Assembly (NCBI GenBank): GCA_027068075.1
Contig: JAMOUJ010000004.1
Span: 1 to 50,019, forward strand
Direction: 5' to 3'
Length of the DNA stretch: 50,019 nt
Source of the DNA: Candidatus Aminicenantota bacterium
GTDB taxonomy: Bacteria > Acidobacteriota > Aminicenantia > S016-38
Below the pieces are notes generated by a model that saw nothing but the letters and a program-made list of their open reading frames with translations, did no database searches and was not told where the DNA came from. A program made the position numbers and the translations under genes. This document shows, in pieces, positions 1 through 50,019 of this stretch (positions are counted from its first letter, which is position 1; every line of letters starts with the position of its first letter).

Positions 1-202
1 CTCTTATAGCCTCCCTTAGTATCTCCTCCCTGGCAAAGCCCTCAAAACCGAGCCTCTCCCCGTATTTTTCGTAAATGGCCACTACCCTATCCTTAGTAAA
101 ACCGAACCTTTCCGGCTGGCTCAGCACCTCGTCAATGTGCTTCCGCTGGCAAAAAACCACCTCCCCCGTCCCCCCATCTATCCAAAAACCATACTTCATC
201 AT
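1..202 (-). CDS. 5' part of an unrecognised protein (runs off the left edge)
   Basis: An open minus-strand frame begins with ATG at 202 (a second ATG follows directly at 199) and continues past base 1, so only about 67 residues are visible. It starts MMKYGFWIDGGTGEVV and continues with many charged residues. A Shine-Dalgarno GGAG lies 6 bases upstream of the first ATG. A possible promoter is TTGCGT-N18-TAAACT inside the palindromic region just upstream. I do not recognise the family; the Trp/Gly-rich start and following helical segment are all that can be seen. The codon pattern and ribosome site make it very likely real. Confidence 0.6.
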   Translation of the reverse strand, partial: MMKYGFWIDGGTGEVVFCQRKHIDEVLSQPERFGFTKDRVVAIYEKYGERLGFEGFAREEILREAIR

Positions 203-245
203 GACCTACTCCTTCTACTTCAGATTGAGTTTATCTTAATTTTCC

Positions 246-275
246 CTTAAAACGCAAATAAATGCGAATTTTAAG
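246..275. promoter_or_regulatory. Interrupted palindrome between divergent promoters
   Basis: The sequence reads CTTAAAACGCA, a 6-base loop, then TGCG-AA-TTTTAAG. The outer 7 bp and inner 4 bp are perfectly complementary, with a 2-base bulge. It lies directly upstream of the -35 box of the plus-strand promoter at 277 and overlaps the putative -35 box of the leftward gene that starts at 202. It could be an operator controlling both directions; that role is inference. Confidence 0.4.
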
Positions 276-276
276 G

Positions 277-305
277 TTGATACTTCAGCCACTCCTTCCT
301 ATAAT
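277..305 (+). promoter_or_regulatory. Sigma70-type promoter facing right
   Basis: TTGATA (277-282), a 17-base spacer, and a perfect TATAAT (300-305). It is one of the best promoters in the window, yet no plus-strand gene follows. Transcription would begin near 312 and read straight into two stem-loops and a T-rich tract. Confidence 0.65.
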
Positions 306-311
306 ACTTAG

Positions 312-398
312 TGGATACTCGCCTCCTGGGCCTACCCCCAATAGGGGGTGGGTATAGCCTTCAGTCGGTAGGGGCTGATTGGCTGTTCTTTTATCTTT
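312..398 (+). ncRNA. Candidate small RNA, about 85 nt
   Basis: Downstream of the consensus promoter at 277-305 there is no protein frame, but two strong hairpins follow. The first, 331-352, is CCTACCCCC, loop AATA, GGGGGTGGG (9 bp with one G-T pair). The second, 354-386, is a two-part stem: ATAGCC with GGCTGT, and inside it TCAGTC with GGCTGA, closing a 6-base loop. It is followed by TTCTTTTATCTTT. Promoter, structure and terminator-like end sit in the right order and spacing for an independent small RNA. I do not recognise it as 6S, SRP RNA or tmRNA. Its neighbour is the distal end of the CRISPR array, but a functional link is not shown. Confidence 0.45.
354..398 (+). terminator. Rho-independent terminator-like hairpin of the candidate sRNA
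   Basis: A stem of 12 base pairs, with two or three G-T pairs and a small bulge (360 versus 379-380), is followed by a tract of 10 T among 13 bases (386-398). It ends the transcript expected from the promoter at 277. Confidence 0.4.
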
Positions 399-667
399 AA
401 TAGAAAATAGATCGTTTGATTTAATGGGAGTTAGAAGAAGCTATGTAGAATATAAAAAGGACGGCAAGGAAAGGCGAGTTAATTACGAGAAAGAAAAGAA
501 TAATTAGTTCCAGAAACGGATGCTTTGACGAAAAATCCCCTTCCGCCAATCCTTCTTTTAAGGTTATAAAACACCTTGTGGCACAAGTCAAACTCAAAAA
601 TATCTCCTCTCCCCTTTGGGAGATTGCTCCCTTACAGGGAATATAAAGAAACCTCAATACAAGCGAA
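399..667. other. Intergenic stretch between candidate sRNA and CRISPR array
   Basis: No convincing gene is present. A 27-codon plus-strand frame (424-507, very basic, no Shine-Dalgarno) and a 78-codon minus frame (421-657) look like chance. A small stem TCTCCC-CTTT-GGGAGA at 608-623, with a run of five A on the plus strand at 596-600, could act as a weak terminator for leftward transcription leaving the array. Confidence 0.3.
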
Positions 668-3600
668 GTTTAAATTCCTCATTGGATGATTGCGGCCCGG
701 CAGACCGTTGCGAAGGTGAGGCTGCTGAAAGAGTTTAAATTCCTCATTGGATGATTGCGGCCTTGTCGCAAAAATAGGGGAATATCTTGTCAAGAAGGTT
801 TAAATTCCTCATTGGATGATTGCGGCCTTGTCGCAAAAATAGGGGAATATCTTGTCAAGAAGGTTTAAATTCCTCATTGGATGATTGCGGCTTGCGTTAA
901 GATGGGTCTACGATAATACTTGGGGTAATGTTTAAATTCCTCATTGGATGATTGCGGCATAAAAATAATTCCGGGCAGAAATTATTATGATATCGTTTAA
1001 ATTCCTCATTGGATGATTGCGGCCCGGGAGAGGAAAGATTGTAGGCCTACCCCGAACAATGTTTAAATTCCTCATTGGATGATTGCGGCCCACCAACCAC
1101 CATAACCCTTTCACGGAAAGGATAATGTTTAAATTCCTCATTGGATGATTGCGGCCAAACCGGATGGATATTCTATTTTAAAACTACAACTTGTTTAAAT
1201 TCCTCATTGGATGATTGCGGCTAGGAAAAGATAAAGAAAACTTATTCGTTGAATTAGTTTAAATTCCTCATTGGATGATTGCGGCATGTAGAGGGGGCTT
1301 TTCTTGGAAACCATAAAGGGAGTTTAAATTCCTCATTGGATGATTGCGGCAAAACATGAAGAATTAATCGAATGGATTATGAAATATGTTTAAATTCCTC
1401 ATTGGATGATTGCGGCGCAGGATGAAGTTGAAGAAGTATGTCCTAAATGCAGGTTTAAATTCCTCATTGGATGATTGCGGCCTGGCCTGTTCACGACGAG
1501 ATTATCCCGGACATCCACGTTTAAATTCCTCATTGGATGATTGCGGCGATATTAAACTTGCGGGTCATACTCTTTTATTTTTGGTTTAAATTCCTCATTG
1601 GATGATTGCGGCGCATGGGGGAAAGTGCGGTGAGGAAGAGATATAATAGGGTTTAAATTCCTCATTGGATGATTGCGGCGAAAAGATGAAAAGGGTTGCA
1701 GAACTTATAAAAAAGGTTTAAATTCCTCATTGGATGATTGCGGCCTTGAAGAAAAAGGAATAGAGGTAGCAGGTTTCTAGTTTAAATTCCTCATTGGATG
1801 ATTGCGGCCTTACATCCTACTCAAAAACATGAAGAATTAATCGAGGTTTAAATTCCTCATTGGATGATTGCGGCCCCTTATCAGCAGTCACAACCGTTAT
1901 CTTTATTTCCGTTTAAATTCCTCATTGGATGATTGCGGCCAGGGATAGCCTCTTTATCATAGACCAAATTTGTCAAAGTTTAAATTCCTCATTGGATGAT
2001 TGCGGCCTTACATCCTACTCAAAAACATGAAGAATTAATCGAGGTTTAAATTCCTCATTGGATGATTGCGGCCCCTTATCAGCAGTCACAACCGTTATCT
2101 TTATTTCCGTTTAAATTCCTCATTGGATGATTGCGGCATGATTAGAAATGGCTGGAGTAAGAAGGGAGGGTAAAGTTTAAATTCCTCATTGGATGATTGC
2201 GGCTGAAGTGGAGAAAAGGAAAAATGGCTGAAATTCAAGTTTAAATTCCTCATTGGATGATTGCGGCGGAAGGAGATGAAGTCAAGGCGATTCCTTCTGT
2301 GAAAGTTTAAATTCCTCATTGGATGATTGCGGCACGACAACCGCTTTAATATATCAGACTTTGAGTTTCGTTTAAATTCCTCATTGGATGATTGCGGCTC
2401 GGTGGGAGAAGGAGGGTGAGGGTACCAACTAAGGTTTAAATTCCTCATTGGATGATTGCGGCATTTTTTCTTCCGTCGGAAGGATTTCCTCCCTCCACGT
2501 TTAAATTCCTCATTGGATGATTGCGGCAGAAACTCCAGGCCCTGGAGGACCTGGTAAAGAAGGCGTTTAAATTCCTCATTGGATGATTGCGGCGGGAAGC
2601 ATTAGTTTCATCGCGGCGCTTCCTATGAGGTTTAAATTCCTCATTGGATGATTGCGGCACAAACCGAAGGCTGAGGTTGAGGAAATTAAAGCAAGTTTAA
2701 ATTCCTCATTGGATGATTGCGGCTCAACCCTTACACGCCACCAGGAGGCGGTCACATCGTTCGTTTAAATTCCTCATTGGATGATTGCGGCCAATCGCAT
2801 TTTGCTCATTATCATATGTCTTCCCTACGTTTAAATTCCTCATTGGATGATTGCGGCGGAATTCAGGAATTACAAGTGGAAGACCGATAAGGAGTTTAAA
2901 TTCCTCATTGGATGATTGCGGCGTGTTGTTGATTTTCACGGGGAGGGCGGAGCCTTTGGTTTAAATTCCTCATTGGATGATTGCGGCAGCCTCATCCGTA
3001 TGCGAATATTTTGTTGCGGTATATGTTTAAATTCCTCATTGGATGATTGCGGCATTCCCAAAACCGGCTTCTCGTATAGCTCCCATATGCGTTTAAATTC
3101 CTCATTGGATGATTGCGGCAAGAGTGAGCAATTTAAAATATTTAAAGAACTTTTGTTTAAATTCCTCATTGGATGATTGCGGCTAATCCTTGTTTATTAA
3201 AGGGAACTTGGTTACTTGAGTTTAAATTCCTCATTGGATGATTGCGGCGTAATTGAATACCTCCCGTCTGGTATTCAAATAAAATTGTTTAAATTCCTCA
3301 TTGGATGATTGCGGCTCTTCCTTCCCTCATCATCTACATAGATAAGCCAGGTTTAAATTCCTCATTGGATGATTGCGGCGCTGAAAAAGATATTGAAAAA
3401 GGAATCAAAATTATGCTGTTTAAATTCCTCATTGGATGATTGCGGCATATCCAATTCCTGAAATGTTGTCCCCTTTAAGGTGTTTAAATTCCTCATTGGA
3501 TGATTGCGGCCAAAGGACTTCCAAAATCCAGAAGGCGCAAATGTGAGTTTAAATTCCTCATTGGATGATTGCGGCGTGCTTTCCCCTTCAACCCTGACCT

Positions 3601-4093
3601 GTATTTCCTCCGGTTTAAATTCCTCATTGGATGATTGCGGCCTAAGCACAATTTGTTTTACGCCCTACTTAAAAGAGTTTAAATTCCTCATTGGATGATT
3701 GCGGCATATCCAATTCCTGAAATGTTGTCCCCTTTAAGGTGTTTAAATTCCTCATTGGATGATTGCGGCTTGAAGGGTTCGCCCATCGTTTTGAGGACCT
3801 GGAGCCGTTTAAATTCCTCATTGGATGATTGCGGCAAAATTACTACGCCTGGAATATGTATTATAGCATCAGTTTAAATTCCTCATTGGATGATTGCGGC
3901 TCAGCCGGAGGCTTTCCAGGCGGCACAGGACATTTGTTTAAATTCCTCATTGGATGATTGCGGCGCCGCTATTGCCCCTCCCACAACAATCAGGTTCAAG
4001 TTTAAATTCCTCATTGGATGATTGCGGCCTACACTTCACGAGGTCTAACTCTGCGAAAAATCTCGTTTAAATTCCTCATTGGATGATTGCGGC
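668..4093 (-). CRISPR. Type I-B CRISPR array, 53 repeats and 52 spacers
   Basis: A 29-bp repeat (plus strand GTTTAAATTCC...GATTGCGGC) occurs 53 times with no sequence change that I can find, including the leader-distal copy at 668-696. Spacers are 35-39 nt. Read on the minus strand, the repeat begins GCCGCAATC and ends AATTTAAAC, so Cas6 cleavage would leave an ATTTAAAC-type 8-nt 5' handle as in other type I-B systems. The leader promoter at 4101-4129 and the cas operon also point left. Several spacers occur twice: 762-797 equals 827-862; 1809-1845 equals 2007-2043; 1875-1910 equals 2073-2108; 3447-3481 equals 3706-3740. The repeat has a weak hairpin (TCAT-CCA-ATGA on the minus strand). Confidence 0.98.
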
Positions 4094-4205
4094 AGTACAT
4101 ATTATGCCCTATTTACGGGGTTTCGTCAAGCATAATCCGGGAAATTTTGCGTCAAATCTCCGGCTCTGTCGTGCCGCTTCTATCCTCGGGGTTAGAACGC
4201 CCATC
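4094..4205 (-). promoter_or_regulatory. CRISPR leader
   Basis: This 112-bp segment between the cas2 stop codon and the first repeat is on the cas-proximal side and contains the array promoter. It has two TTGACG boxes on the minus strand about 25 bp apart, the nearer of which forms the promoter. New spacers are expected to be added next to it, at the repeat ending at 4093. Confidence 0.7.
4101..4129 (-). promoter_or_regulatory. CRISPR array promoter
   Basis: On the minus strand: TTGACG (4129-4124), a spacer of exactly 17 bases, and CATAAT (4106-4101). The start point falls near 4094, the base next to the first repeat, so the pre-crRNA would have essentially no leader RNA. Confidence 0.75.
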
Positions 4206-4487
4206 TTAAAGCACATTGTCCGTAGCATCCGGAGTCTCGGTAAGGATCTCCCTCTTCACCCTCAGACTTTCTGGAATTATGTAGATTATCAAACTATCCT
4301 TAGATAGGTTAAGATTTCTCTTCAATTCAGCCTTCAGTTTCGCAACCTGCCCTTCGCTTAGTTCTCCTTCAAACACGGACTTCTGGACATGGTGAAGGTA
4401 TTTTCGGCAGATTTTAAGAACCCTCCCTAAACGCTTCTGACCAGAGGCCTCCTCCGTAGATATGTCGTAATAAAGTATTACCTTCAT
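4206..4487 (-). CDS. cas2: CRISPR-associated endonuclease Cas2
   Basis: A 93-residue protein starting MKVILYYDIS, the ferredoxin-fold first strand of Cas2 with its conserved Asp. Cas2 forms the structural core of the Cas1-Cas2 complex that inserts new spacers. The start is taken as ATG at 4487, which overlaps the cas1 stop in a TGATG junction; an in-frame TTG at 4496 is also open. It is the last gene of the cas operon and lies directly before the leader and array. Length is normal for the family. The final residues (TETPDATDNVL) are less conserved. Confidence 0.95.
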   Translation of the reverse strand: MKVILYYDISTEEASGQKRLGRVLKICRKYLHHVQKSVFEGELSEGQVAKLKAELKRNLNLSKDSLIIYIIPESLRVKREILTETPDATDNVL

Positions 4488-5467
4488 CACCACCAAACCT
4501 TTAAAGGCTTATATATTTTCTCTCCCAGCAAATGCTTTATGAGTTTGTAAAGTTCAAGCCTAATCAAATTTTTGTATTTAATCCTGCGTCTCAACGCTCT
4601 GTGAAGTATAGTTTTTTCCAACTGGGCATCCAGTTCCCTTATAAAAGCCTTTCTTCCCTTCTCTCCAAGATAAACGAACTCCGGCTCCTCCAGAAAATCC
4701 TCCTCTTTCAATTGTCCCCTATCCACCATTCTGAAGATAACTTTGTCCACCAAAATCGGTTTGAAAACTTCAGAGACATCTAACGCAAGGGAAAAACGGC
4801 GAGCACCTGGTTCGTGTAGATAACTCACCGTAGGGTTTAAAGCAGTCATGTAAATCTCCCTGAGAATCAGGGCGTAAAGCATAGAATTTCCAAAGGAAAT
4901 CAAAGCGTTTAAAGGATTTCTGGGAGGCCGCATACTCCTTTCGCCGAACTCCCATCCGGTGATCTGCTCCCAGCAACTGAAGTAAACCCTTCTTCCGTAG
5001 GCTTCGGCAAGCATTAATTCGTTTATGCTCCCCACATGAGAGACCCTATCCACGGCTTCCTTTATTTTTTCTATCTGTTGGTAAAACCCTTCCCTTTTTT
5101 CCAGGTTTCTTTTCATGTTGTGGAGAGAGGATTCCACAAACTTTTTTGCTATGAAAAGACGCTTTTCTTTATCAAGGTAATGTTCCACCTGCCTCACCAC
5201 CAGGGTTCCTGATAGAAGGCTCTCCTTGGGGTAGAAACTTCCGGAGTAAAATCCATAGTAGTTAAAGACATGAAGGACAATTCCCTTTTGGGACAGAAAG
5301 TTTAAAAGTTTCGTGTTAAGGGCTATTTCTCCAAAGAGGAAAATCTGCTCCACTCCTTCCACAGGGATAGGTTTCTTCCCTTTTTCGCCCTCCAGAAAAA
5401 GGGTGTTCTGCCTGCGGCGAAGATGACCGCTGGAGAATATATAATAATTCTTTCCCATTATCCTCAT
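4487..5467 (-). CDS. cas1: CRISPR-associated integrase Cas1 (type I-B)
   Basis: About 326 residues, the usual length. It is the catalytic spacer integrase, acting as Cas1-Cas2 on double-stranded prespacers. The metal-binding residues are visible: Glu in NELMLAEAYGR (about 155), His in SYLHEPG (about 218) and Asp/Glu in ALDVSEVF (about 230-233). The N-terminal MGKNYYIFSSGHLRRRQNTL is typical of Cas1 from type I-B loci. The chosen ATG at 5467 overlaps the cas4 stop as ATGA; the next ATG (5458) precedes GKNYY and has GAGG close upstream. Tight overlap with cas4 and cas2 indicates translational coupling of the adaptation module. Confidence 0.96.
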   Translation of the reverse strand: MRIMGKNYYIFSSGHLRRRQNTLFLEGEKGKKPIPVEGVEQIFLFGEIALNTKLLNFLSQKGIVLHVFNYYGFYSGSFYPKESLLSGTLVVRQVEHYLDKEKRLFIAKKFVESSLHNMKRNLEKREGFYQQIEKIKEAVDRVSHVGSINELMLAEAYGRRVYFSCWEQITGWEFGERSMRPPRNPLNALISFGNSMLYALILREIYMTALNPTVSYLHEPGARRFSLALDVSEVFKPILVDKVIFRMVDRGQLKEEDFLEEPEFVYLGEKGRKAFIRELDAQLEKTILHRALRRRIKYKNLIRLELYKLIKHLLGEKIYKPLKVWW

Positions 5468-5985
5468 ACAAAGCAAAAATTATAATAGGCGCAAGTTCTG
5501 CAATAACCTCTCTTTTTAACAGGCGGTGGAGATTTCATTGCCTTTATTTTTCTTATCTCCTTTATGGCTCTTTCTATCCTTTCTTCGTCTTCTTCTTCCA
5601 GTTCCACCTCCTCCTTTCTCATGGCCTTCGGATAATGGATTATGGCAGTTCTGCAGTTCAGTCCCATGCGGCGCAGTTGATAGATGTAAAACTTCACCTG
5701 GAGTTTGTGGGCGTGGTCAAGTTTTCTGGATTTTTTCACCTCGTGGATTACTATCTCGTCGCCAAAGCGGATAAAATCAAATTTTGAGCCCTCCACTATC
5801 TCAACCTCTTTGTGTCTTTCCCGGCGAAAAGTCATTTCGGAGAGGAGTTTTCCTATAAACACAGTGTCTGAGAAGGGCTCCATGCGAAGGCCGTGGGAGA
5901 AAAGCCAGAGTTTTCTTGGGCAGATGAGGTAATAAGCGACCTCAGTTCCCCGGACTATCATTTGGGGAGTTATAGGTTCATTCAT
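5464..5985 (-). CDS. cas4: CRISPR-associated exonuclease Cas4
   Basis: A 173-residue RecB-like nuclease that trims prespacers and helps select those with a PAM. The Fe-S cluster ligands are Cys22 (LICPRKLWL) and the C-terminal Cys162, Cys165 and Cys171 (GYCRTCAYYNFC). The nuclease core has Asp70 and the E82-V-K84 motif of the PD-(D/E)XK fold. It starts with ATG at 5985 inside the end of cas3, behind AGGAG, and ends in an ATGA overlap with cas1. Placement beside cas1-cas2 supports a role in adaptation. Confidence 0.95.
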   Translation of the reverse strand: MNEPITPQMIVRGTEVAYYLICPRKLWLFSHGLRMEPFSDTVFIGKLLSEMTFRRERHKEVEIVEGSKFDFIRFGDEIVIHEVKKSRKLDHAHKLQVKFYIYQLRRMGLNCRTAIIHYPKAMRKEEVELEEEDEERIERAIKEIRKIKAMKSPPPVKKRGYCRTCAYYNFCFV

Positions 5986-8755
5986 TCTCCTGTTGTTCTT
6001 TATCGGTTTTGCCGCCGGGCGGAAGGAGACCTTCTTCTTCGCTGTATTCCAGGTCTACCACATAAATTCCCTGAAGGTAGCGGCTAAGTTTTCTGGGGAT
6101 GTCATCTGAAAGATAGCTCGTAAAGGGATTGAGGTCCTTTTTATAATTCCACTTTAAAGTAGGCTCGTTTACCGGCACGACGAATTTGTTTATGAAATCC
6201 CTTTTGAAATCAGTATATGTCTCTTTATCTTCCGCGAATTTCTTTAACTCTCCTATCGCCTCTTCTACCTTGCCCTCAGGAATTACATTCACGCTGCGAA
6301 TCTCTCTGAAAAGACGATGCGCTTCGTCCTTCTGCTCCGACACATAGCCTGCCTCAAGCACATCAAGGGTGTTGTAAAACTCTTGAAGGTAGTCTACCCG
6401 CCTGAGAAAATCGGTATTGTATACCTCCTCAACCCATTTCTTTTTTATCCTTTCTTCTAAAACCATAGAAAAAACAGATGCGTTGGTTTCTTCTTTTTTT
6501 CTTCCCTTCTTTTTCAATTTCAGAATCCTTTCCACTTCGCTTTTCAATTTTTTCCTTTCCAAGTCAGCGAGGAAATCTTCGCCTTCTTTATTATCTTTCA
6601 GTTTATGAAGAGTATAAATCGTAGCTTCTATCAGATAATTTTCATAAACTTTCCCCTTTCCGGACTCGTAGCGTTTTCTGTCCTTTTCTTTCTTTTCGTC
6701 CACAAAAATCTTTACATTGGCTTCAATTTTTCCATTTGCTTCTTTTCCTTCTTTATAATATTTATTATAATCATCCTCACCCCATACTTTTCCTTTTTCC
6801 TGAGGCCTTATTCCTCTGAGCACCCTTCCCATGCGCTGAACTAAGGAGTCTGCCGGAGATATTTCCGTGTAAAGATAATCCGCGTCTATATCCAGGGAGG
6901 CTTCTACTATTTGGGTAGCGACCACGATGGCCCCTGTCTTACTATTCCACAGTTCCTCTTCTTTTTTTCTCTTTTTGAGTTTATCGGTTACGCCCTCCTT
7001 CTCTCCCACCTCTTTCCTTTTCCTGTCGTCAAATGTGAATCTTGAATGGAGAAGAATTGGAGTAATGGGGCTTTTGTCATCTCCTATCTCTTGTTTAATC
7101 TTCTCGTAAACATCCTGTGCCTTCTCCACAGTGTTTAGGACAACCAGGACTCTTTTTCCCTCGGAGGCTTTCTTCACAATTTCTTTTGCAACTCTAACTT
7201 CTTTTATATCCTCTTTTCTTATCTCCACCTTGTGCTTTTTGGGAAATTTAAATTTCCCCTTCCCAAAGAGGTCTATTTCTTCGTAATCCAGCCCTTTCAA
7301 AGCCTCCTTAACAAACTCCGGAAGGGTGGCGGTCATGAGGAGGAATTTTCCTCCCAGGGCGGTAATATCTTTTATGAGTTTTACCACTATGGCGGCTGCC
7401 TTTGGGTCGTAAGCCTGGACTTCGTCAATTATGAGGCGGGAATAGCCCAGAGTGGCATAAATCTTTTCGTATCCAGGATAGCGGAGGGCTGATGGAAAGA
7501 ACTGGTCTCCGGTGGCGATTATTACAGGAAGGGAAAGGTGGCGGGAAAGTTCAAGGGTGAGGAAAGCCTCTCCTTCCTGGTCTTCGCTCCTTTCTGCGAG
7601 AAAGATGTCCGCATCGCTGTGGAGAAGACCTACGATGCGGTTTTCTTCCTTAATCCCTCCCTTTTTTCCTGTTTCGGGTGCTTCCTTATCTTTCTCTTTC
7701 GTTTCCTTTTCAAAAATCTTTTGCGCTCTCTCAAATATCTGATTTGTGGCAACCCTCAGGGGAAGCGTAAAAATGAATTTTTCCCCTTCTCCCCAGGCAA
7801 AGGCGAATTCAGTTTTTCCGATTCCTGTGGGCGCGATGAGGAGGATGTTTTTTTCATTTAAATCTTGCTCTTTCTCAAAAATCTTCCTTTGCCACCACTT
7901 AGAGGGAAGAGATTCAAGAAACTTAACTTCTGGGAACCTTTTTTCTATTAAAATCTTTTCTTTCTTCTCTTTATCATACTTCTTCAGCCACGAAGCGAAG
8001 TGGTCTGCCCTCATGAGAAAGCCAGCCAGGAAGACCCAGGTAAAACTTTCCTTCTCATCTTCAACAATACTCTTCAATCTAACAGGCAAAAACTCCAAGG
8101 TATAAGGAGGGTAGAAAATTTTAGTCTGGATAAAAGTTCCTCCGTTCGCTATGTATTCGGTAAAATCCTTATGAAATTCTACCAATCCCGCCCAATTTTT
8201 ATAAAATTCTCCTTTAAACTCGTCTTCCTTCTCTTTTAGTTCCTTCAACAATTTTTCCTCTAAGGCTTCCCCTAAAGTCCTATTTTCCCATGTTTTAAGC
8301 AAATTTTTCGCGGTAGCATGGAGAGAAGTTTTAATACCATAAAGTATGCTTTTTGAATCTGTCCGCCAGTGGTGGAAGGCAATGGCGGAATATAAAAGAG
8401 GGGCTATGGTTTTCCATTTATCCTTGTCCTCGGTTATGAAATTCAGGGCTCTTTGCTTATTAAGGAAAAATACCGAAAGGAGGTTGTGCTGGACGCGTGG
8501 AAGATTATCTTTTTCTAACCCTTTCATATAGCCTTCGTTTGCCAGGTCCCACTGGAATCTGGGCCAAACTTTTCCGAAATCGTGGGCAAAGGCTGCAACG
8601 AGGAGCATTTTACGGAACTCTTCCTTGGTCAATCCATTCTCCGTCCCAAATCTTATTTTTTTCTCAACCCCTTTCCACAATTCCTTTGCCCATCTCAGCA
8701 CATCTAAAGTATGGGCGGAAAGGGTTGTCTCGTCACTCTTAGCCCATACTCCCAT
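5978..8755 (-). CDS. cas3: CRISPR-associated helicase-nuclease Cas3 (HD domain fused)
   Basis: A 925-residue effector nuclease recruited by Cascade to shred target DNA. The N-terminal HD nuclease domain has His15, the His58-Asp59 pair (FAHDFGKVW) and downstream His residues (VQHNLLS, AIAFHH), with ADHFASWL near 250. The SF2 helicase follows: Walker A PTGIGKT at 309-315, DEVQ at 444-447, MTAT at 474-477, and the C-terminal QRMGRVLR motif. HD and helicase are in one chain, the usual type I-B form. A strong GGAGGAGG precedes the ATG, which overlaps the end of cas5 by 17 bases; its own end overlaps cas4. Confidence 0.97.
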   Translation of the reverse strand: MGVWAKSDETTLSAHTLDVLRWAKELWKGVEKKIRFGTENGLTKEEFRKMLLVAAFAHDFGKVWPRFQWDLANEGYMKGLEKDNLPRVQHNLLSVFFLNKQRALNFITEDKDKWKTIAPLLYSAIAFHHWRTDSKSILYGIKTSLHATAKNLLKTWENRTLGEALEEKLLKELKEKEDEFKGEFYKNWAGLVEFHKDFTEYIANGGTFIQTKIFYPPYTLEFLPVRLKSIVEDEKESFTWVFLAGFLMRADHFASWLKKYDKEKKEKILIEKRFPEVKFLESLPSKWWQRKIFEKEQDLNEKNILLIAPTGIGKTEFAFAWGEGEKFIFTLPLRVATNQIFERAQKIFEKETKEKDKEAPETGKKGGIKEENRIVGLLHSDADIFLAERSEDQEGEAFLTLELSRHLSLPVIIATGDQFFPSALRYPGYEKIYATLGYSRLIIDEVQAYDPKAAAIVVKLIKDITALGGKFLLMTATLPEFVKEALKGLDYEEIDLFGKGKFKFPKKHKVEIRKEDIKEVRVAKEIVKKASEGKRVLVVLNTVEKAQDVYEKIKQEIGDDKSPITPILLHSRFTFDDRKRKEVGEKEGVTDKLKKRKKEEELWNSKTGAIVVATQIVEASLDIDADYLYTEISPADSLVQRMGRVLRGIRPQEKGKVWGEDDYNKYYKEGKEANGKIEANVKIFVDEKKEKDRKRYESGKGKVYENYLIEATIYTLHKLKDNKEGEDFLADLERKKLKSEVERILKLKKKGRKKEETNASVFSMVLEERIKKKWVEEVYNTDFLRRVDYLQEFYNTLDVLEAGYVSEQKDEAHRLFREIRSVNVIPEGKVEEAIGELKKFAEDKETYTDFKRDFINKFVVPVNEPTLKWNYKKDLNPFTSYLSDDIPRKLSRYLQGIYVVDLEYSEEEGLLPPGGKTDKEQQENE

Positions 8756-9590
8756 TTCCTCCTCCGATTTTCACAAAAATTAAGGGAATTTTCTTCCCAT
8801 CCACTTCGTCCCAGGGGAACTTATAGGGTTCGGCGGTAGGCTTTAAGGGAAGTCCCCCTTTTTCAAAGAGTTTCGCCCTTACGAAATCAAAGTTTCTGAC
8901 GCCATTCCTTATCTCGTAAAATGTAGGGACCCTGTGATAGGTGGCATAGATGTTTTCAAAGAAATCATCATAATCCTCAGGAGGATTCCAGATGCAAGAA
9001 GATTTCTCCGGTATCCAGGCAAAATAAGGCAGGGCACCAACGGGAGCCTTTTCCCCAATTTCCCTTATCTGAAGTTCCTCAATTATTACCAGGTCCTCTG
9101 CCCTTCCAAGGTGGAGAGGATAAAGCCATCCTGAGGGCTTCTGAAAAGCCTCTTTTATCTTCTTGAGAAATTCCTCTTCTTGGTGTCCGAGATAAATCAG
9201 CAGTTCCACATTTTCAAGAACATCCACCCTGACAGGGGTCTGACCTCCGGGGTGTTCTGGAACCCCATCCAAGAAGCGGTTGGCGGCTGAGCTGAAGCGC
9301 TTGGCCTCTGGACCGAAGCGATTTTCATGAGCGCTTTTAGAAAGATTTCTGAACCACACATATTCCCTGGTAAGGCTTTCGTATCTTCCGTAAATGGCCA
9401 TGCGAAGTTTTTTGAGATTCTCAAAATCCTCGCCTTTCTGCTCCCTTATACCCAATATGTTGCAGAGCATACCTATAACTGTAGAGAAGGGAGGGATGGG
9501 ATATGTGTGCCTTCTTGAAAAGGTAAAGGGCACCCTGTAGTGGGTAGAGGGCTGGCGAAGTTTGATGTGAAGAAGTTGAAGATTACTCAT
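8739..9590 (-). CDS. cas5: Cascade subunit Cas5 (Cas5t type)
   Basis: A 283-residue RAMP protein that caps the 5' handle of the crRNA in Cascade. The N-terminal block HTYPIPPFSTVIGMLCNILG is the conserved Cas5 signature (PPxSTxxG) followed by the glycine-containing loop. Length is slightly above the family norm. It starts 4 bases after the cas7 stop with no clear Shine-Dalgarno, so it probably depends on re-initiation by ribosomes finishing cas7. The Cas5t assignment rests on its company of Cst1- and Cst2-like proteins. Confidence 0.93.
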   Translation of the reverse strand: MSNLQLLHIKLRQPSTHYRVPFTFSRRHTYPIPPFSTVIGMLCNILGIREQKGEDFENLKKLRMAIYGRYESLTREYVWFRNLSKSAHENRFGPEAKRFSSAANRFLDGVPEHPGGQTPVRVDVLENVELLIYLGHQEEEFLKKIKEAFQKPSGWLYPLHLGRAEDLVIIEELQIREIGEKAPVGALPYFAWIPEKSSCIWNPPEDYDDFFENIYATYHRVPTFYEIRNGVRNFDFVRAKLFEKGGLPLKPTAEPYKFPWDEVDGKKIPLIFVKIGGGNGSMG

Positions 9591-9594
9591 TTTG

Positions 9595-11430
9595 CTATAA
9601 GTTTTTAATTTCTTCTTCTATTTTCTCAAGCGTTTCATCCTGAGGGCTTTTTTCAAGTTTAGCTTTTATTTTTTCTTTTATTTCTGTTTGGTTCAGATTT
9701 TTTGCTTCTTCAAGCGGGAGTGTAAAGATCTCTTCAAATTTGAGTTTTTTATTTTTATACCGAAGTCTAACCCTTCCTCCCTTCAATAGTTGCACCTCTG
9801 CTACCGTTTTTATTGCTACCGTTTTTATCGGCTCTTTCTCTACAACCTCCTCTCCCTCGGGTGCTTCCTCTTCTTCCTCCGTTTCTACTTTCACTGAGGC
9901 TTCCTTTTTTTCTTCATCCATCGGTTCTTTTTGTTCTACAAACTCCTCTCCCCTGGGCATTTCCCCATCTTTTTCTTCCTTCGGTTTTACCTCCTCTGAG
10001 GGCTCTTTTTTTTCTTCCTTATCCGTCTTATCCGAACATAATTTTCCAAGGAGCTTTGTAATAAATGTTTCCCTGTACCCTTCATATCCATCCCCTATTA
10101 TGTTCTCATCATTTTCTTCCTTTCCCTCCTTCCCATCTTTCCTTTCCCCTCCAATTCCCCCCGTTATATTCTCATCAAATACACTTTCCACATAAATCTT
10201 CTCCACCCAAGGATTCTTGGCCGCTTTTCTGAATACATCTTTGTCGATCTCAAATGTATCTCTTCCTATATTCTTTACCACTACATAATTGTGAAGGACT
10301 GGTATGGGAACTTTCACTATGGCGGCGGCGAAGAACAGAGGGGTAATGCCGTAATTCTCCGTGGAGGAATGATAGATAAGCCCTCCCCTGAGGGCTTCAA
10401 GGACATCCTGAATCCGGCAAATCCTTTTTTCTTTATTCAATACCAGTTTAATTTTTTTGCTTTCCAAAGAACTGGCATCTTGATCTATCCATTCTAATGG
10501 AATTTTTACTTCTATAGTCGTCGTTAAAAACCAGACATCTTTCCCATTATCTTTACCTGTTTTAACAGCAGTGTCTGGTAAGTCTAAGACAACCCCATCG
10601 TCTTCCGATTTCCTCCTTATAGGCAAAGAATATTCTTTTTGGCCGACTTTAAGCACCAGCTTCCCTTTCTTTATCTTATCTTCAATTTTCTTCATATAAA
10701 AGTGAATCTCGCTGTTTTCCCTCTTAAATTTAACCTTTGTACTTCTTCCTACTTTTCCTTCGTATTCTTTGCCATCCTTTATCTCTTCACATTCTCCCTC
10801 GGGAGTGATTTTTACTTGTTCTCCGGGAATTTTTATAATCACCTCCTTTACTTCTTTTTTTTCAATCTCTTCCTTGTTAGCTATTTCATATTTATAAAAT
10901 TCGTCTATAACCCCAATTCTCTCCAGGTCCAATGTGAAGGAAACCTTGAAAAACCCCAGAAATTCCTCTTTGTTGTAAAGGTCCGGCTCCGCATTATATC
11001 CTTGCTCTCTTCCTCTTCTTACCTGGTCATGATTAGAATAAAAAGCCATATCCCCTTCCCAGGGTTCCAGACCTTCCGCCTTTGTAATTCCTAAAGGAGC
11101 TTTTCTCGTTATAGAATTCTGCCCGGAAATAGTAACCATATATCCAAAGAGGTCAAGTTCGGCCTTAGTAATGGCATTTCCTTTTCTCAGGTCAAATTGA
11201 ATAACATCGTTTTGGGCTAATCTAACCTCTGCGGGAGCCCATCTATCTCTATTTTTCTTCCATAGCGTATACCACAAATAATGTCTCATAGCCGGACGAG
11301 AGATATAAGGATAGACCTTTCCATCGCCCCTTTTCAGTTTTTTAATCGTGAGGATATTTCCCCCTGCCTTCTCATCTCTGTTCAGGGCAGAGGCTTTGAA
11401 AATCATAGTTATAGTTACGGCGTTTTTCAT
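9595..11430 (-). CDS. cas7: Cascade backbone subunit Cas7 (Cst2/DevR family), greatly enlarged
   Basis: A 611-residue relative of Cst2/DevR Cas7, the subunit that polymerises along the crRNA spacer; family members are usually 300-350 residues. The core is split. Residues 1-180 carry the N-terminal RAMP part (MIFKASALNRDEKAGGN, SRPAMRHYLW). Residues 336-425 carry the C-terminal part (IQDVLEALRGG, HSSTENYGITPLFF, PVLHNYVVV). Between them sit about 150 extra residues (183-335), rich in Lys/Glu and predicted beta strands. After residue 425 come a Gly/Lys-rich linker, an acidic low-complexity stretch (about 464-535, with a partial internal duplication of a PxGEExVE-x-EP block) and a final helical domain (545-611). 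It has AAGGAGG before the ATG. No frame interruption is seen, so the extra parts appear to be translated. Confidence 0.92.
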   Translation of the reverse strand: MKNAVTITMIFKASALNRDEKAGGNILTIKKLKRGDGKVYPYISRPAMRHYLWYTLWKKNRDRWAPAEVRLAQNDVIQFDLRKGNAITKAELDLFGYMVTISGQNSITRKAPLGITKAEGLEPWEGDMAFYSNHDQVRRGREQGYNAEPDLYNKEEFLGFFKVSFTLDLERIGVIDEFYKYEIANKEEIEKKEVKEVIIKIPGEQVKITPEGECEEIKDGKEYEGKVGRSTKVKFKRENSEIHFYMKKIEDKIKKGKLVLKVGQKEYSLPIRRKSEDDGVVLDLPDTAVKTGKDNGKDVWFLTTTIEVKIPLEWIDQDASSLESKKIKLVLNKEKRICRIQDVLEALRGGLIYHSSTENYGITPLFFAAAIVKVPIPVLHNYVVVKNIGRDTFEIDKDVFRKAAKNPWVEKIYVESVFDENITGGIGGERKDGKEGKEENDENIIGDGYEGYRETFITKLLGKLCSDKTDKEEKKEPSEEVKPKEEKDGEMPRGEEFVEQKEPMDEEKKEASVKVETEEEEEAPEGEEVVEKEPIKTVAIKTVAEVQLLKGGRVRLRYKNKKLKFEEIFTLPLEEAKNLNQTEIKEKIKAKLEKSPQDETLEKIEEEIKNL

Positions 11431-11441
11431 TGTTCACCTCC

Positions 11442-12905
11442 TTATTTTTTCTCCTCTCCCAGCACTCCGCTGAGAAAGGCGTATATATGTGATTTTTGAA
11501 GTTCCTGGTCCTGTTCTCTCAGAATGTTAACCAGGTCCGATGGTATAGGAGTGCGGCTTGCAATAAAGACTCTGGCTATTGCCTGGTAGGCGTCATTTAT
11601 CCTTCCCAAGCGAGTAAGTTCCAGAATACGGAAGGACAGATTTTTAAAGTTATCTTTTAACTCCCTGGAATTGACCCCAGCATAATAAACTGCCCGGACT
11701 TTTTCGTCCTTCGTTTTTTCTTCTCCCATTTTATCCTCCTTCTTTGTTAATTGCTTTATCCTGGCAAAAAGCAGGGGGAGTTTCTGGAACATTTCCCCTG
11801 CCCTATTTTTGTTGCCACCGTATTTGTAAACGCAATGATTGTCGGAAATACTATCAGCGAGATGAGCCTTAGCGGCGCAGTATGTGGCAACGAGAAGTTC
11901 GGAATACTTCCCCCTCATTACCAGTTCTAAGATAGGCCAGAGGTGGAGGGAAGTTATGAGGCTTGCGGCTACGGGGTCCATGAGGACACTTACCACATCG
12001 GGAGGAAGGTCAAAGTGGTCTATGATGTTACCTTTTTTCCTTATAACCTCTATATTAGCCATGGTCCAGGCGCCCAAGGTCTGATTTATCCTCATTGCCC
12101 ACTGCATAAGGGAAAGGCCGAAAAGTTTTCTCGTATCCTTAGCCTCCCCCTTTTCATACATCTCCCTTACAAACTTATTCAAATACCACATAAGGCGAAA
12201 ATCCGGAGCATTGATGAAGATTTCGTCCCCGTCTGAGGTTCTGGTGAAGGCTAAAGGATAGTGAAGGATCATGTAGGTGCAGGTAAGACAAATGGGCATG
12301 GAAGCATTAAGATTCCAGAAAGAATTAGGAAATTCTCCCGAAGAAGAACCCAACCCCTTTATGTGTTGAGATGAAAAGGTGTAAAATTTATCAAAATTTT
12401 CCCTCTTTTTAAAATTTCTACCACAAATTGAACATGTATGTATTTCTCCGCCTACTTGTTTTTCTCTATAGATTGCAAAATATAACAAATCATTTATCTT
12501 TTTTATTTCGTCTTCCTTCTTATCAGAGGACATCTTTCTTTTCCCAAACAAGCTTGGATTAAAAAGATTTCGGAAAAACTTATTGAATACAGAACCCCAA
12601 TATTTTTTTACAGGATTTTCTTCTCCTTCCTCATCTTTATTTTTTCCCCCGATAGCAGAAAAATACCACTCCCAAATTTGGTAGATCTCTGCCTTTAAGC
12701 CATCTTCAATGACGATTGTTTTCTTTTTAAATGCTTCCTCCGGGAGAGAAAAGCAATTATTTTCAAAAAATTTTTTGAGTTTATCTTCAAAATTCTTCTT
12801 CTCATCCTCAAATCCCTCCTCCAGCACCCTCAAAAACCCAATCACCCCAGCGTTGTAGAGCCAGTTGGACGGATAAAGTTCTAATTCTCTTTCTTCTCCA
12901 GGCAT
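11442..12905 (-). CDS. cas8: Cascade large subunit Cas8 (Cst1, CXXC-CXXC type)
   Basis: A 487-residue protein of the Cst1/Cas8a1-like CXXC-CXXC family, the subunit that recognises the PAM and recruits Cas3. The paired zinc-ribbon cysteines are Cys158-x2-Cys161 (TCSICGRNF) and Cys206-x2-Cys209 (ICLTCTYM). The N-terminus YPSNWLYNAGVIGFLRVLE is the conserved opening of the family. The long helical C-terminal half probably supplies the Cas11-like part. A strong AAAGGAGG precedes the ATG, which lies 25 bases inside the cas6 end. Together with Cst2-type Cas7 and Cas5t it defines the Tneap variety of type I-B. Confidence 0.92.
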   Translation of the reverse strand: MPGEERELELYPSNWLYNAGVIGFLRVLEEGFEDEKKNFEDKLKKFFENNCFSLPEEAFKKKTIVIEDGLKAEIYQIWEWYFSAIGGKNKDEEGEENPVKKYWGSVFNKFFRNLFNPSLFGKRKMSSDKKEDEIKKINDLLYFAIYREKQVGGEIHTCSICGRNFKKRENFDKFYTFSSQHIKGLGSSSGEFPNSFWNLNASMPICLTCTYMILHYPLAFTRTSDGDEIFINAPDFRLMWYLNKFVREMYEKGEAKDTRKLFGLSLMQWAMRINQTLGAWTMANIEVIRKKGNIIDHFDLPPDVVSVLMDPVAASLITSLHLWPILELVMRGKYSELLVATYCAAKAHLADSISDNHCVYKYGGNKNRAGEMFQKLPLLFARIKQLTKKEDKMGEEKTKDEKVRAVYYAGVNSRELKDNFKNLSFRILELTRLGRINDAYQAIARVFIASRTPIPSDLVNILREQDQELQKSHIYAFLSGVLGEEKK

Positions 12906-13792
12906 ACTTCCTCCTTTAACTGGGCCAATACATCCAGCATGCCGAAGCCCTGCCCCGTTCTCACCCCCATGCCGTATTGGTAGACAAATTGAAGAAGTTC
13001 CACGGGACCACAGAGGAGGAAAACACCTTTGAATCCGCGAAGGGCATGGACGCCGTAGTGCTTAATCCTGGTGGTCTTTATGGGCTTTTGCACAAAGGTT
13101 TTATCCAATTTTCCCCAGCGGGAAAGTATCTCCATTGCCAGGGGATTTTTTACTTCTTTAAACCTTAAATCTCCTTTAAGTTCCTTCCCTTTAGTCCGCC
13201 TGTAATCTTCAAAAAGCCTCTGGCGCAAAATCTCCTCCCACCCATCATCCCCTGGCACTACATAATAGCCTTCTTCTCCTTCCTCTTTCTTCAACGGCTC
13301 CTTTGGGGCCGTAATTATAACCGGCTGCTTGGTCTTAAAAAGCACTGCTCTGCTCTTTATAACTTCCTCCCTCGCTAAGGTAATTTCTCCCACCTTCAGG
13401 TGCAAGGGTTGAGCCTTGGTTATGCTGCTCAGGTTCAAGGAATAACCGTTGGAGCGGAGTCTTAAAACCCCGTTGTAAAAATGGGAGGCTATCAAGGGGT
13501 CGCCGGTGGAAAAGAGGAATTCGTAAGGAAGGGAGGTCAGGAGGTAGTCGCTTCCTTCAATGGTGCGGAAGGCTTTTCCCAGGTAAACGGAAAAGGTGAA
13601 GGGCTTTCTCGGAGGAAGGAGTCTTTTGCCGTCGGCTCCTCCAGGAATTCGGCTATTGTAGAGGCGCTCATAAACTTCCCTACCAGCGGCAGCGAATACA
13701 TCCTTGAGGAAGGAAATAAACCTCCGCCTGTAGTCCCGGTCTAACAAAACCTCCCCTTTCCCCTCCTCATCTAAAATCACCTTCAATCTCAT
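12881..13792 (-). CDS. cas6: CRISPR RNA endonuclease Cas6
   Basis: A 303-residue RAMP endoribonuclease that cuts the pre-crRNA within repeats. The C-terminal glycine-rich loop GMGVRTGQGFGMLDVL is the Cas6 hallmark, preceded by KHYGVHALRGFKGVFLL. The His commonly used for catalysis in the first 50 residues is not visible: no His occurs before about residue 100, so catalysis may rest on other residues such as Tyr37/Tyr41 or Lys/Arg. It is the first gene of the operon, with GGGGGGAG immediately before ATG and an extended -10 promoter about 15 bases upstream. Confidence 0.93.
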   Translation of the reverse strand: MRLKVILDEEGKGEVLLDRDYRRRFISFLKDVFAAAGREVYERLYNSRIPGGADGKRLLPPRKPFTFSVYLGKAFRTIEGSDYLLTSLPYEFLFSTGDPLIASHFYNGVLRLRSNGYSLNLSSITKAQPLHLKVGEITLAREEVIKSRAVLFKTKQPVIITAPKEPLKKEEGEEGYYVVPGDDGWEEILRQRLFEDYRRTKGKELKGDLRFKEVKNPLAMEILSRWGKLDKTFVQKPIKTTRIKHYGVHALRGFKGVFLLCGPVELLQFVYQYGMGVRTGQGFGMLDVLAQLKEEVCLEKKEN

Positions 13793-13806
13793 TCTCCCCC
13801 CTTTTT

Positions 13807-13815
13807 ATTATAGCA
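13807..13815 (-). promoter_or_regulatory. Promoter of the cas operon (extended -10)
   Basis: On the minus strand TGCTATAAT gives an extended -10 (TGn) with a perfect TATAAT at 13812-13807. The -35 position (13835-13830, GAGAAA) is poor, as is common with extended -10 promoters. The start point would be near 13800, only about 8 bases before the cas6 ATG, just enough for its ribosome site. Confidence 0.6.
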
Positions 13816-13859
13816 CAAATATCTACAGTTTTCTCTTTTTTTCTGATTTTTTAACAATT

Positions 13860-15482
13860 TCATCCTCCGAAGAGTTCTTTTTCTATTTGTTTTATGCGGG
13901 TGCGGTATTCTTCTTCGGCCTCCTGGATTTTGCGAAGGCGCTCCTGCTCGGCGTTTTTTATCTTATCCGCCAGGGCTTTTGCTTTTTTGGGGGGATATTT
14001 GGGGACGGGGAGGTCCTCCAGGTCTCTGGGCGAAAGGCTCAGAAACCTCAGGCTGCGGCGGCTTACTTCCAGGAGGCTCTTTCCCATTTCGGAGGAGAAG
14101 AAGAACCGCAGAAGGGCGGACGGGTATTTTTTAGGGGTGATGACTATGACGGAGTCGGTGGGGAGGATTTTTTCCTCGGTGGGCGGGATCTCTGCCACTT
14201 TGAGGACGGTCCCCCTGGCGGATATAACTATGTCCCCGGGCTTCAGGGGGCGGTATTCCTTCATGGATTCTTCGTCTATTTTTATTTTGGCCAGTTCCTC
14301 CGGGTTTATGATGCCTTCCTTTATGTCCCCCACGCTGAGGAGGCGGTGGGTGTAGGCTTCCCCTTCTTTGACTTCCTCGGTTCTTCTCAGGAAGTATCCC
14401 CTCCTTATCTTTGCCACTTCCCCCAGGGGAACTTTGGAGGTTTTTTGAAAGAATTTGAGAATTTTCTCCCTGTCCCCGGATAAGAGGAATTCAGGGCTCC
14501 AGGTGGTTATGGTTTCCAGTTCCCTCCGGGATACGATGTCCGTTTTTCTTCTGTCTATCACCTGGGCCTGATAGTCTTCGGCCTTTTCTTTGGTGAAGAC
14601 CAGGGCCACGATGTCCCGCAGGTTGGGCTCTGAACCGAAGAAAATCAGTTTTTCTACACGGTAGGAGGCCAGGGTCTTCTTGTCCTCCAGGTAGGCGGCG
14701 GAGGTGAAGAAGTTTCTGGGCAAAACCACGAAGAAGTGAACTCCCTGGGGAGCCTCCTCTATGGTCCTGAGAAATCTCTTTACGGGCAGTTCCATCCTGA
14801 GGCGTATTCTTCGGGAAATGGGGGCCATTAAAACAAGGTCCCCGGGGGAGAAGTTTTCCGTAGGGTTCACCCGCTCTTCGCTCACCGAAGCCCAGGGATG
14901 GTCCTTGGTCAGGTATTTGAGGAAGAGCACCACTCCCTTTTCTGCCCTTATCCCCGGATAGAGGCGAATCTCTTTGCCCTTGAGTTTCCTGAGCCAGAAG
15001 AGGAGGCATGGGATGAAGAGTTCGGCGTTGAGGATGTGAATTTTCTCGGCCTTCTCCACTTCTTCCAGGGCCTTGTGGCATACCTCCTGGGGAAGGTAAT
15101 AGGACCTGAAAACCTCTTCCTTGAAAAGGCGTTCCAGGAAGGAGGGGGTATCCTTAGCCACCGTGTATATGGAGAACAACTCCTGAAAGAGTTCGGCATC
15201 GCCGGGGAGACGCCTCATGAGGTATTCCTGGTTTTCTTTCTCAGCCTCCTTCATGTAGGAGTAGAGAATGTCCCTGACGGAGGGGTCTTCCACCTTTTCC
15301 AGGAGTTCGGGCTCGTTGGCCTCTATTAGTTTGCGGGTGGCGTCCATTCTTATGACTTCGCAGAAGATGTGCTCGTCCCTCTCCACGAATTCTTTAATTT
15401 TCTGGGTGAAATCCATAACCATCATTTCCTCCTCTTCAATAAAAACCGTCTTTCCATCCATTATACCAAAATACCAACCCAT
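13860..15482 (-). CDS. Degenerate HsdM-HsdS-like fusion protein, copy 1
   Basis: A 540-residue protein. The C-terminal half resembles one target-recognition domain of a type I specificity subunit. It has VPLGEVAKIRRGYFL, then LKPGDIVISARG, LRFLSLSPRDLEDLPVPKYP, and a terminal coiled coil (about 500-538). The N-terminal half aligns by eye with an N6-adenine methylase (HsdM): a YYLPQEV block, then a late PRNFFTS...YRVEKLIFFGS...VALVFTKEKAEDY block like the region after NPPY. However, the motif I position reads RLYPGIRAEKG and the catalytic NPP(Y/F) position reads DLVLMAPIS, so methylation looks impossible. It has an N-terminal extension of about 25 residues not in the other copies, with AGGAGG before ATG. 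It probably binds DNA or a partner; function unknown. Confidence 0.75.
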   Translation of the reverse strand: MGWYFGIMDGKTVFIEEEEMMVMDFTQKIKEFVERDEHIFCEVIRMDATRKLIEANEPELLEKVEDPSVRDILYSYMKEAEKENQEYLMRRLPGDAELFQELFSIYTVAKDTPSFLERLFKEEVFRSYYLPQEVCHKALEEVEKAEKIHILNAELFIPCLLFWLRKLKGKEIRLYPGIRAEKGVVLFLKYLTKDHPWASVSEERVNPTENFSPGDLVLMAPISRRIRLRMELPVKRFLRTIEEAPQGVHFFVVLPRNFFTSAAYLEDKKTLASYRVEKLIFFGSEPNLRDIVALVFTKEKAEDYQAQVIDRRKTDIVSRRELETITTWSPEFLLSGDREKILKFFQKTSKVPLGEVAKIRRGYFLRRTEEVKEGEAYTHRLLSVGDIKEGIINPEELAKIKIDEESMKEYRPLKPGDIVISARGTVLKVAEIPPTEEKILPTDSVIVITPKKYPSALLRFFFSSEMGKSLLEVSRRSLRFLSLSPRDLEDLPVPKYPPKKAKALADKIKNAEQERLRKIQEAEEEYRTRIKQIEKELFGG

Positions 15483-15515
15483 TTGTAACCTCCTTTATTT
15501 TTTAAAAAATTTGTT

Positions 15516-17105
15516 TTACTCGCCGGCGCCCCTGAGGATAATTTCCCTTTCCAGTCGTTTTCTCTGGGAGCGGTATTTCTCTTCGGCCTCCTGGATTTTG
15601 CGGAGGCGCTCTTCTTCGGCCTTCTGCAGGTTTTCGGCTAAGGCCTTTACCGTCCCGGGGGAAAGTTTCGGCACGGAAAGTTTCATCAGGCGCTTCTCGA
15701 GCGGTGTTGAGGAAGGAAAGTGAATGTGAAGCGATATCATAAGAGCGCGGCCTATCTCCGAGGAAAGGAAAAGACGAAGAAGGGAGGAGGGGTATTTTCT
15801 GGGTCTGATTACCATTACATATTTACCAGGCAGGATTTTTTCCCTGGTGGGGGGAATTTCCTTGACCGGCAAATAATAACTGGAGGTATTTACGACTAAA
15901 TCCCCGGGCTTTAGGGAAGGGCATTTACTCGCTATTTTTTCGTTAAGTTGTACTTTGGGAAGTTTCTCAATGTCTACCCATTTAGATTTACCCGTTATTT
16001 CTTCCTTTACTAAAAGCCTGTGGGTGTAGTCTTCAGCCTCGTCCTCCAGTTCTTTTAACTCAGGCAAGAAGCACCCCTCCATTATGCTTGCCACTTCCCC
16101 CAGGGGAATTTTAGGGGTCTTCTGGAAGAACTCCAGAATTTCTTCCCTCTCATCCGCCAAAAGGAGTTCGGGATTCCAGAGGGTTATGATTTCAAGTTCG
16201 CTTCGGGAGACCTCCTTCCTCTGTCGGGAAAGTATGACCTCTGCCCGGTAGTCCCCGGCCTTTTCTTTGGTTAAAACCAGGGCGCCCAGGTTGCTCAAAC
16301 TGAGGTCTTTTCCGAAGAAGATGAGTTTTTCTATGCGGTAGGTGGTAAGTCTCCTTTTCAAGTCAGCGAGTTTAGCGGAGGTGAAGAAGTTTCTGGGAAA
16401 CACGATAAAGAACCGCACGCCATCCGGGGATTTTAGAACGGGAAGGAAATCCTTCCTCCGGGGAAGTTCCCACCCCGGGTATGCCTTCGTGAAAATGGAG
16501 GTCATAATGACGAGGTCTCCCGGGGAGAATTCCTCCTCATCGGGAATCGTCACCTTTGGGTTGCCCTTGCTGAGATAGCGGAAAAAAGCGTATACGCCTT
16601 TCTCCATCAGGGGGCCCGGGTAAAGCCGTATCCTTTTCTCCTTGAGTTTTCGCAGTTGTTCGGGGAAGCAGGAAAGAAAAACCTCTGGGTAGAAAACATG
16701 GAGTGTCTCATGCTCCTCCGCTATTTCAAAGGCCTTCTGGCAAACCTCCCTGGGGAGATAGTAGGACTTAAAAAAGAGAATCTCAAACAACGCATTGAGG
16801 AAGGCTACGGTATCTTCCGCATCCATGTAAACGGAAAACATTTTTTGAAAGAAGTCTGCATCCCCGGGAAGGGGTCTTATAAGATAGGTTTCGTTTTCCT
16901 TTTCCGCCTTTTTCATGTAGGCGTAAAGGGCTTCTTTCGCTGAGGGGTCGTTCACCTTCTTTAAAAGTTCTGGCTCCTCCCTTTCTATAAGTTTTCGGGT
17001 GGCGTCCATTCTTATAACTTCGCAGAAGATGTGCTCGTCCCTCTCCACGAAGGGAGAAAGCATCCTCCAAAAGGCGTAAAGTTTTTCCAAAAACTCGTTC
17101 CTCAT
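15516..17105 (-). CDS. Degenerate HsdM-HsdS-like fusion protein, copy 2
   Basis: A 529-residue paralogue of the genes on both sides, starting at an ATG with AAAGGAGG. The N-terminal block FVERDEHIFCEVIRMDATRKLI is shared almost exactly with copy 1, while the block DPSAKEALYAYMKKAEKEN is shared with copy 3. The methylase motif positions read RLYPGPLMEKG and DLVIMTSIF, so both SAM-binding and catalytic signatures are absent. The HsdS-like part starts at IPLGEVASIMEGCFL. The stretch expected to contact bases (about 375-440) differs most from the other two. The C-terminal coiled coil (AEEERLRKIQEAEEKYRSQR) is kept. It lies in one operon with its siblings, with gaps of 33-34 bases. Confidence 0.75.
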   Translation of the reverse strand: MRNEFLEKLYAFWRMLSPFVERDEHIFCEVIRMDATRKLIEREEPELLKKVNDPSAKEALYAYMKKAEKENETYLIRPLPGDADFFQKMFSVYMDAEDTVAFLNALFEILFFKSYYLPREVCQKAFEIAEEHETLHVFYPEVFLSCFPEQLRKLKEKRIRLYPGPLMEKGVYAFFRYLSKGNPKVTIPDEEEFSPGDLVIMTSIFTKAYPGWELPRRKDFLPVLKSPDGVRFFIVFPRNFFTSAKLADLKRRLTTYRIEKLIFFGKDLSLSNLGALVLTKEKAGDYRAEVILSRQRKEVSRSELEIITLWNPELLLADEREEILEFFQKTPKIPLGEVASIMEGCFLPELKELEDEAEDYTHRLLVKEEITGKSKWVDIEKLPKVQLNEKIASKCPSLKPGDLVVNTSSYYLPVKEIPPTREKILPGKYVMVIRPRKYPSSLLRLFLSSEIGRALMISLHIHFPSSTPLEKRLMKLSVPKLSPGTVKALAENLQKAEEERLRKIQEAEEKYRSQRKRLEREIILRGAGE

Positions 17106-17139
17106 TACTTCCTCCTTTTAAGATTTTTATTCAGGCGGC

Positions 17140-18732
17140 TCAATTTTTATCAAATTCATTTGAACCCCTGATTATTTGTTTTTTTATTTCCTTTATGCGG
17201 GTGCGGTATTCTTCTTCGGCCTCCTGGATTTTGCGGAGGCGCTCCTGCTCGGCGGCGCGGAATTTTTCCGAGAGAGTTTTTCCCACCTCAGGGGAAAGTT
17301 TCGGCACGGGAAGTTCCCTCAGGCGCTTCGGGGTTAAACTCAGAAAAAGGGAGGAGATGTGTATGGCTTCCATAAGAGCGTGGCCTATCTCCGAGGTAAG
17401 GAAAAGACGAAGAAGAGAGGAGGGGTATTTTCTGGGTCTGAGCACTATTACATACTCGGAAGGTAGAATCTTTTCCCTGGTGGGGGGAATCTCTCTGACC
17501 GAAAAATTAAACCAGCCGAAGGTGTCTATTACCAAATCCCCGGGCTTCAGGGGACGGTATTTCCTCGCCATCTTTTCGTCAAGTTTTACTTTGGTGAGTT
17601 TTTCAGGGTTCACCCATCCAGTTTTTTTACTTATGGAGCCCCTCAAGACTCTGTGGGTGTAATCTTCAGCGTCGTCGCTCAGTTCCCTTAAATGTAAGGA
17701 GTATCCCTTCCTTACGCTTGCCACCTTCCCCAGGGGAATTTTAGGAGTCTTCTGGAAAAACCCCAGGACCTTTTCCATGTCATCCGCCAAAAGGATTTCG
17801 GGATTCCAGAGGGTTATTACCTCAAGTTCCCTGCGGGATACCAAGCGGCAATCTTTTTCTTGCATGACCTCCACTTTGTAATCTTCACCCTCTTTATTCG
17901 TGAGAACCAGGAACGCAAGGTCCAGGGGATAGCGCCCCCCTTCAAAGAAATACATCTTTTCCAAACGGTAAGGAATCCAGGCTTGCCTAACTTTTGTGGT
18001 TTCAGCCTTTACCAAAATCTCCCTGAACATCACTATTACAAAACGGACATTTGACGGGGCTTTTTCAATTCGGTTAAAAACATCTATGATGGAAAAGATT
18101 ACTCGGGATTTCCGCCAGAAAAAAGGCGCCATAATCACGAGGTCTCCGGGGGAAAATTTCTCGTTTTCCGCGACCTCCACCCCGGGGTACATTTTGGCCA
18201 GATAGCGCAGAAAAACCTTTATGCCTTTCGTGGCTTGAGGCCCGGGATGAAGCCAGATTTTTCTATCCTTAAGTTTTCCCAGAATTTCGGGCAGATAGGA
18301 GAGGAAAAGTTCTGCCTCAAAGACATGGATCCTTTCTGCCCCCTCAGAGAATTCAAAGGCTTTCCGGCAAACCCTTTCCTCCAGGAATTCGGTGTTCAGG
18401 AAAGGATGATTGAATAGGGTTTTGAGGAAGGAAACGGTATCCCCAATCTGCATGTATATAGAAAACATTTTCTGGAAGAGGTTTGGATCTTTGGGAAATC
18501 TTCTAAGGATAAACTCCCGATTTTCCTTTTCCGCCTTTTTCATGTAGGCGTAAAGGGCTTCCTTCGCTGAGGGTTCGTTCACCTTCTTTAAAAGTTCTGG
18601 ATCCTCCCTTTTTATTAGTTTCCAGGTGGCATCTACCCTTATTATTTCACCTAAAATTTCCTCGTCCTTCCTCGTAAGCGAGGGGACTTCATCCAGAAAT
18701 TTTCTAACTGTGTGCCAGAAAGAATCAATCAT
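17140..18732 (-). CDS. Degenerate HsdM-HsdS-like fusion protein, copy 3
   Basis: A 530-residue paralogue. The start is set at the ATG at 18732 because AAGGAGG lies 5 bases before it and this gives the same length as copy 2; an upstream in-frame extension lacks such support and overlaps a small frame. Motif positions read WLHPGPQATKG (motif I) and DLVIMAPFF (instead of NPPF). The specificity-like part begins IPLGKVASVRKGYSLHL, and the terminal coiled coil AEQERLRKIQEAEEEYRTRIKEI is nearly identical to copy 1. It ends with a short polar tail (RGSNEFDKN). First large gene of the operon. No HsdR or intact methylase is present in the window. Confidence 0.75.
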   Translation of the reverse strand: MIDSFWHTVRKFLDEVPSLTRKDEEILGEIIRVDATWKLIKREDPELLKKVNEPSAKEALYAYMKKAEKENREFILRRFPKDPNLFQKMFSIYMQIGDTVSFLKTLFNHPFLNTEFLEERVCRKAFEFSEGAERIHVFEAELFLSYLPEILGKLKDRKIWLHPGPQATKGIKVFLRYLAKMYPGVEVAENEKFSPGDLVIMAPFFWRKSRVIFSIIDVFNRIEKAPSNVRFVIVMFREILVKAETTKVRQAWIPYRLEKMYFFEGGRYPLDLAFLVLTNKEGEDYKVEVMQEKDCRLVSRRELEVITLWNPEILLADDMEKVLGFFQKTPKIPLGKVASVRKGYSLHLRELSDDAEDYTHRVLRGSISKKTGWVNPEKLTKVKLDEKMARKYRPLKPGDLVIDTFGWFNFSVREIPPTREKILPSEYVIVLRPRKYPSSLLRLFLTSEIGHALMEAIHISSLFLSLTPKRLRELPVPKLSPEVGKTLSEKFRAAEQERLRKIQEAEEEYRTRIKEIKKQIIRGSNEFDKN

Positions 18733-18847
18733 TTGATCCTCCTTGGTCCTTCCGTTTTTTCTCAACACCCATTTCCCCTGCCTCCGCCCGGCGGATGGTA
18801 GGCCCGTAAACATCCCCAAGTTCCATGGTCACCTTCAAATCCTTCAT
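18725..18847 (-). CDS. Candidate 40-residue protein coupled to copy 3
   Basis: A short frame, ATG at 18847, with GGAGG 7 bases upstream. It runs to a TGA at 18725-18727, just inside the next gene, whose ribosome site it contains. The product starts MKDLKVTMELGDVYGPTI and ends in a Lys/Arg-rich tail; it has no recognised domain. It could be a real small protein or a leader peptide coupling translation of the operon. The good ribosome site and overlap argue for translation; there is no homology support. Confidence 0.4.
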   Translation of the reverse strand: MKDLKVTMELGDVYGPTIRRAEAGEMGVEKKRKDQGGSND

Positions 18848-18867
18848 TTCCTATCCTCCATCATCTG

Positions 18868-18953
18868 TTACTAAGTATATTATACATAACTTGTCAAGCG
18901 TAAAAGAAGATTAATATTATTATGATAGTATCAAAATACTTTTTAGTAAGTAT
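18868..18953 (-). promoter_or_regulatory. Control region of the three-paralogue operon
   Basis: An AT-rich stretch with two direct copies of TTA(C/G)TAAGTAT (18868-18878 and 18943-18953, 75 bp apart). An inverted repeat AGTAT-CAAA-ATACT lies at 18927-18940. On the minus strand there is a TATAAT at 18884-18879 and a TTGACA at 18897-18892. The TTGACA is only 7 bases from TATAAT, so they cannot be one promoter: either TATAAT works with a poor -35, or TTGACA pairs with TTAGTA 17 bases on. Repeated boxes flanking the promoter suggest a regulator. Confidence 0.4.
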
Positions 18954-19063
18954 CCAATATATAATCACGGATGAGAGGTTGGGCTGAAAGGATGCGGCTT
19001 CTGGAGAGCAGGAAAAGCCGTCATCACGGAAGGGGAGGTTCTGCGTTGGTGGGCCGGGCTTTC

Positions 19064-19468
19064 TTAAAAGTTTTCCTTAAGCCAGAGGAAAATCTCGTCC
19101 CGGACTTCCCGGAATTTTTGAAGGATCTCCTCCGGGGTTCCCCGGGCCCTGGAGGGGTCTTCAAAGCCCCGGTGAAGGACCCTCTTCCCCGGAAAGAAAG
19201 GGCAGGTCTCCCGGGCGTGGTCGCAGACGGTCACCACTATGTCAAAGGTTTTACCCCGGAATTCCTCTACGCTCTTTGACCGATGCCGGGAAATGTCAAT
19301 GCCTATCTCTTTCATGACCGCCACGGCGTAAGGGTTAACTTCACCGGGCAGGGTTCCTGCGCTGGCCACCTCGTATTTGTCCCCGTATAGGTGGCGGAGA
19401 AGGCCCTCGGCCATCTGGGAACGGGCCGAGTTGTGGGTGCAGACGAAGAGGACGGATTTCTTCGCCAT
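19064..19468 (-). CDS. arsC: Arsenate reductase, thioredoxin-coupled (LMW phosphatase fold)
   Basis: A 134-residue cytoplasmic enzyme reducing arsenate to arsenite. The phosphate loop is C10-THNSA-R16 (VCTHNSARSQ), and the redox relay cysteines are Cys82 and Cys89 (TVCDHARETCPFF), giving the three-cysteine set of the Staphylococcus/Bacillus-type ArsC. The general acid region is FEDPSRARG (Asp104). Length is normal. It is the last gene of an operon with an OsmC protein and an Rrf2 regulator. No arsenite pump or ArsR is nearby, so it may serve general redox or phosphatase needs, but the cysteine pattern favours arsenate reduction. Confidence 0.9.
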   Translation of the reverse strand: MAKKSVLFVCTHNSARSQMAEGLLRHLYGDKYEVASAGTLPGEVNPYAVAVMKEIGIDISRHRSKSVEEFRGKTFDIVVTVCDHARETCPFFPGKRVLHRGFEDPSRARGTPEEILQKFREVRDEIFLWLKENF

Positions 19469-19474
19469 TCCCCC

Positions 19475-19909
19475 TCAGTTTTCCTCTATGATTACGGAAT
19501 AGGTAAGTTCGGCGGTTTTGCGGAGCATTTCGGATACGGAGCAGTACCTTTCCTGGGAAAGGCGGACCGCCTTTTCTATTTTTTCCCGGGAGAGGTCTTT
19601 CCCCCGAAACCTGTATTCCAGGTGAACCCGGGTGTAAACCCTGGGGTGCTCCTCTGCCCTCTCGGCGGAGACCTCTATGGAGATTTGATCCACTTCCTGC
19701 TTCATTTTTTTCAAGATGGCAACCACATCCATGCCGGTGCATCCACCCAGGGCCACCAGGACCAGTTCCATGGGCCTGGGTCCGGCATCCTCCCCACCGT
19801 GCGCCGGGGAAGAGTCCATTACCACTCTGTGACCCGAGGGAGGTATTGCTTCAAACTTCATCCCTCCCTTCCACTCAAAACTCACCTTCATGGGGGATTT
19901 CTTCTTCAT
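19475..19909 (-). CDS. OsmC/Ohr family redox protein
   Basis: A 144-residue OsmC-fold protein of the type that reduces organic hydroperoxides or related compounds with two cysteines. The expected pair is visible: Cys57 in LVALGGCTGMDV and Cys123 in QERYCSVSEML. The start is the ATG at 19909, which overlaps the upstream regulator stop as ATGA and follows AAGGAGGAG. Lacking an exact Ohr signature, it fits the broader OsmC/YhfA-like group. Co-transcription with an Rrf2 Fe-S regulator suggests expression responds to redox or Fe-S status. Confidence 0.88.
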   Translation of the reverse strand: MKKKSPMKVSFEWKGGMKFEAIPPSGHRVVMDSSPAHGGEDAGPRPMELVLVALGGCTGMDVVAILKKMKQEVDQISIEVSAERAEEHPRVYTRVHLEYRFRGKDLSREKIEKAVRLSQERYCSVSEMLRKTAELTYSVIIEEN

Positions 19910-20304
19910 ATCTCCTCCTTGATAACATCTTCTAAACTGATGCTGGCCAGAAATTCCTCTATGCATTTCCTGAGTTTCAGCCAGAGTTTTCGGGTTTTAC
20001 AGGTTTGGGAAAAGGGGCAGACGGACGGATCCCTTAAACAGGGGACCAGGTTCAGGTTTTCCTGGATTTTTGCCAGATCAAGCATGGTGATGGACGAGGG
20101 CGATTGGACCAGACGGTAGCCTCCCCTGGCTCCCCGTAGGCTTTCTATTAGTCCGTGCTTTTCCAGGTCCAGGGCTATGGGCCGCAGGTAGAGAGGTGAG
20201 ACTCCCAGTTCCCTTCCCAGTTCCGTGGTACTGGCCACCCGACCCCGCTCTGCCAGGGCCACCAGCAGCCTTGAAGAGTATCTAAGCCTGGTGGAAATCT
20301 TCAT
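19906..20304 (-). CDS. Rrf2 family Fe-S transcriptional regulator
   Basis: A 132-residue winged-helix regulator starting MKISTRLRYSSRLLVALAE, the canonical Rrf2 opening. The recognition helix region is TTELGRELGVSPLYLRPI and the wing is RGARGGYRLV. Three cysteines, Cys89-x6-Cys96-x5-Cys102 (VPCLRDPSVCPFSQTC), are placed like the cluster ligands of IscR and NsrR. It is the first gene of the operon with osmC and arsC and probably regulates its own promoter. The promoter is placed so that transcription starts at or within a base of the ATG, and there is no Shine-Dalgarno. Confidence 0.9.
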   Translation of the reverse strand: MKISTRLRYSSRLLVALAERGRVASTTELGRELGVSPLYLRPIALDLEKHGLIESLRGARGGYRLVQSPSSITMLDLAKIQENLNLVPCLRDPSVCPFSQTCKTRKLWLKLRKCIEEFLASISLEDVIKEEI

Positions 20305-20310
20305 GCTTTA

Positions 20311-20339
20311 ATTATGATTGGCCAGATAACCATTGTCAA
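20311..20339 (-). promoter_or_regulatory. Promoter of the Rrf2-osmC-arsC operon
   Basis: On the minus strand: TTGACA (20339-20334), a 17-base spacer, and CATAAT (20316-20311), followed by 6 bases and the ATG at 20304. The mRNA would be leaderless. The spacer ATGG...CCAAT may hold the binding site of the Rrf2 protein (inference). Confidence 0.75.
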
Positions 20340-20371
20340 GGTTCTGTTTTCCGATTGACTAAAGGGGATGT

Positions 20372-20767
20372 TCAATCCTGGTGGTGACAGTCCTTATCCC
20401 CTTCGCCGCATCCCTCTCCGGGGGACTCAAGGGGCTCTACTTTCCCGCTCAGGATTGCCGGGAGGATATCCCTCACCCTTCCCTCCAGCCCCACATACGG
20501 CTTTATTCCCAATTGGAGAAACCACTCCTGGGCTTTAGGGCCCATTCCTCCGGATACTACGATCGCGGCCCCCTGCTCCGCTATGAAACGGGGAATCTCT
20601 CCTGGACCGTGGCCTTCGGCCGCCGGATTGGGGACCACCAGGTAATCCTTCACTTTGCCGTCCTCCTCCACATCCACAAAGGTATAGTAAGGGCAACGCC
20701 CAAAGTGCCGGGCTACCTCACCATCCAGGCCCGCGGGGGTTTCGGTGGCAAAGGCAATTCTTATCAT
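20372..20767 (-). CDS. NifX/NafY-like dinitrogenase iron-molybdenum cofactor family protein
   Basis: A 131-residue single-domain protein of the Nitro_FeMo-Co family, an RNase H-like fold that carries Fe-S or Fe-Mo clusters in nitrogenase maturation but also occurs widely in non-fixing anaerobes. Visible features are MIRIAFATETPAGLDGEVARHFGRCPYY and IVVSGGMGPKAQEWFLQLGIKPY. The C-terminus adds a Cys/His metal-binding-like tail (EGCGEGDKDCHHQD). There are no nif genes around, so a cluster-carrier or chaperone role is more likely. No Shine-Dalgarno precedes the ATG. A -10 like TAAAAT lies 6 bases upstream, suggesting a leaderless message. Confidence 0.85.
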   Translation of the reverse strand: MIRIAFATETPAGLDGEVARHFGRCPYYTFVDVEEDGKVKDYLVVPNPAAEGHGPGEIPRFIAEQGAAIVVSGGMGPKAQEWFLQLGIKPYVGLEGRVRDILPAILSGKVEPLESPGEGCGEGDKDCHHQD

Positions 20768-20773
20768 GATTTT

Positions 20774-20779
20774 ATTTTA
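20774..20779 (-). promoter_or_regulatory. Possible -10 box of the NifX-like gene
   Basis: TAAAAT on the minus strand ends 6 bases before the ATG. No good -35 box is found at 17-18 bases, so this is weaker than the neighbouring cases. Confidence 0.3.
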
Positions 20780-20832
20780 CCACGACCTTGAATCCGCACT
20801 GGTTTTGAGGTAAATTTTCCATGGAGGTTAAT

Positions 20833-22404
20833 ATGAGACTAAAAGGAATCCTGGCTTTATTCTTAACCTTGTTTATCTCGGTTCCACTGTTTTCGGACTT
20901 CGTGGTTATCGGAGATGTCAGGTTGATCCTGGAAGACCCCTACAGGAGGCAACCCAACCCCGATTTCCTGCGCAACATCAAGGCCATTAACCTGCTGAAG
21001 CCCGAGGCGGTGTTCATCGTGGGGGACCTCATCCACGGTTACGACCCCAGGCTGGAGGTCCTGGAGGAAGAATGGAAGCACTTTCTCCAGGCGGTTTCCC
21101 TGTTCAAAATGCCTTATTATCTGGTGGCGGGCAACCACGAAATTTTCGGAAGTCCCCTGGGAAAGCAACTTTACGAAAAATACGCAGGACCCACCTACTG
21201 GTCCAGGCTGGTCAACGGAAAACTGTTTATTGCCCTGAGCACCGAGGAATTCGGATACGAGGAAACCCTTTCCCCACCGGAGATTGAATTCCTGGAAAAA
21301 ACCCTGAAAAGGTTCAGAAAGATCAAGAAAAAATACATCCTGATGCACAGGCCCCTATGGTGGCCCTACGAAGACCACGCCCTTTGGATGGGCAAAATCC
21401 ACCCCCTTCTGCTGAAATACGGAGTAAAGGCCGTCTTCGCCGGCCATTATCACGAATACGAATACCGGGAAATGGACGGTATAAAGTACATCGTCACCGG
21501 GGGAGGAGGCGCCGAATCCAACCGGGAGGAGTTCAACGGTTCCTTCCCCCATTTTCTTTACATAAGGGAGGGGAAAGACTCCGACCAATACCTGGTGATA
21601 GGTTCCCGGGGAGTTTATCCCGCCGACTTCGTCACCCCGGAGAAAAAGGAGAGACTGGAAAGGTCCCTCCAGGAGGCCTCCCCCGTTGTGGAGCCCGGAA
21701 AGGACAGGCAGGGCTGCGTGCTGGTTAAAAACACCTTTGGAAAGGCCCTGAACTTCACCTTCAAATCCGCCGTGGAGGGAAATTACTTCACCGCTTCCCC
21801 CGAGAGGGTGAGGTTCGTTCTTCTGCCCGGGGAAAGTTTGAGAATACCCCTTCTTTTAAGGTTCAGGGCCAGGGAATTGAGGGAAGTGTTCCCCTTCCCC
21901 AGATGGGAAATTACCGCCAGGGACGAAGAGGGCTGGGTCTTTCTCCGGAGGCAGGTGGAATACAAAATGGGAGGTCTGGAGTTCGTGGATCAGTTGAGGC
22001 TGGGCAAACCGGTGAAGTACCACGGAAGAATCCCAGAGATATACCAAAGGGAACTCACCGAAGAGTTTTTAAAGGGGGTTTCCGAAGAACTGGATAGAGA
22101 GGGAAAGGTGGTCCGTTCAGGGTTCAACCACCTGTTTGACCTGGAAAAGGAGGTCTTCCCCAACATGAAGGTTTACGCCTTTGCCAGGGCGGTTCTTGAG
22201 GAAAAAGGTCCTGTGGAGAAAACCCTGGCGCTGGAGACCACCGAAAGGGTGCGGGTGTTTCTGAACGGGAAAGAGGTTTACAGGGTAAAGAGAAGGGGCA
22301 GGGTTCACTTCGTTACCCTGCCCCTTAAAGAAGGGAAAAACGAACTTATTTTCCTTCTTACGAATCCTGGAGGGGGTTGGACCCTCAGGCTCGCCCTGGA
22401 ATAA
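20833..22404 (+). CDS. Secreted calcineurin-like metallophosphoesterase
   Basis: A 523-residue exported protein. A signal peptide (about 1-21) is followed by a metallophosphoesterase domain (about 23-250) with GD65 in FIVGDLIHG, G-N-H at 100-102 (AGNHEIFG), His172 (MHRPLWW) and GHYH at 204-207. The first motif, normally DxH, reads D28-V-R, so one metal ligand is changed. The remaining 270 residues are a beta-rich region ending in a jelly-roll-like segment (VRVFLNGKEVYRV). The start is set at 20833 because GGAGG lies 5 bases before that ATG. Likely acts on phosphoesters outside the cytoplasm; substrate unknown. Confidence 0.85.
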   Translation: MRLKGILALFLTLFISVPLFSDFVVIGDVRLILEDPYRRQPNPDFLRNIKAINLLKPEAVFIVGDLIHGYDPRLEVLEEEWKHFLQAVSLFKMPYYLVAGNHEIFGSPLGKQLYEKYAGPTYWSRLVNGKLFIALSTEEFGYEETLSPPEIEFLEKTLKRFRKIKKKYILMHRPLWWPYEDHALWMGKIHPLLLKYGVKAVFAGHYHEYEYREMDGIKYIVTGGGGAESNREEFNGSFPHFLYIREGKDSDQYLVIGSRGVYPADFVTPEKKERLERSLQEASPVVEPGKDRQGCVLVKNTFGKALNFTFKSAVEGNYFTASPERVRFVLLPGESLRIPLLLRFRARELREVFPFPRWEITARDEEGWVFLRRQVEYKMGGLEFVDQLRLGKPVKYHGRIPEIYQRELTEEFLKGVSEELDREGKVVRSGFNHLFDLEKEVFPNMKVYAFARAVLEEKGPVEKTLALETTERVRVFLNGKEVYRVKRRGRVHFVTLPLKEGKNELIFLLTNPGGGWTLRLALE

Positions 22405-22420
22405 GTCCCATTTTCCCGTC

Positions 22421-23653
22421 TCAGAATTTAACGAAGAAGCCCAAACTCAGGTTGATCCCTGAGAAGTTGAACTCCGCCGGGCGAATGTTTCGCAAGGTGC
22501 GAGAAGGTGCAGGAGGCGTCTGGAAGGGCGTCAGCATGGGAAGCCACCTTCCATTACTCAATATTTCGTAGTAATAAACCTTCCCAGTGGTGTAAGTGCC
22601 ACCTCCGCCACCGGAGGAATACTTCCCTTCAATGTCCGTAAACTTTATGTAGTCGTACTTTCCGGCGACGAATATTCCCATGTTCTCCTGAATGGGGAAG
22701 TTAACCCTCAGTCCACCGAAAAACCCGGGAGTTGATTTTTTCATGTCCGTAAGCGACACGGAAAACGGCCTGCTGAAATTGGTAGTGTAAAGGTAATCGG
22801 CGGAGAACTTTCCAATGTAATATCCTGCCCCGGCGAAGACCTCAAAGTTCACCGTCTCCGAAGGCATGTAGAAGTGAAGGGCCAGGAAGGGGGCTGTGAT
22901 GCTGGACTTCAGGGCTTGATTAACTTCCATGTAAGTGCCAGCAACTTCAAGCCTCCTCTTCTCATCCTTTGAACCGGAAAGGAGGGTAAAACCCACCCCG
23001 ATGGCAAAATTGTCCTTCAAGAAGTATTTGAGTTCCGCATCGCCACCCAGCATGTGCTTGAGGTTGGTTAAGGGCTCGTCCATCTGGGGCGTGTAACCGT
23101 AAGATACCCAGATCTGCTCGTAGTATTCAAAGATGGTGTTAAAGGTCCTCCCCCAGGCCCAGAAGTCCTCTGGATTCACCAGGGCGTAGGTGAAATTGAA
23201 ACTGAAGTCAAACTTCGCTTCTCTGGCCTGGGTCAGCACATCAGACCCCCCGGCGGTGGAGGGAAGTTTGGGCCGGGAAGTGGTCTGGGGAGCGGGAGGG
23301 GTCTCAGGTTTCTGCGGTTTAGGAGGAGTTTGAGGAGTTTCAGGAGTTACCTCCTTTATCACCTTTTCCACTTCAATCCTCACCAGTTTGCCCCAGACAT
23401 ACCCCACAACACCTGAGGGTGTCTTGACCTTAAACCATGTGCCCAGGTCGTCAAGAACCTCCATCTTTTCTCCGGCCCTCACCACCGTGAGAATGCTGCT
23501 CTGGGTGGTGGGGTTGGACCGGATGTTGGCGTCGGATACTGCTATGGCGTATTTCCTGACCTGGACATTGCTCTGCGCCCATCCAGGCGTCAGAAGAAAC
23601 ACGAGCCCCAACAGCACCGCAAGGAAAAGAAAACTTCGCTTTTCGGTTGACAT
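22421..23653 (-). CDS. Outer-membrane beta-barrel protein with N-terminal SH3 domain
   Basis: A 410-residue envelope protein. It has a signal peptide (to about residue 26, LTPGWAQ) and a bacterial SH3 domain (about 30-95, SDANIRSNPTTQSSILTVV...GVVGYVWG), which commonly binds peptidoglycan. A Pro/Thr-rich linker follows (about 100-135). Then comes a region of alternating beta strands with aromatic ends, finishing in GINLSLGFFVKF, the terminal Phe signal for outer-membrane insertion. It may tether the outer membrane to the cell wall. It converges with the metallophosphoesterase gene, 16 bases apart. A clean AAGGAGG precedes the ATG. Confidence 0.8.
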   Translation of the reverse strand: MSTEKRSFLFLAVLLGLVFLLTPGWAQSNVQVRKYAIAVSDANIRSNPTTQSSILTVVRAGEKMEVLDDLGTWFKVKTPSGVVGYVWGKLVRIEVEKVIKEVTPETPQTPPKPQKPETPPAPQTTSRPKLPSTAGGSDVLTQAREAKFDFSFNFTYALVNPEDFWAWGRTFNTIFEYYEQIWVSYGYTPQMDEPLTNLKHMLGGDAELKYFLKDNFAIGVGFTLLSGSKDEKRRLEVAGTYMEVNQALKSSITAPFLALHFYMPSETVNFEVFAGAGYYIGKFSADYLYTTNFSRPFSVSLTDMKKSTPGFFGGLRVNFPIQENMGIFVAGKYDYIKFTDIEGKYSSGGGGGTYTTGKVYYYEILSNGRWLPMLTPFQTPPAPSRTLRNIRPAEFNFSGINLSLGFFVKF

Positions 23654-23727
23654 AGAAACCTCCTTGTTTTTGTTCGGGAAAAAGAAAAAGAAGCCGCGGG
23701 CGCAATCTTTATCTCAATCCCGGACCA

Positions 23728-23736
23728 TGATATACT
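23728..23736 (+). promoter_or_regulatory. Extended -10 promoter of the AftA-like gene
   Basis: TGATATACT (TGn followed by TATACT at 23731-23736) lies 5 bases before the GTG start at 23742. There is no Shine-Dalgarno, so the message is probably leaderless. Confidence 0.5.
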
Positions 23737-23741
23737 AATTC

Positions 23742-25844
23742 GTGAAAAAAGGCAAAATAAATGCGTCCCTTAAACTCAAGGAATTTTACAATCGTGCTGT
23801 GAAGGAATTGAATGGCCTTTCTAAAAGGGCCCTGGCCCCTTTCCTCTTGCTTTTCGTCCGTCCCCTGAGGGCCTGCCCTGCACTTCCCCAGGAGTTTGAG
23901 GCGCAGTTGGTTCCCGTCCTCCTGGCACTTATTTTCATTATAGCCGCAGGGATTTTTTCCGCCCTCAGCCAGGCAAACCACCGCCGCCTCCGCACCGTGA
24001 GCCTTTCCTTCGGCCTGGCCTGGTCTCTTTCCCTGGCCTGGCTTTTCAGGAAGGTTCCCTTTGCCCTGGGGGGAGGAAACTGGGACTCCTGGTACAGCCA
24101 CGCCATGGCGACCACCTTCAAATACTTCTGGAAAAACATGGACTTCAACTACGCCGGCCTATCCTGCTTTTATCCCTTCTACTACCACTACTTTGCGGGA
24201 AAACTGGCCTGGCTCCTTTCTGCGGCTCCCCACGCCGTTCTCAAATACCTCCCCGTAATAATCGCCGCCTTCCTTCCCCTTTTCCTTTACTCCGCCTGGA
24301 GGGCCGTGGTCAGGCCCCACACCGCCCTCTTGATAACGGCCCTGGCCCTGTTCTACTCCTTCCGCCTCTATCTTTACAAGCCCTACGAGTTTCTGAGTTT
24401 AGCCTTCCTTCTTCCCTGGTGGTTTTTCTATTTTGAAGGGGACGGCTCCCCTCGGTCCTGGAAGAGGATCCTGGCCGGGGGCCTGGCGGGGGGAATTCTC
24501 CTGGGAACCTATTACCTCTGGTTCTTTCCGGTCTTTCTTCTTCTGGCCCTGGAGTTTTCCTACGCCGCCCTGGGGAGAAGAAACTTCAGGGAGTGGTGGG
24601 CAAATTTCAGGGGAAAACTCGGGGTACTCTTTTTCACCGCCGTTTTTTCCGCCTTTTTCTGGCTCCCATACCTTCTGGACCTCCTGACCAGGGGAGGGGA
24701 ATCCCTCCAGAACCGGTGGTTTACCGCGGCGGACCTTACCCCATACTTCCCTCTGTATTCCTCCTTTTCCCTGAGGGAAGTCCTCGCCTTTGCCGGACTG
24801 GTCTTCGTAATTTACGCCTTCAGGAAAAACCCGCTGGCCAGGGCCTCAGGGAAACTTCTCCTCGGCCTTTACGCCCTGATTTTGCTCTCCGACCTCCTGG
24901 CCCTGGCGGGAAGCCCCATGCCCAACTTCAGGTTCAATCAAATGCTGGAGATGGTTTACCTGGTGGCCTTCGCCTTTGCCTGGGAGGAGGTGGGGACGCT
25001 GAAAACCTCCTTCAGGGAAAGGACGGTTTTGATTTTTTCCCTGGTGCTCTTTTCCCTCCTTCTTTTAAGACTCCCGGGGATCAAGGATTCAAGGCTTTTT
25101 AAACTGGCGTCCTCACCCGTATTGAACCTGGAAAAAAGGAAGGACTTGAAGGCCCTTTACGGGAAATCCGTGTTAAACCTTCCACCCAGGGCCCTGGTTT
25201 TTATTCCGGCGAAGAAGTTCGTAGCCCAGAACCCCTTTTATTCTCATCCATCGGCCCACCTGGGGGAAAGGCTGGCCTTCCTTTATCTCCTCCAGTTCTC
25301 CCGAAATCCATCCTTTTTCTTCTTCGCCCTGAGGAAGAACAGGTTTTCTCCCGTGGAATACATCTACACGAAAAACGGACGCCTCCGCATCACGGCCTTT
25401 TACGAAAACTATCCCCACAGAAAAGTCCTCTTGAAGTATCTCTTCCAATACGACTTCCTTTCCCGAAGGGTTCTGAAACCGCGGTTCAGAAATGTAATCC
25501 GCAGGGGGGACTTCGTTGCCTGGGTCCCTGACCTCCCCCCCGACTTTTCCTCCCTCACTCCCGTGGAAAAATTCGTGGCGGCGAAGTTCTTGTCCCGGAA
25601 AATTCCCCTCCCCCGGCCCGTATTTTCCAACCCATGGGTAAAGGTATATCGTCTGAAGGAATACCTCCTTTTCTACCGGGAAGACTGCCCCCGAGAGAGG
25701 TGGAGAGGGCTGGAGTTCCTGGTAAAGACCGGGGGTTTCCGGCGGAGGGTTTCCCTGAAGGAGGGGCTGTTAACCACCACCTGCGCCCTGGTGGTCCCCT
25801 GCCCGGAGGCCGGAGAACTTGAGGTTCTCCCAATGAACCCCTGA
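23742..25844 (+). CDS. Polytopic membrane glycosyltransferase, AftA-like (GT-C fold)
   Basis: A 700-residue protein with about 10-12 membrane helices over residues 55-460, then a soluble domain of about 240 residues with the extracytoplasmic look of GT-C enzymes. The segment NWDSWYSHAMATTFKYF followed by FYPFYYHYFAGKLAWLL resembles the N-terminal region of arabinofuranosyltransferase AftA, where an acidic residue in the first large loop is catalytic. Such enzymes use a polyprenyl-phosphate sugar donor. The start is GTG at 23742, judged from the extended -10 located 5 bases before it; translation looks leaderless. Sugar and acceptor are unknown; another GT-C family is possible. Confidence 0.65.
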   Translation: MKKGKINASLKLKEFYNRAVKELNGLSKRALAPFLLLFVRPLRACPALPQEFEAQLVPVLLALIFIIAAGIFSALSQANHRRLRTVSLSFGLAWSLSLAWLFRKVPFALGGGNWDSWYSHAMATTFKYFWKNMDFNYAGLSCFYPFYYHYFAGKLAWLLSAAPHAVLKYLPVIIAAFLPLFLYSAWRAVVRPHTALLITALALFYSFRLYLYKPYEFLSLAFLLPWWFFYFEGDGSPRSWKRILAGGLAGGILLGTYYLWFFPVFLLLALEFSYAALGRRNFREWWANFRGKLGVLFFTAVFSAFFWLPYLLDLLTRGGESLQNRWFTAADLTPYFPLYSSFSLREVLAFAGLVFVIYAFRKNPLARASGKLLLGLYALILLSDLLALAGSPMPNFRFNQMLEMVYLVAFAFAWEEVGTLKTSFRERTVLIFSLVLFSLLLLRLPGIKDSRLFKLASSPVLNLEKRKDLKALYGKSVLNLPPRALVFIPAKKFVAQNPFYSHPSAHLGERLAFLYLLQFSRNPSFFFFALRKNRFSPVEYIYTKNGRLRITAFYENYPHRKVLLKYLFQYDFLSRRVLKPRFRNVIRRGDFVAWVPDLPPDFSSLTPVEKFVAAKFLSRKIPLPRPVFSNPWVKVYRLKEYLLFYREDCPRERWRGLEFLVKTGGFRRRVSLKEGLLTTTCALVVPCPEAGELEVLPMNP

Positions 25845-25894
25845 GTTTGAAAGGAAGGGGTCCATGGCTTTAAAATTTTCCTGGAGGTGAAAAA

Positions 25895-27991
25895 ATGACG
25901 AAAAGAATTCTCCGGGTTCTGACGGTGCTGGCCCTCGCAATTCTGCCTTCCCGGGCCTTCACCCTGAAGGATGTTTTAAGTTCACCCTTCCCCTATTCTC
26001 TGACGGCCTCCCCCAAGGAAGACCTTATAGCCTGGGTTTTCAACCAACGGGGAATAAGGAACATATGGATAGCCCGGGCTCCCGACTTTCACCCCAGAAA
26101 ACTCACCAATTACGCCGAAGACGACGGCCAGGAGATAAGTCAACTGGTCTTTTCCCCCGACGGCGAAACGATCCTTTTCGTCAGGGGAGAAGGACCCAAC
26201 CGGGAGGGAGAACATCCCAACCCCACCAGCGATCCCCGGGGAGCAAAAAGGGAAGTGTGGGCCGTGAGTTTGAAGGACGGGCGGGCGTGGAAAATCGGCG
26301 AAGGAACGGAACCCGCCGTCTCTCCCAGGGGAGATGTGGTGGTATTCCGCAGGGGAAAAACCGTCCTCTACTCCCCCCTTAAGGGCTCCGAAAAACCCAG
26401 GGTTTTGTTTAAAGCCCGGGGAAGAAACCAGGGTTTCGTCTGGTCTCCCTGCGGGGAAAAACTGGCCTTCGTAAGCCGCAGGGGCGATCACAGTTTCGTA
26501 GGAATCTACGACTTCAAGAAGGGAAAAATCCTGTGGGTCCTTCCCGATGTGAACCGGGACAGTCATCCCGTATGGTCCCCGGACGGGAAAAAACTGGCCT
26601 TCATAAGAATCCCCGGGGCCACCATGGAGTTTGACCCCATCTGGAGAAGGTGGGATGTGCCCTTTTCCGTATGGGTGTTTGATGTAACCACCGGTAAAGG
26701 CAGGAAGGTTTTTGAGTCCCAGCGGGGAAGCGGATTCGCCCTTTACTATCCGCGGACTCCCCTTCTCTGGCCCCGGCCCTACCGGCTGGTTTTCTACTCG
26801 GAGCAGGACGGGTGGATGCACCTTTACTCCCTGAACCTCAAAACTGGAAGGGCCCGGTGTCTGACCCCTGGAAACTACGAGGTGGAAAACCTTGACCTCT
26901 CCCCCGGTGGAAAATACTTGGTCTTCAATTCCAATAAGGAGGACATAGACCGGAGACACCTCTGGACCGTTTCCGTGGCGGGGGGCCCCCTGAGGAGGAT
27001 TACCCGGGGAAAAACCATAGAATGGTCCCCCCGTTTTCTGCCCTCCGGGAACTACATAGCCTTCCTGTGGTCCTCCGGAAAGCATCCCGCCTCCGTGGCG
27101 GTGCTGGACCTCAAAACCGGAAAAAGACGGTCCATAACGGATGACCTCATACCCGCCAGTTTTCCAGAAAACCTCCTGGTGGAAGCAGAGCCGGTGGTTT
27201 TCCGGGCCGGGGACGGCCTGGAGATTCACGGGCAACTCTTTCTTCCCCGGGGCTTGAAGGAGGGAGAGAAAAGGCCGGCTTTGATATTCATGCACGGAGG
27301 CCCCATAAGGCAAATGCTTCTGGGCTGGCATTATTTTTACTACTACCACAACTCCTACGCCTTCAATCAATACATGGTTAACCGGGGCTTCGTGGTCCTT
27401 TCGGTGAACTACCGTTCAGGCATAGGCTACGGGGCAAGTTTCAGGACCGCTCCTCATCAGGGACCGGAGGGGGCCTCGGAGTATCAGGACATCCTGGCCG
27501 CCGCCAGGTTCCTCCAGCGTCTTTCCCAGGTGGATCCCCTGAGAATAGGGCTGTGGGGAGGTTCTTACGGCGGATACCTCACCGCCCTGGGCCTGGCCAG
27601 GGATTCGGACCTCTTCGCCGCCGGGGTGGACCTCCACGGGGTTCACGACTGGTCCTGGAGGGGGATGAGGAGGGGAGTTGAAGACTGGGGAATCTCCAGG
27701 GAAAGGCTCCGCCTGGCCAGGCTCTCCTCTCCGGTGGCCGACCTCCAATTCTGGACTTCCCCGGTTCTGTTCATCCACGGCGACGACGACAGGAATGTGG
27801 ACTTCATACAGACGGTGGACCTGGTCCAGAGGCTTCGGCGCCTGGGGAGAGCCCATGTGGAAACCCTGGTCTTCCCGGACGAGGTCCACGACTTCCTCCT
27901 TTACCGCAACTGGCTGAGGGCCTACGAGGCGGCGGCGGACTTCTTCCTAAGATTCCTCAGCGTCCCGGAGGCCCAATCCAGGAAAAAATAA
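25895..27991 (+). CDS. Secreted S9 family peptidase (acylaminoacyl/dipeptidyl peptidase type)
   Basis: A 698-residue exported serine peptidase. It has a signal peptide (about 1-22), a WD40-like beta-propeller (about 30-425) with repeated SPDG and WSPDGKKLAF motifs, and an alpha/beta-hydrolase domain (about 430-690). The catalytic triad is Ser557 (GLWGGSYGGY), Asp632 (HGDDDRNVD) and His665 (PDEVHDF). The oxyanion region FMHGGP is at about 465-470. The propeller restricts access to short peptides. The start has GGAGG 7 bases upstream. Its 3' end overlaps the convergent M50-like gene by 35 bases. Confidence 0.93.
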   Translation: MTKRILRVLTVLALAILPSRAFTLKDVLSSPFPYSLTASPKEDLIAWVFNQRGIRNIWIARAPDFHPRKLTNYAEDDGQEISQLVFSPDGETILFVRGEGPNREGEHPNPTSDPRGAKREVWAVSLKDGRAWKIGEGTEPAVSPRGDVVVFRRGKTVLYSPLKGSEKPRVLFKARGRNQGFVWSPCGEKLAFVSRRGDHSFVGIYDFKKGKILWVLPDVNRDSHPVWSPDGKKLAFIRIPGATMEFDPIWRRWDVPFSVWVFDVTTGKGRKVFESQRGSGFALYYPRTPLLWPRPYRLVFYSEQDGWMHLYSLNLKTGRARCLTPGNYEVENLDLSPGGKYLVFNSNKEDIDRRHLWTVSVAGGPLRRITRGKTIEWSPRFLPSGNYIAFLWSSGKHPASVAVLDLKTGKRRSITDDLIPASFPENLLVEAEPVVFRAGDGLEIHGQLFLPRGLKEGEKRPALIFMHGGPIRQMLLGWHYFYYYHNSYAFNQYMVNRGFVVLSVNYRSGIGYGASFRTAPHQGPEGASEYQDILAAARFLQRLSQVDPLRIGLWGGSYGGYLTALGLARDSDLFAAGVDLHGVHDWSWRGMRRGVEDWGISRERLRLARLSSPVADLQFWTSPVLFIHGDDDRNVDFIQTVDLVQRLRRLGRAHVETLVFPDEVHDFLLYRNWLRAYEAAADFFLRFLSVPEAQSRKK

Positions 27992-28625
27992 GGAAGGAGA
28001 GAACCACCAGGACAAGGTAACTCAGGGCAAAGACCAGCATCAGGGGTGGATTTATCCTTTCCCCCTCCAGGTCTTCTGGGGGAAGTTTTCCTCCGAAGAT
28101 TATGTACAGAACCGCCGAGGCGGCCACGGGAAGCGGAATTTTCATCAGGATCATCAGGGGGAGGAATAGGAGAAGGCTTACAACCTTCCCCGCCCGGCGG
28201 AAACCTTCGGTGAGGCTGAAACCCCAGGCGTAAAGCATGTGGCCCCCGTCCAGGGGATAGGCGGGAAAGAGGTTGAGGAGGTTTACAACCGCCAGGGCCC
28301 CCAGGAGGTTCTTAAGGCCCTCGCCGGACTTTACCCTGGCCAGGGTGGCAAAGGCGAAAAGAAAGGCCAGGCTGAAGATAGGTCCCCCCAGGGCGACGAA
28401 AAAATCCTTCCACCTCTCCGGGGGATTTTTCACCAGTTCTATGCGAAAAAATCCCCTGGCCTTGCTAACGGTGGGCCCCACCCTGACCCCCACCAGTGCG
28501 GCGAAGACCATGTGCCCAAGACCGTGGACCATGCCGAAGGAGAGGAGGACCCACGGCCAGGCCAGGGAAATAACCCCCATGAGTGTGAAAAGACCGGCTC
28601 CCAGGGACCAAAGAAGGAGGAACAC
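27957..28625 (-). CDS. M50 (site-2 protease)-like membrane protein with altered active site
   Basis: A 222-residue integral membrane protein with about six helices. It keeps the second M50 motif, NLFPAYPLDGGHML (Asn118, Asp126), and the surrounding family layout. The zinc motif HExxH reads His34-Gly-Leu-Gly-His38 (MVHGLGHMV), because the codon for the catalytic Glu is GGT. The protein can still bind metal through two His and one Asp but should not cleave peptide bonds. It may be a binding pseudo-protease. It is convergent with and overlaps the S9 peptidase gene. Confidence 0.82.
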   Translation of the reverse strand: MFLLLWSLGAGLFTLMGVISLAWPWVLLSFGMVHGLGHMVFAALVGVRVGPTVSKARGFFRIELVKNPPERWKDFFVALGGPIFSLAFLFAFATLARVKSGEGLKNLLGALAVVNLLNLFPAYPLDGGHMLYAWGFSLTEGFRRAGKVVSLLLFLPLMILMKIPLPVAASAVLYIIFGGKLPPEDLEGERINPPLMLVFALSYLVLVVLSFLIFSWIGPPGR

Positions 28626-28667
28626 CGCCTGCCCTAACCTCCCCTGGTTAGAATTTCGCCCGACGAC

Positions 28668-30809
28668 TCAAAATTCAACATTTTTGTAGGGTTCAATTCC
28701 CATGTTGTAGAAGATGAAGGAGAGAACATCGGTGTAGTAATTTATCAGACGGGTGGTTCCTGAGGCTCCTCCGTGTCCGGCCTTGGTTTCAATCCTGATG
28801 AGAACGGGATTGGGTCCCTTGTACTTCTCCTGGAGGGTGGCTATGTACTTGAAGGAATGGGCCGGAAACACCCTGTCGTCGTGGTCTGCGGTGGTTACCA
28901 GAACCGCCGGGTAGGGAAGTCCCTCCTTTATGTTGTGGAGGGGTGAGTATTTTATGAGGTATTTGAACTGCTCGGGGTTGTCGCTGGAACCGTATTCGCT
29001 CACCCAGGCCCATCCTATGGTGAACTTCTGGAATCTGAGCATGTCCATTACCCCCACCGCCGCCACCGCCACGCGGAAAAGTTCGGGTCTCTGGTTTATA
29101 ACCGCCCCTATCAGAAGTCCGCCGTTGGAGCCTCCGAAGATGGCCAGGTGCTGTGGGTCCGTGTATCCTTCCCTGATCAGGTACTCCGCCGCCGCTATGA
29201 AGTCGTCAAAGACATTTTGCTTGTTTTCCAGCATGCCGGCCCGGTGCCATTTTTCTCCGTACTCTCCCCCGCCCCGCAGGCAGGCCATGGCGTAAACCCC
29301 GTCGTTTTCCAGGATGGGCAGCATGGTGAGGCGGAATCCGGGCCTCAAGGCTATGTTGAACCCTCCGTATCCGTAAAGGAGGGTGGGCCTTTTACCGTCC
29401 AGTTTCAATCCCTTCCTGTGAACGATGAAGAGGGGAACCCTGGTGCCGTCCTTGCTCCTGTAGAAAACCTCCCTGGTTTCGTAATCCTCCGGGTTGAACT
29501 TCACCTTAGACTTCTTGAAGACTTCCACCTGGTTCTTTTCCACATCGTAGCGGTAAACGGTGGGAGGATAGGTGAAGGAGGTGAACACGAAGAAGGTCTC
29601 CTTGTCCCAGGGCCTTCCTCCAAACCCGTAGGCGGTGCCGATGGCTGGGAGGGAAATGTCGTAGAGGTGTCTGCCCTCCCGGGTGAAAACCCTGGGAACG
29701 GAGTTGGCATCCTTCAGGTACACGGCGATGAACTTCCCGCCCACCATGGAAACATTTTCCAGTTTATCCTCCGATTCAGGGATTACATCCTTCCAGTTCT
29801 CCCTGGAGGGCTTTTTCAAATCCACCTTCACCAGGCGGTAATTGGGGGCGTTGAGGTCCGTGAGGATGTAAAATTTTCCGTCGGCCTCTCCCACGAAGTT
29901 GAAGTGAGCATCGGGCATGTCAATAAGTTTCACCACCGGAGAGTTCTCCTTGGTCAGGTCTTTGTAGTAGAGCATGTTTCCGGTGGATGCCCCCTCCCAC
30001 ACCGATATTATCAGGTACTTCTCGTCCGGGGTCACATAGGGGGAAAATCCCCTCCGGGGATGCTCCCGGTCCTGGTATACCAGTTCGTCCTCCTCCTGGG
30101 AAGTGCCGGCCCTGTGGTAGTAAACCTTCTGATAGAGGTTGGCCTCCTTTAGGCTCTGCCCCTTTTTGGGTTCGGGATACCTGCTGTAGAAAAATCCGTC
30201 CTTATACCAGGCCGTTCCGGAGAATTTTATCCACTTCAGGTGGTCGGGAAGGGGACGGCCGGTTTTGAAGTCCACCACGAAGACCTCCCTCCAGTCGGAG
30301 CCGCCCCGGGATATGGAGTAGGAGTAGTACTTCATATCGCGGGAAAAGGAAAGCCCGGTGAGAAGAACGGAGTTGTCCCTGGAAAACTTATTGGGGTCAA
30401 GAAGAACCCTGGGCTCTCCCCCGAGGCCCTTCTGGATGTAAACCACGCTCTGCTCCTGGAGGCCGGAGTTTTTCTGGAAAACATAATAATCTTCCCCCAC
30501 CTTCCAGGGCACGGAATACTTCTCGTAATTCCAGAGTTCCCTTAACCTCTTCCTTATCTTATCCCGGAAGGGGATTTTAGAGAAGTAGGTTTCGGTGAGT
30601 TTCTTCTCCGCCTCTATCCACTTCTTCACCTCCGGAGAGTTTATGTCCTCCATCCAGCGGTAGGGGTCTGCCACCTTGGTGCCGAAGTAGTCGTCCACCA
30701 CATCTACCTTTTTTGCCACGGGATATTTAAGTCCCTTCCTCTTCCCGCAGTGGGTAAGAGCCACTGCAACTACGAAGAGGAGCAGGGCCAGGGGGGTGAG
30801 TCTTTTCAT
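28668..30809 (-). CDS. Prolyl oligopeptidase (S9A), exported
   Basis: A 713-residue post-proline-cleaving serine peptidase. Residues 1-20 form a signal sequence ending at Cys21 (ALTHC), possibly a lipoprotein although His at -1 is unusual. The opening DDYFGTKVADPYRWMED is the classic POP N-terminus. A seven-bladed propeller spans about 90-430. The catalytic domain carries Ser561 (FGGSNGGLL), Asp645 (DHDDRVFP) and His679 (KAGHGGA). AAGGAGG precedes the ATG. It lies 27 bases downstream of the beta-galactosidase gene and may be co-transcribed with it. Confidence 0.94.
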   Translation of the reverse strand: MKRLTPLALLLFVVAVALTHCGKRKGLKYPVAKKVDVVDDYFGTKVADPYRWMEDINSPEVKKWIEAEKKLTETYFSKIPFRDKIRKRLRELWNYEKYSVPWKVGEDYYVFQKNSGLQEQSVVYIQKGLGGEPRVLLDPNKFSRDNSVLLTGLSFSRDMKYYSYSISRGGSDWREVFVVDFKTGRPLPDHLKWIKFSGTAWYKDGFFYSRYPEPKKGQSLKEANLYQKVYYHRAGTSQEEDELVYQDREHPRRGFSPYVTPDEKYLIISVWEGASTGNMLYYKDLTKENSPVVKLIDMPDAHFNFVGEADGKFYILTDLNAPNYRLVKVDLKKPSRENWKDVIPESEDKLENVSMVGGKFIAVYLKDANSVPRVFTREGRHLYDISLPAIGTAYGFGGRPWDKETFFVFTSFTYPPTVYRYDVEKNQVEVFKKSKVKFNPEDYETREVFYRSKDGTRVPLFIVHRKGLKLDGKRPTLLYGYGGFNIALRPGFRLTMLPILENDGVYAMACLRGGGEYGEKWHRAGMLENKQNVFDDFIAAAEYLIREGYTDPQHLAIFGGSNGGLLIGAVINQRPELFRVAVAAVGVMDMLRFQKFTIGWAWVSEYGSSDNPEQFKYLIKYSPLHNIKEGLPYPAVLVTTADHDDRVFPAHSFKYIATLQEKYKGPNPVLIRIETKAGHGGASGTTRLINYYTDVLSFIFYNMGIEPYKNVEF

Positions 30810-30836
30810 AAAAACCTCCTTTTTCCAGTTTCCAGT

Positions 30837-34064
<3,228 letters not shown>

Positions 34065-34066
34065 TC

Positions 34067-34546
34067 ATGAGAATTTACACCATAGGCCACAGCAACCACC
34101 CTCTTGATTTTTTCCTTTCCCTCCTTGAAAAGTTTTCGGTGGAGGCGGTGGCCGATGTTCGCTCCCATCCCTTCAGCAAATTCGTTCCCCACTTCAACCG
34201 GGAAAACCTAAAGGAAGCCCTCCAGAGAAGGGGGATTGAATACATCTGGATGGGGAGGGAATTGGGAGGGAAGTTCACCCTGGGGAAACACCGGGAACTG
34301 ATCCTCCCCGACGGAAAAATAGACTGGGACAGGGTGAGGAGGGCTGATTTTTTCCTGAGGGGAATTGAGAAACTCCTCGGTCTGGCCCGGGAGAAAACCG
34401 TGGCCGTGATGTGCGCCGAAGAGAACCCTGCCCGATGCCATCGGGGTTTTCTCATAACCCCTGCCCTTCTGGAAAGGGGGGTTCAGGTTTTCCACATAAG
34501 GAGGGACGGGCGGGCCCACCCGGCTCAGAGGGACCTCTTCACTTGA
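34067..34546 (+). CDS. DUF488 family protein
   Basis: A 159-residue cytoplasmic protein of the DUF488 family, recognised from the start MRIYTIGHSNHPLDFF, the block AVADVRSHPFSKFVPHFNRENL and the near-terminal MCAEENPARCHRGFLI, with its conserved Cys, Arg and His. The biochemical function is not established. AAAGGG sits only 3 bases before the ATG, behind a TAAAAT box, so the leader is very short. Its 3' end overlaps the convergent RND gene by 22 bases. Confidence 0.88.
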   Translation: MRIYTIGHSNHPLDFFLSLLEKFSVEAVADVRSHPFSKFVPHFNRENLKEALQRRGIEYIWMGRELGGKFTLGKHRELILPDGKIDWDRVRRADFFLRGIEKLLGLAREKTVAVMCAEENPARCHRGFLITPALLERGVQVFHIRRDGRAHPAQRDLFT

Positions 34547-37500
34547 AGGGCCAGATAGTAGAAAATCGGGATCACCAATGGAACCAACAGGGCGGAGGTG
34601 GTAAGCCCGCCCACGGTGCAAAGGGCCAGGGTGGTCCATATGTCGGCCTGGCCTCCCCGGTGGGATAAGACCAGGGGAAGCATCCCGAAAACCGTGGTGG
34701 CGCTGGTTATGAAAATGGGCCTTATCCTTTCGGAGGCTCCCTTCACCGCCGCCTCCACGGGGCTCAATCCCATCTTCAGGTAATTGTTGCTGTGGTCCAC
34801 CAGGACGATGGCGTTGTTGACCGCAATTCCGAAGAGCAAGATTAGACCTATGTAAGCCGTGGAGTCAAAGGGGAAATCCGAGAGAACGAAGGCCAGAAAA
34901 ACCCCTATCAAGCCCAGGGGAATGGTCATCATAACCACCAGGGGCTGGAGGAAACTTTCGTACAGCATGGCCAGAAGGAGGAATATGAGGAAAACGGACA
35001 CCACCATGGCGAACCTTATCTGTTTCATCTCCGTTTCCTTCATCCACCAGTGCGGTACTTCCAAACTCTTGGTAAACCCGGGCGGGAGGGTCAGGTTTTC
35101 GTAAATGGCCTTTTCCAAGGCCTTTCCCTTCTTGTAAGAGCCCAGGTAGTCCCACTGAACCAGGGCCACATATTGCTGATCTTCCCTCTCTATACCTCCC
35201 CTGGTCTTTTCTTCCCTGAGGTCAACCACCTGGTTCACCCTGTAGGGGATTTTCTTCTGGCTTAAAAATTCCATTTTGAGGAGGTCCTGAAGTTCGGGCT
35301 CCTGCATCCTGGGCTTCACCTCCAGGTCCATCTCCCTCTGGGCCAGTTTAATCCTCTGATAAATTCCCCGGGAGCGGATGGCCGGGGCTATTTGGTAGAG
35401 AAAATTCCTGGGGTTGACCCCGAACTTCCTCATGTTGTCAAACCTCAATTCCATGGAATAGTACTTCCTGTCCCCTCCCCAGAAGAACCCCCTCTGAAAG
35501 CGAATTTTGGCCTCCTCAATTCTGCGGTTCATGAGAAGGGTTTTTACCAGGGCCCGGGCCACCATTTTCAACTTCTCAAAATCGTAGCCCTTTAAAACGA
35601 TAGAATAGGGAAGAAAACTCCCGGTGGTGGGGGAATAATAATACCCCTGGGGGTCAAAACCCCACACCCCTATACCTATTCCGGCCATGTTGGTGGCCAG
35701 TTGGATGAGTTCCTGCTTGAGCATGTATGGATAGGCGGAAAACTCTATCTTTTCAGGAAATTCCACCTCCATGTAGGCGGTGGTCTCCCGGATCCAGGTT
35801 TTCACCTCCTTGGGATAGGGCTTGGAAAGAACGAGATTTTCAAACTGAAGGATGGTCTTTTTGGTGTCCTCAAAGGCCGAACCCGGGGGCAGATTAACCC
35901 AGACCTCAAGTTTTTGCTTTTGATACCACGAGAAAAACCGGCCGAAGGTAACATTTTTGTAAAAAAGTTTAGAAGAGAAAAGGAAAACGAGGACCAGGGG
36001 CAGGAGCACGAAGAGGGGATATCTCACCGCAAAGCGGATAAAACCTTCCCTCCTTATCTCCTTCCGCCTCCGCGTCTTGAACTTCATTCTGGCGGAAAGG
36101 GAAGGTATTAGGGTAAAGGCCACCAATACGGAGGAGACGAGGGCGATGGCCACTATGTAGGCCAAGGGGAGGTAGTAAATTCTTAGCCTGCCCTGGAAAT
36201 AGGCGAAGGAAAAGAAAACTATTATGGTGGTGGCGGTGGAAGCGAGGACCGGAAGAACCACCTCCCTGGCCCCCCTGAGGGAGGCCTCCAGGGGCGGAAC
36301 TCCCTCCTCCCTCAGCCTCATGATGTTCTCAAAAACCACCACGGCGTTATCCACGAACATGCCGTATCCCAGGGCAAAGCCCGAAAGCGTAAGAAGGTTT
36401 ACAGGAATGCGCAGGATGTAAACGACGGTGAAGGTGGCGAAAACCGAGAAAATCACGGAGGATATGACCAGAAGCGAGGGCTTCAAATCGCGGAAGATCA
36501 AGAGAAGAATGCTGAAAATTATAAGGAGAATAAGCAGGGAAAGTTTTATCAGCCTGTTTAACCTTTTTCGCAGTTCCTTGCTTTCGTCCTCCACGATTTT
36601 AGTGGAGACTATTCCGCCCAGCCTTTTTTCTATCCTGGCAATTTCTTCCTTCAGAACCGAGGCCAGTTTCAAGGAGGGGGCACCCTTTTCCTTGTAGATG
36701 TCAAGGGTCACCACCGGCATTCCCTGATACCTTTTTTCCTCCTGTATTTCCTTCATCCCCACATCAACCCTACCGAGGTCCTTTATCCGCAAAACCCCTC
36801 CCCTGGAGGGAACGATGAGGTCCTCCAGGTCCACCACGGAGGAGGCGCTGGAGGAAAGGCTTAGGATCACATCCTTCCCCGCCTCCCTTACCGAAAAGGA
36901 GGGGAGGTTGAAAAAGGACTTCCCTATGGCCGAATAGACCTGGTAAATGTTGATTCCGTAAAGATTGAGGCGGTCGGGATCAAGGGATATCTTCACCTCC
37001 ACCTCTGCCCCTCCCCAAAGTTCCACCCGGGAGACACCACCTATCCCCTTGAGCCTGGGAAGAAACTCCCTTTCGGCGATGCTTCTTATACTCTGGAGCG
37101 GGAGGTGGGAAAATATACCCACCGAGAGAAAGGCCTTCCTCTTAAATTCTTCAGGAACGAAGGGCTGGACCTTCAGGGAACGGCGGGCGGATAGGGGAAG
37201 GTTCTTTTTTATGCGGTTCAGCCTTTCCTTTACGGCAAGGTAAGCGAATTCCATGTTGGTATTTCGGGTAAACTCCACATCTATTTTGGCCTGATTTTCC
37301 GAACAAAGGGTTTTAACCTTCCTCACCCCTTTGAGTCCGCTTATGGCCTCCTCCACCGGAAGGGCAACCCTTTCCAGGATGCTCTCAGGGGAGGCCCCAA
37401 ACCAGAAGTCCGTGATGGTCAGGGAGGGAAGTTTTTCGTCGGGCACCAATTCCACCGGGGTATGGCGAATGGAATAAACCCCAAGCAAAAATATGGAGGC

Positions 37501-37548
37501 GAAAAGCATGCCGGAGAACACGGGCCTTTTTATTACCCATCCGAACAC
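34525..37548 (-). CDS. RND efflux transporter (HAE1/AcrB-like), orphan
   Basis: A 1007-residue inner-membrane proton-driven pump subunit. It shows the twelve-helix RND plan: helix 1 (about 12-30), a large periplasmic porter loop, helices 2-6 (about 330-480) including GYGMFVDNAVVVFENIM with the intramembrane Asp, a second porter loop, and helices 8-12 with the GIAVNNAIVLVDHSN repeat. The start is a GTG with GGAGGG upstream. No membrane-fusion or TolC gene is beside it, so it must share one, perhaps with the complete pair at 41504-45927. The substrate cannot be told from sequence. Confidence 0.9.
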   Translation of the reverse strand: MFGWVIKRPVFSGMLFASIFLLGVYSIRHTPVELVPDEKLPSLTITDFWFGASPESILERVALPVEEAISGLKGVRKVKTLCSENQAKIDVEFTRNTNMEFAYLAVKERLNRIKKNLPLSARRSLKVQPFVPEEFKRKAFLSVGIFSHLPLQSIRSIAEREFLPRLKGIGGVSRVELWGGAEVEVKISLDPDRLNLYGINIYQVYSAIGKSFFNLPSFSVREAGKDVILSLSSSASSVVDLEDLIVPSRGGVLRIKDLGRVDVGMKEIQEEKRYQGMPVVTLDIYKEKGAPSLKLASVLKEEIARIEKRLGGIVSTKIVEDESKELRKRLNRLIKLSLLILLIIFSILLLIFRDLKPSLLVISSVIFSVFATFTVVYILRIPVNLLTLSGFALGYGMFVDNAVVVFENIMRLREEGVPPLEASLRGAREVVLPVLASTATTIIVFFSFAYFQGRLRIYYLPLAYIVAIALVSSVLVAFTLIPSLSARMKFKTRRRKEIRREGFIRFAVRYPLFVLLPLVLVFLFSSKLFYKNVTFGRFFSWYQKQKLEVWVNLPPGSAFEDTKKTILQFENLVLSKPYPKEVKTWIRETTAYMEVEFPEKIEFSAYPYMLKQELIQLATNMAGIGIGVWGFDPQGYYYSPTTGSFLPYSIVLKGYDFEKLKMVARALVKTLLMNRRIEEAKIRFQRGFFWGGDRKYYSMELRFDNMRKFGVNPRNFLYQIAPAIRSRGIYQRIKLAQREMDLEVKPRMQEPELQDLLKMEFLSQKKIPYRVNQVVDLREEKTRGGIEREDQQYVALVQWDYLGSYKKGKALEKAIYENLTLPPGFTKSLEVPHWWMKETEMKQIRFAMVVSVFLIFLLLAMLYESFLQPLVVMMTIPLGLIGVFLAFVLSDFPFDSTAYIGLILLFGIAVNNAIVLVDHSNNYLKMGLSPVEAAVKGASERIRPIFITSATTVFGMLPLVLSHRGGQADIWTTLALCTVGGLTTSALLVPLVIPIFYYLALQVKRSL

Positions 37549-37607
37549 ATCACCCTCCGGAATTCAGGCCCTCCGCGCCGGTAAGGGACTTCACCGCTTC
37601 GTTCATC

Positions 37608-38078
37608 CTAAGGTTCCAGAAGAAATTTTCGGTAGTTCATCACCGCATACCTCTTTCCCTTCTTCACCACCCTGAACCCCTCCTCTTCCAGGAGTTTTTT
37701 GTGGGCCTCACTCCCTCCGGGATACTTCTCGTTGAGGTAGCCCCCGGTCTTTAAAGTGCGCCAATATGGGGTTATCCGTTCTGCGCCTTCGCTCCGTTCC
37801 TCCTCGGCGGCGTTGGCCACAATCCACACGAAAATTCCCGTGGTCATGGGGCAGGCCACCTCTACCCCGTGTTTTTTGGCAAGTGCCTGGCGAATCTCAG
37901 CGATGGTGATGAGATTTCCCTCCGGGACGGAGTCCATTATTTCCTTTACCTCCAGGGGAGAAGGGACAACCATCCTCCCCTCACCCCATCTTTCCTTCAT
38001 CTTACCGGTAAGTTCCACGATTTTAGGTAGGTCTTTTTTGTCGTGGAGTTTTTCCCTCCAGGACTTTTTCTTTCCCAT
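37608..38078 (-). CDS. MGMT-domain alkyltransferase-like protein
   Basis: A 156-residue protein with the DNA-binding winged-helix domain of O6-alkylguanine-DNA alkyltransferases: GNLITIAEIRQALAKKHGVEV, then TPYWRTLKTGGYLNEKYPGG and HKKLLEEEGF. The acceptor Cys of the PCHR motif is replaced: the aligned position reads T103-P-Y-W-R107. It cannot repair by methyl transfer and should act like the ATL proteins that flag alkylated bases for excision repair. The basic N-terminal 40 residues are extra. The gene is preceded by a GGGGGG ribosome site and followed closely by the RND gene. Confidence 0.72.
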   Translation of the reverse strand: MGKKKSWREKLHDKKDLPKIVELTGKMKERWGEGRMVVPSPLEVKEIMDSVPEGNLITIAEIRQALAKKHGVEVACPMTTGIFVWIVANAAEEERSEGAERITPYWRTLKTGGYLNEKYPGGSEAHKKLLEEEGFRVVKKGKRYAVMNYRKFLLEP

Positions 38079-38362
38079 CTATCCCCCCTTTACAGGTTTA
38101 AGTCCATCGCCGAAGGCTGAACGCGAAACCATCGCTCCTGTGGGTTTTATTCTGCCTTTCAGGGACATCAAGGTTCCCTCCTCATAGGATTTCCAACCCT
38201 CCCCGAGGCTTCCTTTCCCACGGGTTCAAAAACGCAGAGGTTTTTCTGGAGGTTAAATTTTTAATACTGAGATGTGAAGTCCTAAATTCCCCTTTTCTCC
38301 AACCCTTCTCAGGCATCTTCCTGTGGACCATCACCAGAGATTATAACACAAAACAGGACCCA

Positions 38363-38881
38363 CTACTTCGCAGCGCTCCCCGGACAAATATACCTCATCT
38401 TGCATCGGGCACACGCCCTGGGTCGGGACAACCAGGAGTAGACTCCCAGGACCAGCAGGAAGGCGAAAAGACCCAGTTGAACCGGGTGAAAACGCTTGAG
38501 CATCAAAACCACCAGGATAACCAGGGGAATTGCGGTGAGGCTTCCGTAAACCGCCGGTGCAATTTTTATCCCCACCGAGGTGGGAAAACGCTCTATCCTG
38601 CCCGGCTTGAACATCAAGGCCGCCAGTTTCCCCCAGCCCATGGAACACCTCTTTCCGTAATAGTAGCAGTTGGTGCAGACCAGTTTCTTTAAGACCACAT
38701 AGATGGTAAAAAAGGACAAACCGAGAAAAACCCATCCCAGGACCGGATGAAGAAGACCACACGCCAGAGAACCCGCTCCGATCCACAGGAGCATGAAGAA
38801 ATTTCCAACGAAGGCTTCCATAGGAGGATATTCCTCCAGCCCCTCCTCAAAGAGTTTCAATTTACCTTGTTTTTCTTCCAT
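38363..38881 (-). CDS. Four-helix membrane protein with two cysteine clusters
   Basis: A 172-residue protein with two membrane hairpins (about 25-67 and 105-150). Two cysteine motifs flank them on the same side: LVCTNCYYYGKRCSMGWG (about 67-84) and ACARCKMRYICPGSA at the C-terminus. These could bind a metal or Fe-S cluster or form disulfides. I recall similar hypothetical membrane proteins with CTNCYYYG motifs but no known function. It has its own promoter (TTGAGG-N18-TAAAAT), placed 6 bases before the ATG, and no Shine-Dalgarno, so translation appears leaderless. Confidence 0.75.
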   Translation of the reverse strand: MEEKQGKLKLFEEGLEEYPPMEAFVGNFFMLLWIGAGSLACGLLHPVLGWVFLGLSFFTIYVVLKKLVCTNCYYYGKRCSMGWGKLAALMFKPGRIERFPTSVGIKIAPAVYGSLTAIPLVILVVLMLKRFHPVQLGLFAFLLVLGVYSWLSRPRACARCKMRYICPGSAAK

Positions 38882-38887
38882 TCTTTC

Positions 38888-38917
38888 ATTTTATCACAGA
38901 GATTCCGTCTCCCTCAA
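38888..38917 (-). promoter_or_regulatory. Promoter of the Cys-cluster membrane protein gene
   Basis: On the minus strand: TTGAGG (38917-38912), an 18-base spacer ending in TGA, and TAAAAT (38893-38888), then 6 bases and the ATG. It has a good -35, an extended -10 and a leaderless arrangement. Confidence 0.6.
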
Positions 38918-38985
38918 CCGCATATTTAATTTTTATGTGCACTCAAGGACGGTGTTTTAAACAGCGGCCTGGGCCGTCCAAACTG

Positions 38986-40170
38986 TTAACGGATTGACTT
39001 AAGGGTTCTGTAAACTTCCCGGCTTATCTTAACTTCAAATTCAAAAAATTCCCGGGAAGTGTGGGGTTTTTCAAGAAACTTCTCCGTGGCCGTGAAAATT
39101 TCTGCCTCCTTTTTTAAAATTATGGGCAACCATCCAGAATCCCTTTTATTGTCCAATCTGGTGAGGTCAAGATAATGGGGCCTGCTCCCCCCTTTTAACG
39201 GCCTCAAGAGTTTTTTTATTCTCATGGCCTCCCTGTCAATGGGGGAAAGGTCCCCATCCCAAAGAAGTCCTGGAACCCCGCCAGATTTTACCCAGAGGGG
39301 TATTGCAATGGAGGTAAGGGGCTCGCCTAAGATAACCCACATTAAAGAAAGGGAAGGGTCTTCCCCCTTCCTCACTCCCTGGAAGACCACCGCCGAGGCG
39401 GTGCTGGCCCGGTCAATGGAATCGTTGGTGTAAATCCAGAAGGGTCTTTCCGGAGAAAGGGACGACCATCGGTTGCGGGGAGGAATTTTCACCAACGCAT
39501 TGCCCACATCCCTGGCTACCGTTTGTAAGATGTAAAAGGGAGAAATTCTCTCGGCCCTTTGAAAAAGTTGAAGGGCCCTTTCAAACCTCAAATAACCGTA
39601 TCCCCCGTAGGGCTTTCCGCTTCTTGAAAAATTGGTGCTCACCATGTATTTTCCAGGGAATTCTTCCGCATCAAATCGCTTGTAGCCGTGGTTGTGAACC
39701 TCAAAAAGAGCGCTTCCTCCCCGGGCATCTATCACACCGAAATTGGACCGGCTCCCCAGGGAAGGCCCCAGGTTCTTGCGAATATACCTTTCAAAATCGT
39801 CCACGGTGCGGCATTTCCTCAAGGCATCCGCCATGATGATTCCCTCCAGGTCCCGACTTTCTCCGGGGTCCTGGGGAAGGTTGTAGGCCATGGAGTTTAT
39901 GATGGCAAATCCCGCAGAATTAACGCCGGCGTAAACATTCCTTCCCGAAGTTTCATCGTGGTTTACCAGGGCCAGATAACTGTAGGGGCTCTCCTTGACG
40001 AAAATCACCTTATTGAAGGCGTGACCCGTGTCCCTGTTTTTCCAGAGTAAAGGAACTCCACCGGTGGAAGCCCTCCCGCTTATTATCGCCGTGGTGCATT
40101 CCTCTCCGGCGGAAAGAACGCTCCAACCCACGAGGACAAGAAAAAAGAAAAGCAAGGCCTTATTTCTCAT
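38986..40170 (-). CDS. Secreted Ntn-hydrolase (C45/acyl-transferase-like)
   Basis: A 394-residue exported protein. After a signal peptide (about 1-21, ending VLSAG) comes ECTTAIISGRASTGGVPLLWKNRDT, in which Cys25 fits the nucleophile of the N-terminal nucleophile hydrolases related to isopenicillin N acyltransferase (peptidase C45) and C69 peptidases; removal of the preceding residues would expose it. Further family-like blocks are NHDETSGRNVYAGVNSAGFAI and SRSNFGVIDARGGSALFEVHN. Probably cleaves an amide bond of a peptide or acylated metabolite in the periplasm. Shine-Dalgarno AGGAGG is present. Confidence 0.78.
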   Translation of the reverse strand: MRNKALLFFFLVLVGWSVLSAGEECTTAIISGRASTGGVPLLWKNRDTGHAFNKVIFVKESPYSYLALVNHDETSGRNVYAGVNSAGFAIINSMAYNLPQDPGESRDLEGIIMADALRKCRTVDDFERYIRKNLGPSLGSRSNFGVIDARGGSALFEVHNHGYKRFDAEEFPGKYMVSTNFSRSGKPYGGYGYLRFERALQLFQRAERISPFYILQTVARDVGNALVKIPPRNRWSSLSPERPFWIYTNDSIDRASTASAVVFQGVRKGEDPSLSLMWVILGEPLTSIAIPLWVKSGGVPGLLWDGDLSPIDREAMRIKKLLRPLKGGSRPHYLDLTRLDNKRDSGWLPIILKKEAEIFTATEKFLEKPHTSREFFEFEVKISREVYRTLKSIR

Positions 40171-40322
40171 CTTTTCCTCCTACATAGATTTAAACCTATT
40201 CTATCCCTTCAGAGCAATTTTTCTTTCAAAATCCCGGAGTTCCTGGGCCGTTTAAATTAACGGGAAAAATTGTTAAAATCTCAGGGCTTGACGCTTATCG
40301 TTTTTTTAAGGAGGAAGCGCCC

Positions 40323-41432
40323 ATGAAGAAAAAACGGCTCCTTTGGGCTTCTCTCGTTTACTCAATCCTTCTCCTGCCCCGGGCTTCTGGTAACCACATC
40401 TTCTCCTCCCAATTGTCCGTAGCCCTGAGGGCCTACTACAGGAACGACCAGAGAATTTTCTGGAGCGGACTTGAGAGCACCTTCCTGGCCGAAGGAAGGA
40501 TTAATTTTTCCATGGAAAAGAGGCTTTCCTGGACAAAAATCCGCCTGAGGTCATCCGTATTCTTAAATCAACCCTACGGGAAAAGCATTCTGGTGGATGA
40601 GGAAAGGGTAAAATACCTTCCAAACTTCCAGAAGGAAAGCCTTGAAATTTCTGAGATGAACATAAGCCTTGAGGGGAAAAACCTCCGATTTTCCCTGGGG
40701 AAATTTTTCTCCCCCTTCGGCAGAGTTTATTTTCCTCTGTTAACCAACGAACTGGGGGCCTTTTCTCCGTTCTTGCGTTCGGAGGTGGTCCTCTGGCGTG
40801 AAACTGGAGTGCTTCTGGAATGGAAACCCCTATTCTTTGACTTCGCCGCTGCCCTGGTGAACGGAGAAGAGGATGGGGACACCAATTCTGACAAGGCGTT
40901 GATCTTAAGGCTGGGGATAAAAACCCGGCACATTTCCCTGGGGTTTTCCTCAAAGACCCAGGATGGAATCGGCTCTGAATTTTTCAAAAAGTTCAACAAT
41001 TACTACGGCATGGATTTTCTTGTGAAACTTCGGGGGGTTTCCCTTTTCGGCGAGGTGGTTCACGACTGGTATGGACTCTGGAAACCCCAGGGGGAAGAAC
41101 GCATAAACTGGCCCAGAAGCCTGTATTACAGAGACATTTTCTATAAGTACAAAACACCCATAAAGGGCTGGGGGGGCTACATGAACTTCGCCGTGGTGGG
41201 CAAAACTCTGGAACTAAACCTGAATTACGGGGTTTATTATCCTCAAAGAATAGGGAACCCCTATCACGACGAACCTATTAAAAGAGGGATTCTTTATTTG
41301 GTCGTTAAAAACAGGGGGCTTAAAGTTTTCTCTGCCCTTCTTCTTGAAAGCAAAAGACCCAGGGAACCGTGGAGATCCGGGGAAAAGGGAATAGCCGGAA
41401 TTCTGGGCCTGGAGTTTGAGAGGCTTTTTTAG
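40323..41432 (+). CDS. Porin-like outer-membrane beta-barrel protein
   Basis: A 369-residue protein with a signal peptide (about 1-23) followed by alternating hydrophobic and polar strands rich in aromatic residues. These include NISLEGKNLRFSLGKFFSPFGRVYF, characteristic of phosphate-selective or alginate-type porins, and ISLGFSSKTQDGIG. It ends in LGLEFERLF with the terminal Phe used for barrel insertion. No substrate can be assigned. AAGGAGG lies 8 bases before the ATG. It converges on the RND operon with a 71-base gap that shows no clear terminator. Confidence 0.7.
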   Translation: MKKKRLLWASLVYSILLLPRASGNHIFSSQLSVALRAYYRNDQRIFWSGLESTFLAEGRINFSMEKRLSWTKIRLRSSVFLNQPYGKSILVDEERVKYLPNFQKESLEISEMNISLEGKNLRFSLGKFFSPFGRVYFPLLTNELGAFSPFLRSEVVLWRETGVLLEWKPLFFDFAAALVNGEEDGDTNSDKALILRLGIKTRHISLGFSSKTQDGIGSEFFKKFNNYYGMDFLVKLRGVSLFGEVVHDWYGLWKPQGEERINWPRSLYYRDIFYKYKTPIKGWGGYMNFAVVGKTLELNLNYGVYYPQRIGNPYHDEPIKRGILYLVVKNRGLKVFSALLLESKRPREPWRSGEKGIAGILGLEFERLF

Positions 41433-41503
41433 CGACGGAAGATTTTGCCTAAATCAAGGGGTGGCAGGACTCTGAACCGCACTTCTACCTGAGCATTAAA
41501 GCA

Positions 41504-44500
41504 TCATTTTTTCTGGGAAACCATTTCGTAGAGGACCGGGATGAGGATGAGGGTGAGGAAGGTGGAGGCGAGAAGGCCACCGATTACCACCACCGCTAAG
41601 GGACGCTGAAGTTCGGAGCCGGTCATCCTCATAAGCGCCATGGGCAAAAGGCCGAATATCGTGGTGAAGGTGGTCATCAGGATGGGGCGGAGCCTCACCC
41701 GGGAGGCCTCCAGCATGGCCTGGCGGGCGGAGAGACCTCTTTTTCTGAGTTTGTTGGCGTAGTCCACCTTCACGATGGCGTCGTTTACGACGATTCCCGC
41801 CATAACCATAAACCCTATTCCGGAAATCACATTGAGGGATTGACCGGTCAGAAGAAGGAAAAGAAAGCCCCCGAAAAGGCCCATGGGAATGGTAATCATT
41901 ATTATCAGGGGATGTATCAGATTTTCAAACTGGGAAGCCATCACCATGTAAACCAGAATAACCGCCAGCAAGAGGGCTTCGTAGATGGAGCGGAAGGCTC
42001 GCCTCCTTTCCTCCTCGGCTCCACCGATCTTCAGCCTCACTTCCGGAGGAAGGACAAGGGAAGAGAGAAGTTCCGTAACCCGGCGGGAGACCTCCGCCAG
42101 ATTCTCCTCCAGATCACCGCTTATCAGGAAATACCTCTCCTGGTTTTCCCTGGTGATTTCCCCGGGGGTGAGTTCTTCTTTGAGTTCCACGAAATTTCCC
42201 AGAGGGACTGCCCTGTCCTTGACGGAAACCGGGAGGGAAAGGAGAGCCTCCAGTTCCTTTTTCTCCCTCAGTGGCGAAGTGAGAACCACATCGTAGGTTT
42301 TTTGAAACCTCTTTATCGTAATGACCTTGCGTCCCCGGAAGGCCGCTTCTATAAGGTCTGCCACCTCCCGACGGGAGAGGCCGAAGTTTTTGATTATTTC
42401 GTCCTTGAATCTCACTGAAATCATGGGTCTGGAGTAAAATGCGTTGGTCCTCAAGTCAGACAGGCCCTCCACCCCGGAAAGTTTTTCAATTACCTCCCGC
42501 ACCGCCTTCCTTCCGTACTCCTCAAACCTGTAGAAAACCTTGAGTTGGAAACTTTCGGCTCCCAGCCTCAGATACCGGCTCAGGGTGTTCCTCTCCGGAA
42601 ACACAGAAAAGCGCAGACCTTCTATTCCCTTCAGAAACTTCCTCGTCCACTTCATCTCCCCCTCCCTGTCCGCCGTGCCCACCAGCATTTCAATGTGCTC
42701 CACCGAAAGGGCCTCTTCCCCCGCAGAAAATTTTGAAACGGCCCCTATTTGAGAAAAAACGAACCTGGTGCTCTTTCGCCCCAAAAGCGTATGCTCTATT
42801 TTCCTGGCCAGTTCGTCGGTCCCTTCAAAACCGAAGGTTGGAGGGGCCTCGGCGGAAATTTCAAACTTCTGGGTGGAGGGCGATGGCAGAAGTTCTTTTT
42901 TTAGGAAGGGAAAACTTAAAATTATGAACAAAAACATGAAGAGACCGATTAAAAAGGGAATGGTTTTTCTTTCAAAACAAAGTTGAAGAAAATCGTGGTA
43001 TTTTTCGTCAAACCACCCGTAGAGGTCTTGAAATCCATCCAGAATCGGTTTCGCAACGCGGGATAACAAATTACCTGCGAAGCCCAACGCGGCCCTTAAA
43101 GCGGCGAAAACCCCTTTAAAAATAAATACCACAACCTTAAAGAGCCCCAGAAAGGGCAGCGACAGAATAAAATGCATCTTCTCCCAGAAAGTTTTTCTCT
43201 TTCCAGGGGAAGTCTTCACTGGCGTTGCCCTTTTTTCCCGGGCAAAAAAAGCAAAAAGAGAGGGGAGAAGGGTCAGGGAGACGAAGAGGGAGGAAAGAAG
43301 GGAGAAGGAAACGGTGAGGGCGAGGTCCCTGAAAAGCCTCCCTGCTATCCCGTATATGTAAATTACCGGAAGGAAGATTACTATGGTGGTGAGGGTAGCG
43401 GCGGTTATGGCCCCTGCCACCTCCGAAGCCCCGTCAATGGCAGCCTCCTCTGCGGACTTTTCCCTCCGGTGGCGAAACATGCTCTCCAGCACCACTATGG
43501 AGTTGTCCACGAACATTCCCACCCCCAGGGCCAGACCTCCCAGACTCATAATGTTTACATTTACCCTGGTGAAGAACATCAACACGAAGGTGGAAATTAC
43601 GGAAATGGGAATTACCAGGGCCACCAAAGCAGGGTCCCTGAGGTTTCGGAGAAAAAGAACCAGAACCAAAAAGGCCAGCACCGCTCCGATGTAAATGGAG
43701 TATTTTATGGAATTTATGGCGGAGGTAATAAGGGCGGCATCCTCCGAGATGGTCTTAAAACGGAGGCCGGGAAATTCCCTTTCTATTTTCTGGATTTCCT
43801 CCTTCACCCTGAAGGTGGCCTGAAGGGTATTGGCTCCGCTCTCCTTGAATACGAGAAGGGCCAGGGAGGCCTTCCCGTTAAACCTTATCTCACCCTGCTT
43901 TGGACTCTCTCCCATAAAGGCCCTGCCTATGTCCTGAACCGTAATCGTCCTGAAGCCCAGGTCCTTCACAGGGATTTCGTTTATTTCCGAGGGTTTCTTT
44001 AACTCCCCCTCCACCTTCACCACATACCTGATCTTGTTTTTCCTTACGGTGCCGCTGAGAACTAACTGGTTGTAGGAAGAGATTGCGTTTTCCACATCCT
44101 GGAAGCCCACCCCGTATCTGGCCATCTTCTGGGGATCAAGTTGGACTACGATTTCCTGACTCCCCCCTCCCCGAACCTCCACCCTGGCGATGCCCTTTAA
44201 CCGTTCCAGACGGGGTTTCACCAGATAAAGGGCTGTGTCCCTAAGTTGCCCTCCTTCGCCTCCTTCAAGAACGAAGACGAGGATGGGTCTTGAAGATGGG
44301 TCCCATTGAACTATCAGTGGCTTTGAGCAATCGGAGGGCAGTTGTTCTGAAGCCTCCTCCACCCTCTCCCGGGCATGGAGGAGGGCGAAGTCCATATCCG
44401 TCCCCCAGTGGAATTGAAGGGTTATGATGGAAATGCCCTCCCGGGAGGTTGAGTTTATCTTCCTCAGCGAAGGAATGGAGGAAAGTTCGCTTTCCAGGGG

Positions 44501-44695
44501 CTGAGTGATCATCTTTTCCACTTCCTGTGGCCCCGCCCCGGGGTATTCGGTGATTACCGTAAGTTTCGGATAAGAAAGGGAAGGCAAAAGGTCCACGGTG
44601 AGGTTTCGCAAGGAGATGTACCCCAGAAGAAGCACTCCCACGAAAAACATCAGCGTGGCTATGGGCCGCTTTACGGATAGGGCTATCAGCCTCAT
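41504..44695 (-). CDS. RND efflux transporter (HAE1/AcrB-like)
   Basis: A 1063-residue pump subunit starting MRLIALSVKRPIATLMFFVGVLLLGY. RND features are PGAGPQEVEKMITQPLE, the helix 4 motif LGVGMFVDNSIVVLESM with its Asp, and GFMVMAGIVVNDAIVKVDYAN near the end. Between the two six-helix halves (about 495-580) there is a long extra linker containing hydrophobic and amphipathic segments (LPFLGLFKVVVFIFKGVF), larger than in AcrB. It overlaps the stop of the preceding membrane-fusion gene as ATGA, so the two are one operon. Confidence 0.92.
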   Translation of the reverse strand: MRLIALSVKRPIATLMFFVGVLLLGYISLRNLTVDLLPSLSYPKLTVITEYPGAGPQEVEKMITQPLESELSSIPSLRKINSTSREGISIITLQFHWGTDMDFALLHARERVEEASEQLPSDCSKPLIVQWDPSSRPILVFVLEGGEGGQLRDTALYLVKPRLERLKGIARVEVRGGGSQEIVVQLDPQKMARYGVGFQDVENAISSYNQLVLSGTVRKNKIRYVVKVEGELKKPSEINEIPVKDLGFRTITVQDIGRAFMGESPKQGEIRFNGKASLALLVFKESGANTLQATFRVKEEIQKIEREFPGLRFKTISEDAALITSAINSIKYSIYIGAVLAFLVLVLFLRNLRDPALVALVIPISVISTFVLMFFTRVNVNIMSLGGLALGVGMFVDNSIVVLESMFRHRREKSAEEAAIDGASEVAGAITAATLTTIVIFLPVIYIYGIAGRLFRDLALTVSFSLLSSLFVSLTLLPSLFAFFAREKRATPVKTSPGKRKTFWEKMHFILSLPFLGLFKVVVFIFKGVFAALRAALGFAGNLLSRVAKPILDGFQDLYGWFDEKYHDFLQLCFERKTIPFLIGLFMFLFIILSFPFLKKELLPSPSTQKFEISAEAPPTFGFEGTDELARKIEHTLLGRKSTRFVFSQIGAVSKFSAGEEALSVEHIEMLVGTADREGEMKWTRKFLKGIEGLRFSVFPERNTLSRYLRLGAESFQLKVFYRFEEYGRKAVREVIEKLSGVEGLSDLRTNAFYSRPMISVRFKDEIIKNFGLSRREVADLIEAAFRGRKVITIKRFQKTYDVVLTSPLREKKELEALLSLPVSVKDRAVPLGNFVELKEELTPGEITRENQERYFLISGDLEENLAEVSRRVTELLSSLVLPPEVRLKIGGAEEERRRAFRSIYEALLLAVILVYMVMASQFENLIHPLIIMITIPMGLFGGFLFLLLTGQSLNVISGIGFMVMAGIVVNDAIVKVDYANKLRKRGLSARQAMLEASRVRLRPILMTTFTTIFGLLPMALMRMTGSELQRPLAVVVIGGLLASTFLTLILIPVLYEMVSQKK

Positions 44696-45927
44696 TGGAC
44701 GATTTTTACCCTGGACTGGTGGGCTAATGTCAACTGGCCCTCCACCACCACCAGATCCCCTTCCTCAACGCCCTCCTTTACCTCCACTTCCTCTTCGTTC
44801 TGGGCTCCCATTTTTATGTACCGCCAAAGGGCCACATTGTCCTTCACCACGAAAACCAGAGGTCTTCCTGAGCGGACGAGAACGGCCTTTCTGGGAACCT
44901 TCACCACATTCTTAAGAACTTTGTATTCCACCTGGACATCACAACTCATCCCTGGACGGAGTCCCTTGGCCGGATCCAGAACGGAAAGAAAGACCGTGGC
45001 CGTTTTTTTCTCCGGATCCAGTTCGGGAGATATGGCGTTTATACGCCCCCTGAAGAACCTGTCGGGAAAAGCCAGAAATTTTATCCTGGCGGTCATACCC
45101 TTCCTTATCTTCCCTACCTCTCCTTCCAGGGCAAAGGCCCTCACATAAAGGGAACGGGGATTAACTATGCGAAAAACCTCCGTCCCGGCGGAGACCTCCT
45201 GGCCGGGGGAGACCTTTATGTCCGCTATTATGCCGGAAAAGGGCGCTCTTATCCTGGTTTTTTCAACTTCAAGTTCCGCCTGGCGTAGGGAAATCTCCGC
45301 ATCGGTAAGCCCCTTGGTGGCCTTTCTTACCTGCTCCTGGAGGGCGCCGGTCTCTATCATGGTAATCTGGAGTTCCTCCTCAGCCTTGCGAAGTTCTTCC
45401 CTGCTGCAGGCTCCCGCCCTATACTTCGCCAGAACCTCCTCGTATTTCTTCTTGGCCTGCTCAAGCCTTTTCCTGTCCTTTTCGGTTATGAGGGGACCCG
45501 TTTTTATGAGTCGGAAGGTGGTGATGTAGTCTGCCAGGGCCTTGAGGTGGGCGGCTTTTGCCTTCTCCAGGGCCAGGCGCTTTTCCTTATCGTCCAGGAC
45601 GGCAAGAAGTTCACCCTTTTTTACCCAGGACCCCACGGGCTTGAGAATCCTAAGCACCTTCCCTGAGGTCTCAGCCTTTACCGTGGCCTTCTCCCAGCAG
45701 TCCGCCTGACCTGAGAATGTGAGGCGAAGGGGAAGGTCGCCCCGCACCGCCTTTACCACCTTGACGGGAACAGGGGCCTCCTCTACCTTCTGGGTTTCTT
45801 CCTTCTTCTCGGCCTTCTCCTCGCTTCTTTCCTTCTTTGCTCCCCAGGCTTTCCATCCGTAATACCCCCCTACCCCCAACCCCGCCAAAAACCCAACGAA
45901 AATTGCAACCTTAAGCAATTTCTTCAT
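44692..45927 (-). CDS. RND periplasmic adaptor (membrane fusion protein, HlyD/AcrA family)
   Basis: A 411-residue adaptor linking the RND pump to an outer-membrane channel. One N-terminal membrane helix (about 5-25) is followed by a Lys/Glu-rich linker and the lipoyl half-motif (KAETSGKVLRILKPVGSWVKKGELLAVLDD). Then comes an alpha-hairpin (about 120-215), the returning lipoyl half (TRIRAPFSGIIADIKVSPGQEV), and beta-barrel and membrane-proximal domains. The hairpin is fairly long. It is the first gene of the operon with the pump and is preceded by GAGG before the ATG. An outer-membrane TolC-like gene is not in the window. Confidence 0.92.
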   Translation of the reverse strand: MKKLLKVAIFVGFLAGLGVGGYYGWKAWGAKKERSEEKAEKKEETQKVEEAPVPVKVVKAVRGDLPLRLTFSGQADCWEKATVKAETSGKVLRILKPVGSWVKKGELLAVLDDKEKRLALEKAKAAHLKALADYITTFRLIKTGPLITEKDRKRLEQAKKKYEEVLAKYRAGACSREELRKAEEELQITMIETGALQEQVRKATKGLTDAEISLRQAELEVEKTRIRAPFSGIIADIKVSPGQEVSAGTEVFRIVNPRSLYVRAFALEGEVGKIRKGMTARIKFLAFPDRFFRGRINAISPELDPEKKTATVFLSVLDPAKGLRPGMSCDVQVEYKVLKNVVKVPRKAVLVRSGRPLVFVVKDNVALWRYIKMGAQNEEEVEVKEGVEEGDLVVVEGQLTLAHQSRVKIVQ

Positions 45928-45987
45928 CTCTAACCTCTACAGAAAAAATTTTAGGAGGAAAAATTGGGGGAGTCAAGGAGAATCCCT

Positions 45988-46461
45988 TCAGCGGACCATT
46001 TCGCAACTTACAACTTTACTATCCTTAAATTGCATAACTACGGGTAGAGGAGGCACAAGAAAATGAGCGGAGAAAACTTCTTTTTTCATCAGATATAAAC
46101 CTTCTGTAGGAAAATCAAAGTTCACAACCCAGGCTTTCCATTCATCAAACCAGTTATGAACGGTTATAAGTATAACATCGTATCCTTTACTCTTGAGATG
46201 GGAAGCCTTATTAAATGACTTTAAAATAGAGCCCGGGCAAGAATCTATTTTAAGAATGAATACATATGCTTCTTCCTTTTTAGGGATTATTTCGTCAAAA
46301 TTTACGGTTGTCCCTTTAAAAGATTGCAGATAAATTTGAGAAGGAGTTTTTATCTGAATTTCGTAGCCTTTATTTTTGAGATACTTAAAATAAATGACAA
46401 GCCCTATAAGGAATAATAACACAAAGATAATAAGGTTTTCAATCAGAGCGATTTTTCTCAT
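45988..46461 (-). CDS. Membrane-anchored thioredoxin-fold-like protein
   Basis: A 157-residue protein with one N-terminal membrane helix (about 8-28) and an extracytoplasmic domain that looks like a reduced thioredoxin fold: strand YVFILKIDSCPGSILK, helix, strand DVILITVHN, and a proline turn VPPLPVVMQFKDSKVVS. The usual CxxC is reduced to a single Cys (IDSCPGS). This layout is common for TlpA-like partners of 6-bladed beta-propeller proteins. It is the last gene of the Cys-rich secretion operon and starts 23 bases inside the preceding gene. A thiol-handling role is inference. Confidence 0.6.
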   Translation of the reverse strand: MRKIALIENLIIFVLLFLIGLVIYFKYLKNKGYEIQIKTPSQIYLQSFKGTTVNFDEIIPKKEEAYVFILKIDSCPGSILKSFNKASHLKSKGYDVILITVHNWFDEWKAWVVNFDFPTEGLYLMKKEVFSAHFLVPPLPVVMQFKDSKVVSCEMVR

Positions 46462-47503
46462 GAACCTTCTTTTCGTATATCTTTATTTTGATCTCACCGG
46501 CTTCTTCGTCAAAACCCGGATTTCCGTTGGCAAAGAAATAGAAAGTCCCATTCTTAACCCCTAATAATCTATCATCCACCAGGTAAACCTTACTTAACGA
46601 GAAATCTTTCAAATCATAGAATAATAAAGCAAACTTTGGCTTCTTTAATGTGCGAATCTGCAATATCATATAATTTCCATCCATCGCTATCTGCTCTATT
46701 CGGGAATACGAACCCTCCCAACTCTCATAAATCTCCTGCAGCCTTCTTTTTGATATTATCCCTTCCGGGGGCGGAGGAAGGTTCCTCATGGGAATATAAA
46801 AATCCGGCATCTTCAGACCAATCTTACCCCTTATTTCCTCTTCCCCGCAATTAAGCCAATAAATCGTAGGAGAAAACTCTAACACTACAAATAGCCTATC
46901 CTTATGTCTCCTTATAAAAGTTCTACTTAGGTAAATGCGACTATTTTTCTTGAAATCTAAAAATAATGTCTTGTTTAGGGGCTTGCCACTTTTACCATAA
47001 ATGGTAAGAAAATAGCCCTTGGCCAAGGTTCGGGGAGGAGCAGGCAAAAAGCCTCCTACATAAAATTTCCCTCCACACTCAAAAACCGAGGTTCTTATTT
47101 GAAGGGATGGCTTCAAAAAGATAGAATTCTGAAATTCATATGAGTTTTTCTTTATCTTAAAAAAGGAAATCTTCCCATAGGTTTCCGCCGCACCTATTAA
47201 ATCGTCTTTTATGAAAAAATTAAAAGGCGACCTTAACTCTCCTGGACCTTCCCCCTTGGGAGCCAAGAGGGAAACTCCCTTCTTATTTACCCTTACAATC
47301 CACCATTTAAACCCAATAAAAATAACATCTCCATTCGGGGAAATGTCAGAATCATATATATAACTTCCCAGTTTTTCCTCAGGAAATTCCCAAATGTCCT
47401 TCAACCTGAAATCCTCTTCCCAATCTCGGCTTTTAGCATTTAATAAAAGGAAAGGACTCATAAACAACATTAATGCTGAAACTAAAACCTTTCTAAGACG
47501 CAT
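46439..47503 (-). CDS. Exported 6-bladed beta-propeller protein, copy 2
   Basis: A 354-residue protein with a signal peptide (about 1-23) and a beta-propeller of the 6-bladed NHL-like family known from Bacteroidota and Aminicenantes genomes. The signature GEGPGELRSPFNF is present, with successive blade strands (DSDISPNGDVIFIGF, DDLIGAAETYGKISFF, CGGKFYVGGFL). Such proteins are usually periplasmic or surface scaffolds of unknown ligand. It overlaps the upstream propeller gene by 22 bases and the downstream thioredoxin-like gene by 23, so the three are translationally coupled. Shine-Dalgarno GAGG is present. Confidence 0.75.
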   Translation of the reverse strand: MRLRKVLVSALMLFMSPFLLLNAKSRDWEEDFRLKDIWEFPEEKLGSYIYDSDISPNGDVIFIGFKWWIVRVNKKGVSLLAPKGEGPGELRSPFNFFIKDDLIGAAETYGKISFFKIKKNSYEFQNSIFLKPSLQIRTSVFECGGKFYVGGFLPAPPRTLAKGYFLTIYGKSGKPLNKTLFLDFKKNSRIYLSRTFIRRHKDRLFVVLEFSPTIYWLNCGEEEIRGKIGLKMPDFYIPMRNLPPPPEGIISKRRLQEIYESWEGSYSRIEQIAMDGNYMILQIRTLKKPKFALLFYDLKDFSLSKVYLVDDRLLGVKNGTFYFFANGNPGFDEEAGEIKIKIYEKKVHEKNRSD

Positions 47504-48561
47504 TTCTTTACCTCTATTTTAGTTTTTGCTCGGGCAGAAGGAACTTGAAGATAGCGAACAAAGTAAAGAAATTTCCTGCCCACCCCTCCGAGAAAATATT
47601 TGTCAAGGAAAATTAGCGAATTTATATTTTGCAAGTTTTTGTCAAGAATGTAAATATAACTTACTCCTAAATTCATATCTTGAGTTTCTTTATTCCTCAA
47701 AGCATTTATTAATATATATCCTCTGTAAAAGCTAACATCATAAACCCAATCACCACTTGTTAAAAACCAGGCAAGTATCTTAGCTTGGTCAAACCCCCTC
47801 TTTCTAAGTTGTTCTTCCCGTTCGGAAGAATAAGGAATTTTTCTCCAAGAATTAATTCCAAAGGTTTTTACTTTTATTAGCTGGCCCTCCTTATCTATTA
47901 TCCATATTTTATTTAAAGCTGCGAAAGTTACGCATATTAAATCATCAAAAGTGCATATATTTGGATTAAGATATGCTTCATCCCCCAAGAGATTTAGGGC
48001 ATTGGAAAAATTGAATATAGCTTTTTGAAATTTTCCGTTTAAATCATAAATTGAAATGACTTTATCCTTATTTTCTTTCTTCTCCTCGCCCATAAAAGTT
48101 CGCCAAAACTGAGCTGCTATAATATAATTTCCGGAAATCTCAAAATCAAAAACAAAAGGGGAATTTCTTTTTCCTTGAAGGTAAAATCTTTTACGGAATT
48201 TAAATTTCGCATCAAATATATTCAGCAGATTAGGGAAATCAAGTATATAATATTCATTTTGATATTTTTTTAGAAAAATTATGTTCTTAAAGTCACCAGG
48301 ACCTTCCCCTAAGTTGCCAACCCTTTTCAAAAACCTTCCGTTCTTGTCAAAAACCTCTAAAAAAGAACCCCTTGCTACTATAATCTCCCCATTTATCCCC
48401 TCAAATAAATTTACAATTGGATTATCATAAAGATTAAACAAAGAAAAAGGGGTCTTAACAGGGGAAATGTTTAAGATTACTTCATTCTTAACCTTAAGCC
48501 CCAATGAAAAAATAGAATTTACCGCAATCACTAAAACTGCAGCTTTTAATTTGAAATTCAA
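47482..48561 (-). CDS. Exported 6-bladed beta-propeller protein, copy 1
   Basis: About 359 residues with a signal-like hydrophobic start (LNFKLKAAVLVIAVNSIFSLG) and the family signature GNLGEGPGDFKNIIFL, followed by repeated blade strands (YYILDFPNLLNIFDAKFKF, GNYIIAAQFW). The start is uncertain. A TTG at 48561, two bases after the stop of the upstream peptide gene, gives a clean signal peptide and would work by coupling. An in-frame ATG at 48624 lies inside that peptide gene with no ribosome site. Only distantly similar to the next propeller. Low-GC codons match the rest of this operon rather than the RND region. Confidence 0.72.
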   Translation of the reverse strand: MNFKLKAAVLVIAVNSIFSLGLKVKNEVILNISPVKTPFSLFNLYDNPIVNLFEGINGEIIVARGSFLEVFDKNGRFLKRVGNLGEGPGDFKNIIFLKKYQNEYYILDFPNLLNIFDAKFKFRKRFYLQGKRNSPFVFDFEISGNYIIAAQFWRTFMGEEKKENKDKVISIYDLNGKFQKAIFNFSNALNLLGDEAYLNPNICTFDDLICVTFAALNKIWIIDKEGQLIKVKTFGINSWRKIPYSSEREEQLRKRGFDQAKILAWFLTSGDWVYDVSFYRGYILINALRNKETQDMNLGVSYIYILDKNLQNINSLIFLDKYFLGGVGRKFLYFVRYLQVPSARAKTKIEVKKCVLERF

Positions 48562-48563
48562 GA

Positions 48564-48791
48564 TTATTTTTTGGGCAATATACAATAACAGTCCCAAGGG
48601 CTTACTGGACACACACATTCCCAATCTGGACCATTTAAAGTCATCATGCCCGTTAATATAATCGCGGTAGGTTTTAGATTCTGAGAAGTGATATTGCTAT
48701 TAGCTATAATATGTTTAGGAACAAACAATAGGATTAGCAAAACAATAAATAAAACTAAGATAATTGTTTTTTTGTTAGTTAAATCCCTCAT
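48564..48791 (-). CDS. Small exported Cys-motif peptide, copy 1
   Basis: A 75-residue product with a hydrophobic N-terminal segment (about 9-24, a signal or anchor) and a short C-terminal domain ending PDWECVCPVSPWDCYCILPKK. The four cysteines form CxC-x6-CxC, shared with the next peptide. GGGAGG lies 7 bases before the ATG. The combination of a tiny exported peptide with 6-bladed propeller genes recalls the NVEALA-type peptides of Bacteroidota, but the sequence itself is not one I recognise. Possible roles: secreted ligand, surface structural peptide or modified peptide precursor. Confidence 0.65.
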   Translation of the reverse strand: MRDLTNKKTIILVLFIVLLILLFVPKHIIANSNITSQNLKPTAIILTGMMTLNGPDWECVCPVSPWDCYCILPKK

Positions 48792-48808
48792 TTCTATACC
48801 TCCCTTCG

Positions 48809-48988
48809 TTATCTAACTATTCTACAATGACAATCTGTGTTTTTGGTAACTGTGCAATCACAGGCAGTAATGCCGCCTATGTATTTAGTTTTTCCTTTTA
48901 TCCTTGTATCAGAAAATGATTTTTTTAACGGAATTGTTATAAATACTACTAAAATCAAAACCCACAACCACTTAAATATCTTCTTCAT
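48809..48988 (-). CDS. Small exported Cys-motif peptide, copy 2
   Basis: A 59-residue product, MKKIFKWLWVLILVVFITIP as signal, then a short core ending GGITACDCTVTKNTDCHCRIVR. The cysteines form CxC-x7-DCxC, matching the DCxC ending of the other peptide. The start is ATG at 48988 behind AAAGGAGG; an upstream in-frame extension into the 5' hairpin is not used. Its leader (48989-49043) is a near copy of the leader of the large Cys-rich gene upstream. No known family. Confidence 0.65.
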   Translation of the reverse strand: MKKIFKWLWVLILVVFITIPLKKSFSDTRIKGKTKYIGGITACDCTVTKNTDCHCRIVR

Positions 48989-49043
48989 TACACACCTCCT
49001 TTTATTTTTTCTTGCCCCTTCAGGAGTTGAACCTGAAAGGGGC
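48989..49043 (-). repeat. Duplicated 5' leader with hairpin, copy B
   Basis: On the minus strand a stem GCCCCTTTCAGG with CCTGAAGGGGC (one bulge, short loop; 49043-49014) is followed by an A-rich stretch, AAGGAGGTGTGT and the ATG at 48988. It is nearly identical to the leader of the gene starting at 49759. The stem lies right after the stop codon of that upstream gene, so it may also shape processing of the shared transcript. Confidence 0.6.
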
Positions 49044-49057
49044 ATTTATTTAGTAAT

Positions 49058-49759
49058 TTATTTCGGTCTGGGCTTACATTCAGACTTACACCTTGCCCAA
49101 TTGGAGATGCATATATTATTACATTGCTGCCAACTTACCACGCATGAATGAATACATCTTGCTTTTTCCTGCGGGTCTTCTATGCGACCGCAACCCGTTT
49201 GCACACACGCCTCAAAATTAGAGTAACACACACCCAAGCACTCTTCTCTAACAAGGTCGCATTCATCGCAATAAACCAATTTACTTATTTTTTTACTGCT
49301 AACCTTCTCCCATTTTTTTATATTTTTACCCGTAAGAATAAAATATAAAACCGCATAATTGCTATTCCAAGTGTCCGTTGAGGGAGTATTCTCATACGCC
49401 TCCTTAAGAGCCAAGACCATCCCTTTCATATAGGGAGCGTATTTTGTAAGCTCCCCCCTTGCAAGTGAATCTACATCTATCGGCCAGCAAGCTTTTTCCT
49501 TCCCAACTTTTAAAACCACCTTGGGACCTGTAAGAAGCAGGAAAGAAGCCTTCACTTCAGGCTCTCCGAGTTCAGCCAAGATATAATATTCTCCTTTTTC
49601 TGATTTTAAACCGTAAACTTTCAGAAGTCCCTGCGAGGTGAAGATAGATGTTTTTGCTACAACCTTTGTATTTTCTCCCAGCTCAAAGTAGTATTTATCC
49701 ACCCCTGCCGTGAGGGAAAAGACCAAGAAAAACCAAAGGAAAAATCTCAACCTCTTCAT
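49058..49759 (-). CDS. Exported protein with periodic cysteine tail
   Basis: A 233-residue protein with a signal peptide (about 1-19, ending LTAGV), a beta-rich first domain (about 20-90) and a helical part. The last 70 residues hold 12 cysteines. Their spacing is regular: Cx2C-x6-Cx3C-x6-Cx4C, then Cx3C-x6-Cx3C-x6-Cx3C, with an aromatic residue three positions before several cysteines (NFEAC, SWQQC, NWARC). This predicts a disulfide-laced helical hairpin like CHCH proteins. The start at 49759 follows AAGGAGG. It is the first gene of an operon with two Cys-motif peptides and two propellers. Family not recognised. Confidence 0.7.
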   Translation of the reverse strand: MKRLRFFLWFFLVFSLTAGVDKYYFELGENTKVVAKTSIFTSQGLLKVYGLKSEKGEYYILAELGEPEVKASFLLLTGPKVVLKVGKEKACWPIDVDSLARGELTKYAPYMKGMVLALKEAYENTPSTDTWNSNYAVLYFILTGKNIKKWEKVSSKKISKLVYCDECDLVREECLGVCYSNFEACVQTGCGRIEDPQEKARCIHSCVVSWQQCNNICISNWARCKSECKPRPK

Positions 49760-49814
49760 CACACACCTCCTTATATTTTTTCTACCCCCCTCAGGGGTAG
49801 GACCTGAAAGGGGC
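49760..49814 (-). repeat. Duplicated 5' leader with hairpin, copy A
   Basis: Transcription from the promoter at 49821-49826 should begin at about 49814, so the mRNA would start with a stem (GCCCCTTTCAGG pairing with CCTGAGGGG). An A-rich stretch, AAGGAGGTGTGT and the start codon follow. The block matches copy B 770 bases downstream with few changes, including the whole ribosome site. Confidence 0.6.
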
Positions 49815-49820
49815 ATTTTT

Positions 49821-49829
49821 ATTATAGCA
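49821..49829 (-). promoter_or_regulatory. Promoter of the Cys-rich/propeller operon (extended -10)
   Basis: TGCTATAAT on the minus strand: TGn directly before a perfect TATAAT (49826-49821). It is the same extended -10 as at the cas operon. A -35 match is weak (TTGGGA, 19 bases away). Confidence 0.55.
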
Positions 49830-49902
49830 ATTTCCATGCCAAATTTCCCAACCCATTGCCCCCGCTCTATAAGCCTTGTTAAGCAATGACTAAAATATTG
49901 TG

Positions 49903-49920
49903 GTTACGGAGTAGCGTAAT
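49903..49920. repeat. Palindromic element copy 1
   Basis: GTTACG-GAGTAG-CGTAAT. It shares GTTACG-N6-CGTAA, and TAG as the last three bases of the spacer, with the second copy 80 bp to the right. Confidence 0.5.
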
Positions 49921-49982
49921 TTTTTGTTTAGTCTTTCCTAAAATGTGCACCCTAAATCCAATGCAGAATTGAATTTATCTTA

Positions 49983-50000
49983 GTTACGACATAGCGTAAC
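49983..50000. repeat. Palindromic element copy 2
   Basis: GTTACG-ACATAG-CGTAAC, with perfect 6-bp arms. It lies near the right edge, so the gene it may serve is outside the window. Otherwise nothing is recognisable in 49838-50019. Confidence 0.5.
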
Positions 50001-50019
50001 AAAATTACGGGCTTCCGTA

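Follow-up and report, generated by a model that had tools for sequence, protein, structure and literature searches.

Tandem methylase-specificity fusions without catalytic motifs beside a type I-B CRISPR-Cas operon are candidate regulators of their own locus

The window, a 50,019-nt stretch of a Candidatus Aminicenantota genome (GenBank assembly GCA_027068075.1, contig JAMOUJ010000004.1, positions 1 to 50,019), carries three methylase-specificity (M-S) genes, A, B and C, arranged in tandem and co-directionally on the minus strand beside a type I-B CRISPR-Cas locus (Table 1). Their products share 49-53% pairwise identity and none of the frames contains an internal stop. The three paralogues of about 530 aa described in the initial annotation were thus found intact.

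Table 1. Features of the M-S and CRISPR-Cas loci in the window.
Feature	Position	Strand	Remarks
CRISPR array	644..4100	+	~46 or more repeats of GTTTAAATTCCTCATTGGATGATTGCGGC
cas8b, cas7, cas5, cas3, cas4, cas1, cas2	4206..12905	-	rest of type I-B operon
cas6	12881..13792	-	67 bp downstream of A; TGCTATAAT, an extended -10-like box, in the gap
M-S protein A	13860..15482	-	open reading frame, 540 aa; residues ~21-337 helical N-domain and degenerate MTase domain, 348-497 TRD, 498-538 C-terminal coiled coil
A, single HsdS-like TRD and coiled coil	13869..14441	-	
A, HsdM-like half	14472..15482	-	lacks motif I, II, III and IV signatures
M-S protein B	15516..17105	-	529 aa
M-S protein C	17140..18732	-	530 aa; ATG at 18732, alternative TTG start at 18819 possible
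Possible leader ORF	18725..18847	-	40 codons with ribosome-binding site, read from sequence; overlaps C start codon
Second GTA(N5)TAC palindrome	18875..18885	-	GTATAATATAC; overlaps TATAAT box upstream of C
Candidate operator	18928..18939	-	GTATTTTGATAC, within AGTATTTTGATACT; upstream of C; the genome has two exact copies, including this one

Profile searches barely detect these proteins, and their predicted fold was settled by structure modelling. Pfam placed Methylase_S on A at E=0.01 and gave no relevant match for B or C, while the PADLOC profile Specificity_I matched A at 3.6e-12 and a PDB sequence search aligned A with Esub1 at E=6.6e-12. AlphaFold models cover A and C. The model of A (mean pLDDT 83.9, pTM 0.80) divides into an N-half resembling HsdM chains (2okc, Z 18.4 over 309 residues) and a C-half resembling target-recognition domain (TRD) and S structures (8vsr, Z 19.6, 2.1 A over 182 residues; 7vru_C, Z 17.4), and that of C gave the same outcome. 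Taken together, the two models match HsdM structures at Z 17.4-19.3 over 305-312 residues and HsdS half-subunits at Z 18-20, and both are predicted to adopt an HsdM fold followed by an HsdS-type TRD and coiled coil. Structure prediction and fold comparison, which the initial annotation had proposed, therefore back its description of an HsdM-like half joined to a single HsdS-like half and a coiled coil. The TRDs of the three copies are divergent, and those of B and C have lost the usual GDIVISARGT loop.

Judged by motifs I-IV of active gamma-class N6-adenine DNA methyltransferases, the M-S proteins are predicted to be catalytically dead. Motif IV, [DNS]PP[YFW], is replaced by MAPIS in A, MTSIF in B and MAPFF in C, within the strings DLVLMAPIS, DLVIMTSIF and DLVIMAPFF already picked out in the initial annotation, and has no equivalent in D, E or F, the relatives introduced below. 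The GxG of motif I (SAM-binding loop) is also absent, leaving either nothing in its place or the previously noticed xPGxxxxKG (present as YPGIRAEKG, YPGPLMEKG and HPGPQATKG). Beyond these two losses, the motif I-to-IV distance is 39-44 residues versus 79-84 in active HsdM, a shortfall of about 40 residues indicating that the motif II/III region is gone as well. The family comprises six members (A-F) in three Aminicenantes genomes (G000, from which the window comes, G232 and G298), and all lack the catalytic motifs. Because the loss is common to all six, it is ancestral, and not the parallel event that had been suggested.

The M-S genes are a maintained family under purifying selection. Third codon positions are the most variable in nearly all comparisons, and NG86 dN/dS lies at about 0.1-0.5 where computable. 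Across genera the TRD is the most conserved part of A: identity to E is 57% in the TRD versus 31% in the MTase-like domain, and identity to D is 54% versus 39%. On these alignments, the pattern is the reverse of that usual in restriction-modification (R-M).

Among known systems, type I HsdM resembles A and C in its helical N-domain and Rossmann MTase fold (Z 17-19 to 2okc, 3lkd and 3khk) but differs in retaining motifs I and IV and the motif II/III region that A-C have lost; A-C are moreover fused to a TRD of their own, and their locus encodes neither HsdS nor HsdR as a partner. Esub1, an HsdS half-subunit (PDB 8vsq and 8vsr, of which 8vsr is a complex with the protein Prx), shares with A one TRD followed by a helix but, as solved, is a chain of ~200 aa without the M half; we found no paper on it in the literature searched. 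CamA, M.TaqI, M.BseCI, type IIG/IIL enzymes and PglX/BrxX place an MTase and then a recognition domain on one chain, as A-C do. These M-S fused adenine methyltransferases retain an NPPY-type motif and a SAM site, both of which A-C have lost. TRD similarity also extends to MAD5, which is the S-type subunit in methylation-associated defence (NF047740, E=2e-8), yet the score of 33.5 bits falls far below the NCBIfam equivalog cut-off of 400 bits for mad5, and the inspected portion of the window showed no further gene of that system.

Within its class the family is restricted to 3 of 142 genomes. When reference genomes were scanned, a first pass returned no relatives, and a second with a better alignment returned only the two already known. 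A viral origin was considered and found unsupported, relatives being absent from the viral contigs and phage records searched.

The M-S TRD is related to a broader group of M-S fusions, apparently little described, that are carried on plasmids across four other phyla. Hosts sampled were Salimicrobium, Lactococcus, Lactobacillus, Paenibacillus and Sulfuricurvum, together with Oscillatoria, Aromatoleum, Aliivibrio, cyanobacteria and Subdoligranulum; the proteins are annotated as 'N-6 DNA methylase' or 'type I R-M subunit M/S'. They share with A-C the architecture, related TRDs, palindromic promoters in several cases and a degenerate motif IV (departed from in 11 of 11 fusions sampled), but the N6_Mtase profile still recognises them and their motif I-IV spacing, where measured, is nearly full at 71-79 residues. 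Their linkage is to type I R-M, often as the first gene of hsdMSR operons, and not to CRISPR. The best match of A's TRD outside Aminicenantes is the Lactococcus TRD.

We found GTA(N5-7)TAC palindromes at the promoters of all three Aminicenantes M-S loci. GTATTTTRATAC has 0-2 copies per genome, and in every M-S genome one lies within the M-S promoter region; in G232 the only copy sits in the 111-bp gap between two divergent M-S genes, and in G298 a distance of ~1.4 kb and two genes, including a terminator-like hairpin, separates the upstream site from D. A shared 12-mer of this kind arose in 4 of 3000 local dinucleotide shuffles, although this and the other significance values are optimistic because motif length, spacing and arm thresholds were set after the first sites had been seen. 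Combining the site with TTGACA gave two matches in each M-S genome (n=3), one of them at the M-S locus, against one match in total across four genomes without M-S genes and none in reversed controls. Where a genome has no M-S genes, its sites fall mostly within coding sequence (including groEL, metG and a RelA/SpoT-like gene, names read from translations), as do the second matches in G232 and G298, and all of these were attributed to chance. The 5-mers overrepresented upstream of C did not reach significance, and a simple sigma-70 promoter and terminator scan performed hardly better than shuffles.

The plasmid loci show a related pattern. Across 11 loci, 7 of 11 GTA(N5-7)TAC palindromes fall in M-S promoters, which make up 2.3% of bases; these are spread over 4 loci, a number that none of 1000 shuffles reached, and the remaining 7 loci lack the palindrome. 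The Lactococcus palindromes, AGTATT(N3)AATACT, have the half-site GTATT in common. Testing more generally for long palindromes ahead of M-S genes gave a weaker result, 5 of 10 loci versus 4 of 44 controls, the 5 taking in the Oscillatoria locus via its DUF4258 promoter.

We judge it somewhat probable that A, B and C are dead M-S fusions that act as dimers, read GTA(N5-7)TAC and autoregulate their own locus, with a possible read-through effect on the cas operon. Related to M-S fused adenine methyltransferases but catalytically dead, they would still fold; the single recognition domain would bind a specific DNA sequence, and the C-terminal coiled coil would pair two proteins to read the palindrome. 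This geometry fits that of a single-TRD EcoR124I derivative, which reads GAA(N7)TTC (PMC3320862). Because each site either covers the -10 of an M-S promoter or is located immediately upstream of its -35, the proteins would control transcription of their own locus, and the level of the downstream cas operon may be set via read-through. The proposal joins what computation yields (fold, catalytic motif loss, purifying selection, TRD conservation and promoter-concentrated palindromes) to what we infer, namely site binding, dimerisation, repression or activation, and an effect on cas genes. The earlier idea of a sequence-specific DNA-binding family derived from R-M accordingly stands for folds, motif loss and a maintained, selected recognition half, with binding the conditional part; its regulatory option gains support from the promoter palindromes. 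Pulling against autoregulation, the sites could be those of another linked factor, the G298 site is distant and lies beyond a hairpin, most of the plasmid loci lack the GTA palindrome, and cas6, which seems to have its own -10 box, shows no GTA(N5-7)TAC-type site at its promoter.

That A-C are instead decaying remnants of an old M-S fused R-M enzyme, beside cas genes by chance, strikes us as very improbable. Lost catalytic motifs, the weak TRD signal that B and C give and a restricted distribution would all fit decay, but the six full-length frames (29-53% identical to A overall, without internal stops), the excess of change at third codon positions and the confident predicted folds speak for maintenance, and frames and codon pattern largely refute it. 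The M-S proteins might alternatively serve as extra specificity modules, joining HsdM and HsdR encoded elsewhere in trans and adding a target sequence. A complete type I system with intact hsdM, hsdS and hsdR does lie on contig C6 of G000, so that the reported lack of HsdR and intact HsdM holds within the window but not genome-wide; related fusions within hsdMSR operons and the retained TRD and coiled coil point the same way. We nevertheless regard such a role as quite unlikely: HsdM, HsdS and HsdR went undetected in G232, which is 100% complete and carries two M-S genes, the M-S TRDs are unlike HsdS of the same genome (the sole match, F, is at chance level), the proteins have an M-like half of their own, and the TRD is conserved across genera, not diversified. 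At the M-S loci themselves, hsdM, hsdS and hsdR are absent in all three genomes.

The genomic setting could also suggest stand-alone defence, in which dead M-S proteins of differing specificity form roadblocks on invading DNA or recruit an effector such as a neighbouring PD-(D/E)XK protein or the Cas machinery. Adjacency to CRISPR-Cas holds in the window, and in G298 D lies one gene upstream of cas6 on a short contig with a PDDEXK_3 gene nearby; in G232, however, the M-S pair is near a Cas6 gene of another type and no I-B Cas7 was detected, so the CRISPR association first noted is only partly repeated. Three tandem copies with divergent TRDs and a patchy occurrence in the class would also suit defence. 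Against this, the three loci have no nuclease or other effector gene in common, the A-type TRD is not diversified, and palindromes in the genes' own promoters point to self-control; we consider defence rather unlikely. Alternatively, the palindromes may belong to an unrelated transcription factor, the M-S proteins acting otherwise at DNA, for example in nucleoid organisation or replication. The other GTATTTTGATAC copy in G000 does front an unrelated gene set without convincing family matches, its first gene having no relatives in six other genomes, and some palindromic promoters front DUF4258 genes and not the M-S gene directly. The same half-site is, however, linked with M-S genes in several phyla while no other regulator gene is constant, making this explanation unlikely.

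More tentatively, and with somewhat less than even confidence, we propose that dead M-S fusions are cross-phylum transcription factors that act at their own promoters through GTA(N5-7)TAC-type palindromes and control defence operons, these being type I R-M operons in Bacillota, Campylobacterota and Pseudomonadota but CRISPR-Cas in Aminicenantes. Dead M-S fusions were undescribed as regulators in our literature search, which covered few subscription journals and preprints and is thus weak evidence of novelty. As candidate operators we have short, exact sequences, one of which occurs only once in its genome. If the proposal is true, restriction enzymes became the source of gene regulators when catalysis was lost and sequence recognition retained, which would explain 'N-6 DNA methylase' genes that are annotated as enzymes although the catalytic motif is missing, and would identify a likely regulator of type I R-M operons and of one CRISPR locus.

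Three tandem genes, A, B and C (products of 540, 529 and 530 aa), each encode a degenerate HsdM-like half fused to one HsdS-like target-recognition domain (TRD) and a coiled coil (M-S fusion). The genes are intact and lie where the initial annotation placed them, all on the minus strand; they are spaced 33-34 bp apart and are 49-53% identical. Starting 67 bp downstream of A on its strand is a full type I-B operon (cas6, cas8b, cas7, cas5, cas3, cas4, cas1, cas2), followed by a CRISPR array with at least about 46 repeats. The 611-aa Cas7 of the operon has a long Glu/Lys/Pro-rich C-terminal extension past the DevR profile match, which stops at about residue 380. A putative leader ORF of 40 codons, which has a good ribosome-binding site, overlaps the start codon of C.

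Features of the M-S loci (L-numbers denote extracted loci)
Feature	Position	Strand	Remark
A	window 13860-15482	minus	intact ORF
B	window 15516-17105	minus	intact ORF
C	window 17140-18732	minus	intact ORF
Putative leader ORF	window 18725-18847	minus	
Cas7 gene	window 9595-11430		
PDDEXK_3 (GxxExxY-type) gene	L008 1091-1507		G298, between D and cas6
Only other GTATTTTGATAC in G000	L026 3345-3356 (G000:C7:28344-28355)		promoter of three unknown genes (190, 258, 203 aa)
DUF4258 genes	L036 4284-4787; L037 4673-4972; L017 4435-4677		directly upstream of M-S genes, three phyla
Genes with degenerate motif IV	L012 4696-6594; L013 4768-6597; L015 6662-8464; L017 4686-6479; L036 4977-6794; L037 4974-6797; L038-L041		
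Palindrome TAGCTCATACTATAAAAAAGTACGTCCTACTTTTTTATAGTATGAGCTA	L036 4262 region		plasmid pOSC7112.01

Sequence searches recognize only the C-terminal half of A-C. AlphaFold models of A and C, with six family members as input, were confident (pLDDT 83.9, pTM 0.80 for A; 84.6, 0.79 for C). Structure comparison matched residues about 13-337 of A to type I HsdM (2okc, Z 18.4, rmsd 5.8 Å, 309 residues) and residues 348-537 to single-TRD structures (8vsr, Z 19.6, 2.1 Å, 182 residues; the PacII S subunit, 7vru_C, Z 17.4), bearing out the proposed two-part architecture. The C model gave the same HsdM and TRD matches, although its TRD has no match in a Pfam profile search.

Loss of both catalytic motifs, also proposed initially, is confirmed: the motif IV position reads MAPIS, MTSIF or MAPFF rather than NPP(Y/F), and the motif I position has no GxG. 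The two positions are 39-44 residues apart versus 79-84 in active HsdM, meaning that the motif II/III region has been lost. Because motifs I and IV are needed for methylation, A-like proteins are predicted to be unable to methylate. Related Aminicenantes proteins, D (genome G298) and E and F (G232), also lack the motifs; the loss is therefore older than the duplication in the window's genome (G000), and not parallel as first described. Decay is countered by full-length frames in 6/6 genes and by the codon-position pattern, third positions being the most variable in nearly all comparisons; dN/dS is about 0.1-0.5 where computable (NG86). The TRD is the fast-changing part of ordinary restriction-modification systems, whereas here A retains 54-57% identity to D and E in the TRD and 31-39% in the methylase-like domain, which suggests a fixed DNA target. 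The nearest pair also differs by domain (for the N-half it is A-B; for the TRD, B-C, with dS 0.52), suggesting sequence exchange between the paralogues.

The family occurs in 3 of 142 genomes of the class, all in one taxonomic family, and no relatives were found in the phages and viral contigs searched. D is followed by the PDDEXK_3 gene, cas6 and the contig end; E and F, which are divergent, have a PF10040-family Cas6 gene nearby, and no I-B Cas7 was detected in their genome. A CRISPR link is suggestive only. Partnership with a type I enzyme was weighed against gene content. The initial claim of no HsdR or intact HsdM is true of the window but not of G000 as a whole, where contig C6 encodes an intact type I system. 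In G232 (estimated 100% complete), however, no HsdM, HsdS or HsdR was detected; M-S proteins thus cannot generally be type I partners.

Candidate operators accompany the genes. GTATTTTRATAC or its reverse complement is common to the 111-bp E/F gap, the D-cluster promoter region and the region ahead of C, sharing seen in 4 of 3,000 trials with local dinucleotide shuffles. This 12-mer occurs 0-2 times per genome, with a single copy in G232 (at E/F) and two copies each in G298 (D cluster and metG) and G000 (ahead of C and at another promoter). For the first gene behind that other promoter, six related genomes contain no relative. The 12-mer stands exactly 8 nt before TTGACA(17)TATAAT or TACAAT in G232 and G298. 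Together, 12-mer and TTGACA match twice per M-S genome, once at the M-S locus, and never in reversed controls. A second palindrome ahead of C, GTATAATATAC, overlaps the -10 box.

Using D as a tblastn query against plasmids, we matched, through its TRD, M-S fusions of about 600 aa in other phyla, chosen by similarity and coverage rather than motif. All 11 distinct loci depart from [DNS]PP[YFW] (FPPF, FPPM, IPPF, VPPF, FPPI, HPPL, NFPF, DYPF, ILPT, SPPG), whereas neighbouring HsdM proteins retain NPP[FW]. The N6_Mtase profile still matches 9/9 proteins scanned, so this class is less eroded than the Aminicenantes proteins. Genes with degenerate motif IV carry the annotation 'N-6 DNA methylase' or 'subunit M/S' and often come first in a type I operon. 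In Salimicrobium, Lactobacillus, Lactococcus and Sulfuricurvum the M-S gene comes before hsdM-hsdS, separated from it by at most one small gene; in Oscillatoria and Aromatoleum it follows a DUF4258 gene near restriction genes, and DUF4258 recurs weakly in Sulfuricurvum. The pair is a possible two-gene module, perhaps toxin-antitoxin-like.

We searched 128 kb around eleven plasmid loci for GTA(N5-7)TAC palindromes whose arms are 5 bp or longer. Seven of 11 fell in M-S promoters, which make up 2.3% of the sequence (Lactococcus, Salimicrobium and Aromatoleum, two each; Oscillatoria, one with very long arms), and four loci were reached in 0 of 1,000 shuffles; spacing and arm thresholds were fixed after the first examples were seen, so these post hoc figures need independent replication. 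No other frequent half-site matched the promoter share of GTA; AT-only half-sites such as AAA reached as many promoters or more but are common everywhere. Since in most shuffles at least four loci are reached by whichever of the 64 half-sites does best, the test depends on GTA having been named first by the Aminicenantes loci. The half-site GTATT also occurs in the Lactococcus palindromes, and Lactococcus has A's best TRD match outside Aminicenantes. Seven of the eleven loci have no GTA(N5-7)TAC; long palindromes of other kinds occur in Subdoligranulum and Paenibacillus, and a broader any-long-palindrome test reached only moderate significance (Fisher p about 0.007). The near-perfect palindrome TAGCTCATACTATAAAAAAGTACGTCCTACTTTTTTATAGTATGAGCTA, with arms up to 22 bp, lies at the promoter and beginning of a DUF4258 gene, with the M-S gene next.

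A type I specificity subunit with only one TRD can self-pair and read a symmetric bipartite site, GAA(N7)TTC for EcoR124INT (PMC3320862); GTA(N5-7)TAC has the same geometry. A-like proteins may use their C-terminal coiled coil to dimerise, and may bind at their own promoter. The G000 site over the -10 box suggests repression; sites just upstream of -35 would be compatible with either repression or activation. The weakest step is control of the cas operon: cas6 in G000 seems to have a -10 box of its own, so transcription from the C promoter would have to read through; a similar AT-rich box is present in G298. The dead M-S fusions are probably self-regulating DNA-binding proteins belonging to a cross-phylum class, and we regard them as a real finding, more than a curiosity.
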